A DNA stretch of 52,656 nt from Acidobacteriota bacterium (GTDB lineage Bacteria > Acidobacteriota > Blastocatellia > UBA7656), in NCBI GenBank assembly GCA_038040445.1, contig JBBPIG010000026.1:1-52656 (forward strand), given 5' to 3'. Below, piece after piece: positions 1 to 52,656 of this stretch. Made by a program: the position numbers and the translations under genes. Numbering within the stretch: the first letter of the stretch is position 1; the number at the start of each line of letters is the position of its first letter. The notes under the pieces were generated by a model. The model had not been told where the DNA came from and did no database searches. It was given only the letters and a program-made list of their open reading frames with translations.

Positions 1-67
1 CGTCAGGAGGGCCATGTTTATAGACGCCAACGCCGAGCCAATCCGCCCTCCGTCAGGAGGGCCATGT
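1..67 (+). repeat. REP-like palindromes, left flank of transposase
   Basis: A 16-nt palindrome (CCCTCC, loop GTCA, GGAGGG) lies at 46-61 and is followed by CCATGT. A second copy, cut by the window edge, starts at base 1, exactly 50 bases earlier. The same palindrome occurs in opposite orientation on the far side of the transposase gene, also as two copies 50 bases apart. This is the arrangement expected of REP sequences attended by a Y1 transposase. Confidence 0.8.
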
Positions 68-69
68 GT

Positions 70-537
70 CTATTCATCAGTAAAGAACTCGAAAACATAT
101 TTGGGCTCGTAAGCAATATCGAACCTCTTCAACAACGTCAGGTATTCATTCCTGAAACTCCTCTTCGCATGGTGCTTCTGCTGGTTGCGAATGTACCGAA
201 TTACCGAATCCAAGTGCGAATGCGAGTAGGAGAACGCGCCGAAACCTTCCTGCCAGTTGAACCTGCCTCTGATCCATCCTTTGCGCTTAATGAATTCGGT
301 CGAGTCGGACTTAACATCTCTAATCAAATCAGAGAGCGCAATATTGGGCTTCAGGCCGATCAACATATGAGTGTGATCCGGCATGGAGTTTATCTCGATC
401 AGCTTTTGCCCCTTTTTCCGAACGATGCCGGTGATGTATTTCTGAAGCTCTTCTTTGAAGTCTGGTCTTATTAAGCTTTGCCTCACGGCAACGGCAAAGA
501 CCACTTGAATGTAGATTTGTGTGAATGTGTGAGCCAT
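70..537 (-). CDS. IS200/IS605-like Y1 (REP-associated) transposase
   Basis: This 155-residue protein is a full-length Y1 (HUH) transposase of the TnpA/RAYT type, which nicks and rejoins single-stranded DNA at hairpins. The metal-binding HUH motif is seen as PDHTHML (His55, His57), and the candidate nucleophile is Tyr115 in VIRYIRNQ. The start is supported by GGAGGT just upstream on the minus strand. The gene has no TnpB partner. Its stop codon abuts a REP-like palindrome, and inverted REP pairs lie on both sides, which favours a REP-associated transposase over a simple IS200. It appears intact and is probably active on the flanking palindromes. Confidence 0.9.
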   Translation of the reverse strand: MAHTFTQIYIQVVFAVAVRQSLIRPDFKEELQKYITGIVRKKGQKLIEINSMPDHTHMLIGLKPNIALSDLIRDVKSDSTEFIKRKGWIRGRFNWQEGFGAFSYSHSHLDSVIRYIRNQQKHHAKRSFRNEYLTLLKRFDIAYEPKYVFEFFTDE

Positions 538-633
538 CTCTTACCTCCAGGTTTTTTCAATTACCCAGGTGGCCCGAGTATAATCGAAGATGTTTGGATT
601 CGCCTAAAACTAATCAAGTGAAGCATGACATGG

Positions 634-699
634 CCCTCCTGACGGAGGGCGGAGACATCTCGATGCGGGATCTATGAACATGGCCCTCCTGACGGAGGG
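634..699 (-). repeat. REP-like palindromes, right flank of transposase
   Basis: Two copies of the CCCTCC/GGAGGG palindrome lie at 634-649 and 684-699, preceded by ACATGG. They are the mirror image of the left-hand pair and have the same 50-base period. The transposase is thus enclosed by inverted pairs of REP-like hairpins. Confidence 0.8.
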
Positions 700-714
700 A
701 GTCTGATTAGCCTT

Positions 715-748
715 CAGGAGGTCTTCTACGAATTGGTAGAAGCCAATC
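715..748 (+). pseudogene. Fragment duplicated from the ECF sigma factor gene
   Basis: This 34-base stretch matches 1401-1434, inside region 2 of the downstream sigma factor gene, with a single mismatch (T733 against C1419). In frame it reads EVFYELVEAN, as in the sigma factor. Similarity stops abruptly on both sides, and the right-hand REP palindrome ends 15 bases upstream. It is best explained as a remnant of a second sigma-factor copy or a recombination scar associated with the mobile element. Confidence 0.6.
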
Positions 749-791
749 CCGCAGCATTGCTAAGCGCAGATCAGCGTGGTAAGTTCGGCGC

Positions 792-1055
792 ATGCCAACT
801 ACCTCAGAAAGTTTGGCATTTGATCGCGGCGTGCGGGCGATGCTGGAAATTGTCTTACTGGAAAAAGCTGACGCAGTGATCGGCTTTCGCGCCGACCCTG
901 AACTGCAAGCGCGCATCGAAGAACTCGCCCGAAAATCAACGGAAGGCCAACTGACGGAAGACGAGCGGGCTGAATACGCAGGTTATGTGCGCGCGAACAA
1001 GTTCGTCGCCATTCTCAAACGACAAGCGCAGCCGCTAGCGAACTCCCAGTCATAG
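792..1055 (+). CDS. Small conserved hypothetical protein (87 aa)
   Basis: This acidic, helical 87-residue protein has no membrane segment. The central part (PELQARIEELARK, then EGQLTEDERAEYAGYV and FVAILKRQA) matches my memory of a small bacterial family often encoded just before HNH endonuclease genes; no HNH gene follows here. No function can be assigned. There is no clear ribosome binding site before ATG 792; an alternative ATG at 840 would remove 16 residues but also part of the pattern I recognise. The sigma fragment and REP elements lie directly upstream, so the native promoter may have been lost. Confidence 0.6.
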   Translation: MPTTSESLAFDRGVRAMLEIVLLEKADAVIGFRADPELQARIEELARKSTEGQLTEDERAEYAGYVRANKFVAILKRQAQPLANSQS

Positions 1056-1262
1056 ATGGCAAGGAATCTATTTGGCAGGCAAGACAGCCACGGGCAGGAC
1101 TACGATTCGAGTGCTCAGCATTAATTCGGAGGATCAGGTAGCGTTGCGTTCTTCCTGACACAGAATCAACTCTTCATTCCTAATTCTCTCCATTCTCGTA
1201 GCACACAATCTCGTTCGTAAATCTCTACAATATTCCCGGCCGCCGTTCGTCTACAGTAATGG

Positions 1263-1853
1263 ATGGATGAGCCGGCGAGCATCACTTCGATGAACGAGCA
1301 AGACCGTAAAATCTCGGAAATCGTTGCGGAAGAACGATCCCGGCTGCGCAATTTCATCCGCCGGCGGGTGCCCGACCCTTCGGACGTCGAAGACATCGTG
1401 CAGGAGGTCTTCTACGAACTGGTAGAAGCCAATCGCCTGCTGATGCCGATCGATCACGTGACCGGCTGGCTTTTTCGCGTCGCGCGCAATCGCATCACGG
1501 ACCTTTTCCGCAAGAAGAAGCCCGAGACCTTCAGCGACGCAGCGCCCAATAAACCGGGGGACGAAGACGGCGAGGTGGTACGGATCGAAGATCTGCTGCC
1601 ATCGCCCGATGCAGGGCCGGAAGCGCTCTACGTCCGCGGAGTGCTTCTTGATGAGCTGGAACTTGCGCTCGACGAGCTGCCCGATGAGCAGCGTGAAGTA
1701 TTCATAGCTCACGAACTGGAGGGGCGCAGCTTCAAAGAGTTGTCGGCCGAAAGCGGTGTGAACATCAACACCCTGCTCTCGCGCAAGCGGTACGCGGTGC
1801 TGCATCTGCGCGAACGATTGCAGAGCATTTACGACGAGTTCACGAATAAGTGA
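1263..1853 (+). CDS. ECF-family RNA polymerase sigma factor
   Basis: This 196-residue protein has the two-domain layout of extracytoplasmic-function sigma factors. Region 2 spans about residues 23-85 (DVEDIVQEVFYELVE, then GWLFRVARNRITDLFR for -10 recognition). An acidic linker follows, then region 4 at about 125-190 (LDELPDEQREVFIAHELEG and a helix-turn-helix ending LSRKRYAVLHLRERL) for -35 recognition. It would direct RNA polymerase to a small regulon. No classical anti-sigma gene is adjacent; the small membrane protein 10 bases downstream is the likely co-transcribed partner. ATG 1290 is a possible alternative start. A 34-base piece of this gene is duplicated at 715-748. Confidence 0.9.
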   Translation: MDEPASITSMNEQDRKISEIVAEERSRLRNFIRRRVPDPSDVEDIVQEVFYELVEANRLLMPIDHVTGWLFRVARNRITDLFRKKKPETFSDAAPNKPGDEDGEVVRIEDLLPSPDAGPEALYVRGVLLDELELALDELPDEQREVFIAHELEGRSFKELSAESGVNINTLLSRKRYAVLHLRERLQSIYDEFTNK

Positions 1854-1863
1854 GGAACACAAC

Positions 1864-2214
1864 ATGAGCAAGAGCAAGAGACTAAAGAGACTGATTTGGA
1901 TAGCTCCACTGGCGATCCTGGGGATGGTAATCTTCAGTTGGATCGGCGGCCAAGTGGTGATGCTATTGTGGAACTGGCTGGCGCCGGCGTTGTTCGGATT
2001 GCGGCCAATCACCTTCTGGCAGGCTCTCGGATTGCTGGCTCTCTGCCGGATTCTGTTCGGAGGCTTTGGTCTTGGTGGCGGCTCTTCTCGCTCCAATTCT
2101 CGGCGGCGAATGGCCGAGCGCTGGGAACAGATGACGCCGGAGGAGCGCGAGAAGTTCCGCCAGGGCATGCGCTCACGTGTCGGCGGCTTTGAAGCGCCAA
2201 CCAGCGGAACCTAG
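1864..2214 (+). CDS. Small two-helix membrane protein
   Basis: This 116-residue protein has two hydrophobic helices (about residues 9-31 and 48-66), a glycine-rich stretch, and a charged C-terminal tail containing RWEQMTPEEREKFRQGMR. The tail resembles the charged cytoplasmic or periplasmic segments of small proteins encoded beside ECF sigma factors. GAGGA lies at a suitable distance before ATG 1864, and the gene starts 10 bases after the sigma factor stop, so co-transcription and coupling are likely. It could sense or modulate the sigma factor, but no anti-sigma fold such as a zinc-binding domain is visible. The stop lies at the edge of a MITE-like repeat. Confidence 0.75.
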   Translation: MSKSKRLKRLIWIAPLAILGMVIFSWIGGQVVMLLWNWLAPALFGLRPITFWQALGLLALCRILFGGFGLGGGSSRSNSRRRMAERWEQMTPEEREKFRQGMRSRVGGFEAPTSGT

Positions 2215-2358
2215 CAGGCTGCTGAAAAATGGTAGCGCGCCACCAAGACACTAAGACACCAAGCCGCACCAAGTGAATGAATGAACAAGTTGTGGGCTTT
2301 GTGCTCCTTAGTGTCTTCGTGTCTTAGTGGCGATGATTTGGTTTTTCAGCAGCCCGCT
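2213..2358. repeat. MITE-like inverted repeat element
   Basis: A 146-base element is bounded by 17-base inverted ends (2213-2229 and 2342-2358, one mismatch) starting AGCRGGCTGCTGAAAAA. Inside, a second pair of imperfect arms reads CGCCAC.AAGACAC.AAGACAC on the left and its complement on the right. It encodes no protein. The ends resemble transposon termini, so it is probably a non-autonomous mobile element. It overlaps the last bases of the preceding gene and lies in the leader of the next. Confidence 0.65.
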
Positions 2359-2460
2359 AGGAGCCGGCGGCGGCGGTTAGCGACGAAACATCTCGTGAAA
2401 CTGAGCGTAGGAGTGAAGAGCAACAATACCCAGAATTACAATAGTCAGAAGGAGAAGAAA

Positions 2461-3756
2461 GTGAAGTCACGATTACTAACTACCGTTGCAGCGTTTTGTT
2501 TGTGCTTCTCAGCCGTGTCCGTTACGAGGTCCGCCAACATGGCTGCTTCGACTTCCGACTGGCCTCAGTGGCGAGGCCCGCAACGTAACGGGATATCGCA
2601 CGAGAGCGGCTTCCTTAAACAATGGCCGGCGGAGGGACCGAAACTGCTCTGGCAAGTGAACGACATAGGGGACGGCTATTCAACGCCGGCGGTTGTCGGA
2701 ACGCGGATCTACCTGATGAGCAACCTTGGCAAGGAAAACGAGTTTGTTCAGGCTCTCTCAATTCAGGATGGAAAACCCATCTGGACAACGCGCGTCGGCA
2801 ACGTAGGCAACCCTCAAGACTTTCTTTACGCGAAGGCTCGGTCCACCCCGACCGTTGACGGAGATTTCATCTACGCGCTGAGCTCGGACGGTGACCTTGC
2901 CTGCCTCGAAACCGGGAGCGGTAAGATTCGATGGCAGAAGAGCATCAAGAAAGAGTTCGACGGCAAGCCGGGGATATGGGCCTATGCAGAGTCTCCGTTG
3001 GTTGATGGTGACGTCGTTGTCGTAACCCCCGGCGGAGCGCAGGCCACGCTAGTGGCGCTTAACAAAAAGACGGGCGCGGTCATCTGGAAATCGGCGGTCC
3101 CGGGTGGCGAACAAGCGGGTTATGCATCGGCGATTGTCGTCCAAGCGGGTGGCCGAAAACAATACGTGCAGTTTTTGAGCAAGGGTATAGTCGGAGTTGA
3201 TGCGAAGACGGGCCAGTTCCTCTGGCGCTACGCGGAGGTCGTCAAGGGTATGGCGCAAATGGTGACTCCAGTTTCGCGCGACGGATATGTGTACGGCGGG
3301 GCTCATGGCGTAGGAGGAGGAGCCGTCCGTCTGAAGGCGGATCGCGGAGGAGTCGCCGCGGAGCAGGTCTACTTCGCGCGCGACCTGCCGAACAGCATCG
3401 GTGGATCGGTGCTGGTTGGTGACTATCTTTACGGCACGGCGGGCACGGGGCTGGTGGCGGTTGAGTTCACTACGGGGAAGGTGAAATGGCAGAGTGAAGG
3501 GATCGGCAGGGGTTCGGTAGCCTACGCCGATGGGCTTTTATATCTTCACGGCGAGAATGGAGAGGTCGCGTTGGTGGAGGCGACCCCGGAGGCATATCGC
3601 GAAAAGGGCCGATTCACTCCGCCGGCTCAGCCGCAGCGCAAAAAGTTGGGGCCGTATCCGGAGAAGGCGTGGGCGTATCCGGTGATTGCTAATGGGCGGC
3701 TTTACATTCGGGATAACGGGACATTGTGGGCCTACGACATCAAGGCAAGCCGCTAG
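2461..3756 (+). CDS. PQQ-type beta-propeller repeat protein, exported
   Basis: This protein of about 431 residues starts at GTG 2461, preceded by AGAAGGAG at an ideal distance. Upstream in-frame codons run through the MITE and were excluded. An N-terminal signal peptide (LLTTVAAFCLCFSAVSV) targets it to the periplasm or surface. The rest is a run of PQQ-like beta-propeller blades: DWPQWRGPQRNGIS opening motif, then repeated A-x-x-x-x-TG-K-x-x-W units as in quinoprotein dehydrogenases and BamB. Catalytic residues of alcohol dehydrogenases are not evident, so a scaffold or binding role is likelier than an enzyme. A second propeller gene follows after 15 bases, presumably in the same operon. Confidence 0.85.
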   Translation: MKSRLLTTVAAFCLCFSAVSVTRSANMAASTSDWPQWRGPQRNGISHESGFLKQWPAEGPKLLWQVNDIGDGYSTPAVVGTRIYLMSNLGKENEFVQALSIQDGKPIWTTRVGNVGNPQDFLYAKARSTPTVDGDFIYALSSDGDLACLETGSGKIRWQKSIKKEFDGKPGIWAYAESPLVDGDVVVVTPGGAQATLVALNKKTGAVIWKSAVPGGEQAGYASAIVVQAGGRKQYVQFLSKGIVGVDAKTGQFLWRYAEVVKGMAQMVTPVSRDGYVYGGAHGVGGGAVRLKADRGGVAAEQVYFARDLPNSIGGSVLVGDYLYGTAGTGLVAVEFTTGKVKWQSEGIGRGSVAYADGLLYLHGENGEVALVEATPEAYREKGRFTPPAQPQRKKLGPYPEKAWAYPVIANGRLYIRDNGTLWAYDIKASR

Positions 3757-3771
3757 GCAGGAGTAAATGAA

Positions 3772-5658
3772 ATGACAATGAGCACCATCGACGAGTCACA
3801 ACGCGAGCCCGCAATGAGCACCAATAATGCCGACGAACCGGCACCCCGGAAGCCGCTCCGCCTGTGGCCGGGCGTCGTCGCCGCGGTCCTGCTGTGCGTG
3901 CTGAGGTTTGTCCTCCCGATCGTCGTGCCCGAGGCCACTGTCTTCGGGGTGATTGGCTCGGCCCTCGGCGCGTTGGCGATTGTCGTGTGGTGGGTGTTCT
4001 TCAGCCGGGCACCCTGGTCCGAGCGCCTGGGCGCCATCATCCTGATGATCGTCGCGTTGTTCGCGACGTCGCGCCTCGTCCACGAGTCGATTGCTGGGGG
4101 CGCGATGGGGATGTTGCTCTACGTTTTGGCGGTCCCCGTCCTGAGCCTCGCCTTGGTGGCTTGGGCCCTAGCCAGCCGCCGCCTCGCCAGCGGACTTCGG
4201 CGCGCGTCGATGGTCGCCACCATCCTGCTCGTCTGCGGAATATTTACGCTCGTGCGCACCGGCGGCACCACCAGCGACGTCATCGGTTCGGATTTCCACT
4301 GGCGGTGGACGCCGACTCCCGAGGAACGGCTCCTGGCCCAAGCCGCAGACGAGCCGACGGCACCCCCGCCGGCTCCGGCAGCAGCGGAAACTCCTAAGGA
4401 ACTGCCCGTGGCCAAAGCTGGCGACGAGCAGGCCACACTCCCAGCGGGTCCATCAACACCCAAGACCGAACCGGCCACTCCGGCCGCAGTTGAGACGGGA
4501 GCCGATTGGCCGGGCTTTCGCGGGCCCGGGCGCGACAGCATCATTCGCGGCGTGCGGATCGAGACGGACTGGTCGAAGTCGCCTCCGGTCGCGCTATGGC
4601 GCCGGCCGATCGGACCGGGCTGGTCATCCTTCGCGGTCCGCAGCGACCTCCTCTACACCCAGGAGCAGCGCGGTGACGACGAGATTGTCGCCTGCTACAA
4701 GGTTTCCACGGGCGAGCCGGTATGGAGACACCGCAACGCGGTCCGGTTCTGGGAGTCGAATGGCGGCGCCGGTCCGCGCGCGACGCCGACCCTCAGCAAC
4801 GGTCGCGTCTACACATTCGGTGCGACCGGAGTTCTGAACGCGCTCGACGCCGGTAACGGCACCGTCGTGTGGTCGCGCAAAGTGGCGTCCGACACCGACA
4901 CGAAGGTGCCGACGTGGGGCTTCGCGAGCTCGCCGTTGGTGGTCGACGACGTCGTCATCGTCGCCGCCGCCGGCACGCTGGCCGCCTACGACCTCGCCAC
5001 CGGCAAGCCGCGCTGGGTCGGTCCTCATCACGGCGGGAGCTACAGCTCGCCACAGCTCGTGACGATCGACGGAGTCGCGCAGATCCTGCTGCTGAGCCCA
5101 CCCGGCGCGATCAGCGTCGCGCCGGCTGACGGCGCGCTGCTTTGGGAGTACTCGTGGGAAGGCGGCGCCATCGTGCAGCCGGCCCTGACAGCGGACGGCG
5201 ACGTCTTGATCAACGCGATGGCCATGACCGGAGGAATGGGCACGCGCCGCATTGTGGTCGCGCACGGACCCGGCGGATGGACAGTCGAAGAACGCTGGAC
5301 GTCGAACGGGCTGAAGCCATACTTCAACGACTTCGTCGTTCACAAAGGCCATGCCTTCGGCTTCGACGGAAGCATCCTCGCGTGCATCGACCTCGAGGAC
5401 GGCAAGCGCAAGTGGAAGGGCGGACGCTACGGCAACGGCCAGCTCGTCCTGTTACCCGATCAGGACTTGCTGCTGGTGCTATCCGAGGAGGGCGAGCTGG
5501 CGCTGGTCGCGGCGACCACCGACAAGTTCACGGAGCTCGCGCGGTTCCCGGCGCTCGACGGCAAGACCTGGAACCACCCGGTGCTGGTCGGCGACGTCCT
5601 GCTGGTTCGCAACGGCCAGGAGATGGCCTCGTTCCGGCTGTCCCTCGCGGGCCGCTGA
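3772..5658 (+). CDS. Membrane-anchored PQQ-type beta-propeller protein
   Basis: This 628-residue protein has four or five hydrophobic helices in the first 180 residues. A Pro/Ala-rich linker follows (about 190-245), then a beta-propeller domain (DWPGFRGPGRDSII opening motif; repeated ALDAGNGTVVWSRK and AYDLATGKPRW blades). ATG 3772 has AGGAG 8 bases upstream. The layout puts the propeller outside the cytoplasmic membrane, tethered by the N-terminal bundle. Opening motif and blade pattern match the preceding gene, so the two probably act together or arose by duplication. Codon use is markedly more GC-rich than that of the first propeller, suggesting a different origin. Substrate or partner is unknown. 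Confidence 0.85.
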   Translation: MTMSTIDESQREPAMSTNNADEPAPRKPLRLWPGVVAAVLLCVLRFVLPIVVPEATVFGVIGSALGALAIVVWWVFFSRAPWSERLGAIILMIVALFATSRLVHESIAGGAMGMLLYVLAVPVLSLALVAWALASRRLASGLRRASMVATILLVCGIFTLVRTGGTTSDVIGSDFHWRWTPTPEERLLAQAADEPTAPPPAPAAAETPKELPVAKAGDEQATLPAGPSTPKTEPATPAAVETGADWPGFRGPGRDSIIRGVRIETDWSKSPPVALWRRPIGPGWSSFAVRSDLLYTQEQRGDDEIVACYKVSTGEPVWRHRNAVRFWESNGGAGPRATPTLSNGRVYTFGATGVLNALDAGNGTVVWSRKVASDTDTKVPTWGFASSPLVVDDVVIVAAAGTLAAYDLATGKPRWVGPHHGGSYSSPQLVTIDGVAQILLLSPPGAISVAPADGALLWEYSWEGGAIVQPALTADGDVLINAMAMTGGMGTRRIVVAHGPGGWTVEERWTSNGLKPYFNDFVVHKGHAFGFDGSILACIDLEDGKRKWKGGRYGNGQLVLLPDQDLLLVLSEEGELALVAATTDKFTELARFPALDGKTWNHPVLVGDVLLVRNGQEMASFRLSLAGR

Positions 5659-5727
5659 CGGGGGTTGCCTTCGTGGCCATCGCTGCTGCCGCCCAACAAC
5701 GCGTTGCACGGCCGGAAAGATACGCGT

Positions 5728-6462
5728 ATGGACGACTGGTTCAGCGTAATTGATGCGCGCTGCGAGCTGTCGGCGGGCGCTGTTCAAGACCTGCGCGATG
5801 TGGGTTTCGTCGTCATTCCTGGCCCGGTGGCGCCCGACCGGTTGGCGCAATTTGCCAAGGCTTACGATTCCGCCGTGCTCTGCGCGGCTTCGGATGACGT
5901 ATCGATAGGTAGTTCGACAACCCGAGTCCACGACTTCGTCAATCGCGGCCCAGAATTCGATGGGCTGTACGTGTACGAACCCGTCCTGGAGGCGTGTTGT
6001 CGCATCATCGGTCAACCATTCAAGCTCAGTACAATGCATGCGAGAACTGTGCGACCGTACTCACAGGCACAAAATCTTCATGTGGACTTCAGCCGCGAAG
6101 TGGATGGCTGGCCGATGGTGGGGTTCATCATGATGGTGGATGAGTTTCGAACGGACAACGGGGCCACTCGTTTTGTGCCGGGTTCACACAAATGGCCCAC
6201 AATTCCGACCGACTTTCCGAAGGATACATCTGCGGACTACGAGGGCCAAGTACTGGCGTGTGGCCCGGCGGGCTCAGTCATTGTCTACAACGGGTCCGTC
6301 TTGCACGGACACACGGCAAACAGGGTCGGCGAACCTCGGCGTTCAATACAAGGCTCCTATATCCGCCGTGATACCGAGCCGGGGGTCAACCAGGCTGCGC
6401 GCATACGTCCGGAGACTCTCGGTCGCATCGGTCACCTTGCGAAATACGTGTTGGCCGTCTAA
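5728..6462 (+). CDS. Phytanoyl-CoA dioxygenase (PhyH) family protein
   Basis: This 244-residue protein has the PhyH-type double-stranded beta-helix of Fe(II)/2-oxoglutarate oxygenases. The iron ligands are visible as His118-x-Asp120 in LHVDFS and a distal His in VLHGHTANR, followed by an Arg (RRSIQ) positioned to hold 2-oxoglutarate. Such enzymes hydroxylate small molecules, lipids or peptides; the substrate cannot be read from sequence. ATG 5728 was chosen because homology begins shortly after it; longer in-frame starts add low-complexity residues. The gene lies between two similar direct repeats (5691 and 6457) that resemble gene-cassette boundaries, so it may be mobile rather than part of the upstream operon. 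Confidence 0.85.
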   Translation: MDDWFSVIDARCELSAGAVQDLRDVGFVVIPGPVAPDRLAQFAKAYDSAVLCAASDDVSIGSSTTRVHDFVNRGPEFDGLYVYEPVLEACCRIIGQPFKLSTMHARTVRPYSQAQNLHVDFSREVDGWPMVGFIMMVDEFRTDNGATRFVPGSHKWPTIPTDFPKDTSADYEGQVLACGPAGSVIVYNGSVLHGHTANRVGEPRRSIQGSYIRRDTEPGVNQAARIRPETLGRIGHLAKYVLAV

Positions 6463-6544
6463 CAAACGCATGCAGTGGGGCACGGGCAGCGAATCAGGCA
6501 TGGTTCCACCAGTGCAGTTGCCCACGCCCGCTAATGGGATGCTA

Positions 6545-6574
6545 TTTACAAATAATAATCTCTAGACATATAAT
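6545..6574 (+). promoter_or_regulatory. Sigma-70-type promoter of the peptide gene
   Basis: A TTTACA -35 box (6545-6550) and a perfect TATAAT -10 box (6569-6574) are separated by 18 bases. Transcription would start near 6581, about 120 bases before the peptide gene. The leader can fold into a stem-loop (6603-6620 with 6648-6662) just before the ribosome binding site region. Confidence 0.7.
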
Positions 6575-6703
6575 GTGTGAGTCAGTGTGTTATATGCTCC
6601 AGACTAACCTACGTAGGCAGCTTCACCTTCGCTTTCTACGAGGCTGACTGCCTAAGGCTAGTTAATCTTCTAACGTACCTGTTTCTCGAAAGGAGAACAA
6701 CTC

Positions 6704-6886
6704 ATGAGTAGCCAATCTAAACCAACCAAAAAAGACATTCTCGATGCTTTGAAAAAGGAAGGTATCACAGACCTGGACAAGTTGGCAGATGTTGTGGTCA
6801 GCAAAACCGGTTCAGCGGCAAGCGCTGGGAGCGGGGCTGTAGTCAACAGTACCATTTGTGGCAATTGGTTCTGTGTCACTCCGTAG
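6704..6886 (+). CDS. Candidate RiPP precursor peptide (60 aa)
   Basis: A 60-residue peptide is preceded by an excellent ribosome binding site (AAAGGAG, 6689-6695). Residues 1-33 are charged and helical, like a leader peptide (KKDILDALKKEGITDLDKLA). A small-residue hinge follows (GSAASAGSGA), then a short C-terminal core, NSTICGNWFCVTP, with Ser, two Thr, Trp and two Cys four residues apart. This leader-hinge-core layout is typical of ribosomally made, post-translationally modified peptides. The Cys pair could form a disulfide, or thioether rings with Ser/Thr. Its own promoter, a hairpin after it and unusual enzyme genes downstream support the assignment. I do not recognise the family. Confidence 0.75.
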   Translation: MSSQSKPTKKDILDALKKEGITDLDKLADVVVSKTGSAASAGSGAVVNSTICGNWFCVTP

Positions 6887-6925
6887 AAGGATGGCGCAAG
6901 CAAGATAAGCCTGACGACTTATCAA

Positions 6926-6961
6926 AGTTCAAGGAGACCATATTATGGGTCTCCTTGAACT
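6926..6961 (+). promoter_or_regulatory. Intercistronic hairpin after the peptide gene
   Basis: A perfect 14-bp stem (6926-6939 with 6948-6961) with an 8-base loop lies 40 bases after the peptide stop codon. No U-run follows, so it is not a canonical intrinsic terminator. It may act as a partial terminator or as a 3' stabiliser that lets the peptide be made in excess of the downstream enzymes. Confidence 0.7.
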
Positions 6962-6981
6962 CACAAGTTGCATCTCCTTTC

Positions 6982-7109
6982 ATGAACATCTTCGGTAAAG
7001 GCAGCGAGGATGTTCATTGACCTTATCTACATTATTACAAGTTGAGAGAGCGATTAAGTTAAGCATCCAGGAATCTGTCTCTGCCCAGGAACCTCAAGTC
7101 ATCCTGGGC
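6982..7109 (+). promoter_or_regulatory. Two further hairpins in the leader of the enzyme genes
   Basis: A 9-bp stem (6982-6990 with 7009-7017) and an 8-bp GC-rich stem (7083-7090 with 7102-7109) follow the first hairpin. Together the three structures fill the 294-base gap between peptide and enzyme genes. They could process or attenuate the transcript. No open reading frame is supported here. Confidence 0.5.
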
Positions 7110-7180
7110 TAGTTAACAATCAGGCTCCTTGAAACCTTTATCCAGAAAGTCCCGCATCTGATCTTCCCGAGGGGAAACGG

Positions 7181-8113
7181 TTGGAAAACACCTTAAGCTC
7201 TTTCATCAGTAACTCTCTGGATTGGTTAACAGCCAATCTGAATTTTTTTACGCTGCCTTCTCAAGAGGAAGATGAGGCAGCCGAAGAGATACTTATTGAC
7301 CGGCAACGCAAGGCCTTTGGTGAGTTGGTCTTGGCCTGTATGTTGATGAGCCGGTATTCTAAAATGAGAGCTAGTCCACAGTTCATAAAAGCCCTGAATC
7401 ATGTTGAATCTCAAGTGCGAAAGCCTGAATACAGCTTCAATATGGTGCGGCGGCTCAACCTTTTCCCCTTTTATCTGACTATCCTCGTCGGCCTTGAAGA
7501 GTGCGGGAAGACATTTCCTGAACACCGTTTTGCCCTTCAAAGAGTCTTGGACTTCGGACACGTTGCTGCCATCGAGCGAACTTCTTGGGGACAAATTGAC
7601 CTGCGATATTTTTTGGATTACGGAGGTTTCAAACATAGTATCCCGGACTACCAATTACTCTATCGTGTGTCGAGCATCTACAAGCTTGCGCCAATCCCGT
7701 ACCTACGCGATCTGGATGTCTACGCACTTACGCACATTCTTTTTTACATGGCGGACTTCGGACGGCGCGACCTTCGGCCAATTCTGGCCGAGCGCTTTGA
7801 TCAAACACGTGAAGAGGTGGCACTTTTGGTTGGAACTTACACCTACGAGAAGGATTGGGATTTGGTGGCCGAACTGCTCATCTGCTGTTTATGTCTGGAT
7901 TACCGTCCAACCCCTTTATTCGAGTTGGCCTGGCAAGGGCTAGTGACATCGCAAGAGCCTGACGGCAAGATACCGATGAAAACCTTTGACCCCGAAAGTC
8001 GTGAACTAGCCGATCCCCGGACGGCATCCGCTTATCAATTTAAAAATGCATACCACTCAACACTGGTAGGACTTTTTGCGGCGATGATGGAGTTTGATCA
8101 GAGAGAACTTTAG
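7181..8113 (+). CDS. Uncharacterised all-helical protein, RiPP-associated
   Basis: This 310-residue protein starts at TTG 7181 with GAGGGG six bases upstream. It is almost entirely alpha-helical, with no signal peptide or transmembrane segment. Distinct motifs are YALTHILFYMADFG (His185), LLICCLCLDY (Cys235/236/238), QEPDGKIP and NAYHSTLVG (His292). The regularly spaced helices and DG motif suggest an alpha/alpha-toroid like those of terpenoid cyclases and LanC. The His-Cys-His spacing could form a metal site, which is speculation. It resembles my memory of the DUF6895 group, but I cannot confirm this. The next gene starts right after its stop, and the two are probably distant paralogues. Confidence 0.7.
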   Translation: MENTLSSFISNSLDWLTANLNFFTLPSQEEDEAAEEILIDRQRKAFGELVLACMLMSRYSKMRASPQFIKALNHVESQVRKPEYSFNMVRRLNLFPFYLTILVGLEECGKTFPEHRFALQRVLDFGHVAAIERTSWGQIDLRYFLDYGGFKHSIPDYQLLYRVSSIYKLAPIPYLRDLDVYALTHILFYMADFGRRDLRPILAERFDQTREEVALLVGTYTYEKDWDLVAELLICCLCLDYRPTPLFELAWQGLVTSQEPDGKIPMKTFDPESRELADPRTASAYQFKNAYHSTLVGLFAAMMEFDQREL

Positions 8114-9016
8114 ATGAAACGCTTACCCGCATCGAACTTATCGAATATCGCATCTCCCAGCCTGGACTGGCTCGGGTCTGTGGCTACTCGATTGACAAAG
8201 AATGACTCGCCACAATTGCTCCAAGCATACGTCGCGGCTGTAATATGCGGTGATCTTCAACCTGAGTTGCAGAACGATGTGATAAAAAAGATCGAGAAAA
8301 TCAGGGCCAAACTAAACAGCCGGCTTGAGCAAGGGCTTACTCGATGCAACGGAACAACTGTCCTCCTGTGCTGCGTGCTAGAACATAACCTTTGGGGAGG
8401 AATGCTTCCCGCATTGAAGAATTATGCTGATCGCGCTGCCACTGCTTTGGATGAACTTCCTGCATCGGTAGTCGCCGAAGAATTTTCCGCAGCTAGGATG
8501 CTCCTGGCAGCGGTAGGACTGTTCTCCGAACCCCTTCCCTCGGGATTAACATTTGCGCCGGACCTCTCCTCTCTGCTGATGGGGGATGAAAAAACAACGC
8601 GCAATCTAACATCTCGCATCGAGTCGCTCACGGGCTACGGAACCTACTCCGTAAAGGCTTCGGTCGAACTGGATGCCGTGCTTGAGTGCCTGATGATGGC
8701 GGCGCTCCGTCGCTATAAAATGGAACTTGGCAGCACACTCTTACGCTCACTGTTCTATTTGGGGAAAAGAGAAGGGCTTGCCATACGCACCGCACTACAG
8801 TTTATCCTGAACAGCCATAACGCAGATGGTAGCTTCGGATTTTTCGATGAGGAGATCAAACAACTGCGTAAGGACGGGCCTGAGCCTTATGCGTCGCTCA
8901 GAATACATCTTCCGGTCACTCTCTCTTGCTTGTGGACGTTGGCGGAGGCCAACCTGGAGGGTTACCGACTGTTTAGAGATTTGGGGAAGCAACAGTTGCT
9001 GAGAGCAAGCTGTTAG
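8114..9016 (+). CDS. Uncharacterised helical partner protein
   Basis: This 300-residue helical protein has its ATG directly after the preceding stop codon, so translation is coupled. Its N-terminus (SLDWLGSVATRLT) resembles that of its neighbour (SLDWLTANLNFFT). Its C-terminal part repeats the pattern of a Q/N-rich helix, an ADGSFGFF turn (residues 237-244), and a final HLPVTLSCLW helix. The ADGSFGFF turn is like the QW-type turns of terpenoid-cyclase toroids. No catalytic motif is recognised. The tight coupling to a paralogue suggests a heterodimer acting on the peptide product. It carries a Cys-rich spot (VLLCCVLEH) and ends in Cys. Confidence 0.7.
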   Translation: MKRLPASNLSNIASPSLDWLGSVATRLTKNDSPQLLQAYVAAVICGDLQPELQNDVIKKIEKIRAKLNSRLEQGLTRCNGTTVLLCCVLEHNLWGGMLPALKNYADRAATALDELPASVVAEEFSAARMLLAAVGLFSEPLPSGLTFAPDLSSLLMGDEKTTRNLTSRIESLTGYGTYSVKASVELDAVLECLMMAALRRYKMELGSTLLRSLFYLGKREGLAIRTALQFILNSHNADGSFGFFDEEIKQLRKDGPEPYASLRIHLPVTLSCLWTLAEANLEGYRLFRDLGKQQLLRASC

Positions 9017-9159
9017 ACGGGTGAGGTCTTAAATGCCCGGTGCGTCCATACGTTATGTCATGTTTCTCCCATGCTTTCGTGAGGCGGCGGTGTGGTCGGG
9101 TATTGAATGGCATTAGTTCAAGCGTGTGAAAATCGGTCTGAAAACTTCAGGAGTAGAAT

Positions 9160-9924
9160 ATGAGCGCGCAAGAGATCGCTGGGGTCAAAGAGACACTGAC
9201 AACAGCGCAGATTCACTTCTTCAAAGATAACGGTTACCTGATTCTTGATAATCTTATTGAGCCTCCAATCGTTGAGGAATGGCAACAGGCAATCTGTAAA
9301 TGTTTCGAAGTAAGCTCCAAAGATGACGACTCTTTGAATATTGGCAGAAAGAAAGGGCAGGATTTCAAATTCACTTCAGAGTCCTCGCTCGGTAACCACC
9401 TTCGCCTGTCCGGAGTGCTCAAGCAGTTAGTAGGTGGTACTTTCGAATTTGCATCGGAAGACCTTATTATCATCCGGCCAACGTCGGAGCAAGAGTGGTC
9501 TATGCCCCGGAGGGGCCATATTGATCGCTTCTTACCGTCTTACAGGTCTCGTTTCATGCTTGGCCTCACGACATATGCCTACGCAGTGTTACCTAAAGGG
9601 GGCGGCACGATTATCTGGCCGAAAAGTCATCTCAGTAATTGGGAATATTTTCAAGCCTTTCCTGATCATCATTACGGCAACGGCCCTGAAGCGGGTACTG
9701 GCCCCGTCCACGAACGGTTATCGCAGCGTGCTGTGTGTGAGCCTATTGAGTTTACTGCCAAACCGGGAACGGTTTTACTCTGGCATAGTTTCATGCTGCA
9801 TACTGCTTCCCTTAACATTAACAAAACACCTCGAATGGCCATCTTTTGCCGCTGGGGGCAACCGCTCCAACCCGAACAGCCACGTGAGACCTTCGGCGAC
9901 ATCTGGGAAAACTGGGCAATATAA
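9160..9924 (+). CDS. PhyH-type Fe(II)/2-oxoglutarate dioxygenase
   Basis: This 254-residue protein with AGGAG before ATG 9160 shows the complete PhyH active site: His120-x-Asp122 in RGHIDRF, distal His214 in FMLHTASLN and Arg225 in KTPRMAIF for 2-oxoglutarate. It would hydroxylate or otherwise oxidise a substrate with O2. It lies 143 bases after the helical pair, on the same strand and with the same AT-rich codon use, so it is probably the oxidative tailoring enzyme of the peptide cluster; DurX/CinX-type hydroxylases do this job in other RiPP pathways. It is not closely similar to the PhyH protein at 5728, so it is not a recent duplicate. Confidence 0.85.
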   Translation: MSAQEIAGVKETLTTAQIHFFKDNGYLILDNLIEPPIVEEWQQAICKCFEVSSKDDDSLNIGRKKGQDFKFTSESSLGNHLRLSGVLKQLVGGTFEFASEDLIIIRPTSEQEWSMPRRGHIDRFLPSYRSRFMLGLTTYAYAVLPKGGGTIIWPKSHLSNWEYFQAFPDHHYGNGPEAGTGPVHERLSQRAVCEPIEFTAKPGTVLLWHSFMLHTASLNINKTPRMAIFCRWGQPLQPEQPRETFGDIWENWAI

Positions 9925-9994
9925 AGACTCACTCTAAGGCTATGAAGCTGTTTGAAAAATAGCATTCGTAGTGTTTGCCGTACTGGAACTCTTT

Positions 9995-10654
9995 TCACGC
10001 AAGTCGGCACATATCGTCAAGTGCCACATCGAGGCGGCGCGTAAGCGCCGCTGGCGAGTTACCCACGCTCGGCAACCGGCTGACGACCTCTCCTCGGCGG
10101 ACGAGCAGTGTTGGGTAAGAGGAGACGCCAAGTTCACGGGCGAACGAAAAATCCTGTTGCGCCGCCGCGACCCCCTCCGGGCCAGTGAAGAAGGAGACTA
10201 CGCGCTCGGAGTCTAGGCCGTAGTCGCGAGCGATCATCGCTAAGGTCGCGGCGTCGGACAGGTTGAGCCCGTCGCGGTAGAAGGCCCGTTGCATTGCACT
10301 GATGAACTCTATCGAGAGATCCGGCGCTTGGTCACGGAGTGCGGCGAGCCCCGCCGCCGCCGCCGCCGAATCCTGCACGAAACTGCCTTCGCGCAAAAGA
10401 GCCTTATACGGATCGCCGAACGTGACGCCCATACGTCGAACGATTCGCGCGTTAACTTCCTCGATGTGACCATATGACCTGATAGGCAACCGGAGTTCGC
10501 CAACGAACAGACCGCCGCTGACCACACGAAACGGCACGCGATGGCGGTTAGCCTCGTAGAAGGTGTGAAGCGTAGGGCCGAAGCCGTAGCACCAACCGCA
10601 GTAGGCATCGGTGACATACAGCACTTCCGCCTCGGGAATAACTAATTCAGCCAC
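9995..10654 (-). CDS. DsbA/FrnE-family thioredoxin-fold oxidoreductase
   Basis: This protein of about 219 residues starts at GTG 10654 just after AAGGAGGAGG on the minus strand; a TTG six codons upstream would overlap that site. The redox motif CGWC appears in TDAYCGWCYGFGP and the cis-proline loop as SSYPTLLV, with the inserted helical domain of the DsbA/FrnE group. There is no signal peptide, so it is probably cytosolic, like FrnE. It converges with the dioxygenase gene, so it is not in the peptide operon. A role in handling the two-Cys peptide is possible but rests only on proximity. Confidence 0.85.
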   Translation of the reverse strand: MAELVIPEAEVLYVTDAYCGWCYGFGPTLHTFYEANRHRVPFRVVSGGLFVGELRLPIRSYGHIEEVNARIVRRMGVTFGDPYKALLREGSFVQDSAAAAAGLAALRDQAPDLSIEFISAMQRAFYRDGLNLSDAATLAMIARDYGLDSERVVSFFTGPEGVAAAQQDFSFARELGVSSYPTLLVRRGEVVSRLPSVGNSPAALTRRLDVALDDMCRLA

Positions 10655-10721
10655 CTGCCTCCTCCTTCTCAATACCGGAACATCTGCCGTTAAATGGATT
10701 CGGATTCACAAAGGAGCATTA

Positions 10722-10940
10722 TTGACTCCAGAAACTACATGGGGCGATTTACAAAAATTCAGGCGCGCGACCGGCGTCGGGCACCTGAACTTCAACGAGC
10801 CTGATGTGCAGAACTACACACGTAGCCCTCCGCTAGCCCCCAGCGTCTGGTTTGAATACGAGAGTGTCGCGCAAGGCGATGATTACACGGTTTTTCTCAC
10901 CAAACAGATAATATGTTCGAGTCGACAAGTCCGTCTTTAA
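10722..10940 (+). CDS. Small hypothetical protein
   Basis: A possible 72-residue protein starts at TTG 10722, five bases after AAAGGAG (10710-10716). The reading frame is open further upstream but would overlap the divergent oxidoreductase start. The sequence (TWGDLQKFRR, HLNFNEPDVQNY, VWFEYESVAQGDDYTVF) has a protein-like composition but no motif I recognise. It could equally be a fragment of a longer gene. Confidence 0.35.
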   Translation: MTPETTWGDLQKFRRATGVGHLNFNEPDVQNYTRSPPLAPSVWFEYESVAQGDDYTVFLTKQIICSSRQVRL

Positions 10941-11026
10941 GTGATTCTGGTTCTCCGGCCTCCGTCTAACTGAGTGTGACTGGAGTACCAGACTTCTACT
11001 TGATAGTTGAGGTGGAAGGAGCGGAC

Positions 11027-11481
11027 TTAATCGCGCAACTTTTCAAGCGCCTGCTCCAAGGATGCCCTCACGTGTATTGACTCCTCCGCTTCCATTCTTT
11101 TCTTGAGCGCTTCGATTGAAGCCGGACCACCAAAGTTGCTTAAGGCCTTCGCCGCGGCGGCGCGCACTGAGGCGTCGCTGTCATCAAGTGTCTTGATTAA
11201 CGAGGACAGCAATCCGCTGATCGCGCTGGCCTGACGCGCACATCCGTGAGAGGTCTTCAGCCGCGCGTTGACGCGCAAAAGGCGAGATGTCACCGAGCGA
11301 TTCAATCAGGCCCAGCAATCGCGCGTCTTTTGAAACACAAGGGCGTTCTTCAAACTCGATTGGTGATTCGTAGCCGCGGCGCTTGAGGTAAAGCCTTTCG
11401 TTGAGGTTCAGCCCTGTTGCCACTGAGCCCGTAGATGAGGGCCACGACGATGACAATGACCAGGATGGTGAAAAACGTCAC
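11027..11481 (-). pseudogene. Frameshifted HEAT-repeat membrane protein
   Basis: Three reading frames on the minus strand together spell one protein. It begins at GTG 11481 with a transmembrane helix (FFTILVIVIVVALIYG), continues in a second frame with LYLKRRGYESPIEFEE and a first HEAT-type repeat (LLGLIESLGDISPFARQRAA), and ends in a third frame with a second repeat (IKTLDDSDASVRAAAAKAL) and a C-terminal helix pair. Two shifts, near 11400 and 11230, break the frame. HEAT repeats mediate protein-protein contacts. This is a decayed gene unless both shifts are sequencing errors. Confidence 0.65.
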
Positions 11482-11483
11482 GA

Positions 11484-11556
11484 ATTGTCGATTGCCGATT
11501 GCCGATTGCGAATCGACAAGCCCTCATAGAGTCGGAAATCGGAAATCCGAAATCGC
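11484..11556. repeat. Intergenic low-complexity inverted repeat
   Basis: The gap between PBP1A and the HEAT pseudogene contains CGATTGC repeated three times and closed by a GTCGATT/GAATCGAC pair, then a GGAAATCGGAAATCCGAAATCG run. It can fold back on itself. It is one of several such word-repeat hairpins in this window and may serve as a transcription end for the PBP1A gene. Confidence 0.45.
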
Positions 11557-14118
11557 TCACCCGTTCTTCCCGCGCTTCTTTTTTTCGTCCTTGTCGGTAC
11601 TGCGATCATCGCGTTTGACTCCCGGTGGCGGACGGAAACTATCGCGATCCAGGTCCGGCCGCGGTTTCTCAACGCGCGGGGGTCTGGTGGAAGCGTCGCC
11701 TTCCGGCTCGACCATTCTTGGGGCGGACCGGTCTTTGGGCTCTTTGGTCTCTTTCGGCGTCTCCTCGTCCTGGGCAACGCTCTTTGCCTTATCGCTCAGT
11801 TCGTCGGTTGACCGGGCCGCAGCTTCTCCGGCTTGCGCCTCGCGAATCGCGCGTTCAGCCTCGGACCTGCGGGCGATCACTTCTTTATCCGGAGGAACGT
11901 TCTTGGGAAATTGATCGTTGGGTTTGTCCTTCAGGAACTTCTCCATGAAGTGAATCCACATCGGCAGCGCTGCGACCGAACCCGCTTCCTTGTTGCCCAG
12001 CGTCTTCTTCAACCCTGGATAACCGATCCAGACGCCGGCAGTGTAAGTCGGTGTGTACCCGATGAACCACGCGTCGGTGAAATCGTTTACCGTTCCGGTC
12101 TTGCCGCAGATCATCCGCTTGGCGAGTTCTTTGTTGGCCATCATCGACCCGGCCGTGCCGCCGGTGACCACTCCGCGCATCATCACTTGCATCTGGGAGG
12201 CGACCCAGGGTGAGATTGCTTTGGACGATTCAGAGTTCCACTCTTGCTTCATGTCGCCGTCTGAGTCGGTGACCCGCTTGATCAGATGCGGTTTGACGCG
12301 CACACCTTGATTCGAGAAAACCGAGTAAGCGCTGACCATATCGAGCAGCGGTTCCTCGGTCGCGCCAAGCGCCGACGGCAACACTCGTTTCATGGGGTTG
12401 GGCAAGCCAAAGCGTTTAACAATATTCGCGCCCTTGTCTACTCCGACTATCGACAGCAAACGCACCGCGACCACGTTGATCGATTGCTGGAGCGCGCTCC
12501 TGAGCGGCATCATCCCTCCGCCGCTCGACCCGTCGTAGTTTGCAGGAGACCAGCCAGTCACCGGATCGACAAACGGCTCCGCGCTCACAACCGTGTCGGG
12601 CGTAAAGCCATTCTCGACAGCCGCGGCGTAGATAAACGGCTTGAACGTCGAGCCGGTTTGCCGTTCGGCTTGAGTCGCGTTGTTGAACTTGCGAGTGGCA
12701 AAATCATAGCCGCCCACCATCGCCTTGACGTCGCCGGTCTTCGATTCCAGGCATATCAGCGATCCATCGACCGACGGCAGTTGATCAAGGGTGACCTCCA
12801 GCACTTTTTTGTCGTTGTCGGCCTTGTTGACCTTGAACACGGCGAGGTCGCCTTTTCGAAGCAGCTTCGACGGAGGCCCGCCCGCCCACTTCGTTGCCGC
12901 GTCGGTGAGCGAAGCCCTGTAGTCACCGAACCGGACCTCAGCGCTCGACGTGCCGACGCTCATCACCAGCCCGTAGATGTATTCGCCCGCCACATAGTCG
13001 CCCATCCAGTCCGGGTGTGAGTAGTGCGAAATATCACCGGGCGGCTTTTGATCGAGGATGTTGGTCAGCTTACCGCGCCAACGCTTGCCGTGCCGGTCTT
13101 CGTACGCGTGCAGCCCGCGGCGGACCGCTCGCACTGCCTCGCGCTGGGCCGCCCCGTCAATCGTGGTATAGATGTTCATCCCGCCGGTCTGGGTCTGCCA
13201 CGTTCCAAAGGTTTCTTCGGACTCCTGGCGCACCGACTCGACGAAGTAGCCGAAGATCGAGTTGTTTGCGTTTTGAGGAGGGCTGATGTTCAGGTTGATT
13301 CGAGTCTGGCGGGCGCGATTGTATTCGTCGTTGGTGATGTAGCCTTCTTCGTGCATCCGATAGAGCACGACGTTGCGCCGATCGAGCGCCGCCTTCTCAT
13401 CGCGCGTCGGCGAGTAGAGGCTCGGCGCCTTGGGAAGCCCGGCCAGCAAAGCGCTCTCTTCGAGCGTCAGGTCCTTGAGCGATTTGGAGAAGTAGTACTG
13501 GGAAGCCGCCTCGAAGCCGTAGGCGCCGCCGCCCAGGAAGATGTAGTTGCAATACATCTCCATTATTTGTTCCTTCGTGTAGTAGCGCTCGATTTGCAAC
13601 GCGAACAGTATCTCTCTGATCTTTCTTGTGTAGGTCTTCTCGGGAGTCAGGTACAGCGAGCGGGCAAGCTGTTGTGTGAGCGTCGAAGCGCCCTCGGCCT
13701 TGCGGCTCTTTATCAGATTTTTGAAGGCAGCGGTCACGATACGAATGGGGTCGACTCCAATGTGCTGGAAGAACCGGTCGTCCTCAATCGCAAAGACCGC
13801 GTTCTTCATCGTTTCCGGTATTTGATCGAAAGTGACCGGAATCCTGCGCTCGAGCGAGAATTCTCCAACGACCGTCTTGCCATCACCGGCGATAACGCGA
13901 GTGACCAGGTTAGGACGGTAGTTCGCGAGCCCCGCGACTTCTTGCGCCTGCTCGGTCATGCTCGCCTGATAGGCCACCGTGGCGCCAAACATCATCCCCG
14001 CGATGACCGAAAGCGCAACCAACGAAAGGAAGGTGTATTCGCGGAAAAACTCCTGAAGCCAGTTAGGCGAAAGCGCCAGTCCACGGCCTTGTAATCTGAG
14101 CTTATTGACAGAAAACAT
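11557..14118 (-). CDS. mrcA: Penicillin-binding protein 1A (transglycosylase/transpeptidase)
   Basis: This class A PBP of about 853 residues polymerises and crosslinks peptidoglycan in the periplasm. A single N-terminal membrane anchor (about residues 30-50) is followed by a GT51 domain with catalytic Glu in AIEDDRFFQHIGVD and EGASTLTQQLARSLYL. The transpeptidase domain carries STFK (GSTFKPF, nucleophilic Ser), SIN (QQSINVVAV) and KTGT (GKTGTVND). The last 100 residues are a highly charged, disordered tail rich in Lys, Glu, Arg and Pro. ATG 14118 has GAGGA upstream; an ATG seven codons earlier lacks one. All catalytic motifs are intact. It is transcribed alone. Confidence 0.95.
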   Translation of the reverse strand: MFSVNKLRLQGRGLALSPNWLQEFFREYTFLSLVALSVIAGMMFGATVAYQASMTEQAQEVAGLANYRPNLVTRVIAGDGKTVVGEFSLERRIPVTFDQIPETMKNAVFAIEDDRFFQHIGVDPIRIVTAAFKNLIKSRKAEGASTLTQQLARSLYLTPEKTYTRKIREILFALQIERYYTKEQIMEMYCNYIFLGGGAYGFEAASQYYFSKSLKDLTLEESALLAGLPKAPSLYSPTRDEKAALDRRNVVLYRMHEEGYITNDEYNRARQTRINLNISPPQNANNSIFGYFVESVRQESEETFGTWQTQTGGMNIYTTIDGAAQREAVRAVRRGLHAYEDRHGKRWRGKLTNILDQKPPGDISHYSHPDWMGDYVAGEYIYGLVMSVGTSSAEVRFGDYRASLTDAATKWAGGPPSKLLRKGDLAVFKVNKADNDKKVLEVTLDQLPSVDGSLICLESKTGDVKAMVGGYDFATRKFNNATQAERQTGSTFKPFIYAAAVENGFTPDTVVSAEPFVDPVTGWSPANYDGSSGGGMMPLRSALQQSINVVAVRLLSIVGVDKGANIVKRFGLPNPMKRVLPSALGATEEPLLDMVSAYSVFSNQGVRVKPHLIKRVTDSDGDMKQEWNSESSKAISPWVASQMQVMMRGVVTGGTAGSMMANKELAKRMICGKTGTVNDFTDAWFIGYTPTYTAGVWIGYPGLKKTLGNKEAGSVAALPMWIHFMEKFLKDKPNDQFPKNVPPDKEVIARRSEAERAIREAQAGEAAARSTDELSDKAKSVAQDEETPKETKEPKDRSAPRMVEPEGDASTRPPRVEKPRPDLDRDSFRPPPGVKRDDRSTDKDEKKKRGKNG

Positions 14119-14389
14119 TGTGATCCTCACTGACAGCAAGGTTGACGATGGAAGCCTCTGACTCTCGACATCAAGGGTACAGCAGCCCCGCTCGCGTTGT
14201 AAAGCAGCGCCGTTTTTGATGCAGACCTTCGCAATTCGGGTTGTCGCGGTTCCTTGTCAAGCTCGCATTCTCTTGAGGAAGCATCGGCGGAAGCTGAGAA
14301 TTCGAATGGAAATATATGACACAGGATGTCTCGACTACCCTGTACACTCTGCGCCAGTCGAAAGGCTCAGGCGCAGAAAGGAGGGTTGC

Positions 14390-15214
14390 ATGCAGTATGG
14401 ATTCACTATCGAAGGGGGCGACATCCAAGCCATCAGCGAGCTTACCCAGGAGGCAGAGGCTGCCGGGTGGGACGGCGTCTTTATAGCCGATGCCGTTGAC
14501 ATCGGACCGTGGCCCTGGTTCGACCCGTGGATCGTTCTCGCTGCGATGGCGATGCGTACGGAGCGCATTCGTATCGGGACGATGATAACCCCGGTGCCGA
14601 GGCGGCGTCCCTGGAGGATGGCCCGTGAAACGGTCACCCTGGATCACCTTTCGGGTGGCCGCCTGATTCTGGGAGTCGGGCTGGGAGCCGCCGAACATGA
14701 CGGAGGGTTCCACAAGGTAGGCGAAGCGATGGATATTAAGACCCGCGCGCAACGGTTGGACGAGGGCCTCGCGATAATGACCGGGCTCTGGAGCGGCAAG
14801 CCGTTCAGTTTCACCGGCGAGCACTACAGCGTGCAGGAAATGACCATGCTCCCGGCGCCGGTGCAGTCGCCCAGGATTCCTGTCTGGGTTCCTGGCGTTT
14901 GGCTCAAGCCGAAATCCATGGAACGCACGCTCAGATGGGACGGGATTATTCCGCAGAAGTACAAATCCATGGAGCGAATGACACCTGCCGAGATTAAGAA
15001 ACTAAAGCAATTCGTTGACGAGCATCGCCCGCAGACCACTCGATTCGATATCGTAGTCGGAGGTCAAACGCCCGGCGGCAATCGTAAGGAGGCAATCAAG
15101 AAAGTTGGCGCGTTCGCCAAAGCCGGCGCGACGTGGTGGCTTGAAAGCTTGATGACTTCTTCGTGGGATTCGCTGCGCAAGCGAGTCAAGCAAGGCCCGC
15201 CGAGACTGGAATAA
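14390..15214 (+). CDS. LLM-class flavin/F420-dependent oxidoreductase
   Basis: This 274-residue luciferase-like monooxygenase-fold protein begins MQYGFTIEGG, preceded by AAAGGAGGG. Family hallmarks are ELTQEAEAAGWDGVFIAD, the MRTERIRIGTMITPV strand and LDHLSGGRLILGVGLG. Such enzymes use FMN or F420 to oxidise or reduce small substrates. The fold is clear but cofactor and substrate are not. It is read divergently from PBP1A and converges with the pyrimidine cluster, so it is only possibly linked to that cluster. Confidence 0.85.
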   Translation: MQYGFTIEGGDIQAISELTQEAEAAGWDGVFIADAVDIGPWPWFDPWIVLAAMAMRTERIRIGTMITPVPRRRPWRMARETVTLDHLSGGRLILGVGLGAAEHDGGFHKVGEAMDIKTRAQRLDEGLAIMTGLWSGKPFSFTGEHYSVQEMTMLPAPVQSPRIPVWVPGVWLKPKSMERTLRWDGIIPQKYKSMERMTPAEIKKLKQFVDEHRPQTTRFDIVVGGQTPGGNRKEAIKKVGAFAKAGATWWLESLMTSSWDSLRKRVKQGPPRLE

Positions 15215-15268
15215 TAACGCCGTAGTCTGCGCCGATCGCCCTAAACTACTCGCCGCGAGTCGTCAGCC

Positions 15269-15790
15269 CTAACGCTTTCTGCTACTGACATTTTGCCGGA
15301 ACTGCCGCTCCAGCACTTCCCGTAGGACAGCGGGGCACTTCTGAACCTCGCGGATGTCGACGAAGACGACGCGCGCGATCGACTCCAGACCGCGCAGCAG
15401 ATGGCCGTAGCTCTCCGGCAGAGGAAGCGGGGCCACCGCTACGATCGGCTTGCCCAAGGCGCAGGCCCAGCCCAGCTCCACGTGCGTGCCATCGGTGCGC
15501 AAAACACCATCGCGTCCGGCAGGGAGAACCGCCACGAAGCTCTCGCACCGTTTCATCCAGTCGAAGTCGCGCATAGCGATCTCGTGGGAACTGAATTTCT
15601 CGCGGTCGAGGCCAAACGCTTCAGCGCGATGCGCGGAGAAGACTTCATAGCCGCCTCCCTCGAGTACCGAAAGGATCGACGTGATTAGTGCCCTCAACGG
15701 AGCGTCATACGTGTCTTGCGAGATGGCGTAGTGAATGGGCCCTCCTACGAAGACATTGCGGGGTTTCGAGGGTTGTGGCTTCCGCCCCAT
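15269..15790 (-). CDS. Nucleoside 2-deoxyribosyltransferase-like N-glycosidase
   Basis: This 173-residue protein has the Rossmann-like fold of nucleoside 2-deoxyribosyltransferases. FVGGPIHY opens the nucleotide site, and DGTHVELGWACALGKPI carries the likely catalytic Glu105. Family members swap bases between deoxyribosides or, as with MilB, BlsM and BcmB, hydrolyse the glycosidic bond of CMP derivatives. TAGGAG lies before ATG 15790. It is the last gene of the minus-strand block, 48 bases after the creatininase-like gene. With the ThyA-like enzyme 7 kb upstream it makes the enzyme pair known from hydroxymethylcytosine-forming pathways. Whether it hydrolyses a nucleotide or transfers a base is open. 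Confidence 0.8.
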   Translation of the reverse strand: MGRKPQPSKPRNVFVGGPIHYAISQDTYDAPLRALITSILSVLEGGGYEVFSAHRAEAFGLDREKFSSHEIAMRDFDWMKRCESFVAVLPAGRDGVLRTDGTHVELGWACALGKPIVAVAPLPLPESYGHLLRGLESIARVVFVDIREVQKCPAVLREVLERQFRQNVSSRKR

Positions 15791-15838
15791 GTAATCTCCT
15801 ATCTCCCAAAAGATCGTCCGCTCGTTGGGTTTATGGTC

Positions 15839-16618
15839 TCATTTCCTCGCGAGCCCATGAGGGTTGCGCACCAGCCGCTCAAGCTCGCTGGAGACGTGTT
15901 CGAACAGAGTCCGCCCGATCTCGGCCGAGGAGCCAGCGGTCTGTGCAAGAACCCCGCGGTCAGAGATCTGTTCCGGGTCGATTGGGTGCAAGTAGACGCC
16001 CGCGAGGGGAGGCCGCGAGTGCTGAGGTCGCTCTGCGCGCACGACCTCCGGTCGGAGATAGAGCATCAGCGAGGTCTCGCACAGACCGGCATGCTCCGCG
16101 TGCCAGCCAGGAAAGGCCCCACTGAAGAGCTTCGCTACAAAGTCTTGAGTGACGACACTCCACCAGCTCAACGAAATGACCTCTACTCCGTCGAGCCGAC
16201 CTGACTCGCGGCACACCTCCATCGACTCAAAGAGGAACGGCTCATTCTCGTAGTGCCCGTTGACGACGACGAGAGATCGGGCACCACAGCGAACGTAGGC
16301 TGTAAGAACGTCGGTGAAGTACTCGATCAGCGTCGTCCCGCGCACGGCGATAGTGCCCGGGAACGACGGGCCGCCGCCGCTTTGGGGAAGCGAACGCGCT
16401 CCATAGGTAATTGTTGGGGCTAGGTAGCCGCCGAGCCGCTCCGCAATCTCGCTTGCCAGCGCGTTGGCTATGTCAATGTCCACGGTCAGCGGCAGGTGTG
16501 GCCCGTGCTGCTCGATTGCTCCGACTGGAAGAATCAATCGCTCCTCCCGCAATCCTTCCTCCACCTCGGAGGACACCAAGTCCCCATATCTGCGTAATTG
16601 CTGTCCAGTATGGTTCAT
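15839..16618 (-). CDS. Creatininase-family amidohydrolase
   Basis: This 259-residue protein keeps all metal ligands of creatininase, each two residues later than in the Pseudomonas enzyme: Glu36 and His38 in GAIEQHGPHLP, Asp47, His122 and Glu124 in NGHYEN. The later ETSLML segment also fits. The family hydrolyses cyclic or linear amides with two metal ions; members include creatininase, the formamidopyrimidine hydrolase of flavin and F420 synthesis, and mycofactocin protease MftE. Its ATG overlaps the stop of the flavoprotein gene by four bases, so the two are coupled. In a pyrimidine pathway a ring-opening or deformylating step is plausible; peptide cleavage is an alternative. Confidence 0.85.
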   Translation of the reverse strand: MNHTGQQLRRYGDLVSSEVEEGLREERLILPVGAIEQHGPHLPLTVDIDIANALASEIAERLGGYLAPTITYGARSLPQSGGGPSFPGTIAVRGTTLIEYFTDVLTAYVRCGARSLVVVNGHYENEPFLFESMEVCRESGRLDGVEVISLSWWSVVTQDFVAKLFSGAFPGWHAEHAGLCETSLMLYLRPEVVRAERPQHSRPPLAGVYLHPIDPEQISDRGVLAQTAGSSAEIGRTLFEHVSSELERLVRNPHGLARK

Positions 16619-17562
16619 GCAGAGGCTCCTGGGAGGGCGGCACCGATCAGTTGTTGGGTCGTGACCCCCTCCTTCTTACACCATGCCGAAAGGTCACCGG
16701 TTATCTCGGACAGCAGCTCTATCCCCGATGTCATCAGCATCGTATAGAGTTGCACCGCGTTGGCCCCGACCTCAAGGTATTCCAGCACATCGGACGCGCT
16801 GCCCACCCCACCAATCCCGAAGATCGGGCATGTAATCCCGGCTTGGCGGAGTTCATAAATGGAGTGAAGGACGATCGGCTTGATCGCCGGCCCAGAGTAG
16901 GCGACGGGCCCGCCGAAGGCTAGGCGTCGATGCTCGAAGTCGACGAGAACCGAAGGCAGCGCATCGCTCAAGCTGATTGCGTGCGATCCCTCGCCAATGC
17001 TCGCCTTGACGTTCTCGAGTAGACCCGAAACGGCAGCCAACTTGACCGAAAATGGGACGTCAACCGCTTTACGCACGGCGGCAGCATAGCGGCCGACAAG
17101 CCTCCAATCTGCCACCTGCTGGCTCGCACCGTTCGGGCAGGAGACGCCGATTTCCAGGGCGCGTGATCCTGCCTCCACGATGCGTAGTGCCAGATTGCCA
17201 AGTTGCTCAGGCGAGTGGGCATAGATGCTTGTGATAACCGGGGCGTCCTGTTCGGCGAGCACGGCCAGGGTGCGCAGCCATTGCTCAAGTTTTACCCGTG
17301 AGTAGGTCGTTGAGTTGAACACGCCAGCCGGACCCTTCTTGACGCGTTCAATAATATTCTCTTTATCACCGACGTAGATGGTCTTGGTCACCACTCCACC
17401 CGCGCCAGCATTCAGTGCACGCTGGATCTGTGGAAGCGAATCCGAAACCGGACCCGAGGCTACCAATACCGGATTGGCGAGCTTGAGACCCAAGATCGCC
17501 GTAGTCAGCCTTTCGTCTGCTCTAATCAGAGTCGCCATCGTGCGACGCTCGCGCCAACCCAT
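16615..17562 (-). CDS. Dihydroorotate dehydrogenase-like flavoprotein
   Basis: This protein of about 315 residues is an FMN TIM barrel of the PyrD/PreA type: LGLKLANPVLVASGP at the start, GAGGVVTKTI, EIGVSCPNG, and the phosphate-binding CPIFGIGGVGSASDVLEYLEVGANAVQLYT. The usual active-site segment with the GLQNPG motif is replaced by GVFNSTTYSRV, so it is not a normal housekeeping PyrD. Reduction or oxidation of a pyrimidine-like ring is likely. ATG 17562 has AAGGGG upstream; ATG 17538 is the alternative. It overlaps the creatininase-like gene by four bases and follows the B12-type radical SAM gene by 65. A genuine pyrD may lie outside the window. Confidence 0.8.
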   Translation of the reverse strand: MGWRERRTMATLIRADERLTTAILGLKLANPVLVASGPVSDSLPQIQRALNAGAGGVVTKTIYVGDKENIIERVKKGPAGVFNSTTYSRVKLEQWLRTLAVLAEQDAPVITSIYAHSPEQLGNLALRIVEAGSRALEIGVSCPNGASQQVADWRLVGRYAAAVRKAVDVPFSVKLAAVSGLLENVKASIGEGSHAISLSDALPSVLVDFEHRRLAFGGPVAYSGPAIKPIVLHSIYELRQAGITCPIFGIGGVGSASDVLEYLEVGANAVQLYTMLMTSGIELLSEITGDLSAWCKKEGVTTQQLIGAALPGASA

Positions 17563-17627
17563 CCGCCTAACCCCTTGGCCAACAGAACGCAACTGAGCGT
17601 CAGGGCGATAAAGAAATGCCAATCTGA

Positions 17628-19691
17628 TCAGCCGCCTAGAGATTTACAATGAACAACACCCAATCGAGCAGCCTCCTCAAGCTGATCAACGAGCGAAAAC
17701 AGATCCCCCTCTCGCCCGCTAGCATTGTGATCCATCGCCCAGGTTTGCACAATGTCACCCGCTTTCTTTGATGATATCTGTAGTTGACGTACCGCGTGAA
17801 ACGTGAATGCGTCTGCTTTCAACAGTTGAACTCGTCCCGGCGCAACGCGTTTCCAGAGTAGATACATCGGCCCAGGCTCCGGCTCCGGAAGCGGATCGGG
17901 AGGCTTCGTCGACAACAGGGACTCTATATCTAGCGGTATTTCGAGCTTGCCCACGATGTCACCCAGAACCAGATTTGTCGATAATTCGATTTTGGGCCAA
18001 CCTTCTGACGGGAGACCCGTTCTGTAGTTGGCCATCGTCGTCGCTATGACGGGCTGTTCCTGGCCTGCGATCTCATGGTTGAGACGAATCACCTGGAGAA
18101 CAGAGAGCAGAGCCGGCGGAAATTCATGAATCAACCGCATTTCATCCATCAGGAAATCGGCGAAGAGTACCGGCGTGCCAAAGCACCGCCTATAAGATGC
18201 TGCGTTCCGGGCATCATTAAACTTGGAGATCCACTCGACCCACCGACGGTAGAGCGCGAACATCCCGCCTGAAGACTTAGCGAGCCACAGAGCTGGGAGC
18301 AGGGCTGCAGACACCAGCGTGGGAAATTCCTCGAGGCCGTCGATCAGCTCCTCTTTGATCTCCTCGCTATGGCGGCGGGGCCGATGGTAGGCCCCGAAGA
18401 CAACAGGATCGCTAGCAACCAATTTCCGATTCGCGGCGCCGAGCTCGGGCCCTAGAGGAAGATCCAAGAAGTGGCCAGTACAGATCCTGTCCCCCAACGT
18501 GCCAGCGATGGAGGAATCTTCAAAAGGGGTGAACTGGAAGAAGTGGACTGGAGCGCATCCAATTTCTAAAGCTCTAGCGTACGCGTCGAAAGTCTCGGAG
18601 AGGCTTTGCTCATCCTCACTAGGGAATCCGCCGATAAAGCCTACGTTCGCAGCTATCCCAGCCTCCAAGCAAGACCGTAAGATTTCGAATGAATGAGCTA
18701 CGTCGATCTTCTTCCTAATCTCAGCGAGGATGCGGGGCGAACCGCTCTCGAGGCCGAAGTAGATGGCACTGCAGCCTGCTGTAGCCATGAGTTTGAGAAG
18801 CTCAGCGTCGACAGTGTCAGTCCGTGAGCTGCAGGTCCATTTAATTGGTGCCCCGGCTCTGATCAACACCTGGCACACTTCCTGGACCCATGTTTTGCTC
18901 GTTGTGAAAAGGTCGTGCGTGAAGTGCATTCGCCGGGGCCCGTAGAGCCGGAGGACGTACAGCAACTCTTCGATGATCCTCGCACCAGACTTGACGCGAT
19001 ACGCTCGCTTCCAGAAAGGGGCGGTCGAACAGAAGGTGCATTGAAACGGGCAGCCGCGCCCGACCTCGAAGAAAATCTCCTCCTCCGGATCCGGCTCGTA
19101 GAGGTCGTACGCTGGATAAGGCAGCGTGTCGAGCTCCTTGATCAACGGTCTTTCTCCGGCAAAGAAGGGAGCGCCGCTCGGCTGTCGGTACCACACGCCA
19201 GGGGCGGAATTGAACCCGTCTGCCATCAAGCTGCGGATCAAATCCGCAAAGGACGTTTCTCCTTCTCCGCTGACAATGTAATCGATACACGGCCAGGACG
19301 TGAGGGTGGCGGCGGCAACAGCCGACGCGTGCGGGCCACCAAGAACAATGACGCAGTCCGGCTTGATCTCTTTGATCTCCCGGCAGATCTGGAGAACGTG
19401 ATGATAGGACTCGTTCTCAGTCATGAACCCTACTATGTCCGGGTCCGAGGAGCAGATCTCCGTTGCGGCTGAGCGATAGAAGCTGGGTCCCAGGGGGATG
19501 GTTCCGTCGACGATGCGCCGGTTCAGATCATAGAGTGACGGTTCGATTTGCAGCGATGAACGCATCGATGAGATCAGCGAAAGCAGTCCGATAGGAATGA
19601 AAGTGAGCATCGAGGAGGAAGCGACCTGGAAGTCGTTCTGCAAGACTGCCGGATGGCGCACGTGTGGGCTGGTTGCAAGTGTTATCCTCAT
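17628..19691 (-). CDS. B12-binding-domain radical SAM enzyme
   Basis: This protein of about 687 residues starts at ATG 19691 after GAGGAG. Residues 1-150 have the cobalamin-binding Rossmann layout (DPDIVGFMTEN, VIVLGGPHAS), but the DxHxxG cobalt-ligand motif is missing. The radical SAM core follows with CxxxCxxC at Cys214, 218 and 221 (GRGCPFQCTFCS), then YFGLESGSPRIL and VGFIGGFPSE. After the core come some 300 further residues; the last 80 (MYLLWKRVAPGRVQLL, LEEAARLGVV) look like a small separate domain, possibly PqqD-like. Such enzymes do methylations or ring rearrangements on unactivated carbons. It lies 28 bases after the SPASM gene and is surely co-transcribed with it. Confidence 0.88.
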   Translation of the reverse strand: MRITLATSPHVRHPAVLQNDFQVASSSMLTFIPIGLLSLISSMRSSLQIEPSLYDLNRRIVDGTIPLGPSFYRSAATEICSSDPDIVGFMTENESYHHVLQICREIKEIKPDCVIVLGGPHASAVAAATLTSWPCIDYIVSGEGETSFADLIRSLMADGFNSAPGVWYRQPSGAPFFAGERPLIKELDTLPYPAYDLYEPDPEEEIFFEVGRGCPFQCTFCSTAPFWKRAYRVKSGARIIEELLYVLRLYGPRRMHFTHDLFTTSKTWVQEVCQVLIRAGAPIKWTCSSRTDTVDAELLKLMATAGCSAIYFGLESGSPRILAEIRKKIDVAHSFEILRSCLEAGIAANVGFIGGFPSEDEQSLSETFDAYARALEIGCAPVHFFQFTPFEDSSIAGTLGDRICTGHFLDLPLGPELGAANRKLVASDPVVFGAYHRPRRHSEEIKEELIDGLEEFPTLVSAALLPALWLAKSSGGMFALYRRWVEWISKFNDARNAASYRRCFGTPVLFADFLMDEMRLIHEFPPALLSVLQVIRLNHEIAGQEQPVIATTMANYRTGLPSEGWPKIELSTNLVLGDIVGKLEIPLDIESLLSTKPPDPLPEPEPGPMYLLWKRVAPGRVQLLKADAFTFHAVRQLQISSKKAGDIVQTWAMDHNASGREGDLFSLVDQLEEAARLGVVHCKSLGG

Positions 19692-19719
19692 GACGAAGAC
19701 TCCTCTCTCTGCCGCGAGC

Positions 19720-20988
19720 TCAGAGCGATCCGCGCTGGAGCCGTCGCGGCTCGACAGGCCGCTCACATTCTCCCAGTTGAGATGCTCGCAGCATCGCCGT
19801 ACGGACTATGGTGCTCTGAATCTGGAAGTCAGAGGCCCCGCAAGCAAAGTACTCGCGGTGGCGAGCGTAAGAGAGCGCCGGGCACCTCGAGGCGCAGTAG
19901 TATTCCGGATTGTTAATTACGCAACCTTCGCAAGTCGACGTGAAGTTGTCCCAGCAGTAGCGACGTATCTCCCATTCGGAGCGCCACATGGAAGAGAACG
20001 ATCTCCCTTTGAGGCTCCCCGGTGAGAGAATGCTTACCGCAGCACAAGAGGTACAGGGGTAAACGGTTCCGTCAGAGGCAATATAGCAAAGGTACCTGCC
20101 GCTCGGGCAGCGGCGAGTTAGGTAACCGAGTGTCTCGCCATAGTCGAATATAGTGCCTACGCAGAGGCCGCTCATACGGTGATATTCCCGCTCCCACTCT
20201 TTCTCTTTGAGCCAGAATTCAGCCGCTTTCTGGACGTCCGACGGCGTGTTCTCTAGTTCAAGGTGTTGCTCCCCCCGCCCAAGCGGGCTGAATGGGACAC
20301 TTCGCACCGAAACACCGTTCTGCTGCGCCCAATCGAGCAATTCGCCCAACCGATCAATGTTTCGCTTGTGTGTGTTGGTCATGACGTTGGTCATGAAGCC
20401 CATTTGCTGGCTTCGGAGCACCGCACGGGCGGCGACATTGAAGTCGCTGGCAGGGTCCCGGGGGTTCATGATGTGAAGATTGTCGAGGCTGACGCTGATG
20501 ATGACACCGTCCCGCGGCAAACGATCGAGGAGCGCATCGGAGAGGAACATGCCATTTGTGGCGATCCCCACGAGCAGGCCCTGACTGCGTGCAAACTGCA
20601 CGAACTCCGCAAAGTCGGGGTGCAACGTCGGTTCGCCGCCAGTGAAGGTGACCGCCCATACGCCCATTTCCGCCATCTCTTCTAGCAGATGGAGGATCTC
20701 CGACGTAGCCAGCTCCCCTTCTCGCGGGGGGCCTGCGTCGATATAGCAATGCGGACAGTTTAAGTTGCACTTCCGCGTTATCTCAAACCATACGAGCAGC
20801 GGCGTATCAAGGTGAAAGCCTGGTCTTACAACCAGCTCCTCAAGCAGGTATGGTTGGAGCTCGTCCAAAGAGGCACCACGCTCCAACGCGGGTCCAGCGG
20901 CCTGGGTCAACAGATGTATCTGGCCCTCTGGAAAACCAGCGATATAACCGAAGTATTCGCGATTGAATCTGACAGTCTGCGGCTGCAT
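19720..20988 (-). CDS. Radical SAM enzyme with SPASM domain
   Basis: This 422-residue protein has the radical SAM motif CNLNCPHC (Cys74, 78, 81), the FTGGEPTLHPDF loop, and a Cys-rich C-terminal SPASM region for auxiliary clusters (RRCPSGRYLCY, YPCTSCA, TCEGCVIN, YYCASRCP). SPASM enzymes such as PqqE and MftC usually act on peptides, others on carbohydrates or cofactors. The first 60 residues may form a small substrate-binding domain. GAGGA lies six bases before ATG 20988. It is the first gene of the tight run leading to the N-glycosidase-like gene. No precursor peptide was found next to it, which leaves a small-molecule substrate as likely as a peptide. Confidence 0.9.
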   Translation of the reverse strand: MQPQTVRFNREYFGYIAGFPEGQIHLLTQAAGPALERGASLDELQPYLLEELVVRPGFHLDTPLLVWFEITRKCNLNCPHCYIDAGPPREGELATSEILHLLEEMAEMGVWAVTFTGGEPTLHPDFAEFVQFARSQGLLVGIATNGMFLSDALLDRLPRDGVIISVSLDNLHIMNPRDPASDFNVAARAVLRSQQMGFMTNVMTNTHKRNIDRLGELLDWAQQNGVSVRSVPFSPLGRGEQHLELENTPSDVQKAAEFWLKEKEWEREYHRMSGLCVGTIFDYGETLGYLTRRCPSGRYLCYIASDGTVYPCTSCAAVSILSPGSLKGRSFSSMWRSEWEIRRYCWDNFTSTCEGCVINNPEYYCASRCPALSYARHREYFACGASDFQIQSTIVRTAMLRASQLGECERPVEPRRLQRGSL

Positions 20989-21256
20989 TACGATCCTCGA
21001 TTCAATAGGACCTCAATAACATGCCGAAAGAGATGGTCCTTGCCTTCGCCTGCTATCGCAGGTGTTTCGAACCTGCCACCTGGCCACCTCACGTGCCGCG
21101 ACCACTTGACGCAACTATGGTAGCCAACTGCTTTTAGAGCGCAACGGCGCCGCTAGACAGACAGCAGATCTTGAAGCATTCGACCCGGCTCGCCGCCGTA
21201 TCCGACACAGGCGGCGTTTCCGCATTCGTACGTCAATTTACGTCCACTTGAGGCAA

Positions 21257-21715
21257 TTACTGCGCGACGCCAACTTGAGCGGAGACCGTCGCGATTCTGT
21301 CTGCCAGCACCTTGATTGCTTGAGGATTCCTTTGGGCAGCAGTTGGTCTTGGAGTACCGACCGACGCGCAATGCAGATGAACGACTTTCCAATCACCGTT
21401 TTCCTTCTTCCAGATAGTGCTCTGGCGCAAGACGGTAACCACCTGCGATTGCGTTATCTCCAAGAGTTGCATCAGGACCGCTGTCTCGTCCATTACCTGG
21501 ACATCGCTTTTCAGCACGTCCACTTTACGCTTTTCCTTGAGGAGTTTCTTGAAGTTCGCTTCATAGGCCGCACGTCCTTTGAAGGGTTCAGTGGAGCCGA
21601 TCGTGTAGATGCTGGCGTCTTCAGCGAAGTTTTCGAAATAGTCGGTTCCCTTCTCGTAGGTTGAGTTAAATCGTTCGATTCGTTTTTCGAGTCCTGGATC
21701 CTTTCGGGTTGCCAT
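21257..21715 (-). CDS. SnoaL/NTF2-like (DUF4440-type) protein
   Basis: This 152-residue protein has the cone-shaped NTF2-like fold: an N-terminal helix (LEKRIERFNSTYEKG), a FAEDASIYTIGSTEPFKGRAAYEANF segment and a C-terminal sheet ending STIWKKENGDWKVVHLHCA. The family includes small isomerases and cyclases and also non-enzymatic binding proteins. AGGAGG precedes ATG 21715. A strong promoter lies 100 bases upstream. It is transcribed towards the radical SAM genes, 268 bases ahead of the SPASM gene, so it may or may not belong to that operon. Confidence 0.8.
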   Translation of the reverse strand: MATRKDPGLEKRIERFNSTYEKGTDYFENFAEDASIYTIGSTEPFKGRAAYEANFKKLLKEKRKVDVLKSDVQVMDETAVLMQLLEITQSQVVTVLRQSTIWKKENGDWKVVHLHCASVGTPRPTAAQRNPQAIKVLADRIATVSAQVGVAQ

Positions 21716-21820
21716 AATCTTGCCTCCTGGTTTACGCCAATCTGGTTGTTGAGAGGATTCGTTGACGCGAGGCTTACGCAGCGTGAGTCACACGTAAACG
21801 ATGGGTTTCGGAACGTCCAT

Positions 21821-21849
21821 AACATACTCCGATCGCGCAAGAGTGTCAA
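21821..21849 (-). promoter_or_regulatory. Sigma-70-type promoter of the SnoaL-like gene
   Basis: On the minus strand a perfect TTGACA -35 box (21844-21849) is followed after 17 bases by a TATGTT -10 box (21821-21826). Transcription would start near 21814, about 100 bases before the SnoaL-like start, and could continue into the radical SAM genes. Confidence 0.6.
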
Positions 21850-22375
21850 CAACAATCGGTTCTTTTTACTACATAGTCTAAACCGTTGGTATATTGCTGA
21901 GGCGATGTATTCTCATCGTCCGGCGAACCGACCCTTCAAGGCTACTATTTATCGGTGTCATTGTAACCTCGATAGAAAACCTTACCCTTCCCTCCAAGAA
22001 TGCACAATTCTGAGGGCTTGCAACCGGAGCGATCGCAATTAGCTCAATCAATCAGAACCTCGAAAATGCATACTTTTCTACCTTCAGAAATTAAGGAAAG
22101 CATCAGCCGGAGAGAGGCGCAATAGTACTCAAGGCGCGGCGGCCGGAACATTGGATTCAAGTGGGTCGTGCGAAGAGGCGCCGCTCAGTCGCTTTATGGA
22201 GGTAATTTCACTTTTATGCTGCGCGGATTTCACACACTATGGTGGACCTCATACGCCAGCGCTCCCAATTCTCTATTGCGCTCTGCTTCGGGGGAGGGGC
22301 CGGCGTGCGGCTCGGGCCGGCCTGAAGTGAAAAGCGGCGCGGCTGGTCGTCGAGCGCTCAATACGAGAGCCCGAC
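21850..22375. other. Gene-free gap between SnoaL-like and ThyA-like genes
   Basis: No supported coding region is seen in either strand. The stretch is relatively AT-rich in its first half. Short open frames here lack ribosome binding sites and protein-like composition. The gap would have to be read through if the ThyA-like gene shared a transcript with the downstream genes, and the promoter at 21821 suggests it does not. Confidence 0.5.
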
Positions 22376-23401
22376 TTAGAAAGCTGTGCTCTTGGACGCT
22401 GCCTGCCAGTGCCGTCGCATCATCATTTGCAAAGGCACCGGCAATCTTTCCAGAGCAGCGTTGTTTTGGTCTTCGGTGAGGCTGTGGAGCCAATGTCCGA
22501 GGACGACGAGCTTCGAATGGCGAGCGAACTCCGATCCGCCCTCACCGGCTTGCAGCATATCGAGAAGCGAGCGGACGTCACGCGCGCGCCCCACGGAACG
22601 AGCGCGTTCTTCGAATTCCAGAACCTCCGCAAGCTCAAGCTCGCTCCCGTCTGCGCGGCCGAACTCAATTGAGCGCAAGGGGTTGCCGAGCACCCGCTCC
22701 GCGAACTCACGTTCCTTTTGGTAGATGTGAAACGTGCCACAGATGTGCCGGTAGGTACCCACAGCCGCGCCGACCCGCGCAGCCATGACGCACTGCAACA
22801 TCATAAAAAGAAATGCGTCATACGGAAGGATTAGCAGGGCGTGTTGCGCACGCATGTAGGTGATAGAATGGAGGCGTCCATCGCGGAGGAAGTACTGGAG
22901 TCCTATACAACAGGGGTACTCACGCGAGCGTTGAACGTTATCGCCGGCATCGCAGATAGCTGCGAAAGTTCGTCGGCTCGAGGTGTCCACTCGCAACCGT
23001 TCGACGATGGCGTCGATCTGGTCGATCTCATCACGATATCGGAAGAGGCGCTTCCCGAAAGCGCCCGACAAACTGATTCCGTCATCGGAGAAATTCCGTG
23101 CCTCTGGGTGATAGGACTGAAGGCGTTCAAGGTCGTTGGAGCCAGCTAGAGTCCACAAGAATGAGCCGACGCAATACGGCAGCCGCAGCGGACGCGCGTC
23201 CGAATCAACAAGGCAGGCAAAAGGGTTCGTAACTTCGAACGAATAGCCAATCATTTCGATTGAAGGCCGGTCGGCGCACCCGAACCCTGATGCCGGAGAA
23301 GTCGGCTCCCGCACCGACGGCACGGGATGTCCGTCCTGAAGGAGATCCAGGAGGCCATGTCGATACGCGGCAGCCAAGTCCGGATGTGAATTCATTGCCA
23401 T
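22376..23401 (-). CDS. Thymidylate synthase-like pyrimidine C5-modifying enzyme
   Basis: This 341-residue protein is a diverged ThyA homologue. The catalytic Cys aligns with Cys164 in YPCCIGLQYF. Phosphate-binding Arg residues are in SSRRTFAAI and YMRAQ (Arg184), and the sugar-binding His-Tyr is in GTFHIYQKE (His225, Tyr227). The Asn that selects uracil in ThyA (Asn177 in E. coli) is Asp195 here (LPYDAFLF). Asn-to-Asp at this site turns L. casei ThyA towards dCMP and is the natural state in T4 dCMP hydroxymethylase, so a cytosine nucleotide is predicted. The catalytic Glu58 position appears to be Ser (GSFLW). It probably adds a one-carbon unit at C5 for the cluster's product. Confidence 0.82.
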   Translation of the reverse strand: MAMNSHPDLAAAYRHGLLDLLQDGHPVPSVREPTSPASGFGCADRPSIEMIGYSFEVTNPFACLVDSDARPLRLPYCVGSFLWTLAGSNDLERLQSYHPEARNFSDDGISLSGAFGKRLFRYRDEIDQIDAIVERLRVDTSSRRTFAAICDAGDNVQRSREYPCCIGLQYFLRDGRLHSITYMRAQHALLILPYDAFLFMMLQCVMAARVGAAVGTYRHICGTFHIYQKEREFAERVLGNPLRSIEFGRADGSELELAEVLEFEERARSVGRARDVRSLLDMLQAGEGGSEFARHSKLVVLGHWLHSLTEDQNNAALERLPVPLQMMMRRHWQAASKSTAF

Positions 23402-23725
23402 GGAGCCTCTTTTGATCTACCCGCAATTGAGCGGCCAGGGGCGGGCCTTGCTAGAAAACTGCAGCCACTTGACGGCTTCGCCCGTGCGGCTTAACGGCGG
23501 CGGCATCATAGCACGATCTATAAGGCTGCGAAAGTAGGCAGCGTTTCGTTTCAATTCAAATAGAATCTCAGTTTCGAAAACGCTCTGTGCGCTCTCTGCT
23601 CAGTTCCGATAGGCAGAGACGGTCATGGCCAGACATCCTGAGGATCGCAGAACAGGTTTGACAGGGTCTCTTAGCGACCTGAGTCACGGCGAATGCATTC
23701 CTGCCAGCTTCGAGGGTTTGGATAG
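23402..23725. other. Gene-free gap upstream of the ThyA-like gene
   Basis: This gap of 324 bases separates the AI-2E transporter stop from the ThyA-like start, both on the minus strand. It should hold the promoter of the ThyA-like gene. I see no coding region, RNA gene or strong repeat in it. Confidence 0.5.
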
Positions 23726-24832
23726 CTAGCGCGTCGTCTCTTCATCGTTGCCCGCGAGCGCGCCGGCATTCTCCTCGCGCCAAGACGCGCTCCACGAGCG
23801 CCCTTCATCTCTCAGCATCCTGAGCAGCGTGATGGTGACTGCCAGAATCACAGGACCTATGAACAGGCCCAGGAAGCCAAACGCGCTTACGCCGCCGAAC
23901 ACGGCAAAGAAAATCAGCAGCGTGTGCATCTGCACTCGACCGCTGATCAAGTAGGGTCTGAGGAAGTTGTCGATCGTGCCCACGACGAACGCTCCCCAGA
24001 CAACCAGAATAACCGCCCAGACCCAACTGCCGCTCGCCAGCAGATAGATCGAAGCCGGCACCCACACCGCCGCTGTGCCAACCACCGGCAGCAATGCGAA
24101 GAAGGACGCGACAACGCCCCACAAAACCGGCGAAGGAACTCCCGAAAACCAGAGCATCAATCCGACCAACGTGCCTTGAACCGCGGCAACCGCCAATCCG
24201 CCATAGACCGTCCCGATGATCGTGTTTTCCATTCCGCCGAAAAGCCTTTCAACCTGATCGCTGCTGAGCGGCAAGATCGCGGCAACTCGCCTGCGCATGG
24301 ATCTGCCATCGAGAAAGAGAAAGAAGAGCGTGAAGACAGTGATCACCGAGTTCACAATAAACGAAGTCACCCCCCCGACGATCATCCAACCTTCGGCAAC
24401 CAGGAACGCACTAACCTCCCTCAATCTGCTGAGCACCGACGCGCGCAGGTCGAACTTCGATAAGTCGACAAAGCGCCCGGCCCACTGCATCGGCCGTTCG
24501 AGCAGTTGGCTGACGAACGGGCTCAAGCCGCCGCTCTCGGTGCTTTTCTGATCGATGAGAACGTACAACGCCTCGATCTCTTCCTTGATGGCCAGCACAA
24601 TCGCAATCGCCGGAAGGATGATCAACAGAACGATGATGCTCGTCGATATGAGCGCGGACAGGCCCGGGCGGCGAAGCGCCCGCTGGATCTTGTCGTGCAC
24701 TGGAAAGAAGACCACCGCGATCACGACGGCTGAGAGAAGCGGCTTCAAGAAAGGCCGAAAGAGGAGATAAGAAAAGTACAAAGCGACGGCGGTCATCGCG
24801 GACAGGAAGATGATTGTGATTCGCTTTTTCAC
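23726..24832 (-). CDS. AI-2E/PerM family transporter
   Basis: This 368-residue integral membrane protein has about seven or eight hydrophobic helices. It matches the AI-2E (PerM) family: an N-terminal pair of helices, an amphipathic middle region (residues 85-150), and the C-terminal LLPVVGTAAVWVPASIYLL and GTIDNFLRPYLISGR motifs, with GLFIGPVILAV near the end. Family members export signalling molecules or act as Na+/H+ antiporters; the substrate is not predictable. It starts at GTG 24832 with only a weak GAGAG upstream. The next gene on the strand, topA, ends 143 bases upstream. Confidence 0.9.
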   Translation of the reverse strand: MKKRITIIFLSAMTAVALYFSYLLFRPFLKPLLSAVVIAVVFFPVHDKIQRALRRPGLSALISTSIIVLLIILPAIAIVLAIKEEIEALYVLIDQKSTESGGLSPFVSQLLERPMQWAGRFVDLSKFDLRASVLSRLREVSAFLVAEGWMIVGGVTSFIVNSVITVFTLFFLFLDGRSMRRRVAAILPLSSDQVERLFGGMENTIIGTVYGGLAVAAVQGTLVGLMLWFSGVPSPVLWGVVASFFALLPVVGTAAVWVPASIYLLASGSWVWAVILVVWGAFVVGTIDNFLRPYLISGRVQMHTLLIFFAVFGGVSAFGFLGLFIGPVILAVTITLLRMLRDEGRSWSASWREENAGALAGNDEETTR

Positions 24833-24975
24833 GATCCGGCTCTCAGGTCTTCGCAGTGACTGTATGGAATTCGAAGCGGGTTCTATTCGTGGGAACCCCG
24901 ATTGTCAATGATTGTCGGAACGTCGGCGCCAGCCCCGGGCGCGGAGCGATCAACGCGGAATGCGAGAGACGCGCA

Positions 24976-27468
24976 TCAAGCTGTTTGCAGCGACGGTTTC
25001 TCTTCCGTCTCGGCGGCGTCAACCTCGGGAACGGCTTCTTTGTACTTGCAGCCTTCCGCTCGGCATTGAAGGTCGCGCGTGCCGTCCTTCTTGACCTTCT
25101 CGACAATGAAGCGCGCGCCGCAGTCGGGGCACGATTGCGCAAGCGGCTTATCCCAAAGCGTGAACTTGCAAGCAGGATAGTTGCCGCAGCCGTAAAAAGT
25201 TCCGCGCTTGCTCTTCTTGACCACCAGCTCGCCTTCGCCGCATTCGGGGCAGCTCACGCCAACTGTTTCCTGCTTTATGTACTTGCACTTCGGATAATTC
25301 GAGCAAGCGGCGAAGGGGCCGTAACGGCCTTGCTTGAGCACAAGATGCTGGCCGCATTTCGGACACGCCTCTTCCAGCACGACGTCGGGCGCAGCAAACT
25401 TGCCGTCCTTTTGAATCTTTCGAGTGGTCTTGCATTCAGGATAACCGGTGCACGCGAGGAACTGCCCGAAGCGGCCGCGCTTCATCGCCATCGGGCGTCC
25501 GCAGTTGTCGCAAATCTCTTCGGCGGCTTCCGCGTGAGCTTCTTCGCCGGCCTCGTCGTGAGCCTTCGGAATATCCCGAGTCGTCTTGCACTCGGGGTAG
25601 TTGGTGCATGCGAGGAACTCGCCGAAGCGGCCGAACTTCTTAGCCATCGGCGAGCCGCAGTTCTCACACTTCTCGTCGGTGATGATCTCCTGGCGCTTCA
25701 CGTCGCGCATATGAAGCTTCGCGACTTCAAGATCCTTAGTGAACTTCTCGTAGAACTCCGCCAGCGTTTCGGTCCATCCCATCTTGCCGTCTTCGATCTC
25801 GTCCAACTCCTCTTCCATGTGCGCGGTGTACTCGACGTTGAACAGATCGTCGAAGCTCTCGACCAGCAGATCGTTGACTATTATCCCAAGCTCGGTCGGA
25901 TAGAAGCGGCCTTCCTTGCGCTGCGCGTATTCGCGGTCCTGAATCACGGTCATTATCGACGCGTAAGTGGAAGGCCGTCCGATTCCCTTCTCTTCCAGCG
26001 CTTTCACCAACGTCGCTTCGGTGTAGCGCGGCGGCGGCTCGGTGAAGTGCTGTTCGTCGACCAGACTATTGAGCGCAAGCCGCTCGCCTTCTTCGACCAA
26101 CGGCAGCTTGTGAGTTTGCTCCTCGTCCTCAGCGTCCTTCTCATCTTTGCCTTCTTCGTAGACCGCGAGGAAACCGTTGAACTTGATGACCGACCCGGTC
26201 GCGCGAAACAGGTATCTCGGCCCCGCGCTTATGTCGATCGTCGTTTGATCGAAAAGAGCCGGCATCATCTGAGACGCAACGAAGCGCTGCCAGATCAGCT
26301 TGTACAGCGCAAGCTCATCCTTGCCCAGGAAGCTCGCAACCGAATCAGGCGTGCGCATAGCCGACGTCGGGCGAATCGCTTCGTGAGCGTCCTGCGCGCC
26401 TTTCTTCGAGCGATAGAACACGGCCTTCTCAGGCAGATACTCCGGGCCGAATTGAGTGGTGATCAGGTCTCGCACTTCGACGAGAGCGGAATCGGCCACT
26501 CGCGTCGAATCGGTCCGCATGTAGGTGATCAATCCGACCAATCCTTCATCGCCGATCTCAATGCCCTCGTACAGCTTTTGCGCGATCTGCATCGCCCTCT
26601 TCACAGGAAACCGGAGCTTGCGCGAAGCCTCTTGTTGGAGCTTGGACGTGATGAACGGCGGAACCGGATTGCGCTTCTTCTCTTTTGTCGCAACTGAAGC
26701 GACGATGAACTGCTGCTGCTCGATCTCGGCAAGCAAATCCTTTGCTTGTTTCTCTTCCTTGATGTGAATCTCGGACGCCTTGAGCTCTTCGCCGAAATCC
26801 GAAGCCTTCACCGACTTGTCGTCGATTCGAAGCAGGCGCGAGTCGAAAGCGGGAGGAAGCTTTGCCGACAGGTTCGCGATGATGGTCCAGTACTCGGTTG
26901 CAGTGAACGCTTCGATCTCGCGCTCACGCTCTACGACCAGACGCACCGCGACCGATTGGACGCGGCCGGCCGAGAGTCCGCGTCGCACCTTGTCCCACAG
27001 CAAAGGGCTGACCTGATAACCGACTATTCGATCGAGCAGCCGCCGCGCTTGCTGGGCGTTCACGAGGTTCTCATCTATGTCGATGGGATGCTTGAACGAT
27101 TCTTGAATCGCTGTTTTGGTGATCTCGTTGAACATCACACGGCGGACCGTCTTTCGGTTCTTGCCGCGGCCTTCGAGCTCTTCCTTGATGTGCCAGCCTA
27201 TGGCCTCGCCTTCGCGGTCAGGGTCGGTCGCGACATAGATCGTGTCGGCGTCTTTCGCGGCTGCCTTCAGTTCTCGGATTACCTTTTCTTTGCCGGGAAT
27301 CACCTCATAGGTGGGCTCGAAGTTGTTGTCGAAGTCGATGCCGATGCCCTTCTTTGGAAGGTCCTTGATGTGGCCGACCGAAGCTAGAACCTTGTACCCG
27401 GCGCCGAGGTACTTATTGATTGTCTTTGCTTTTGAAGGAGACTCAACAACAACAAGCGCTTTTGCCAT
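24976..27468 (-). CDS. topA: DNA topoisomerase I
   Basis: This protein of about 830 residues is a type IA topoisomerase that relaxes negative supercoils. The TOPRIM domain is at the start (ALVVVESPSKAKTINKYL, then VATDPDREGEAIGWH with the metal-binding acids). The active-site Tyr is in LITYMRTDSTR. Five zinc-ribbon units follow in the C-terminal 220 residues, four of them Cys4 with the GRFGxFLAC pattern (starting CENCG, CDNCG, CPKCG, CPECG) and the last, CPDCG, ending in CRAEGC. ATG 27468 gives the standard MAKALVVVE start. A 613-codon open frame on the opposite strand is a composition shadow. The gene is complete and looks ordinary. Confidence 0.97.
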   Translation of the reverse strand: MAKALVVVESPSKAKTINKYLGAGYKVLASVGHIKDLPKKGIGIDFDNNFEPTYEVIPGKEKVIRELKAAAKDADTIYVATDPDREGEAIGWHIKEELEGRGKNRKTVRRVMFNEITKTAIQESFKHPIDIDENLVNAQQARRLLDRIVGYQVSPLLWDKVRRGLSAGRVQSVAVRLVVEREREIEAFTATEYWTIIANLSAKLPPAFDSRLLRIDDKSVKASDFGEELKASEIHIKEEKQAKDLLAEIEQQQFIVASVATKEKKRNPVPPFITSKLQQEASRKLRFPVKRAMQIAQKLYEGIEIGDEGLVGLITYMRTDSTRVADSALVEVRDLITTQFGPEYLPEKAVFYRSKKGAQDAHEAIRPTSAMRTPDSVASFLGKDELALYKLIWQRFVASQMMPALFDQTTIDISAGPRYLFRATGSVIKFNGFLAVYEEGKDEKDAEDEEQTHKLPLVEEGERLALNSLVDEQHFTEPPPRYTEATLVKALEEKGIGRPSTYASIMTVIQDREYAQRKEGRFYPTELGIIVNDLLVESFDDLFNVEYTAHMEEELDEIEDGKMGWTETLAEFYEKFTKDLEVAKLHMRDVKRQEIITDEKCENCGSPMAKKFGRFGEFLACTNYPECKTTRDIPKAHDEAGEEAHAEAAEEICDNCGRPMAMKRGRFGQFLACTGYPECKTTRKIQKDGKFAAPDVVLEEACPKCGQHLVLKQGRYGPFAACSNYPKCKYIKQETVGVSCPECGEGELVVKKSKRGTFYGCGNYPACKFTLWDKPLAQSCPDCGARFIVEKVKKDGTRDLQCRAEGCKYKEAVPEVDAAETEEKPSLQTA

Positions 27469-27791
27469 AACTAGAATACCACTCAACCCGAGAAGCGAAC
27501 CGCCTCAGATAGCTTTCTGACCGGACCTCCAAACTTCCGACTTTACAGTTGTGCGTTTTGGCGTGTCAAGCACAGCCACCTTCAGACGGTAGGTTAACAG
27601 TCCGTTGCGGTCCTTAAGTTCTTCTTCATCGTTCGTCTTCATCCGAGAGCGTGGGGCATCGGGCCTCTCGAGGGGTTTCAAGCAGGCGCCGATCATCAGT
27701 AAGGCCAACGCTCTCTGGAGAGTTGGTTAGTACCAATAGCCGCCGCCGCGCGTCCAATCGCATCACCGTCCTTACTTCGTGCAACCGCCGA
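27469..27791. other. Gap between topA and the Uma2-like gene
   Basis: This 323-base gap holds only short overlapping minus-strand frames that continue from the Uma2-like gene region. They lack ribosome binding sites and family likeness, so I call no gene. It could contain the topA promoter. Confidence 0.4.
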
Positions 27792-28352
27792 TCAGCCAAG
27801 TAGGTCTTCAACTCTGCAGGAAAGCCCGGGGATTGTCGGTGATGTCAGGGTCTTGCCGCGCTTCAGTCGTTGGATCTTTTGGTACTTCCCATTCTTCGGC
27901 CGCGAGTGAACCTCAATGACGTCTTTTCGCAGAACCATCAACCAAGCCTCCGGCATACCCGCGCGAGCATACAGCGGCAGCTTCACGTTGCGATCGTAAT
28001 CGACAGAAGTGTCGGCTACTTCGATCACCACTAACACATCCTCAGCCGTCGGATGCGAGTTGGAGTAAAAGTCCTTGCGGGGCTTGAGCAACGCGAGGTC
28101 CGGCTGGGGCTCCGATAAATCATTAAGTCGAATGGGGTCCTGCACGCTGACTATTGCGACGTCACCAAGCTTGCGATTAAGAAAGGAGCTTGATCGCTTT
28201 ACTGTTCCGCCATGGGTGCTGCTAATTGGGCTCATCTCAATGATCTCTCCCTCGATCAGCTCAACATGGGAGTCCTCGGAAAGGAGCCCGACTTCAGCCA
28301 TCCGGTGATACTCATGAACGTTGAAGTAGTGCTTCTGAAATTGAACCGACAT
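27792..28352 (-). CDS. Uma2-family (DUF820) PD-(D/E)XK nuclease-like protein
   Basis: This protein of about 186 residues starts at ATG 28352 (MSVQFQKHYFNVHEYHRM) after GAGGA. It shows the Uma2 layout: a helical start, HVELIEGEIIEMSPISSTHG, then EPQPDLALL and VLVVIEVADTS with the acidic residues of a PD-(D/E)XK core, and KLPLYARAGMPEAWLM. The family is widespread and multicopy in cyanobacteria and Acidobacteria and is thought to be nuclease-derived; its biological role is unproven. Nothing in the neighbourhood points to a restriction system. It is probably monocistronic. Confidence 0.85.
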   Translation of the reverse strand: MSVQFQKHYFNVHEYHRMAEVGLLSEDSHVELIEGEIIEMSPISSTHGGTVKRSSSFLNRKLGDVAIVSVQDPIRLNDLSEPQPDLALLKPRKDFYSNSHPTAEDVLVVIEVADTSVDYDRNVKLPLYARAGMPEAWLMVLRKDVIEVHSRPKNGKYQKIQRLKRGKTLTSPTIPGLSCRVEDLLG

Positions 28353-28427
28353 GTGCTTTATCCTCGCGCTCGGCGCAGCCCTAACCGCCTTTGACGTATC
28401 GGATGATACCACGGCATGGCAGCGGAC

Positions 28428-29522
28428 TCAGTCGGAGGCCGCCGTCTTCGCCACCATCTTCACTTGTTTCCGGATCGCGTCCTCGAGGTTCCCCGTTCGC
28501 TCCCAACTCGACCCGCTGGTGCGGAACCGCACGATGCCCTCGTGGTCGATCAGGATGTAGGTCGGAAATGCGCGCACGTCGAACGCCCGCTGTACCCGTC
28601 GCTCGCGATCCAAATACTGCGGCCAGGCCATCTGGTTCTTGGCAGTGAAGGCCCGCCACTTTTCCCCTTCGGTGTCCGAGCTGATCCCGATCATCACAAA
28701 TGAAGGCTCCTTCACGTACTTCTTGTGCAGGTTACGCAGCGACGGCACCGACTCCACACAAGGAGGACACCAAGTCCCCCAGAAATCCAACAGCACCACT
28801 TTGCCTTGCAGGTCCTCGAGCTCGATGTACTGGCCGTCCGATGTGGTAATAGAAAACTCCGGGGCGTAGTTCTCGCGGGCTCGCCGCGGGTTCTCGATCA
28901 TCTTGCGCGCCCTGTCGACGTCGGTCCCGCGTGGCTGTAGCTCCACGTATTTCTTAAGCTCGGCGATGCCCTCCTGGTCGCGCCCTTGCTGCATCAGCGT
29001 GAAGCCGAGGTTGTAGTGAACAATGGGCAGGTCGTCATTGAGTGCCAGCCCCTCCCGAAATGCCGCCTCCGCTTCCTGCAGTTTTTTCTGATCCTTGGCC
29101 CCCGATTGCCATTGGAGCGCGACCCCCTTTAGGTTGTACGCCTGAGCTCGAAGCTGGGTATCACTTCCCCCGAGCTCGATCGCCCTGTCGCAGCTTTCGA
29201 CTACGTTCTTATATGCCTCCAAACCTTGATAGGCTTCAGCCATCAAGAAAAAGCACTCGGGCGATTTCTTGTCTCGCATCTCGTTCGCGCGTTTGAAGCT
29301 CTTCAGCGCCTCTTCGTATCGACGCCGCTGGAGGAACTGGCGCCCCTTCTCCAGTTCATCTTCGTAGGCCACGTCGTCCCGCTGGGCCTGGGCAATCGAC
29401 CCTTTCGCCCCCGGGCTTACCACCGGTTCCAGAAACACCAGCAGACCTATTCCTAGTCCGATCGCCAGCAGGCGCAACCACAGCGCGACGCGTCGCCCAA
29501 CGCCTACTATCACTGTCTCCAT
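28428..29522 (-). CDS. TPR-containing TlpA-like thioredoxin protein
   Basis: This protein of about 364 residues starts at ATG 29522 with GGAGGG eight bases upstream. A signal anchor (LLAIGLGIGLLVFLEPV) leads into three or four TPR-like helix pairs (EKGRQFLQRRRYEEALKSFK, then VHYNLGFTLMQQGRDQEGIA). A TlpA/ResA-type thioredoxin domain at about residues 230-355 carries the WCPPC redox motif in DFWGTWCPPCVES and cis-proline in FPTYILID. It would reduce disulfides or act in cytochrome c maturation outside the membrane; the TPR part probably recruits a partner. TPR-TlpA fusions of this kind are common in Acidobacteria and Bacteroidetes, as far as I recall. Confidence 0.9.
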   Translation of the reverse strand: METVIVGVGRRVALWLRLLAIGLGIGLLVFLEPVVSPGAKGSIAQAQRDDVAYEDELEKGRQFLQRRRYEEALKSFKRANEMRDKKSPECFFLMAEAYQGLEAYKNVVESCDRAIELGGSDTQLRAQAYNLKGVALQWQSGAKDQKKLQEAEAAFREGLALNDDLPIVHYNLGFTLMQQGRDQEGIAELKKYVELQPRGTDVDRARKMIENPRRARENYAPEFSITTSDGQYIELEDLQGKVVLLDFWGTWCPPCVESVPSLRNLHKKYVKEPSFVMIGISSDTEGEKWRAFTAKNQMAWPQYLDRERRVQRAFDVRAFPTYILIDHEGIVRFRTSGSSWERTGNLEDAIRKQVKMVAKTAASD

Positions 29523-29692
29523 AGTAGTGCCCTCCCGTGCCTGCACGTCATATTGGACTCTCAGCGAGTTCACTCCGAGACTCCGAGTGTATTGTCCACG
29601 GACTGAACCGTCTTGCAAAACCATCCTTCACCTTCTGACTCAGCCTCCCAGCCATTGCTCCGCTGCGCTCCCATTCGTGGACCGACCCTTTA

Positions 29693-30829
29693 TTACATCC
29701 GCTTCACAAAGCTCTTTCCCGGAAGTTGCCTTATTCGATCCAGCATCTCGAGCTTTAGCAACGCCCCCATCAACTCGCCTGATCCCAAACCGGCTTTAGT
29801 GATCAACTGATCGATGTGAACGGCCTCGTCGCTGTTTAGCATCTTGAGCACCCTGCGCTCCGAATCCGACAGCGCGACTTCATCAAGAACTCTCTGCGCT
29901 ACGCGGGTCTCGCCGCGCTCGGCCGAAAGAATCGCCGCCTTCATTTCGGCGGGTAGCTCTTCAACCACGTCGCGCCAGGTTTGAACCAGTTTCGCCCCAT
30001 CCTTGATCAGATAGTTAGGGCCGAAACTCTTGGCCGACGTGATGTTCCCCGGAACCGCGAACACGTCGCGTCCCTGCTCATAAGCGAGCCGCGCCGTAAT
30101 CAATGAGCCGCTGCGCTCCGCGCCCTCGACGACCATCACTCCAAGCGCAAGGCCGCTGATCACTCGATTGCGAAACGGAAAGTTCTGCGACACCGGAGGC
30201 GTCGTCAGGGGAAACTCGGTCACCAGCGCTCCTTGCTCGGCGATGCGAGCGGCGAGCTTGCGGTTCTCTTTCGGATAAACCGCGTCGAGGCCTGTCCCCA
30301 TAACTCCGACCGTCAGCCCGCCGCCATCAAGCGCGCCTCGGTGCGCAGCCGAGTCGATGCCGCGAGCGAGTCCGGAGACTATCGTGACGCCCCGCTCGGC
30401 AAGCTCTCGCGAAAGCTTCTCGGCAACATTGCGTCCATAAGTCGAGCATCGCCGCGAGCCGACTATCGCTACCGCCGGTTGGGATAACGCGGTCGCGAAC
30501 GCACCCAGAAAGTAAATCACGATGGGTGGATCGTACGTTTCGCGAAGCAGCGCGGGGTATCGCTCGTCGTTCAGAATCAGCGCTTCTCCGCCTAGCCCCG
30601 CAAGCTGTTCGATCTCGCGAGTGGCTTTCTCGCGCGGCTCGGAGCTCTTGATCGCCTCGATAGTCTCGCGCCTAAGGCCCGCGGATTCGAGAGAGTGAGC
30701 GCTGGCATCGAATACAGATGTAGGCGAGCCGAATCTGTCGATCAGCATTGCCGCCGTCCGCGAGCCTACACCGACGATGAAGCTGAGCGCGATCCAATCA
30801 CGAACTGAGTTTTGCGATTCTGAGGACAT
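29693..30829 (-). CDS. dprA: DNA-processing protein DprA
   Basis: This 378-residue protein is a complete DprA, which loads RecA on incoming single-stranded DNA during natural transformation. An N-terminal helix-hairpin-helix region (IALSFIVGVGSRTAAMLI) precedes the Rossmann-type core with AIVGSRRCSTYGR, VSGLARGIDSAAHRGAL, GTGLDAVYPKEN and ERSGSLITARLA. A C-terminal winged-helix domain follows (SDSERRVLKMLNSDEAVHID). The start is ATG 30829. It is transcribed alone on the minus strand, 170 bases upstream of the TlpA-like gene. It suggests that the organism can take up DNA, but other com genes are not in the window. Confidence 0.96.
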   Translation of the reverse strand: MSSESQNSVRDWIALSFIVGVGSRTAAMLIDRFGSPTSVFDASAHSLESAGLRRETIEAIKSSEPREKATREIEQLAGLGGEALILNDERYPALLRETYDPPIVIYFLGAFATALSQPAVAIVGSRRCSTYGRNVAEKLSRELAERGVTIVSGLARGIDSAAHRGALDGGGLTVGVMGTGLDAVYPKENRKLAARIAEQGALVTEFPLTTPPVSQNFPFRNRVISGLALGVMVVEGAERSGSLITARLAYEQGRDVFAVPGNITSAKSFGPNYLIKDGAKLVQTWRDVVEELPAEMKAAILSAERGETRVAQRVLDEVALSDSERRVLKMLNSDEAVHIDQLITKAGLGSGELMGALLKLEMLDRIRQLPGKSFVKRM

Positions 30830-31069
30830 CGACTAAAGCTTTTTCAGCGCAAGCGAAGAACAAGATGTACCCAGGAGTGATTAGTTTCGGCTATCGCCGC
30901 GCCGTACGTGGAACATAAGGCCGCCCGATTCTATCGCTTTTGAGTTATTAGTCAAGCGATGTTTATGACACCGGACAGCCCGGGCGCCGCCTTTTTGCGA
31001 CAGGGGTGATTGAAGGCAACCGTGACGTGCTAGAATGAAGCTCGAATCGTGATAACCAGAGGAGGTCAG

Positions 31070-31312
31070 ATGACAGATGTTCGTAAAATGAAAGCAAGAG
31101 TCGAGGCCGCAATCAAACGAGCCGATCCCAAAGCGATGACCGGCACCTTCTACGATGACGCGAGCGACCGGCTCTTCGTTACTATCGTCAAAGGGTCACG
31201 AAAGATTTCTGTGGCTTTGCGAGGACGGGACTTTGGAAACGGCGACGCGAAAAGGATCGACACCGCGATCGAGGATGGGCTCAGACGCCTCGAACTCACA
31301 CCGATCGGCTGA
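31070..31312 (+). CDS. Small conserved hypothetical protein (80 aa)
   Basis: An 80-residue soluble protein starts at ATG 31070, preceded by AGAGGAGG; an upstream in-frame GTG would place the start before that site. The sequence is basic and mixed alpha/beta (MKARVEAAIKRADPKAM, DRLFVTIVKGSRKISVALRGRD). Its composition and ribosome binding site argue that it is real. No function is recognised. It is followed after 29 bases by another small gene on the same strand, probably one operon. Confidence 0.65.
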   Translation: MTDVRKMKARVEAAIKRADPKAMTGTFYDDASDRLFVTIVKGSRKISVALRGRDFGNGDAKRIDTAIEDGLRRLELTPIG

Positions 31313-31341
31313 TGCTTTCAGCCCGATCATTCATCCCTTGA

Positions 31342-31593
31342 ATGCGATTCGAATACAGAGTGACCGTGTTGGAGGAACTCGCGCGCCACGGCATCATTCC
31401 CGGAGACGACACTCCGCCCGAGTTGATTCACGACTTCGTAAACGCCTTATACCTGTTCGAGATTCGGCGGCTCAGAGGACGTCTGAGAGCCGGGTTGATA
31501 GCTAAGGTCGAATACGCACCCCAGGTCGAAGCGCTTCGCAACCGTTATCCAATACTATCGCTGCCAATTCGATTTTGGACCGAACCTGGGTGA
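31342..31593 (+). CDS. Small conserved hypothetical protein (83 aa)
   Basis: An 83-residue protein with balanced helical composition: YRVTVLEELARHGI, DDTPPELIHDFVNALYLFEIRRLR, then a hydrophobic end YPILSLPIRFWTEPG. The even charge pattern and clean ATG 31342 suggest a real gene, although no strong ribosome binding site is present. It lies 29 bases after the preceding small gene, so they are likely co-transcribed. I cannot assign a function. Confidence 0.6.
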   Translation: MRFEYRVTVLEELARHGIIPGDDTPPELIHDFVNALYLFEIRRLRGRLRAGLIAKVEYAPQVEALRNRYPILSLPIRFWTEPG

Positions 31594-31764
31594 CCAATGC
31601 GCGTCCGCGCGAATTTCCTTGCTGGACCCAACTACGAAAACAAACAAACGCGGCGGATCAACACGGTTGTCGGACCCACCTAAAAGCCGCGTGCGGCCGC
31701 TCGCCTTGCGCTGTCTTCCGTGGGACTGTAAGAATCAAAGGTATCGTGGATGCGGGGAGCGGCG

Positions 31765-32115
31765 ATGAGTGATAACCTGCAGGAGCTACGCAGCATCGAG
31801 GAGTTCGAGGCAGCATTGGCGGAGTCCGTCGCTCGGCCGGTGCTCTTCTTCAAGCACAGCCTGACCTGCCCAATCAGCACGCGCGCCTTTAGCGAACTGC
31901 AGTCTTATCTCACCAACGCGGACCCGCGGATCAGCTATAAGCTGATCACCGTTCAGAATGCCCGCGAGGTGTCCGACGAAGCTGCTTCCAGATTGCGGCT
32001 CGAGCATCATTCACCTCAGGCGATTCTAGTTCGAAACGGCCGCGAACTTTGGAGCGCATCCCACTACGAGATAACAGCGTCGGCGTTAGAGCAGGCCATA
32101 CGAACCACGGATTGA
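31765..32115 (+). CDS. ytxJ: YtxJ-like monothiol bacilliredoxin
   Basis: This 116-residue thioredoxin-fold protein has the signature KHSLTCPISTRAF, with one active Cys in the TCPIS motif. This is the pattern of the YtxJ group of the bacillithiol redox system, which reduces mixed disulfides between proteins and the low-molecular-weight thiol. The middle LITVQNAREVSDEAASRLRLEHHSPQAILV has the cis-proline strand. ATG 31765 follows GGGGAG after five bases. Its presence suggests that the organism makes bacillithiol or a similar thiol; the synthesis genes are not in the window. Confidence 0.88.
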   Translation: MSDNLQELRSIEEFEAALAESVARPVLFFKHSLTCPISTRAFSELQSYLTNADPRISYKLITVQNAREVSDEAASRLRLEHHSPQAILVRNGRELWSASHYEITASALEQAIRTTD

Positions 32116-32171
32116 AGCTGCCGTTACCTCGCTTGACCAGTCGAACGTTTTCACGATAATCATCCGGTGAC

Positions 32172-33869
32172 GTGATAACCAAGAAACTGAGCCCTCACCT
32201 CGACAAGTTTCTGCTGGCTTCAATCTTCGCAGTTCTCTCCGCATCCACCGTACTATGGACGCTCCGTGACCGGACCCCAGCTCCGTGGGACCCGGCTGAT
32301 CACCTCAGATACGCCTACGACTACTATCGGCTGCTGGCGCACGCGGACTTCTCCGGTTTTGCAAGAGATCTATTCACGACTCGACACTATTACGCGCCGT
32401 TCGTCCACCTGGTGAGCGCCGTCGTGTTCTTGACTCTCGGAGCTTCCAAGCTGACCGGCATTGGCGTAAACCTGCTGTCGCTGGCGGCGTTGTTGTGGGC
32501 GGTCGCCTCGATCTCACGGCGGCTCTACGGCGCCACCAACGGTAGCGTCACATCGTCGCCGCCGCTTGCATTGAGCGTGTTGCCGGCGCTCCTGGCGGCT
32601 TGTTATCACTTCAGCGCGTGGTTGATGCACGATGCTTTCCTGGACTTTCCATTGACCGCCGTGGTGACGGTCACCTTCGCCTTGCTGATTCGCGCAGATG
32701 ACTTTCGGGTAAGACGCGACGCGCTATCGTTCGCAGTAGCCGCGGGAATCGGAATGCTCATCAAGCAAACCTTCGCGTTCTTCCTGGTGTTGCCTGCGAT
32801 ATATGTCCTGATCCGCGTGCTGCGAACGCGCGACCGTCGAGCAATCCTGAACCTCGCGCTCGCCCTGGCGGTTTTGATTCTGATAGCGGCGGTCTGGTAC
32901 GGACCGCACTTGCAGGATGTGATCGCGATCTACCGCGAGAACCAACATGCCGCGGCAAATGAGAACGAAGCGCCGCTGTTCACCTTCGATTCAAATTTCT
33001 TTTACGTTCACGCTTTGATAAGCATGCAGATGCAGTTGCCCCTGGCGGTGATTTTTGCCGTCGGGTTGGTGTACTCGCTGGTGCGCTGCCGCAATCAGAG
33101 CGTCATTCTGTACCTGTGGATTCTGAGCGGAATAGCATGCTTCGCGATGGTAGCCAACAAAGACGTTCGCTACACCGCGCCGATTCTTCCGGCAGCCGCG
33201 CTGCTTTCGGTGTGCTGGCTCCGGGAGTTCAGGCCGCGGATGGCGGACGTCAAAACAGCAACCAGAAAAGCGGCCGGCGCGTTGAAAGCGGCTCTGGTAG
33301 CCGCTATCGCAACGTGGGCGCTGGTGAGCTTCTTCAACGCGCAGTGGCCGAAGCCGGGCTGGGGCACGGCGATTGACACGCCTCGCTATCGCTGGATGGT
33401 GTTCGCAAGAAACTACTACGGCTTCGACCATCGTCCGCTGGATGATGATTGGAGCGTCCCTGACATTGTTCGCGCGGTGGCAAACCTCGGGAAAAAGGAT
33501 TCGATGGCATCAGGCGCTTTGGCAGCCGGCGAGGCGCCGCCGGTTCTCGGAGTCGTGGTGAACCTGCCTTACTTGAACCCGTCCAGTGTGGCGCTCTACG
33601 CTCGTCTGCTCACCAACGAGCGAGCCGGGCCCCCGTTGATAGACGTTCGATGGGTCGTTGAGCCCTCGATGATCGAGCGCATCGACGACTGCGACTACGT
33701 TCTGGTTCGTACAGGGCTCGACAAAGCGGATTGGGTGGCACCGGTGGAACGCAACGTCGAGCGGCTGATGCTCGAGATTCCAAATCAATTCACAAGAGTG
33801 ACAAGCTTCCCGATTCCGCTCAACGACGCGGAAGCGGTCATCTACAGACGCGAGAAGGATCGAAGATAG
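32172..33869 (+). CDS. GT39/ArnT-like membrane glycosyltransferase
   Basis: This 565-residue protein has about ten to twelve hydrophobic helices in residues 15-400 and a soluble C-terminal domain. After the first helix comes DRTPAPWDPADHLRYAYDYYRL, with the acidic residue that serves as catalytic base in the first extracytoplasmic loop of PMT/ArnT-type enzymes. KDVRYTAPILPAAALL near 330 is also typical. Such enzymes transfer sugars from polyprenyl-phosphate donors to lipids or proteins on the outer face of the membrane. The start is GTG 32172, without a clear ribosome binding site. The stop codon lies inside a long hairpin that probably ends transcription. Confidence 0.8.
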   Translation: MITKKLSPHLDKFLLASIFAVLSASTVLWTLRDRTPAPWDPADHLRYAYDYYRLLAHADFSGFARDLFTTRHYYAPFVHLVSAVVFLTLGASKLTGIGVNLLSLAALLWAVASISRRLYGATNGSVTSSPPLALSVLPALLAACYHFSAWLMHDAFLDFPLTAVVTVTFALLIRADDFRVRRDALSFAVAAGIGMLIKQTFAFFLVLPAIYVLIRVLRTRDRRAILNLALALAVLILIAAVWYGPHLQDVIAIYRENQHAAANENEAPLFTFDSNFFYVHALISMQMQLPLAVIFAVGLVYSLVRCRNQSVILYLWILSGIACFAMVANKDVRYTAPILPAAALLSVCWLREFRPRMADVKTATRKAAGALKAALVAAIATWALVSFFNAQWPKPGWGTAIDTPRYRWMVFARNYYGFDHRPLDDDWSVPDIVRAVANLGKKDSMASGALAAGEAPPVLGVVVNLPYLNPSSVALYARLLTNERAGPPLIDVRWVVEPSMIERIDDCDYVLVRTGLDKADWVAPVERNVERLMLEIPNQFTRVTSFPIPLNDAEAVIYRREKDRR

Positions 33870-33934
33870 CGGATAGAAGATAGAGGATCGAAGATAGAGG
33901 TTCCATCTTCTATCTTCTATCCTCTATCTTCGAT
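33859..33934. repeat. 26-bp stem hairpin of GATAGAAGATAGAGG words
   Basis: Arms 33859-33884 and 33909-33934 pair over 26 bases with one mismatch, with a 24-base loop. The arms and loop are built from repeats of the word ATAGARGATAGAGG. The left arm includes the stop codon of the glycosyltransferase. It may act as a transcription terminator, although no T-run follows directly. Confidence 0.75.
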
Positions 33935-33968
33935 TCTCTGAACTCCATGCTCTTTTTCGGACGGAGAC

Positions 33969-34649
33969 ATGAACTTCAATACTATGTGGGGCGCGCCGGC
34001 TCCCGGCGGAATACCAACAAAGAAGGATTTCACAAAACGCGAGTGGGAGATTGTGCAAAGCCACCGCACGCCCGCGCGGGTGCAACAATTCTTAAGGACA
34101 ATTCCTTATAACCGCGAGCTCGATGGAGAAACCTGCCATTCGTTTCGTCGTCTCATGCAAGAGAATCGCGCTCACTGCCTGGAAGGCGCGCTGGCGGCCG
34201 CAGTGATCCTCGAGCAGCACGGGTACCCGCCGATTCTTGTCAGCATCGAGTCGCAAGACAAGCTCGACCACGTGCTGCTGTTGTTCAAGAGCAAAGGCGG
34301 CATCGGTTCCGTTGCTCGATCGCGGGACATCGGACTGCACGGGCGCAAGCCTGTGTTTCGAACGGTGCGCGATCTGGTAATGAGCTACTTCGAGCCTTAC
34401 ATCGACAAGACTGGAAGACTCACCGGCTATGCGGTTGCGAATTTGTACGAACTGGGGATCTACGACTGGAGGTTCTCGATGCGCAACGTGCGAAAGGTCG
34501 AGCGATACCTGCAAGAGATCCCACACACTCCGGTTCATTCATCAGACGCGCGGTATGAAAAGGCGCGCCGCCGCTACTTCGAGTTTCACAGGCGCCACCC
34601 CGACCGCTCGCCGGATTATTTTGCCAATCGAGGGCAATGGCTGGCGTGA
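33969..34649 (+). CDS. Transglutaminase-like fold hypothetical protein
   Basis: This 226-residue protein has a Cys-His arrangement like that of the transglutaminase/papain fold. Cys sits at the start of a helix in RAHCLEGALAAAVILEQHGY, and His in a following strand, KLDHVLLLFKSKGG. The segment GSVARSRDIGLHGRKPVF and conserved DLVMSYFEPYIDKTGRLTGYAV follow. Substrate-binding aromatic residues are common in the C-terminal half. It could cleave or crosslink amide bonds, but no substrate is evident. A GGAG lies just before ATG 33969, and a strong hairpin separates it from the upstream glycosyltransferase. Confidence 0.7.
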   Translation: MNFNTMWGAPAPGGIPTKKDFTKREWEIVQSHRTPARVQQFLRTIPYNRELDGETCHSFRRLMQENRAHCLEGALAAAVILEQHGYPPILVSIESQDKLDHVLLLFKSKGGIGSVARSRDIGLHGRKPVFRTVRDLVMSYFEPYIDKTGRLTGYAVANLYELGIYDWRFSMRNVRKVERYLQEIPHTPVHSSDARYEKARRRYFEFHRRHPDRSPDYFANRGQWLA

Positions 34650-34651
34650 CA

Positions 34652-35608
34652 TCACGATCCTTTGTTTACCAGAATGATCATCGAGAAAAACGCGTTGTTG
34701 AGCGTATGTATCAACACGCACGGAAGGATGGATTTGGTCCTGGCCCGTATGACTGTGAGCGCCAGGCTCAACAGGGTCAGCCCGGCGACGGACACCCAGG
34801 CGCCAAAATACTGCAGTACGTGAACTCCCGCGAACATTACAGTCACGAGCAAAACGGTTGCGCTCACACCGAGAGAGCGGCGAAGCGCCGAGAACAGGAC
34901 ACCGCGATACACGGTCTCCTCAACCAGCGGCGCCGTGAAAGTCGCAAGCACCGCGATTGCTATTCGGACCTGTTGCGATGACTTGAGCAACTCAGCGAAA
35001 GAATTCTCTTCCGACTGAGGCAGAAACCGCGATAGCAGTTGAGACACCAAAAGTAGCGCGACAATTACACACGCTGAGAACACCGCCCAGTACCAGAATG
35101 AATGCCCCGCCCAGTTCCAGCCGAGGCTGGACCAGAATGGCCGCTCGCCGAGCTTCGTCACTACCGCCCAACAGACCGCAAGCGTGATCCCGTGAGCGAC
35201 GATTGTGGATAGCACCTGCACGAGCAGAAGGTTTGGCGACTTCAGCCACTCGATCAACTGTTCTTTGTCGACCAGACTTGGAAGCGGCGCGCCCCGAGCC
35301 TGCTCGATCAGATACCAGGCTATCACCGCGATGATAGGGATCAAGATGATCGTTGCGACGCTGGCTACCCAAACACCTATGCCGCTCAGCGGTCCCCATC
35401 GGGGATTGTCAGGGTCGGGCGGGACCTCTTCTTGCGAAAACGGAGTAAGGCCGATTGGCGCAGACGACTCCGCTTGAGCATCGTCCGAAGCCTGATGAGA
35501 ACTTGCAACGGCGCATAGGCTGCACAGCCCATCGGCTTGAAACTGATTTTTGTTTAGAAGAGCGCCACAAACTCGGCAGCTTTCGGCGGACGCGAGTTGA
35601 TCGACCAT
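34652..35608 (-). CDS. CPBP (CAAX/Abi) family intramembrane metalloprotease
   Basis: This 318-residue protein begins with a small zinc-ribbon-like segment (CRVCGALLNKNQF and CSLC). It continues with about seven membrane helices that carry the CPBP motifs: EEtxxR as LVEETVYRGVLFSALRR, FAGVHVLQY and LPCVLIHTLNN. These give the two Glu, Arg and His of the glutamic-type intramembrane protease site. Substrates in bacteria include bacteriocin-related and membrane proteins; none is indicated here. It converges with the transglutaminase-like gene, with only two bases between the stops. Confidence 0.88.
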   Translation of the reverse strand: MVDQLASAESCRVCGALLNKNQFQADGLCSLCAVASSHQASDDAQAESSAPIGLTPFSQEEVPPDPDNPRWGPLSGIGVWVASVATIILIPIIAVIAWYLIEQARGAPLPSLVDKEQLIEWLKSPNLLLVQVLSTIVAHGITLAVCWAVVTKLGERPFWSSLGWNWAGHSFWYWAVFSACVIVALLLVSQLLSRFLPQSEENSFAELLKSSQQVRIAIAVLATFTAPLVEETVYRGVLFSALRRSLGVSATVLLVTVMFAGVHVLQYFGAWVSVAGLTLLSLALTVIRARTKSILPCVLIHTLNNAFFSMIILVNKGS

Positions 35609-35761
35609 CGTGAAAATAGAAGTAACATTCTTTGTCGGCTAGTGGCAAATAGTATTGAGGAAGCGCCAACCTGGATACGCACCAGTCAGATTGTCATAAT
35701 CGCCGGACTCCATCAGGCCGTTGCGCGAGAGGATGCTCTCACTCGATCGCGGCTGGAAAGG

Positions 35762-35793
35762 ATGCATGGTTAGATGTATAGTCAACCGTGCAT
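35762..35793 (+). promoter_or_regulatory. Inverted repeat, likely toxin-antitoxin operator
   Basis: ATGCATGGTT (35762-35771) and AACCGTGCAT (35784-35793) form an inverted repeat, one mismatch in ten, with a 12-base spacer. It lies 30 bases before the antitoxin start. Phd/YefM antitoxins bind such palindromes to repress their own operon. Confidence 0.55.
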
Positions 35794-35823
35794 ACAACAC
35801 TGCATCAGAGGACAGAAACAGCT

Positions 35824-36132
35824 ATGAAAAAGATCATTCCGATTACCGATCTTCAGCGACAAGCCGGGCAGATTATCGGCGGCGTTGTCTCGTCCGACGA
35901 GCCAGTCATCATAACTCAGCGTGGGCGTCCAGCGGCGGTTCTGCTTTCTGCTCGACGCTACTCACAGCTCGAGGAAGATCTAGAGAGGCTTGACGAGCTC
36001 GAGTTGGTCGAAGCGGTCGCCCGCGCACACGCCGCTCTATCCAAAGGTCAGACGATCTCTCACGCGCAGGTTAAAGCGCGGATCGAGAAACGGCACAACA
36101 TGGCCTCACCGCGTAAGAGGCGCGCGCGATGA
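35824..36132 (+). CDS. Phd/YefM-family antitoxin
   Basis: This protein of 102 residues has the Phd/YefM N-terminal DNA-binding fold: MKKIIPITDLQRQAGQIIG, then PVIITQRGRPAAVLLSARRYSQLEE. The C-terminal half is helical and charged and would wrap around the toxin; it ends in a basic tail (SPRKRRAR) that may help DNA binding. An AGAGGA lies about a dozen bases upstream. Its stop overlaps the toxin start by four bases (ATGA), the usual coupling of these pairs. An inverted repeat upstream is the likely site of autoregulation. Confidence 0.9.
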   Translation: MKKIIPITDLQRQAGQIIGGVVSSDEPVIITQRGRPAAVLLSARRYSQLEEDLERLDELELVEAVARAHAALSKGQTISHAQVKARIEKRHNMASPRKRRAR

Positions 36133-36443
36133 GCGCCGACATTGAGTGGGTCGACCCGGCGTTCGAGAAGCTCGAAGCTTTACCCTCAACTATGGCCTTC
36201 GAGATAATTCGCCGCGTCAACCTTTTGGCCGCTTTTCCTGAGATGGGCGTTTCTCTACACAGCCGCTATCCGCAGCTCAGAAACTGCCGGCAATTGATCG
36301 TGGGCGCTTCGTACAGAATCATCTATGCGTTCGACGCCGTTGCCGGGTCGGTTTACATCCTCGTACTGCAGCACTGCCGCCAGCGGCTTCCCAACGTCGC
36401 CGAGCTTAGATTCAGACGAAGCCTCAAGCAGGACGCGGAATAG
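36129..36443 (+). CDS. RelE/ParE-family toxin
   Basis: This protein of 104 residues has the RelE/ParE fold: IEWVDPAFEKLEALPSTMAFEIIRRVNLL, a strand pair LRNCRQLIVGASYRIIYAF, and VYILVLQHCRQRLP. The basic and aromatic residues in the last strands fit an mRNA-cleaving RelE or a gyrase-binding ParE; sequence alone does not decide. It overlaps the antitoxin gene by four bases. No sign of inactivation is seen. Chromosomal modules of this kind stabilise DNA or respond to stress. Confidence 0.88.
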   Translation: MSADIEWVDPAFEKLEALPSTMAFEIIRRVNLLAAFPEMGVSLHSRYPQLRNCRQLIVGASYRIIYAFDAVAGSVYILVLQHCRQRLPNVAELRFRRSLKQDAE

Positions 36444-36487
36444 GTTCACCCCATCGCCTCAAGGTCTTTTCTGCGGGCCGCTCGTAG

Positions 36488-37255
36488 TTAAGCGCCCAGG
36501 CTGGCAGCCTCTTTCTCCTCGCTAGGCGCAGCTTTCAGGTTGGCTTCAATGGCCGCGCGCGTTTGCTCGATGAGTGCCGTAAGGTTTTTATCGGAGTATT
36601 TTCGTGTATCGATCGGCTTTCCGATGATCACATCGACCCTTCCCGGACGCGGCGCAAGCGTAGTCTTTGGCAGAAGCTTGAACGTTCCGCGGATCGACAC
36701 CGGGACTATGGGCACACCTGCTCGCACGGCGATCTTAAATGCGCCTTGCTTAAACTCCTGGAGCCGCCCGTCCGGGGTGCGCGTCCCTTCAGGAAAAACC
36801 GCGAGCGATTTGCCCGCGCGCACACCTTCGATCACCCCGCGCAAGCTCTTCGCCGTCTTGCGCGGATCGCTGCGGTCAATGGGAAAGTTGCCGGCGGTCC
36901 ATAAGTGCCATCCCATGAACGGCACGTAGAACAGCTCCCTCTTCGCCATTATTCGAAATTGATGAGGCAGGTAAGCGAACAACGCCGGAATGTCGATCAG
37001 GCTCGAGTGGTTAGCCATGTAGACGTAGTTCTGATCGGCGCTCACGTTTTCGGTTCCGTATACCCGGATGCTAGAGAAGATGCTCCAAGCGATGAGCCGG
37101 CACCACCACCTGGCGCACCAATGCTGCATCGCGCCCGTGCTATCGAACGGCCAGAGCAACAGCGAGATCGTCGCCATAACCACCGTGTGCGTATACCACA
37201 GCAGATTGGCGAACGGCGCCCAGAGATAAACTAGAATTGTCTTCAGATTGTTCAA
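36488..37255 (-). CDS. plsC: 1-acyl-sn-glycerol-3-phosphate acyltransferase
   Basis: This protein of about 255 residues carries the PlsC motifs: NHSSLIDIPAL (HX4D, catalytic His and Asp), GNFPIDRSD, FPEGTRTPDG and VPIVPVSIRGT. It esterifies lysophosphatidic acid to phosphatidic acid at the inner membrane. Two hydrophobic N-terminal segments anchor it. The start is uncertain: TTG 37255 begins just before the first hydrophobic helix, while a GTG at 37315 would make the N-terminus run through a short tandem repeat. An identical role may be shared with other paralogues outside the window. It probably forms its own transcript behind a long hairpin. Confidence 0.9.
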   Translation of the reverse strand: MNNLKTILVYLWAPFANLLWYTHTVVMATISLLLWPFDSTGAMQHWCARWWCRLIAWSIFSSIRVYGTENVSADQNYVYMANHSSLIDIPALFAYLPHQFRIMAKRELFYVPFMGWHLWTAGNFPIDRSDPRKTAKSLRGVIEGVRAGKSLAVFPEGTRTPDGRLQEFKQGAFKIAVRAGVPIVPVSIRGTFKLLPKTTLAPRPGRVDVIIGKPIDTRKYSDKNLTALIEQTRAAIEANLKAAPSEEKEAASLGA

Positions 37256-37269
37256 AGTCTGATTCTCAG

Positions 37270-37320
37270 TTGGTCTTTCTGCCGTACCACATTGGTCTTT
37301 CTCCGGCCGTAACACATTGG
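37270..37320. repeat. Imperfect tandem duplication upstream of plsC
   Basis: The unit TTGGTCTTTCT followed by GCCGTACCACA, or in the second copy CCGGCCGTAACACA, is present twice in tandem (about 22 and 25 bases), with a TTGG start of a third. It lies in the leader of plsC and makes the longer start of that gene doubtful. Confidence 0.6.
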
Positions 37321-37350
37321 CGACAGATTAATTTGTACTAGAGTGCAGGT

Positions 37351-37448
37351 CAGGATCACAGGTCGGGAAGGGTGGTTTACCCCCGCTGTTTTGGGCCAAC
37401 CTCACAGCCGGAGCGGGGGTAAACCACCCTTCCCAACCTGTGATCCTG
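37351..37448. repeat. 37-bp stem hairpin between plsC and NUDIX gene
   Basis: Arms 37351-37387 and 37412-37448 match over 37 bases with one mismatch, with a 24-base loop. The core reads GGGTGGTTTACCCCCGCT. It lies 25 bases after the NUDIX stop codon on the minus strand. It is far longer than a normal terminator and looks like a mobile or dispersed palindromic element that now may end the NUDIX transcript. Confidence 0.8.
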
Positions 37449-37473
37449 CCGTGGTTCTTGGTCCTGGCGCATT

Positions 37474-38010
37474 TCACTTCTTTGACCGAACAAACGGCGC
37501 GGCAAGCAGTATCGCCACGATCGACTTTGCGTCATCTATCTCGCCGGACTGCACGCGCGCCAATGCTTCCGCAAAGGGCATACGCACAATCTCAATCTCT
37601 TCGTCATCGTCGAGATGCTGCTCTGAAGCTTCAAGACCCGTCGCGAGGTAAACAAACAGCCGTTCTTCGCAGTAACCCGGCGCTACATTGAACTCACCGA
37701 TCTTGCGAAGCTCGGTTGCTCGATAACCCAACTCCTCCTCGAGCTCTCTTGCCGCCGTTTCTTCAGGCGTATGACCCGGCTCGATGCGACCCGCTGCGAT
37801 CTCCAGCGAGTAGCGCCCGAGCGGATAACGCCACTGCTTCACCAACGCCACGCTGCCATCCTCAAAGACAGGCAGGGTTCCCGCGCCCCCGTTGTGGTGG
37901 ACGATTTCAATCTCTACCTCTCCCTTCGCTTCAGACATGAAGCGACTCAGCGAGAGATCGAGAATCTTCCCGCGATGAACGTACTCACGTTTTATCAATT
38001 CGTGCGACAT
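37474..38010 (-). CDS. NUDIX hydrolase, ADP-ribose pyrophosphatase type
   Basis: This 178-residue protein has a complete Nudix box, GX5EX7REUXEEXGU, in the stretch GRIEPGHTPEETAARELEEE followed by LGY. YPLGRYSLEIAAG just before it and the downstream EFNVAPGYCEERLFVYLA are typical of ADP-ribose/ADP-sugar pyrophosphatases (NudF type). It would split ADP-ribose into AMP and ribose-5-phosphate in the cytosol. It sits between two hairpin repeats on the minus strand, downstream of folC. Confidence 0.92.
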   Translation of the reverse strand: MSHELIKREYVHRGKILDLSLSRFMSEAKGEVEIEIVHHNGGAGTLPVFEDGSVALVKQWRYPLGRYSLEIAAGRIEPGHTPEETAARELEEELGYRATELRKIGEFNVAPGYCEERLFVYLATGLEASEQHLDDDEEIEIVRMPFAEALARVQSGEIDDAKSIVAILLAAPFVRSKK

Positions 38011-38025
38011 ATGTGTTAGGAAACC

Positions 38026-38096
38026 GTGATGCGTGACCGGACCGACAGTCGAAGTGCACGTTAATCAGACTCATCCGGTCACGAATCACGCATCAC
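38026..38096. repeat. Imperfect intergenic hairpin
   Basis: GTGATGCGTGACCGG (38026-38040) pairs with CCGGTCACGAAT plus CACGCATCAC (38074-38096), leaving a 7-base bulge. It fills the gap between the folC stop and the NUDIX start. Confidence 0.6.
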
Positions 38097-38099
38097 TCT

Positions 38100-39419
38100 T
38101 CACATCACCGCGCTTTGCGAATCAGCTTCCTCCATCAGCCTCTTCACTTCACCAACAAGATGGAGCGAACCTGCCACGCACACCAACCCATCGGGCGGCG
38201 TCACGCTGCGCGCCCACGACAGCGCCTGCCTGACGGTCTCCGCGAAGATCACGTTCCGCGATGCCTTGAGCGCGGCTTCACCCAGTCGAGCGTTGTCAGC
38301 CGCGCGGCTGTCTCTGACTCGTGTAAGCACGATGGTTCGGGCGGCATCGAAAAGCTCGGCCGCCATCCGTCCGATGTCTTTGTCGCTCATCGCTCCGAAC
38401 ACAAGGGTGATCGGACCGGTCGCGAACTCATCGAGGTAGGCCCGCAGCGCGCGGGCGCCCGCCGGGTTGTGTGCTCCATCCAGCAGGACTGCCGGTCGAT
38501 CGTCGATTAACTCCAGCCGCCCGGGCCAGCTTACTTCACGCAGCCCGTTGATTATCGCCTCGCGCGTTATCGGAAAGCCCGATTCATTCAGCAGCTCTGC
38601 CGCCTCGATCGCCGCAGCGGCGTTATCAGCCTGATGCCGCCCTCTTAAGCCCAGCGTGATTCGAGTGTAGTTCGTGTGAGATGACTCATAGTCGAAGGTC
38701 ACCCGTCCGAACTCATTTGGTTTGATCGCGGCCGGCTGGTTTGCAAACACCGGAAGCACGCCGGTCTCGAGGCAGCGGCGCATCAACACTTCGCCGGCCG
38801 CCTGGTGTTGCTGGCGGCCTATCACCGCCCGAACTCCTGGTACGATGATCGCAGCTTTCTCCGGGGCGATCTCCTCGATCGTGTTGCCGAGTATGTTCTG
38901 ATGATCGAGATCGATCGAGGTTACCACTGAGACGATTCTATCGACCGCGTTTGTCGCGTCGAGCCGCCCTCCCAGGCCTATCTCCAGAATCGCCAGCTCT
39001 GCTCCGAACTGTTGAAAGTAGCAGAGTGCTATAGCGGTGACCTGCTCGAAGAAAGTAGGGTGGGCCGCCAGTTGACCTTCAGCGACCAGGACCTCGCTCA
39101 CTGCGCGAACGGCCGAAGCAAGCCTCGCGAAATCGGTCTGCGAAATCTCGCGACCGCAATAGCGCATGCGCTCCTGAATGCGGATCAAATGAGGCGATGT
39201 GAACAACGCGCAGCGATGACTGGCAGCGCGGGCTATCGAGTCAATCATCGCGGCGACTGATCCTTTACCGTTGGTCCCCGCGACGATGACCGACTTAAAC
39301 GAGCGCTCGGGATGCCCGAGTCTCTCCAGCAGGAGACTTATGCTCTCGAGCCGGAACTTCGCTGCAAGCACCTCGTGCCCGAGCGAGTATAGGTACCTGA
39401 TTGATGTCGCGAAATCCAT
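38100..39419 (-). CDS. folC: Folylpolyglutamate/dihydrofolate synthase
   Basis: This 439-residue Mur-ligase-like protein adds glutamate to folates. The P-loop is GTNGKGS in VIVAGTNGKGSVAAM, followed by FTSPHLIRIQERM and the metal/substrate region IGLGGRLDATNAV. SIDLDHQNILGNTIEEIAPEKAAII and DGAHNPAGARAL are both diagnostic of FolC. The start is ATG 39419 with GGGAGATTGAG upstream. accD ends 164 bases upstream on the same strand; accD-folC neighbourhood is widespread in bacteria, but here a hairpin separates the two. Confidence 0.96.
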   Translation of the reverse strand: MDFATSIRYLYSLGHEVLAAKFRLESISLLLERLGHPERSFKSVIVAGTNGKGSVAAMIDSIARAASHRCALFTSPHLIRIQERMRYCGREISQTDFARLASAVRAVSEVLVAEGQLAAHPTFFEQVTAIALCYFQQFGAELAILEIGLGGRLDATNAVDRIVSVVTSIDLDHQNILGNTIEEIAPEKAAIIVPGVRAVIGRQQHQAAGEVLMRRCLETGVLPVFANQPAAIKPNEFGRVTFDYESSHTNYTRITLGLRGRHQADNAAAAIEAAELLNESGFPITREAIINGLREVSWPGRLELIDDRPAVLLDGAHNPAGARALRAYLDEFATGPITLVFGAMSDKDIGRMAAELFDAARTIVLTRVRDSRAADNARLGEAALKASRNVIFAETVRQALSWARSVTPPDGLVCVAGSLHLVGEVKRLMEEADSQSAVM

Positions 39420-39459
39420 CTCAATCTCCCAGGTTACCGAGATCGTTGAGACTTAATTT

Positions 39460-39544
39460 ACCGCAGAGGCGCGGAGAACGCAGAACTCACGCAGAGAATC
39501 CTCACTTATCTCTGCGCGGCCTCTGTTCTCCGCGCCTCCGCGGT
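39460..39544. repeat. Hairpin of CCGCRGAGGCGCGGAG words
   Basis: Arms 39460-39479 and 39525-39544 pair over 20 bases with one mismatch. The loop contains a second, smaller pairing (ACGCAGAGA with TCTCTGCG). It lies between accD and folC and is another member of the word-repeat hairpins in this region. Confidence 0.7.
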
Positions 39545-39583
39545 GAATATGAGTGTGTCTGATTCCGTACGGCTGCGGATCAT

Positions 39584-40462
39584 CTAGCTCTTGTCGCGCG
39601 CCAAAGGCTTTCCGTTTTGACTCATGAAGTCGAGCGAGTGCAGGATGAAATCCCTCAAATCTTTTCTTTCAACAACCGCATCGAGCATCCCGTGTTCCAG
39701 CAAGAACTCGGCGCGTTGAAACCCTTCGGGTAGCTTTTGTTTTATCGTCTGCTCGATCACTCGCGGCCCGGCGAAACCGATCTGCGCTCCCGGCTCAGCG
39801 ATGTTGAGGTCGCCCAGCATCGCGAAGCTCGCGGTGACTCCGCCAGTCGTCGGATCGGTCAGCACCGAGATAAACGGGACGCGGGCTTCGTCCAGCCGCG
39901 CGAGCGCCGCAGAGATCTTCGCCATCTGCATCAGCGAGATCGCGCCCTCCTGCATGCGAGCGCCGCCCGAGGCCGAGAACACTACCAGCGCCGATCGGGT
40001 CTCGATCGCAAGCTCAATCGCCCGCGTGATCTTTTCGCCGACGACTGTGCCCATCGATCCACCTATGAACGACAGCTCCATTGCGCAGACGATCGCCGGG
40101 CGCCCGCCGACCGTGCCCTGAGCAGTGATAAGGGCGTCCAGTAGCCCGGTGCCCGCCTGCATCCCACGAAGCCGTGTGCGATAGCTCTTCGTGTCGATGA
40201 AGTTTAGCGGGTCGGTCGAGGACAGCCCCGCGTCAATCTCGATCCACTCGGCGTCGTCCAGAGTCAGCTTCAATCGCTCGACGGCGCTGATTCTGCGGTG
40301 ATGACCGCACCTCGGGCAGACGCTGAGGTTCTCTTCGACTTCGCGCTTGAGGAGCATTTCCTCACAGCCCTGGCACTTCACGAACAGTCCTTCTGTTCGG
40401 ACGGTTCGTTCCTCCTTCTCGTCGGGCCGCCTGGGCCTGTCTTTTTTCTTGAACCAGGTCAT
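39584..40462 (-). CDS. accD: Acetyl-CoA carboxylase carboxyltransferase subunit beta
   Basis: This 292-residue subunit transfers the carboxyl group from biotin to acetyl-CoA in the first step of fatty acid synthesis. The N-terminal zinc ribbon is complete (CQGCEEMLL and CPRCGHH). SGGARMQEGAISLMQMAKI and DPTTGGVTASFAMLGD form the CoA-binding oxyanion regions, and EPGAQIGFAGPRVIEQT is highly conserved. The start is ATG 40462 without a good ribosome binding site. The partner accA is not in the window. A GGTTCAGG-type repeat lies directly upstream. Confidence 0.97.
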   Translation of the reverse strand: MTWFKKKDRPRRPDEKEERTVRTEGLFVKCQGCEEMLLKREVEENLSVCPRCGHHRRISAVERLKLTLDDAEWIEIDAGLSSTDPLNFIDTKSYRTRLRGMQAGTGLLDALITAQGTVGGRPAIVCAMELSFIGGSMGTVVGEKITRAIELAIETRSALVVFSASGGARMQEGAISLMQMAKISAALARLDEARVPFISVLTDPTTGGVTASFAMLGDLNIAEPGAQIGFAGPRVIEQTIKQKLPEGFQRAEFLLEHGMLDAVVERKDLRDFILHSLDFMSQNGKPLARDKS

Positions 40463-40473
40463 CAGCAGGTTTC

Positions 40474-40540
40474 GGGTTCGGGGTTCAGGGGTTCGGGGTT
40501 TAGGGTTAACCCGGAACTCTGAACTCTGAACCCTGAACCT
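40474..40540. repeat. GGTTCAGG-type intergenic inverted repeat (copy 1)
   Basis: A left arm of GGTTCGGGGTTCAGGGG-type words (40475-40507) faces a right arm of their complement (40508-40539). It fills the gap between the adenosyltransferase stop and the accD start. The word is shared with the repeats at 41157 and 42674. Confidence 0.7.
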
Positions 40541-41097
40541 TATTTGCTCCTCTTGCTGAAATCGGTCATCTTCTCCGGAACACCCGCGCGATGATTGACC
40601 ACTCTTGCAAGGATGAACAAGAGATCAGAAAGACGATTTAGATACACAATAGTCTCAGAGTTCAACTGCTGGGTTTCAGATAAGGCGACGGCACGGCGCT
40701 CAGCACGTCTGGCGACCGTGCGCGCGAGGTGCAGAGCGGCGCCCGCTTCGGAGCCTCCCGGGAGAATAAATTCCTTGAGCGGCTCGAGTTCCGCAAGAAA
40801 CCGGTCGGCCAATTCCTCGAGGTTCTTGATGAAGGATTCACCAATGCGCGGGACATCAATCTCCGCGGGGCTCGCCAGATCCGCGCCAAGCGTGAACAGA
40901 TCGTTCTGAATCAGGCCAAGCACCTCGTCCATCTCTTTGTCTGCAATATGAGCGCGCACCATGCCAATCACACAATTCAACTCGTCGACATCTCCGTAAG
41001 CGTCGACTCGCAAGCTGGCCTTGCTCACGCGCTCGCCTCCCACAAGAGAGGTCTGCCCCTGGTCGCCTGTCCTCGTGTAGACCCTGCTGATTCGCAT
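40540..41097 (-). CDS. pduO: PduO-type cob(I)alamin adenosyltransferase
   Basis: This 185-residue protein makes adenosylcobalamin from cob(I)alamin and ATP. The N-terminal ATP-binding signature is [29 protein letters not shown] and the C-terminal [12 protein letters not shown] and [13 protein letters not shown] follow as in human MMAB and PduO. It is full length. The start is ATG 41097. It implies use of B12 coenzymes, which fits the B12-type radical SAM enzyme at 17628 only loosely, since that class uses methylcobalamin. Confidence 0.95.
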
Positions 41098-41156
41098 TGG
41101 TGTTCCGGTTGAAGTGAGAACTCATTCTAGGCGCGCGGTGTGGCGAAGTCAAAGTT

Positions 41157-41342
41157 GCGGGTTTCGGGTTCAGGGTTCAGGGTTCTGGGTTCCGGGTTCA
41201 GGGTTCAGGGTTCCGAGTTCAGGGTTCAGGGTTTCTAGATTCCGGTTCAGGTTCGGCGCCAGCTTCGCGCTTGGGTTATTGGTAAGTACGGAAACCTGAA
41301 ATCTAAGCGTACCAGAAACCCTGAACCCTGAACTCGAAACCT
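41157..41342. repeat. GGTTCAGG-type element (copy 2), upstream of hom
   Basis: Runs of GGGTTCAGGGTTC face complementary runs; the strongest pairing is a perfect 22-bp stem (41215-41236 with 41314-41335). The centre carries CTTCGCGCTTGGGTTATTGGTAA. The same centre recurs in reverse orientation in the repeat downstream of hom, so the two are copies of one element. Confidence 0.8.
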
Positions 41343-41403
41343 CAAGAAGTTGCGTGGGCTCGCGGATGTCGGCTACTCTCGCATATCCGCGGAGCGAGAA
41401 CTG

Positions 41404-42669
41404 ATGGCCCGGATAACGATAGGCATACTCGGATTGGGCACGGTCGGCACCGGTGTCGTCAAGCTGCTCTCGAGCGACCCTCGCTTCAGAGTCAAGTGGG
41501 TTGCCGTGCGCGACAAACTGAAGCCGCGCGACGTAGATCTGTCGTCGATACGAGTGACCGACCAGCCGAACGATGTAGTCAACGACCCTGAGGTGGAAAT
41601 AGTCGTCGAAGTAGCCGGCGGCCTCGACCACATCTACGAGTCGATCAAGCGCGCCATCGACAACGGCAAACACATAGTCACCGCCAACAAAGAAATGATC
41701 GCCAGGCACGGCTCGGAGATCTTCAATCTCGCTCATCGCAACAACGTAACCGTGCTGTTCGAAGCGGCAGTCGGCGGCGGAATCCCGCTGATCTCTACCA
41801 TACAACGCGGGCTGCAAGCGAACGAGATATCCAGCGTGGCGGGGATATTGAATGGCACGACCAACTACATTCTCACGGCGATGGAAGCGCGCGGCCAAAG
41901 CTTTGATGAAGCGCTCGCCGGCGCGCAGCAACTCGGATTCGCCGAGGCCGATCCGACCAACGACGTCGAGGGATTCGACGTAGCCTACAAGATTACCATC
42001 CTTGCTTCACTCGCATTTGGCCGGTTCGTGGACGCGAGCCAGGTTCATCGCCAGGGCATCACGCGAATAACCGATCTCGATATCGCGATGGCCAGCGAAT
42101 TCGGATATCGAATCAAGATGATCGGGCTGGCGCGGCGCGGCAACGGTTGTCTCGACGTGCGTGCGCATCCGATGCTGGTGCCGATTCATCATCTCCTCGC
42201 GGCGGTGGAAGGCGCAAACAACGCCATCTTCATCAGCGGGAGTGCGGTGGGCGAAGTGATGCTGGTCGGCCCGGGCGCGGGGCAGATGCCGACGGCGAGC
42301 GCCATTGTCGGAGACTTGATCAATCTGGCAAGCGCATTGAGACTCCCGGACTTCGCGCCGTATTTTCAGCCGTCGATCGATTCTGAAGAGTTCCCGCTGT
42401 GCTCAATCGAAGACAGCGAGAGCGCGTTCTACATTCGGCTGGAAACAGAGGACACGCCCGGGGTGATCGGGAACATCGGACATGCACTTGGAGGGCATCA
42501 AGTGAGTCTGCACAGCTTGCTGCAACGCGGGGTCCCGCAGTCGGGACCGGCCACAATCATCTTGCTCACGCATCGGGCGAGTGAGCGCAACGTCGCTCGA
42601 GCAATCAAGGAGATCGAAGCGCAGGCGTCGACCAGGCAAGTGGGAGTTGTGCTGAGAGTGTTCGAATGA
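41404..42669 (+). CDS. hom: Homoserine dehydrogenase
   Basis: This protein of about 421 residues reduces aspartate semialdehyde to homoserine on the way to threonine and methionine. The Rossmann motif is GILGLGTVGTGVVKLL; VTANKEMIARHG, FEAAVGGGIPLI, LNGTTNYIL and the catalytic GFAEADPTNDVEGFDVAYK follow. A C-terminal ACT domain (about residues 345-421, DTPGVIGNIGHALGGHQV) suggests feedback control by an amino acid. ATG 41404 has GGAG nine bases upstream. It is followed by lysC, the enzyme two steps earlier in the pathway, so the pair is functionally linked, although a repeat element lies between them. Confidence 0.96.
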   Translation: MARITIGILGLGTVGTGVVKLLSSDPRFRVKWVAVRDKLKPRDVDLSSIRVTDQPNDVVNDPEVEIVVEVAGGLDHIYESIKRAIDNGKHIVTANKEMIARHGSEIFNLAHRNNVTVLFEAAVGGGIPLISTIQRGLQANEISSVAGILNGTTNYILTAMEARGQSFDEALAGAQQLGFAEADPTNDVEGFDVAYKITILASLAFGRFVDASQVHRQGITRITDLDIAMASEFGYRIKMIGLARRGNGCLDVRAHPMLVPIHHLLAAVEGANNAIFISGSAVGEVMLVGPGAGQMPTASAIVGDLINLASALRLPDFAPYFQPSIDSEEFPLCSIEDSESAFYIRLETEDTPGVIGNIGHALGGHQVSLHSLLQRGVPQSGPATIILLTHRASERNVARAIKEIEAQASTRQVGVVLRVFE

Positions 42670-42673
42670 ACCG

Positions 42674-42862
42674 AGGGTTCAGGGTTCGGGGTTCAGGGTT
42701 CAGCGTTTTTGGTTTCTGGTTTCCGGTTTCTGGTCCTCGTTTCTGGTTTAGATTTCAGGGCTCTGTATTACCAATAGCCCAAGCGCGAAACTCACCCGGA
42801 CCTGAAGCCGAAACGAGAAACCAGAAACCCGGGACTCTGAACCCTGAACCCGGAACCGTTTT
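42674..42862. repeat. GGTTCAGG-type element (copy 3), between hom and lysC
   Basis: GGGTTCAGGG runs at the left are matched by complementary CCCTGAACCC runs at the right, with GGTTTCTGG/CCAGAAACC pairs inside. The centre (42765-42792) reads TTACCAATAGCCCAAGCGCG, the complement of the centre of copy 2 with few changes. The element is thus present on both sides of hom in opposite orientation. Confidence 0.8.
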
Positions 42863-42871
42863 TCGGTTTTT

Positions 42872-44095
42872 ATGATTGTTCAAAAGTTCGGTGGAACATC
42901 CGTCAAGTCTGTCGCGCGCATTAAGAACGTTGCCGGCATCATCGCGGGCGCGGCCGCTAGCGACTCAGTCGTCGCCGTTGTTTCGGCAATGGGCGATACG
43001 ACCGACTATTTGGTTAAGCTCGCGCAACAGGCGAGCAACTCGCCCATTCGCCGTGAGCTTGATGCGCTGCTTGCGACGGGTGAGCAGATATCTGCTGCGC
43101 TTGTTGCTATGGCTCTCAATGATTTGAATGCACGAGCTGTGTCGCTGACGGGAGCGCAGCTTGGCATAACTACCGAAAGCATCCACACAGCCGCAAGAAT
43201 CGTGGACATCAACACTGACCGGCTCCGCCGTCATTTGGCTGACGGGTTCATCGTCGTTGCAGCGGGGTTTCAGGGCACAACTACTGAAGGCGATACGACA
43301 ACGCTGGGCCGCGGTGGCTCGGACACGACTGCGGTTGCGCTTGCGGCCGCGCTCGGCGCGTCGGCGTGCGACATCTTCACCGACGTGAGTGGAGTGTACA
43401 CCGCTGATCCCAACCTCGTGCCGTCGGCGCGACTGTTGAAAGAGATCTCATACGAGGAGATGCTCGAGATGGCCAGGGTCGGCGCGCAGGTGCTTCACCC
43501 TCGCGCGGTCGAGCTCGCGCGAAAACACAGGATTCCGGTTAGGGTGAGAAATACTTTCGACCCCGGCCACCAGGGAACGATTCTCAAAGGAGCTGACGAG
43601 ATGGAAATCTACCGGCCAGTGAGCGGTGTGACGGTCGATCGGGACCAGGCGAGGCTGGCGATTTTGAAGGTGCCCGATCGCCCGGGCGTCGCCGGTGAAA
43701 TCTTCGGCTCGCTGGCCGAGCATCGCGTGAGCGTGGATATGATCATCCAGGCGTTTCACGAAGACCGCTTGGTCAACGACATCACCTTCACGGTCAAACG
43801 CAGCGACCTTGGCGTAGCGCGGCAGGCGCTCGAAGAGGCGGCGTCACGAACAGGAGCAGAGGGCGTGCTTGCGGATGAAGGCGTGGCGAAGGTGAGCATC
43901 GTCGGAGCCGGGCTGATGGACCAACCGGACATTGCAGCTCGAATGTTCTCAGCGCTCGGCCGAGCGGGAATCAACATCAAGATGATCTCGACATCGGAGA
44001 TTAGGATAAGTTGTGTTGTTAGCGACAAAGAGGCCGAACGCGCTGTTAATCTGGTTCACGACCTCTTTCACCTTGATGAACAGCAATCGACCTGA
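42872..44095 (+). CDS. lysC: Aspartate kinase
   Basis: This 407-residue protein phosphorylates aspartate, the first step to lysine, threonine and methionine. The kinase domain opens with VQKFGGTSVKSVARI and has GFQGTTTEGDTTTLGRGGSD and DVSGVYTADPNLVPSA. Two C-terminal ACT domains (from about residue 265; RPGVAGEIFGSLAEH and IAARMFSALGRAGINIKMI) form the amino acid feedback site. The start is ATG 42872 with no clear ribosome binding site, but a small AACCG/CGGTT hairpin lies just before it. It is the monofunctional type; hom is separate and directly upstream. Confidence 0.96.
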   Translation: MIVQKFGGTSVKSVARIKNVAGIIAGAAASDSVVAVVSAMGDTTDYLVKLAQQASNSPIRRELDALLATGEQISAALVAMALNDLNARAVSLTGAQLGITTESIHTAARIVDINTDRLRRHLADGFIVVAAGFQGTTTEGDTTTLGRGGSDTTAVALAAALGASACDIFTDVSGVYTADPNLVPSARLLKEISYEEMLEMARVGAQVLHPRAVELARKHRIPVRVRNTFDPGHQGTILKGADEMEIYRPVSGVTVDRDQARLAILKVPDRPGVAGEIFGSLAEHRVSVDMIIQAFHEDRLVNDITFTVKRSDLGVARQALEEAASRTGAEGVLADEGVAKVSIVGAGLMDQPDIAARMFSALGRAGINIKMISTSEIRISCVVSDKEAERAVNLVHDLFHLDEQQST

Positions 44096-44119
44096 CTTAA
44101 CAGTACCAGCGACTGAAAT

Positions 44120-44695
44120 CTATGTCCTGCTCCCCGGTTTCGTTAAGGGAACTTTTTCCTTGCACAGTGGACATTCAGACGGATCGTAGGAAGCCACGTC
44201 GAGTGTCAGCAGCGACTGGCGCCTCACACCGACATCGACGCCGCCGCCGCTTCGATCTACCATCGAGCCGGCGCCGAGGACGACGCCGTCCGCATTGATC
44301 ACCGCTTCGATGGTCTCGCGAGTCGAGCCTCCCGTGGTGACGACGTCCTCGACTACGAGGACGCGCTCACCTCGACTCAATCGGAAGCCGCGTCGAAGAG
44401 TCATCACGCCTGCCTCGCGTTCCGTGAAAAGCGCCCGCGCTCCAATCGCCCGGGCGGTCTCATGAGCGACGACTATCCCGCCGATGGCCGGAGCGACAAC
44501 CGCGTCCACCCGGTCGTCGCAAAACTTCGCGGCAAGCTCGCGGCCGACGAACTCTGCGTGCTCAGGGTATTGAAGAACGAGCGCACATTGCAAATAGCGT
44601 GAGCTGTGCAAACCGGACGTAAGTTGAAAGTGGCCCTCCAACAACGCGCCGGTTTGTTGAAAGATTTCGAGTAGATGCCGTGCTGTGTCGATCAT
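44120..44695 (-). CDS. pyrE: Orotate phosphoribosyltransferase
   Basis: This 191-residue protein joins orotate to PRPP in pyrimidine synthesis. The PRPP signature is RVLVVEDVVTTGGSTRE; GHFQLTSGLHSSRYLQ near the start and VVAPAIGGIVVAHE are also typical. Its length fits the short PyrE group. A Cys pair near the end (CPLC) is common in this subgroup. It converges with lysC and has no pyr neighbours here. It probably serves normal UMP synthesis and is 21 kb away from the candidate pyrimidine cluster. Confidence 0.95.
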   Translation of the reverse strand: MIDTARHLLEIFQQTGALLEGHFQLTSGLHSSRYLQCALVLQYPEHAEFVGRELAAKFCDDRVDAVVAPAIGGIVVAHETARAIGARALFTEREAGVMTLRRGFRLSRGERVLVVEDVVTTGGSTRETIEAVINADGVVLGAGSMVDRSGGGVDVGVRRQSLLTLDVASYDPSECPLCKEKVPLTKPGSRT

Positions 44696-44855
44696 ATCGC
44701 TACCGTCGGGTAGATCTGGAGCTCACCGACTTGCTTCGCCAGTAACAGTACCAAACAAAGCTTTTTGAGCAAACGTTCTTTTGTCGGAAGAAGTCTTTTG
44801 AGCGGTCGTTCGGAGGCTCCGAAATCTATTTGCGCTGTTATACTCCGTGACCAAG

Positions 44856-45464
44856 ATGATCGAGGCGATGGGATTCATCACCGCTGGCGGCCGAAGTTCG
44901 CGCATGGGCAAGGACAAAGCCTGGCTTGAGCTCGGCGGACGACCTTTGATCGAGCACGTGATCGCCGCGCTCGAGCCGGTCACAACGCGCGTTGCGATTA
45001 TTGCCAACAGCCCTGAGTACGCCCGGCTCGGCTTTCCAGTCTTCGCCGACAGCCAGGCTGGCATCGGTCCGCTCGAAGCGATACGCACGGCGCTGGCAAG
45101 CGCGGACACATCACGGATTGTCTTGGCCGGTTGCGATCTTCCGTTTGTTACGGCCGAGCTGTTTAAGTTCTTGTTGAGTATTCCAGGAAGTCAACAAGCG
45201 ATAGTACCGGTTGGTGCTGATGGAAAACTCGAACCCCTTTGCGCAATCTACAGTTCGGAGGCACTACCCGCCGTAACAGGCCTTATCGCGCGAGACAAGA
45301 AAAAGATCAGTCTTCTTTTCGATCAAATCCCGACACGGCTTGTAGCGTTTGAGGAACTGAGGCATCTCGCAGGCTCGCCGCTATTCTTCGAGAACGTCAA
45401 CACACCTGAAGACTACGCACGGATTAGTGCGAGCCTCCCGCCGCGCAGGCCCACGGACTCTTGA
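44856..45464 (+). CDS. mobA: Molybdenum cofactor guanylyltransferase
   Basis: This protein of about 202 residues attaches GMP to molybdopterin to make the MGD cofactor of molybdoenzymes. The nucleotide-binding motif GGRSSRMGKDKAWLELGG is complete. GIGPLEAIRTAL, the metal-binding LAGCDLPFVTAEL and PLCAIYS follow, and the C-terminal NVNTPEDYA is diagnostic. The start could be ATG 44856 or GTG 44847; neither has a ribosome binding site, and a TATACT just upstream suggests a very short leader. Confidence 0.92.
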   Translation: MIEAMGFITAGGRSSRMGKDKAWLELGGRPLIEHVIAALEPVTTRVAIIANSPEYARLGFPVFADSQAGIGPLEAIRTALASADTSRIVLAGCDLPFVTAELFKFLLSIPGSQQAIVPVGADGKLEPLCAIYSSEALPAVTGLIARDKKKISLLFDQIPTRLVAFEELRHLAGSPLFFENVNTPEDYARISASLPPRRPTDS

Positions 45465-45496
45465 AGTGAGCCTCGACGTGAGCCTTAAGAAAACCC

Positions 45497-45526
45497 TTGC
45501 AATTACCTTGAACAGTTGCTTATACT
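45497..45526 (+). promoter_or_regulatory. Candidate sigma-70 promoter
   Basis: TTGCAA (45497-45502) and TATACT (45521-45526) are separated by 18 bases. Transcription would start near 45533 and run into the small gene at 45668 with a 135-base leader. Confidence 0.4.
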
Positions 45527-45667
45527 TGCGACCGCTTCGACCCCTCACGAGCCTCACGGACTACAAGAGGGTGTGAGTGCTGTCAGCATCAAGCTTTGGT
45601 TGAAGGCATCATCAGGTCGCCGAGAGTCACTCCAACTCGAGCTTAGATTAGCGTAGAGGAATCAGGG

Positions 45668-45952
45668 ATGTCATTTTTTTGCAGGTTGAGCAGAAGGCAC
45701 TACTGGTGCACCCCGCACCGGTCGGCGGATAAGCGATTAGTTCAAGTCTGCTACGAGTGTGGAGCCGAGCGTCCAGCGCATGAGATCCAAGACGACTTTG
45801 CAGCCGAGCGCCTCAATCATTCACTCGCCTCAGCTAGAACGCAAGCTGTGACGCTTTCCCGCGCTGCTGAAGATTCATCAACGTCATCAGGCAGTCAAGA
45901 ACGCATTGCTGTGGGGCAAGGCCGCGGAAGGAAATTCTCGCTGGTCAAATAG
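45668..45952 (+). CDS. Small Cys-rich hypothetical protein
   Basis: This 94-residue protein has a basic, Cys/His-rich first third (FCRLSRRHYWCTPHRS, then VCYECGAERPA). That pattern could bind zinc, with Cys-Cys-His-Cys-Cys ligands. The second half is polar and low in complexity and looks disordered. AGGA lies a few bases before ATG 45668. The conserved-looking first third argues for a real gene; the function is unknown. Confidence 0.6.
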   Translation: MSFFCRLSRRHYWCTPHRSADKRLVQVCYECGAERPAHEIQDDFAAERLNHSLASARTQAVTLSRAAEDSSTSSGSQERIAVGQGRGRKFSLVK

Positions 45953-46048
45953 CAAGGTTCCCGCTGACGATCAATTGCCGAGCTGCCGATCGTTCCGTTC
46001 ACCGGGTACGGTACTGCGCGAAGATGCAGCGACCAGATGCCGCTGCCG

Positions 46049-47380
46049 TCATTCCTTAGAGGCCTTCTTAATTCCAAACTTTTCAAGCCGGTACTGAAGC
46101 GTGCGAAACGAAAGTCCGAGCAGCTTGGCTGCGCGTGTGATGTTCCAGTTGGTCTGCTCCATCGCTTGAGTAATGAGCGACCGTTCCACTTCGTCGAAGG
46201 AGATCCCTTCAGGCGGCAGCTTGAAGTTGAAGGCTGCTGCTGATGTTCCTTCTTGACGGATCTCGACCGGCAGGTCTTCCACCTCGATCTCGTTTCCTTC
46301 GCATAACAGTATTGCGCGCTCGATAGCGGACTCGAGCTGGCGCACGTTGCCCGGCCACGAGTAGCTCATTATCAAATTGCGCGCGCCCGCAGTCAGCCCT
46401 AGGATTGCACGGTGGGCGCCGGCAGCATGCTTGGCGATAAAGAAGTCTACCAGCGGCGGAATGTCGTCGCGGCGATTGCGCAGCGGAGGGATCACAATCG
46501 GGATGATGTTCAAGCGATAGTAGAGGTCTTCACGGAAACGTCCGTCTTTTACCATCGCCTCGAGGTCCCGGTTGGTAGCTGCGATGACCCGCACGTCGAC
46601 CTTGATTGGCCTCGTCCCGCCCACTCGCATGATCTCTCTCTCCTGAAGCGCGCGGAGAATCTTGGCCTGCATGCTTATGTTGAGGTCGCCGATTTCATCA
46701 AGGAACAGAGTACCCTGGTCGGCAGTTTCGAACTGGCCTTTTTTCTGCGTGTGCGCGCCGGTGAACGAACCCTTTTCATGACCGAACAACTCGGACTCGA
46801 TAAGATTCTCATTGATCGCCGCGCAGTTCACGGCTTGAAACACCTCGTTTGCTCGTGGGCTGGCCTTGTGAATAGCGCGAGCGACGCGCTCCTTTCCGAC
46901 CCCAGAATCGCCGCGGATCATCACCGTTGAGGAGGAAGCCGCCACCTTCAGGATCATCTTCTTAACGCGTTCCATCTCTTCTGACTGACCGATGATCTCG
47001 TCGTCGATTCGGTTCAAGCGGCCGAGTGCGTTTTGAACCACCTTGAGCAACTGATCACGGTCAATCGGCTTCTCGAGGTAGTCGAACGCGCCGCCGCGGA
47101 GGGCTTCCTTTACCGAGTCGACTGAGCCGTGCGCCGTCATCATGACCACGATGATGGACGGGTCCAGCTTGAGCAACTCGTTCAAAAGCATCAGCCCATC
47201 CATTCCGGTCATCTTGTAATCGGTGAGCACCAGATCGAATTGGTTTTCGCGTGCGAACCGCAGGGCTTGCTCGCCGCTTTGAGCGGCTGTCACCCGGTAG
47301 CCATCGTCTTCGAGAATTAACGTATATATTTCGCGCTGGTTCCTCTCGTCGTCTACAACCAGCACTTTGTTTCTTGCCAT
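46049..47380 (-). CDS. NtrC-type sigma-54-dependent response regulator
   Basis: This 443-residue protein has three domains. The receiver (residues 1-120) has the phospho-acceptor Asp in VLTDYKMTG. The AAA+ sigma-54 activation domain (about 135-375) has Walker A GDSGVGKE, the sigma-54-contacting GSFTGA loop, Walker B TLFLDEIGDL and the arginine finger region. The C-terminal Fis-type helix-turn-helix is NWNITRAAKLLGLSFRTLQYRL. It activates sigma-54 promoters when phosphorylated. The sensor kinase gene ends 85 bases upstream on the same strand, so the two form a two-component system. Target genes are not identifiable here. Confidence 0.96.
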   Translation of the reverse strand: MARNKVLVVDDERNQREIYTLILEDDGYRVTAAQSGEQALRFARENQFDLVLTDYKMTGMDGLMLLNELLKLDPSIIVVMMTAHGSVDSVKEALRGGAFDYLEKPIDRDQLLKVVQNALGRLNRIDDEIIGQSEEMERVKKMILKVAASSSTVMIRGDSGVGKERVARAIHKASPRANEVFQAVNCAAINENLIESELFGHEKGSFTGAHTQKKGQFETADQGTLFLDEIGDLNISMQAKILRALQEREIMRVGGTRPIKVDVRVIAATNRDLEAMVKDGRFREDLYYRLNIIPIVIPPLRNRRDDIPPLVDFFIAKHAAGAHRAILGLTAGARNLIMSYSWPGNVRQLESAIERAILLCEGNEIEVEDLPVEIRQEGTSAAAFNFKLPPEGISFDEVERSLITQAMEQTNWNITRAAKLLGLSFRTLQYRLEKFGIKKASKE

Positions 47381-47465
47381 ATCTAAGCCTCTCGTGGGTT
47401 CCTAGCCGGTCGGATTCGATCCACCCACCAGGCCACTTCTTAAACCTAATCCAGACACTGAAGTC

Positions 47466-48974
47466 TCAACCTTCAACTGACGCTTTGGCTGGGAGCTTGA
47501 CGATGAAAGTGGCCCCCCGATGCGCCTCGCTTCGTACCTCGATCGTGCCGTGATGCTCCTCAACTACGGTCCTGGTCACTGCCAGCCCCAGGCCAAAGCC
47601 CGCCTGCTTGGTGGAGAAGTAGGGCTCGAAGATTTTACTCAAAGCTTCCTCGCTGATGCCAACCCCGGTATCGCTCACCGTTACTTCAACTGTCCCGTCC
47701 ACCTTGGCAACGTGCGCGCGGAGACACCCACCAGCAGGCATTGCCTGAAGTGCGTTAATCGCGATGTTCGAGAAGCACGACTTCAATCGCTCGCGGTCGC
47801 CTCGCACCTCAACGGGCGATGGATCTCCTTCAAGCGTTAGTTCAACGCCCTGTTCTTCAGCTTGCGGGCGAACGAGCGTAATCGTTTCATCGACTAGTTT
47901 GCGGATGTCGACCGTCTCGACTGCCAAACGCGCGGGACGCCCGTAATTGAGCAGGTCGCTGACGAGACGCTTGAGCCGCGCTACCTCGTCTCGGATCGAA
48001 GCGAGTATGCGCGTGAGTTGTTCTCGCCGTTTCTCATCCTCGGGAGCGTACTTCGTTGCGACGTGGTCAATCGACAGATTTATCACGTTGAGCGGATTGC
48101 GAATCTCGTGCGCGACAGCCTGGGTGAGTCTTCCGATTGCCGCCTGGCGCTCGGCGTTGTTCAACTTCTCCTCGAGCTCGCGCTTTGACTTCAACCCCGC
48201 GATCATCTCATTGAACGTGCTTGCAAGCTGTCCTACCTCGTCGCGTCGCCTGATATCGACCTGAAAATCCAGATCACCGGCAGCAACGCGCTGCGCGGCG
48301 CTCGCAAGTTTTTGAATCGGCCTCGTAAAGCTCCAGCCGATTATTACCGCGATCGCCAGCGCGAGCATCAGAAGCCCAGTAGTAACCAACAGCCTGACGT
48401 TAGACAGTTCCCGGCTTCTGTCCGCCAGCGTCCGCGAAGCATTATCGATTTGGTTTATGATTGCTTGTTGCTTCGTGACGATCACTATCCAGTACAGTCC
48501 CTTTGAAGAGGTGAAGGGTATGTCATAGGTCTTGAACGAACTGCCCTGAATCTCGACTTGGCCCTCGACGGGGTCTCCTGGGTTTTCTTGAATCACTTCA
48601 GTATCGGGAACTGGTATTGACCCGCCTATCTTCTCTTCGAGGGTCGTATCGCTGACGGCGCCGTGTTCATCGGCAACGATTATGTGCTGCACCGTTTCTG
48701 GGAGCTCAACCTCTCCAGCCTGAATTTGCTTGTAAAGATATCGTTCTGAATTCAGGTTCTTAATCGCCATGCCAATTGCTTTGGCAAAATCGCTGAAGCC
48801 CTTGTTAACCGCGTCCTTGACTTGCTCGCTTTGCTGAGCCACTTCCTCGGCAGCCCGCTTCTGCGCCCACTTGTCGAGCGCCAGCACGAGGACTATTGTG
48901 AGCAACAGAAACGAAGTAAGCAGCAACATCAGCCGCACGCGGAAGCTCATGAAAAACTTTACCCTGTCAGACAT
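47466..48974 (-). CDS. Membrane sensor histidine kinase (NtrB/AtoS-like)
   Basis: This protein of about 502 residues starts at ATG 48974 after AAAGG. Two membrane helices (about 12-32 and 200-220) flank a periplasmic sensor domain of some 160 residues. A HAMP domain (RPIQKLASAAQRVAAGD) is followed by HisKA with the phospho-His in VAHEIRNPLNVINLS and by the HATPase core (N box SNIAINALQAMP, G1 VSDTGVGIS, G2 GFGLGLAVTRTVVEEHHG). It phosphorylates the NtrC-type regulator encoded next. The signal is unknown; the periplasmic domain is not a recognised class. Longer in-frame starts upstream have no ribosome binding site. Confidence 0.95.
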   Translation of the reverse strand: MSDRVKFFMSFRVRLMLLLTSFLLLTIVLVLALDKWAQKRAAEEVAQQSEQVKDAVNKGFSDFAKAIGMAIKNLNSERYLYKQIQAGEVELPETVQHIIVADEHGAVSDTTLEEKIGGSIPVPDTEVIQENPGDPVEGQVEIQGSSFKTYDIPFTSSKGLYWIVIVTKQQAIINQIDNASRTLADRSRELSNVRLLVTTGLLMLALAIAVIIGWSFTRPIQKLASAAQRVAAGDLDFQVDIRRRDEVGQLASTFNEMIAGLKSKRELEEKLNNAERQAAIGRLTQAVAHEIRNPLNVINLSIDHVATKYAPEDEKRREQLTRILASIRDEVARLKRLVSDLLNYGRPARLAVETVDIRKLVDETITLVRPQAEEQGVELTLEGDPSPVEVRGDRERLKSCFSNIAINALQAMPAGGCLRAHVAKVDGTVEVTVSDTGVGISEEALSKIFEPYFSTKQAGFGLGLAVTRTVVEEHHGTIEVRSEAHRGATFIVKLPAKASVEG

Positions 48975-49265
48975 GACTTGAACCTTTGCGGTTTTGATGC
49001 TGCTTGAGCAATCCGATGTTGCGCCGGCGAAGCATCGCTCGTTGCATAATAGCACAAACCTTTGAGTGCTATGACGCGGGCGATGCTGCTCTATCACCGA
49101 GGCCGGAATGTCGTTCCCAGTCTTCGACTGAGACTCGCGGCGCTGCGGATGCCTTGCTGCGTCCATCGCTCGATAATAGAATGACTACTAGAAGCGGGAG
49201 TGGGCGTTTCGGTATTCGACAGATTCTAGCGCCCCAGATTGCGAGAGGCCTGCGAGGAGGACTAC

Positions 49266-50003
49266 ATGACTTACACGACCCGGAGTTCCATTAGATTCGC
49301 GATCGTTGGCTTGATCCTGAGTCTCTGCGGCAGTGCGGCGCTTGGGCAGGAGCCGGCTGACAAAACTATTCACCCTACGATCCGCGTGACCGGCGACGCG
49401 ACTGTCACGGTCAAACCCGATCAAGCCGAGATAAGCATAGGCGTCGTTACCCAGTCGCAAACCGCGCAGGCGGCCGCCGCTCAAAATGCTCAGAAGCAGG
49501 ACACAGTTATTTCCGAGCTCAGGAAGGTGCTCGGATCGAGCGCTGAGATCAAGACTATCAGCTACTCGCTCAGCCCAAACTATCGCTATCCGAAGGAGGG
49601 AGGGCAGCCGACGATTAGTGGCTACACCGCTTCGAATATCGTTCAGGTTAAGACCGCGAATCTCGAGCAGGTGGGAAAGGTGATTGATCTTGCGACCGGG
49701 TCGGGGGCGAACAACATTCAATCGCTTCGCTTCACTCTGAAGGACGAGCAGGCCGCGCGAACCCAGGCATTGCAGGAGGCTTCGACCAAAGCAAGGTCTA
49801 AGGCCCAGGCAATCGCTTCAGCGCTGGGGCTGAAGATTCAGCGCATCCTCCGCGTCGAAGAAGGGGGCCCGACGACACGCCCGATGATGGAGTATGCAGC
49901 CGAGCTTGGAGCTATGCGAGCTCAAGCCGCTCCTACTCCGATTGAGTCCGGCTCGATCGATGTTCGCGCGACCGTCACGCTTACCGTAGAGGTTGCTCCG
50001 TAG
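49266..50003 (+). CDS. SIMPL-domain (DUF541) periplasmic protein
   Basis: This protein of about 245 residues has a signal peptide (SIRFAIVGLILSLCGSAALG) and a SIMPL domain. The domain opens with IRVTGDATVTVKPDQAEI and contains TISYSLSPNYRYPK, GYTASNIVQVKT and LGLKIQRILRVEEGG. SIMPL proteins of bacteria (BP26, YggE) form oligomers in the periplasm and are linked to oxidative stress tolerance. GAGGAGG lies at the right distance before ATG 49266. It is read divergently from the kinase gene and stands alone. Confidence 0.9.
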   Translation: MTYTTRSSIRFAIVGLILSLCGSAALGQEPADKTIHPTIRVTGDATVTVKPDQAEISIGVVTQSQTAQAAAAQNAQKQDTVISELRKVLGSSAEIKTISYSLSPNYRYPKEGGQPTISGYTASNIVQVKTANLEQVGKVIDLATGSGANNIQSLRFTLKDEQAARTQALQEASTKARSKAQAIASALGLKIQRILRVEEGGPTTRPMMEYAAELGAMRAQAAPTPIESGSIDVRATVTLTVEVAP

Positions 50004-50040
50004 GCCAACGGCCTAGCCAAACTTAAAGTAATCTCTAAAT

Positions 50041-50205
50041 GATAAGAAGGACGCGGTTGTGTCCGGACGGTTTCGAATCGAAGCTGAAGGCCACGAGTTC
50101 GTGCTTGGCCCGGGTGACATGCTTGAGATCCACGCCGGCGTTGTCCACAACGCTGAAGTCATTGGCAGCGTGACAGTCGTGAGCTTGGATGCGAGCAAGG
50201 GCTAG
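50041..50205 (+). pseudogene. Remnant of a cupin-domain protein
   Basis: An open stretch of 54 codons reads as the C-terminal half of a cupin: FRIEAEGHEFVLGPGDML, then EIHAGVVHNAEVIGSV, with the second cupin motif PGD...H. Stop codons lie immediately upstream in frame and the first half of the barrel is missing. A GTG inside could start a short peptide, but half a cupin would not fold. I call it a 5'-truncated gene remnant. Confidence 0.55.
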
Positions 50206-50290
50206 GGCATCACTTGAGGAACCAGCTCGCGACGCTGACATTCCCCATCAAGAGTCGCGGCGACGACCTTTGATGATTCACGTTAAGGAA

Positions 50291-50365
50291 TGGAGCGGGT
50301 GACGGGGCTCGAACCCGCAACTTTCAGCTTGGGAAGCTGACACTCTACCATTGAGTTACACCCGC
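50291..50365 (-). tRNA. tRNA-Gly (anticodon CCC)
   Basis: On the minus strand a full cloverleaf is visible: acceptor GCGGGTG/CACCCGC, D arm with AATGGTA loop, anticodon stem TCAGC/GCTGA with loop TTCCCAA (anticodon CCC), and T arm with the TTCGAGC loop. U is the discriminator base, as expected for tRNA-Gly, and CCA is encoded in the genome. It closely resembles E. coli glyU. Confidence 0.93.
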
Positions 50366-50436
50366 TCAAATCGCAAGTCTCAGTTGACCAGCGCTATGTT
50401 AGAGCGCGCTCACGATCATTGTCAATGAAGCCGTAT

Positions 50437-51173
50437 TCAAGGCAGCCCCGGCACCGCATAGCGCGCGACAAAAAGGAACGCGAACACATAGATCAACCAG
50501 TGAGCCTCCCGGGCGCGTACGGTGACAAGCTTCAAAAGCGCATATGAGATAAACCCGAAATGTGTTCCCCGCCAAGCCGAACCCACGGTCCCAACCGCAT
50601 CTGCCTTTTCGGGCCATCAAAACTACGGTCGCCGCCAGGCCGACTAAGGCAACCAGCGCAGGCTTGCTGCCGAGATGGCCAAGCGTGACAAACGTGTTCG
50701 GATCAAGGCGCACAAGCCCCGCCCACTCCATACCAATCAGAGTTATCAACAAACCTATTCCAACCGCGATTGCGGACTTGAGAGACGCGGGGACCGCTGC
50801 GACGATCAGCTCCCTTAGCCCAAACGAAGCAGTCGCAACAAAGACAATCCCGGAAACCAGCACTGCACCGAGCGCCGTTCGCCACGGAACCTTCATCGTC
50901 AACACGACGACATATGCAAAAAAGAAGTTGTGCCCCATCGCAGGGGCGACGGCAACGGGGTAGTTGGCTAGAAACGCCATCAGCACGGTCGCGAACGCCG
51001 TAATCAGACAAGTCGATGTGAAGACCGCACCGGAGTCCATTCCCGCCGCGCCAAGCACGACGGGCTGAACAAAGATGATGTAGGAACATCGTCGCGAAGG
51101 TCGTGACTCCAGCAAGCGCCTCGGTGCGAAGGGTAGTACCGTTTTCTTCGAGCTTAAAGTATTCGTTCAGCAT
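50437..51173 (-). pseudogene. Decayed NCS2/AzgA-like purine permease
   Basis: The minus strand spells a xanthine/uracil-type permease in three pieces. It begins at ATG 51173 (MLNEYFKLEENGTTLRTEALAG). It then shifts frame near 51085 into YIIFVQPVVLGAAGMD, VAPAMGHNFFFAYVV and IAVGIGLLITLIGMEWAGL. Near 50570 it shifts again to ISYALLKLVTVRAREAHW and ends VARYAVPGLP at 50437. Total coding length is about 250 residues against about 430 for the family, so the middle third is deleted as well. Two frameshifts and a deletion make it non-functional. Confidence 0.75.
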
Positions 51174-51275
51174 CGACAGAGAGCTAATGTAAAATCATAA
51201 TCTGGGGCTTAATTCTTATGACCGTGCGGGCTCTTCTTGGGCCGTATGGGTATTCCGCACTCTGGCTCCGCCGGT

Positions 51276-51560
51276 TCATTCGTCAGTGCGCCGCTTGGTG
51301 ACGTGCGGCTTGAGCTTGGCGTAAGTATCGAGGACTTCTTGCTTGTGGTGCGGACTGCTCTTATCGAGGATGACGTGGCGGACCATGACTAAAAGCTTCT
51401 CGCGCTTGCCGGCGAAGCGGCCCGTGAGCGGGTTCTGACCGGTTACGTCCACCAACCCTTCTCGCACCCATTGCCAGAACTGCTTTTGCGTAGTCCAGAA
51501 CTCGTTGTCATTGGCGCAGACTATTCTTGCCGTCTTCTTCACTTTTACTCTACATGCCAT
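51276..51560 (-). CDS. Small conserved hypothetical protein (94 aa)
   Basis: This 94-residue basic protein probably starts at ATG 51560 (MACRVKVKKTARIVCAND). It has a conserved-looking aromatic core, FWTTQKQFWQWVREGLVDVTG, then NPLTGRFAGKREKLLVMV, and a Lys/His-rich end. No membrane segment or known domain is visible. It lies between sucD and the permease pseudogene on the same strand. Its function is unknown. Confidence 0.6.
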   Translation of the reverse strand: MACRVKVKKTARIVCANDNEFWTTQKQFWQWVREGLVDVTGQNPLTGRFAGKREKLLVMVRHVILDKSSPHHKQEVLDTYAKLKPHVTKRRTDE

Positions 51561-51603
51561 CCAAGCTGAACAAGCCGAGACTCCGGCGTCTTGACAGTTG
51601 ATT

Positions 51604-52497
51604 CTACTCCCGGCTGAAGAGAACAATTCCTCCCAGCACTTCAGCGACGCGAGCACCGATGTCAGCGGGACTCCTCACGACGTGAATTCCCGCAGCTTCC
51701 ATCGCAGTCATTTTTTCCGCGGCAGTTCCCTTCCCGCCTGCTATGATCGCGCCCGCGTGTCCCATCCGGCGACCGGGCGGCGCCGTCTGGCCGGCGATGA
51801 ATCCGACCACCGGCTTGGTCATGTGATCGCGCACGAACTCGGCGGCCTGCTCTTCAGCCGTGCCGCCTATCTCTCCGATCATCACAACGGCATCGGTCTC
51901 GGTGTCATCTTGAAAGAGCTTGAGAGCGTCGACAAAATTCGTGCCGATGACCGGGTCGCCGCCTATCCCAATCGCTGTCGATTGGCCAAGACCGAGATTC
52001 GTCAGTTGATGTACCGCTTCATAGGTAAGCGTTCCACTTCGCGAGACAACTCCGACTCGACCCTCGGCATGAATGTGGGCGGGCATGATTCCGATCTTGC
52101 AGCGCCCAGGTGAAATTATCCCTGGGCAATTTGGGCCTAACAGCCGCGTCGTGCGATCACGCAAATAATGGAAAGCGCGAACCATGTCCAGAGCAGGTAT
52201 GCCTTCGGTTATGCAAACGGCGAGTGCCAGCCCCGCGTCCGCTGCTTCCATAATAGCGTCCGCCGCAAAAGGCGGAGGAACATATATCACGCTTGCATTA
52301 GCGCCGGCCTCTTTGACGGCTTCCGCAACCGTGTCGAAGATCGGAACGCCCTCGTGTTCCGTTCCGCCTTTGCCTGGTGTCACGCCCGCGACGACTCTTG
52401 TGCCGTAGGCGATCATCTGGCCGGTATGAAAGGACCCTTCTTTCCCGGTAATACCCTGGACCACAACGCGCGTGTTTCGGTCAACAAGTATGCTCAA
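51604..52497 (-). CDS. sucD: Succinate-CoA ligase subunit alpha
   Basis: This protein of about 297 residues forms, with SucC, the citric-cycle enzyme that makes ATP or GTP from succinyl-CoA. The CoA-binding start is [32 protein letters not shown] follows, and the phosphorylated His is in [14 protein letters not shown]. The best start is TTG 52497, preceded by AGGAG at six bases; an ATG at 52563 would add 22 residues outside the family pattern. sucC is expected upstream on the minus strand, but the window ends in a tandem repeat 94 bases after the longest possible start. Confidence 0.95.
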
Positions 52498-52590
52498 GTC
52501 AATCTCCTGCGGTTTAGCTTTCGCATGGATCCCGATGAACCTCAAAGGACGAGAATATACCATGAAGCGGTGAGAGGTGCCGAGTTGAAG

Positions 52591-52656
52591 CCCGACGGAA
52601 TGCCCGACGGAATGCCCGACGGAATGCCCGACGGAATGCCCGACGGAATGCCCGAC
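52591..52656. repeat. 12-bp tandem repeat at the window end
   Basis: CCCGACGGAATG is repeated five times without change, followed by a further CCCGAC where the window ends. In one forward frame it reads Pro-Asp-Gly-Met over and over. Its true length is cut by the window edge. Confidence 0.9.

Follow-up and report, generated by a model that had tools for sequence, protein, structure and literature searches.

What do the seven minus-strand genes of this acidobacterial contig make, and do they belong to one pathway? The window (the whole stretch of 52,656 nucleotides that was analysed) had been predicted to carry a modified-pyrimidine cluster, in which a MilA-like enzyme and an N-glycosidase make a C5-modified cytosine that is then elaborated by radical, redox and amide-hydrolysing steps. 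The seven frames are indeed open on the minus strand at the places predicted (Table 1), and all seven family names are matched by Pfam: Thymidylat_synt (3.7e-17), SnoaL_3 (9.6e-8), Radical_SAM (9.2e-21) with SPASM (5.9e-6), B12-binding (3.6e-13) with Radical_SAM (5.3e-20), DHO_dh (2.3e-26), Creatininase (7.3e-53) and Nuc_deoxyrib_tr (9.8e-10). The tight run of five genes also agrees with the coordinates. The gaps are 28 bases between the SPASM and B12 radical SAM genes (ATG of the latter at 19691), 65 bases between the B12 radical SAM and DHOD-like genes (ATG of the latter at 17562), a 4-base overlap between DHOD-like and creatininase genes (16615-16618), and 48 bases between the creatininase and NDT-like genes. 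The ThyA-like gene lies 660 bases away from the SnoaL-like gene, and its tie to the other six genes is the common insertion only. Literature searches found no paper on the seven-gene set.

Table 1. Features of the seven-gene segment, with the evidence for each.
Feature	Position	Strand	Basis
Inserted segment with all seven genes	15215..23725	.	Limits are the flanking genes, with no mapped junction
CMP N-glycosidase-like protein, NDT family, 173 aa; Glu105	15269..15790	-	PDB matches, alignment
Creatininase-family amidohydrolase, 259 aa	15839..16618	-	NCBIfam, PDB
DHOD/DPD-like flavoprotein; frame open from TTG 17622, ATG 17538 corresponds to the start in Agrobacterium	16615..17538	-	Pfam, DPD residues
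B12-binding radical SAM enzyme; GTG 19766 opens the frame, ATG 19691 is the likelier start	17628..19691	-	Pfam, NCBIfam, orthologue
C-terminal domain of the B12 enzyme, possible RRE (peptide-binding) fold, weak	17649..17873	-	Predicted structure
SPASM radical SAM enzyme, 422 aa	19720..20988	-	Pfam, NCBIfam, orthologues
SnoaL/NTF2-like protein, 152 aa, proposed carrier (scaffold)	21257..21715	-	Pfam, predicted fold, co-occurrence
Conserved tail, last 18 residues of the SnoaL-like protein, KVLADRIATVSAQVGVAQ, proposed substrate	21260..21313	-	Window conservation, pLDDT
MilA-like CMP (hydroxy)methylase, ThyA family, 341 aa; Cys164, Asp195, Ala185, Arg143	22376..23401	-	PDB, residue alignment

The seven genes are more than random neighbours: a genome of the same genus has the site empty, and two three-gene modules recur elsewhere. 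In the same-genus genome (G001, locus L055) the flanking AI-2E transporter (32-688) and luciferase-like (749-1690) genes are adjacent and followed by PBP1A (1712-4495); in another genome (G005, L054) AI-2E adjoins PBP1A, with the segment not between them. Only the window's own genome has the SPASM gene among 147 relatives (search at 1e-30; the other 146 are without it), the DHOD-like protein among 297 phylum genomes (1e-45), and a match to the SnoaL profile among 386 genomes from the relatives and phylum samples (1e-12). An order-wide search around Bradyrhizobium returned 1 of 397 genomes, Bradyrhizobium itself, and the DHOD-like profile matched none of 297 genomes in the family around Mesorhizobium (a set without a positive control) and none of 280 stretches of viral contigs. 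The expectation that the genes would not be scattered in relatives therefore held in part: the complete set was found nowhere besides the window in the relatives, phylum, Bradyrhizobium-order and Mesorhizobium-family searches, in keeping with it, and the two modules recur, against it. The segment probably arrived by horizontal transfer, as a biosynthetic island of two modules and one extra enzyme. The codon use of the seven genes (mean log score -1.18) is only slightly below that of 12 neighbours (-1.11), so that transfer is neither proven nor excluded by it. The insertion is flanked by a 16-nt inverted repeat (15186-15201 and 23440-23455), one of 22 such pairs, which was rejected as probably due to chance.

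The residues of the ThyA-like protein support a MilA-like enzyme, as originally predicted. Its best PDB chains are those of MilA (5b6d/5jnh) at 3e-29, the best thymidylate synthase reaching 3e-13. In MilA, Asp186 replaces Asn for cytosine recognition, Ala176 replaces Ser for ribose and Lys133 replaces Arg, the Asn-to-Asp change being the mark of cytosine use in MilA and T4 CH (PMC5175136). Three of these four positions checked, counting the catalytic Cys, are matched in the alignment: Cys164 (MilA Cys155, invariant), Asp195 (Asp186) and Ala185 (Ala176). The fourth, the auxiliary ribose residue Lys133, is Arg143 here. The predicted glycosidase partner is also borne out, and the NDT-like protein is supported by sequence as being of the CMP N-glycosidase type. 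Its six best PDB chains are BlsM (9e-18), a CMP N-glycosidase and four MilB sequences, the remaining NDTs in the PDB appearing only at 0.01 and 0.09, and Glu105 aligns with the catalytic Glu103 of MilB/BlsM, invariant in all six aligned sequences. MilB homologues linked to MilA-type genes, which are specific for hydroxymethyl-CMP, have the published motif F-L-(G/A)-(G/A)-P-F-(R/K). The window has F-V-G-G-P-I-H (Ile19, His20) and the Agrobacterium counterpart F-V-G-G-P-I-Q, which counts against a simple MilA-MilB coupling.

The glycosidase belongs to the first recurring module (module A), which is found with the same gene order, DHOD-like, creatininase and glycosidase, on two A. tumefaciens plasmids (pAtCFBP6626b and pAtA74a_b), at identities of 44, 47 and 40% respectively. 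Its neighbours there are a DapDC-like PLP protein and an ATP-grasp-like protein (both named from library matches that fall short of the cut-off), a 2OG oxygenase, a MATE exporter and LuxI/LuxR; unlike the window, these loci have no match to ThyA, the SPASM or B12 enzymes or the SnoaL-like protein. Since the three genes occur without ThyA or radical enzymes, the base would be reduced and opened, and the pyrimidine is probably consumed rather than elaborated by redox and amide-hydrolysing steps as first proposed. The DHOD-like protein keeps Cys671 and Asn609 of DPD, and has Asp for Asn736 and Gly for Asn668, both changes being present also in Agrobacterium; by analogy, the change to Asp may be a sign of cytosine use. 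None of the seven genes encodes an electron partner for it. The creatininase passes the NCBIfam creatininase cut-off (241.7 bits against 235; the Agrobacterium protein, with 199.7 bits, is under it), and its best PDB match is creatininase 1j2t (2e-43). Among plasmids, the window DHOD-like query retrieved only the two Agrobacterium records at 1e-25, and the Agrobacterium query retrieved 15 at 1e-20, namely the two themselves and 13 below 60%, the 8 listed of these 13 being 36% or less. Embleya NBC_00888 has NDT and creatininase genes about 66 kb apart, with the triad in neither stretch.

The NDT-, DHOD- and creatininase-type genes that occur together in the window form a trio which we take to be the defining set of the congocidine-type amidine pathway. 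3-Aminopropionamidine is the tail unit of congocidine/netropsin, and presumably derives from CMP through cgc genes of these three types in Streptomyces ambofaciens. By analogy with these gene types, module A may free cytosine, reduce it and open its ring to give 3-aminopropionamidine. The window differs from the congocidine system in being without NRPS or pyrrole genes and in having the MilA-like and radical SAM/SnoaL genes. 3-Aminopropionamidine is a precursor common to the pyrrolamides (PMC4047045); among the matches listed, no paper on its origin was found by titles and the starts of abstracts.

The same enzymes could serve a pathway of the mildiomycin or bacimethrin kind, in which the MilA-like enzyme forms hydroxymethyl-CMP, 5-hydroxymethylcytosine is released from it by the N-glycosidase, and the other enzymes decorate the intact ring. 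The window does have both enzyme types of MilA/MilB and BcmA/BcmB, in one insertion and with MilA Asp186 and Ala176 and glycosidase Glu103 matched, and ThyA and NDT genes are near one another in three plasmid loci, which we take to be bacimethrin-like. We nevertheless consider this pathway unlikely: the Arg in place of Lys133 and the missing MilB motif go against the hydroxymethyl-CMP coupling of the original prediction, and in Agrobacterium module A occurs with no ThyA match. Moreover, Pfam finds no glycosyltransferase of the CGA synthase type (MilC in mildiomycin; PMC11784345) and no pyrimidine kinase among the seven genes, which include DHOD and creatininase genes instead.

The second module (module B) consists of the SPASM enzyme, the B12 radical SAM enzyme and the SnoaL-like protein, which recur together mainly in rhizobia. 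SPASM orthologues are 60-62% identical in Sinorhizobium and 45% in Mesorhizobium, and the B12 orthologue is 45% identical in Sinorhizobium. All 10 genomes or records with a SPASM orthologue have the SnoaL-like protein, on another contig in two genomes; the 10 are five plasmid records (two also refound by profile), three genomes, IMG/VR L036 and the window, and L025, which stops short of the B12 enzyme, is left out of the count for that enzyme. In the module B loci L022-L025, L027-L029 and L036, module A and ThyA genes gave only short, chance-level matches, and the MilA-like gene is in neither module elsewhere among the loci compared. This co-occurrence of both radical enzymes with the SnoaL-like protein makes its tail a likelier substrate for them than a pyrimidine, contrary to what had been suggested, and a modified-pyrimidine pathway probably accounts for only part of the island. 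The loci on S. meliloti GR4 pRmeGR4a and in L036 share with the window a SnoaL-like protein ending in GVAQ and both radical enzymes, and differ in having QueA-, PqqD- and DapDC-like genes and no module A match. Three of the seven other module B loci read through carry QueA- and PqqD-like genes, which are missing from module B of the window; the PqqD-like protein is found in S. meliloti (20.7 bits, under Pfam's 23.4), S. medicae and L036. A PLP decarboxylase-like protein is present in all seven other module B loci read through and absent from that of the window.

The B12 enzyme has matches in 49 of 297 phylum genomes at 1e-40, and four such loci (G377, G308, G349 and G204) and the paralogue region of the own genome have no SnoaL, DHOD, creatininase, NDT or ThyA at 1e-3. 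When genome contigs were scanned with the single SPASM protein, six stretches matched the pattern and none was a relative; a scan with the SPASM profile matched 4 of 59, of which three are close and one, in Chlorobaculum, is weak (26%). For both radical enzymes the closest curated models belong to RiPP maturases, with scores below the NCBIfam cut-offs: mycofactocin maturase (MftC) for the SPASM enzyme (125.8 bits, cut-off 265), with NirJ2 (113.7) and AhbD (112.1) of the heme pathway close behind, and ApyD for the B12 enzyme (268.6 bits, cut-off 750). The C-terminus of the B12 enzyme is predicted as beta-beta-alpha-alpha-alpha-beta (mean pLDDT 61). VIA-align Z scores are 4.5 with the RRE of TbiB1 (5v1u) and 3.8 and 3.4 with PqqD (3g2b and 5sxy), against 3.7 and 3.6 with unrelated ribosomal proteins; profile comparison with PqqD and plain Foldseek were negative.

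The SnoaL-like protein is predicted to have an NTF2 fold body (pLDDT block means 80-91 over residues 11-120), and the best Foldseek match of the model is the NTF2-like protein 3f7s. Its tail has block means of 40-47, with a low-confidence helix at 131-147. The tail is nevertheless the best conserved of 126 windows of 18 columns in a four-row alignment: it is identical at 18/18 positions across Mesorhizobium, Bradyrhizobium and Reyranella, where the body is 60-79% identical, and the window's tail matches the Mesorhizobium group at 7/18 positions, with the body at 22-27%. L024, whose SnoaL gene is frameshifted, and M. loti CP050294.1 were left out of these alignments; L025 is in one of them and L028 takes its place in an alignment of seven sequences. 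Since the tail is best conserved yet outside the confident fold, the protein may be a RiPP-like carrier. By conservation and linkage, the locus has a gene-encoded candidate precursor, a conserved C-terminal stretch and adjoining maturases.

Two unrelated pathways might have come together by chance in one insertion: each module is found elsewhere without the other, and the searches made found the seven-gene set nowhere else. We regard this as quite unlikely, in view of the tight five-gene run with its 4-base overlap, the position of module A directly after the radical enzymes, and the single strand.

More doubtful still is a mycofactocin-like RiPP, in which the SPASM enzyme acts on a peptide tail, the creatininase is an MftE-like peptidase, the DHOD-like protein plays the part of MftD, and the ThyA and NDT proteins are passengers. 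The conserved tail and the nearest curated model of the SPASM enzyme would fit, and MftE, which cleaves the modified peptide, is homologous to creatininase (PMC10885120). However, the creatininase is above the creatininase cut-off and below that of MftE (117.1 of 172 bits), the Agrobacterium trio occurs without SPASM, B12 enzyme or SnoaL-like match, and the rhizobial module B loci yielded no DHOD or creatininase gene. With both MftC and MftE under their cut-offs, assignment to mycofactocin was rejected. What mycofactocin and the pearlins share with the proposed carrier is a peptide end used as a work bench, with hydrolytic release afterwards (PMC10885120); the carrier here would differ in being a folded NTF2 protein, and the PEARL aminoacyl-tRNA ligase of the pearlins is absent among the seven genes by Pfam.

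Least likely is a role of the SnoaL-like protein as a cyclase, isomerase or dehydratase of small molecules, with a free metabolite as the substrate of the radical enzymes. In favour of such a role are Asp33, Arg63, Arg97, His113 and His115, invariant in the body of seven sequences, and ketosteroid isomerase and other enzymes among its structural neighbours; against it are a best conserved stretch that is the tail outside the confident fold, and PqqD-like proteins in three related loci.

The reading that we tentatively prefer is that module A turns CMP into an amidine, module B modifies a RiPP-like tail, and the MilA-like protein is an extra enzyme, all for one combined product. We infer the reactions, their order and the feeding of one product by both modules as follows. 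The NDT-like protein would split CMP into cytosine and ribose phosphate, and the DHOD-like flavoprotein would reduce C5=C6 to give dihydrocytosine. The creatininase would hydrolyse the C2-N3 acyl-amidine bond, the resulting carbamate losing CO2 to leave 3-aminopropionamidine. The MilA-like enzyme would place a C5 hydroxymethyl (or methyl) group on part of the CMP, giving an amidine with a 2-substituent. The SnoaL/NTF2 protein would be the folded carrier whose tail is modified by the SPASM and B12 radical SAM enzymes, and the end product a radical-modified amino acid or short peptide with the cytosine-derived amidine. Unlike the Agrobacterium cluster, the seven genes include no ligase or NRPS to join the amidine to a partner. 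It is speculative, and unlikely, that this amounts to a new hybrid class of natural product, with the NTF2 tail as the work bench of both radical enzymes and the residue joined to (2-hydroxymethyl)-3-aminopropionamidine from CMP or hydroxymethyl-CMP. The island may make an antibiotic-like compound.

Should module A prove to convert CMP into an amidine in bacteria other than Streptomyces, the origin of natural amidines would become directly testable with three small proteins. A MilA-like enzyme ahead of a ring-opening module would be a route to a substituted beta-amino amidine, of which we know of none. If the SnoaL-like protein is a carrier, folded NTF2 proteins would join the kinds of ribosomal precursor, and the conserved tail with the SPASM enzyme would serve as a search handle for clusters of this type, on rhizobial plasmids and in other places.

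It is worth adding that the own genome has one distant relative (26%) of the PLP protein missing from module B of the window. A 34-aa frame at 20988-21092, ending TAATG at the SPASM start, was also considered as a candidate precursor.

All seven genes of the cluster are intact and lie on the minus strand, with the last five, from the SPASM radical SAM gene to the NDT-like gene, closely packed, which upholds the single-strand group and tight five-gene run described in the original prediction. Gaps of 660 bases between the ThyA-like and SnoaL-like genes, and of 268 bases between the latter and SPASM, precede this run. In G001, a genome of the same genus, the AI-2E transporter, luciferase-like and PBP1A genes that border the cluster here are contiguous, with 60 bases where the window has 8.5 kb; G005, a family-level relative, has AI-2E adjoining PBP1A. 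Because the flanking genes are contiguous there, one inter-genome difference holds all seven genes, the ThyA-like gene included: the 8.5-kb segment is an insertion relative to G001, arising in one or more events. The SPASM gene was absent from the other 146 of the 147 relatives searched, and codon use of the seven genes is off by a slight margin only. A 22-nt repeat (copies 73-77% identical to the reference) lies around and inside the SnoaL-like gene.

Coordinates of the cluster and of related loci
Feature	Sequence	Position	Strand	Content
Seven-gene cluster	window	15269-23401	-	in order of transcription: ThyA-like, SnoaL-like, SPASM radical SAM, B12 radical SAM, DHOD-like, creatininase, NDT-like
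22-nt repeat	window	21098-21537		three imperfect copies
L015	own genome, C6	122500-142499		second B12 radical SAM protein (717-aa frame)
L019	own genome, C18	~52483-53058		ThyA-like gene with uracil-type Asn
L024	M. huakuii 583	6441-6900		frameshifted SnoaL-like gene
L026	Streptomyces NBC_01591 plasmid	11968-17742		closest plasmid hit to the MilA-like protein (41-42%)
L036	contig from viral collection (IMG/VR)	7928-14552		SnoaL-QueA-PqqD-SPASM-B12-PLP run

Two A. tumefaciens plasmids carry the DHOD-like, creatininase and glycosidase genes in the window's order (44, 47 and 40% identity). Their neighbours are LuxI/LuxR, a 2OG oxygenase, a DapDC-like PLP protein, a MATE exporter and an ATP-grasp-like protein with only weak, below-cut-off matches, to ATP-grasp_3 and to the ligase BesA. 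Nothing at these loci matched ThyA, SnoaL or the radical enzymes. Since the triad recurs in an unrelated bacterium with no radical enzymes alongside, it should form a self-standing pathway. Of the dihydropyrimidine dehydrogenase (DPD) residues compared, Cys671 and Asn609 are retained in the DHOD-like protein; at Asn736 it has Asp and at Asn668 Gly, in the window organism and Agrobacterium alike. In the MilA family, an Asn-to-Asp change marks cytosine in place of uracil, according to extracts of a structural study of MilA (PMC5175136), and by analogy the DHOD-like protein is read as a putative cytosine reductase. The window creatininase scores above the curated cut-off, and its alignment to a solved creatininase spans most of its length; the Agrobacterium protein falls below (199.7 of 235). 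The acyl-amidine bond of dihydrocytosine closely resembles the one cleaved in creatinine by creatininase. The glycosidase would free cytosine, the flavoprotein would reduce it, and the creatininase would hydrolyse the acyl-amidine bond of dihydrocytosine, with loss of CO2, to give 3-aminopropionamidine. In the congocidine cluster, genes of these three types serve the 3-aminopropionamidine unit; no account of the origin of this compound was found among the matches listed in a literature search.

The nearest PDB entry to the NDT-like protein is BlsM, followed by MilB-type CMP N-glycosidases (9e-18 to 1e-13), other NDTs being far weaker. Seven plasmid records match it at 1e-6. Six have readable context (the seventh, from Embleya, is unannotated and outside this count): two Agrobacterium records sharing a single context, a blasticidin-like cluster, and three records in which ThyA lies close to the NDT. 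Extracts of a study of MilB (PMC4081090) state that the motif F-L-(G/A)-(G/A)-P-F-(R/K) is shared by those homologues that are linked to MilA-type genes and is missing from the others. The window glycosidase has F-V-G-G-P-I-H, and because of this departure it should not be hydroxymethyl-specific, although its His might still contact the hydroxymethyl group.

A comparison of the ThyA-like protein with every PDB chain puts MilA first (3e-29), ahead of the best thymidylate synthase (3e-13). Of the MilA residues named for catalysis, cytosine and ribose in the structural study of MilA (PMC5175136), the catalytic Cys, the Asp for Asn (cytosine) and the Ala for Ser (ribose) are kept; Arg occupies the position of Lys133. 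The genome encodes two further ThyA-type proteins, so the cluster's protein is not its sole thymidylate synthase relative. One of their genes adjoins a frame resembling DHFR (judged by eye). The other, at L019, follows immediately on the gene of a 5-hmdU DNA kinase helical-domain protein (HMUDK_hel, 1.2e-112), and the pair is a possible hypermodified-thymine DNA system. At L026 the MilA-like match adjoins another B12 radical SAM protein, with a FemAB-like protein nearby; no N-glycosidase match at 0.01 was found in the 25 kb examined.

The SPASM protein matches 28 plasmid records at 1e-15. Five (Sinorhizobium, Mesorhizobium) show 45-62% identity across 95-97% of the query; among the matches listed, 20 others reach 31% or less. 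Orthologues also occur in Bradyrhizobium, Mesorhizobium, a Reyranella MAG and an IMG/VR contig. A SnoaL-like protein is present in the same genome or record in 10 of 10 cases, window included (on a different contig in Bradyrhizobium and Reyranella), and a SnoaL-like search of 72,556 plasmid records returned five, identical to the five SPASM records. The B12 enzyme follows SPASM at all eight places where sequence extends far enough, and a DapDC-like PLP protein comes next in all seven other loci, not in the window. The run SnoaL-QueA-PqqD-SPASM-B12-PLP is common to S. meliloti, S. medicae and the IMG/VR contig, with families assigned by Pfam in S. meliloti and by likeness in the other two.

Conservation among the SnoaL-like proteins peaks in the last 18 residues, the top-ranked of 126 alignment windows (four divergent rows). 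The tails end ...IATVSAQVGVAQ in the window, ...IATISAVLGVAQ in Sinorhizobium, ...IATVAATVGVAQ in L036 and ...VATAAAAVGTPK in the Mesorhizobium-Bradyrhizobium-Reyranella group, where they are 18/18 identical with bodies at 60-79%; window and group share 7/18 tail residues, with bodies at 22-27%. In the predicted structure the NTF2 body is confident and the tail has pLDDT block means of 40-47 (three-row alignment). For both radical enzymes the nearest curated families are RiPP maturases, with heme-pathway models close behind for SPASM. The conserved end outside the confident fold, the adjacent RiPP-maturase-like enzymes and the PqqD-like proteins of relatives suggest that the SnoaL-like protein is a putative carrier modified at its C-terminal end, resembling mycofactocin and pearlins, where a carrier is worked on at its end (extracts of PMC10885120). 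In L024 the frameshift leaves the annotated SnoaL-like product without the conserved tail, which is encoded in a different frame. The modelled C-terminus of the B12 enzyme has an RRE-like order of elements; a second structural comparison placed among its best matches one RRE (Z 4.5) and two PqqD proteins (3.8 and 3.4), with ribosomal proteins at 3.7 and 3.6, but both Foldseek and profile comparison were negative.

The C5-modified cytosine originally predicted gains real support from the ThyA-like enzyme, but ring-opening to an amidine, together with a protein-borne radical module, would account for a larger share of the genes. The seven include no ligase, electron partner or PLP enzyme.

At L015 a weak SPASM-type match lies about 2 kb from the B12 radical SAM protein, with no match to the remaining window genes. 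Large clusters, some on plasmids, surround the SnoaL-SPASM-B12 genes in Mesorhizobium, Reyranella and Bradyrhizobium (L028, L027, L029, L024). These gene groups are an uncharacterised biosynthetic cluster, with phosphodiesterase, DegT, split transketolase, PLP decarboxylase-like, DUF3050, TldD-like, BtrH-like (under cut-off) and sulfatase-like genes, the families being those tested in L028 only.
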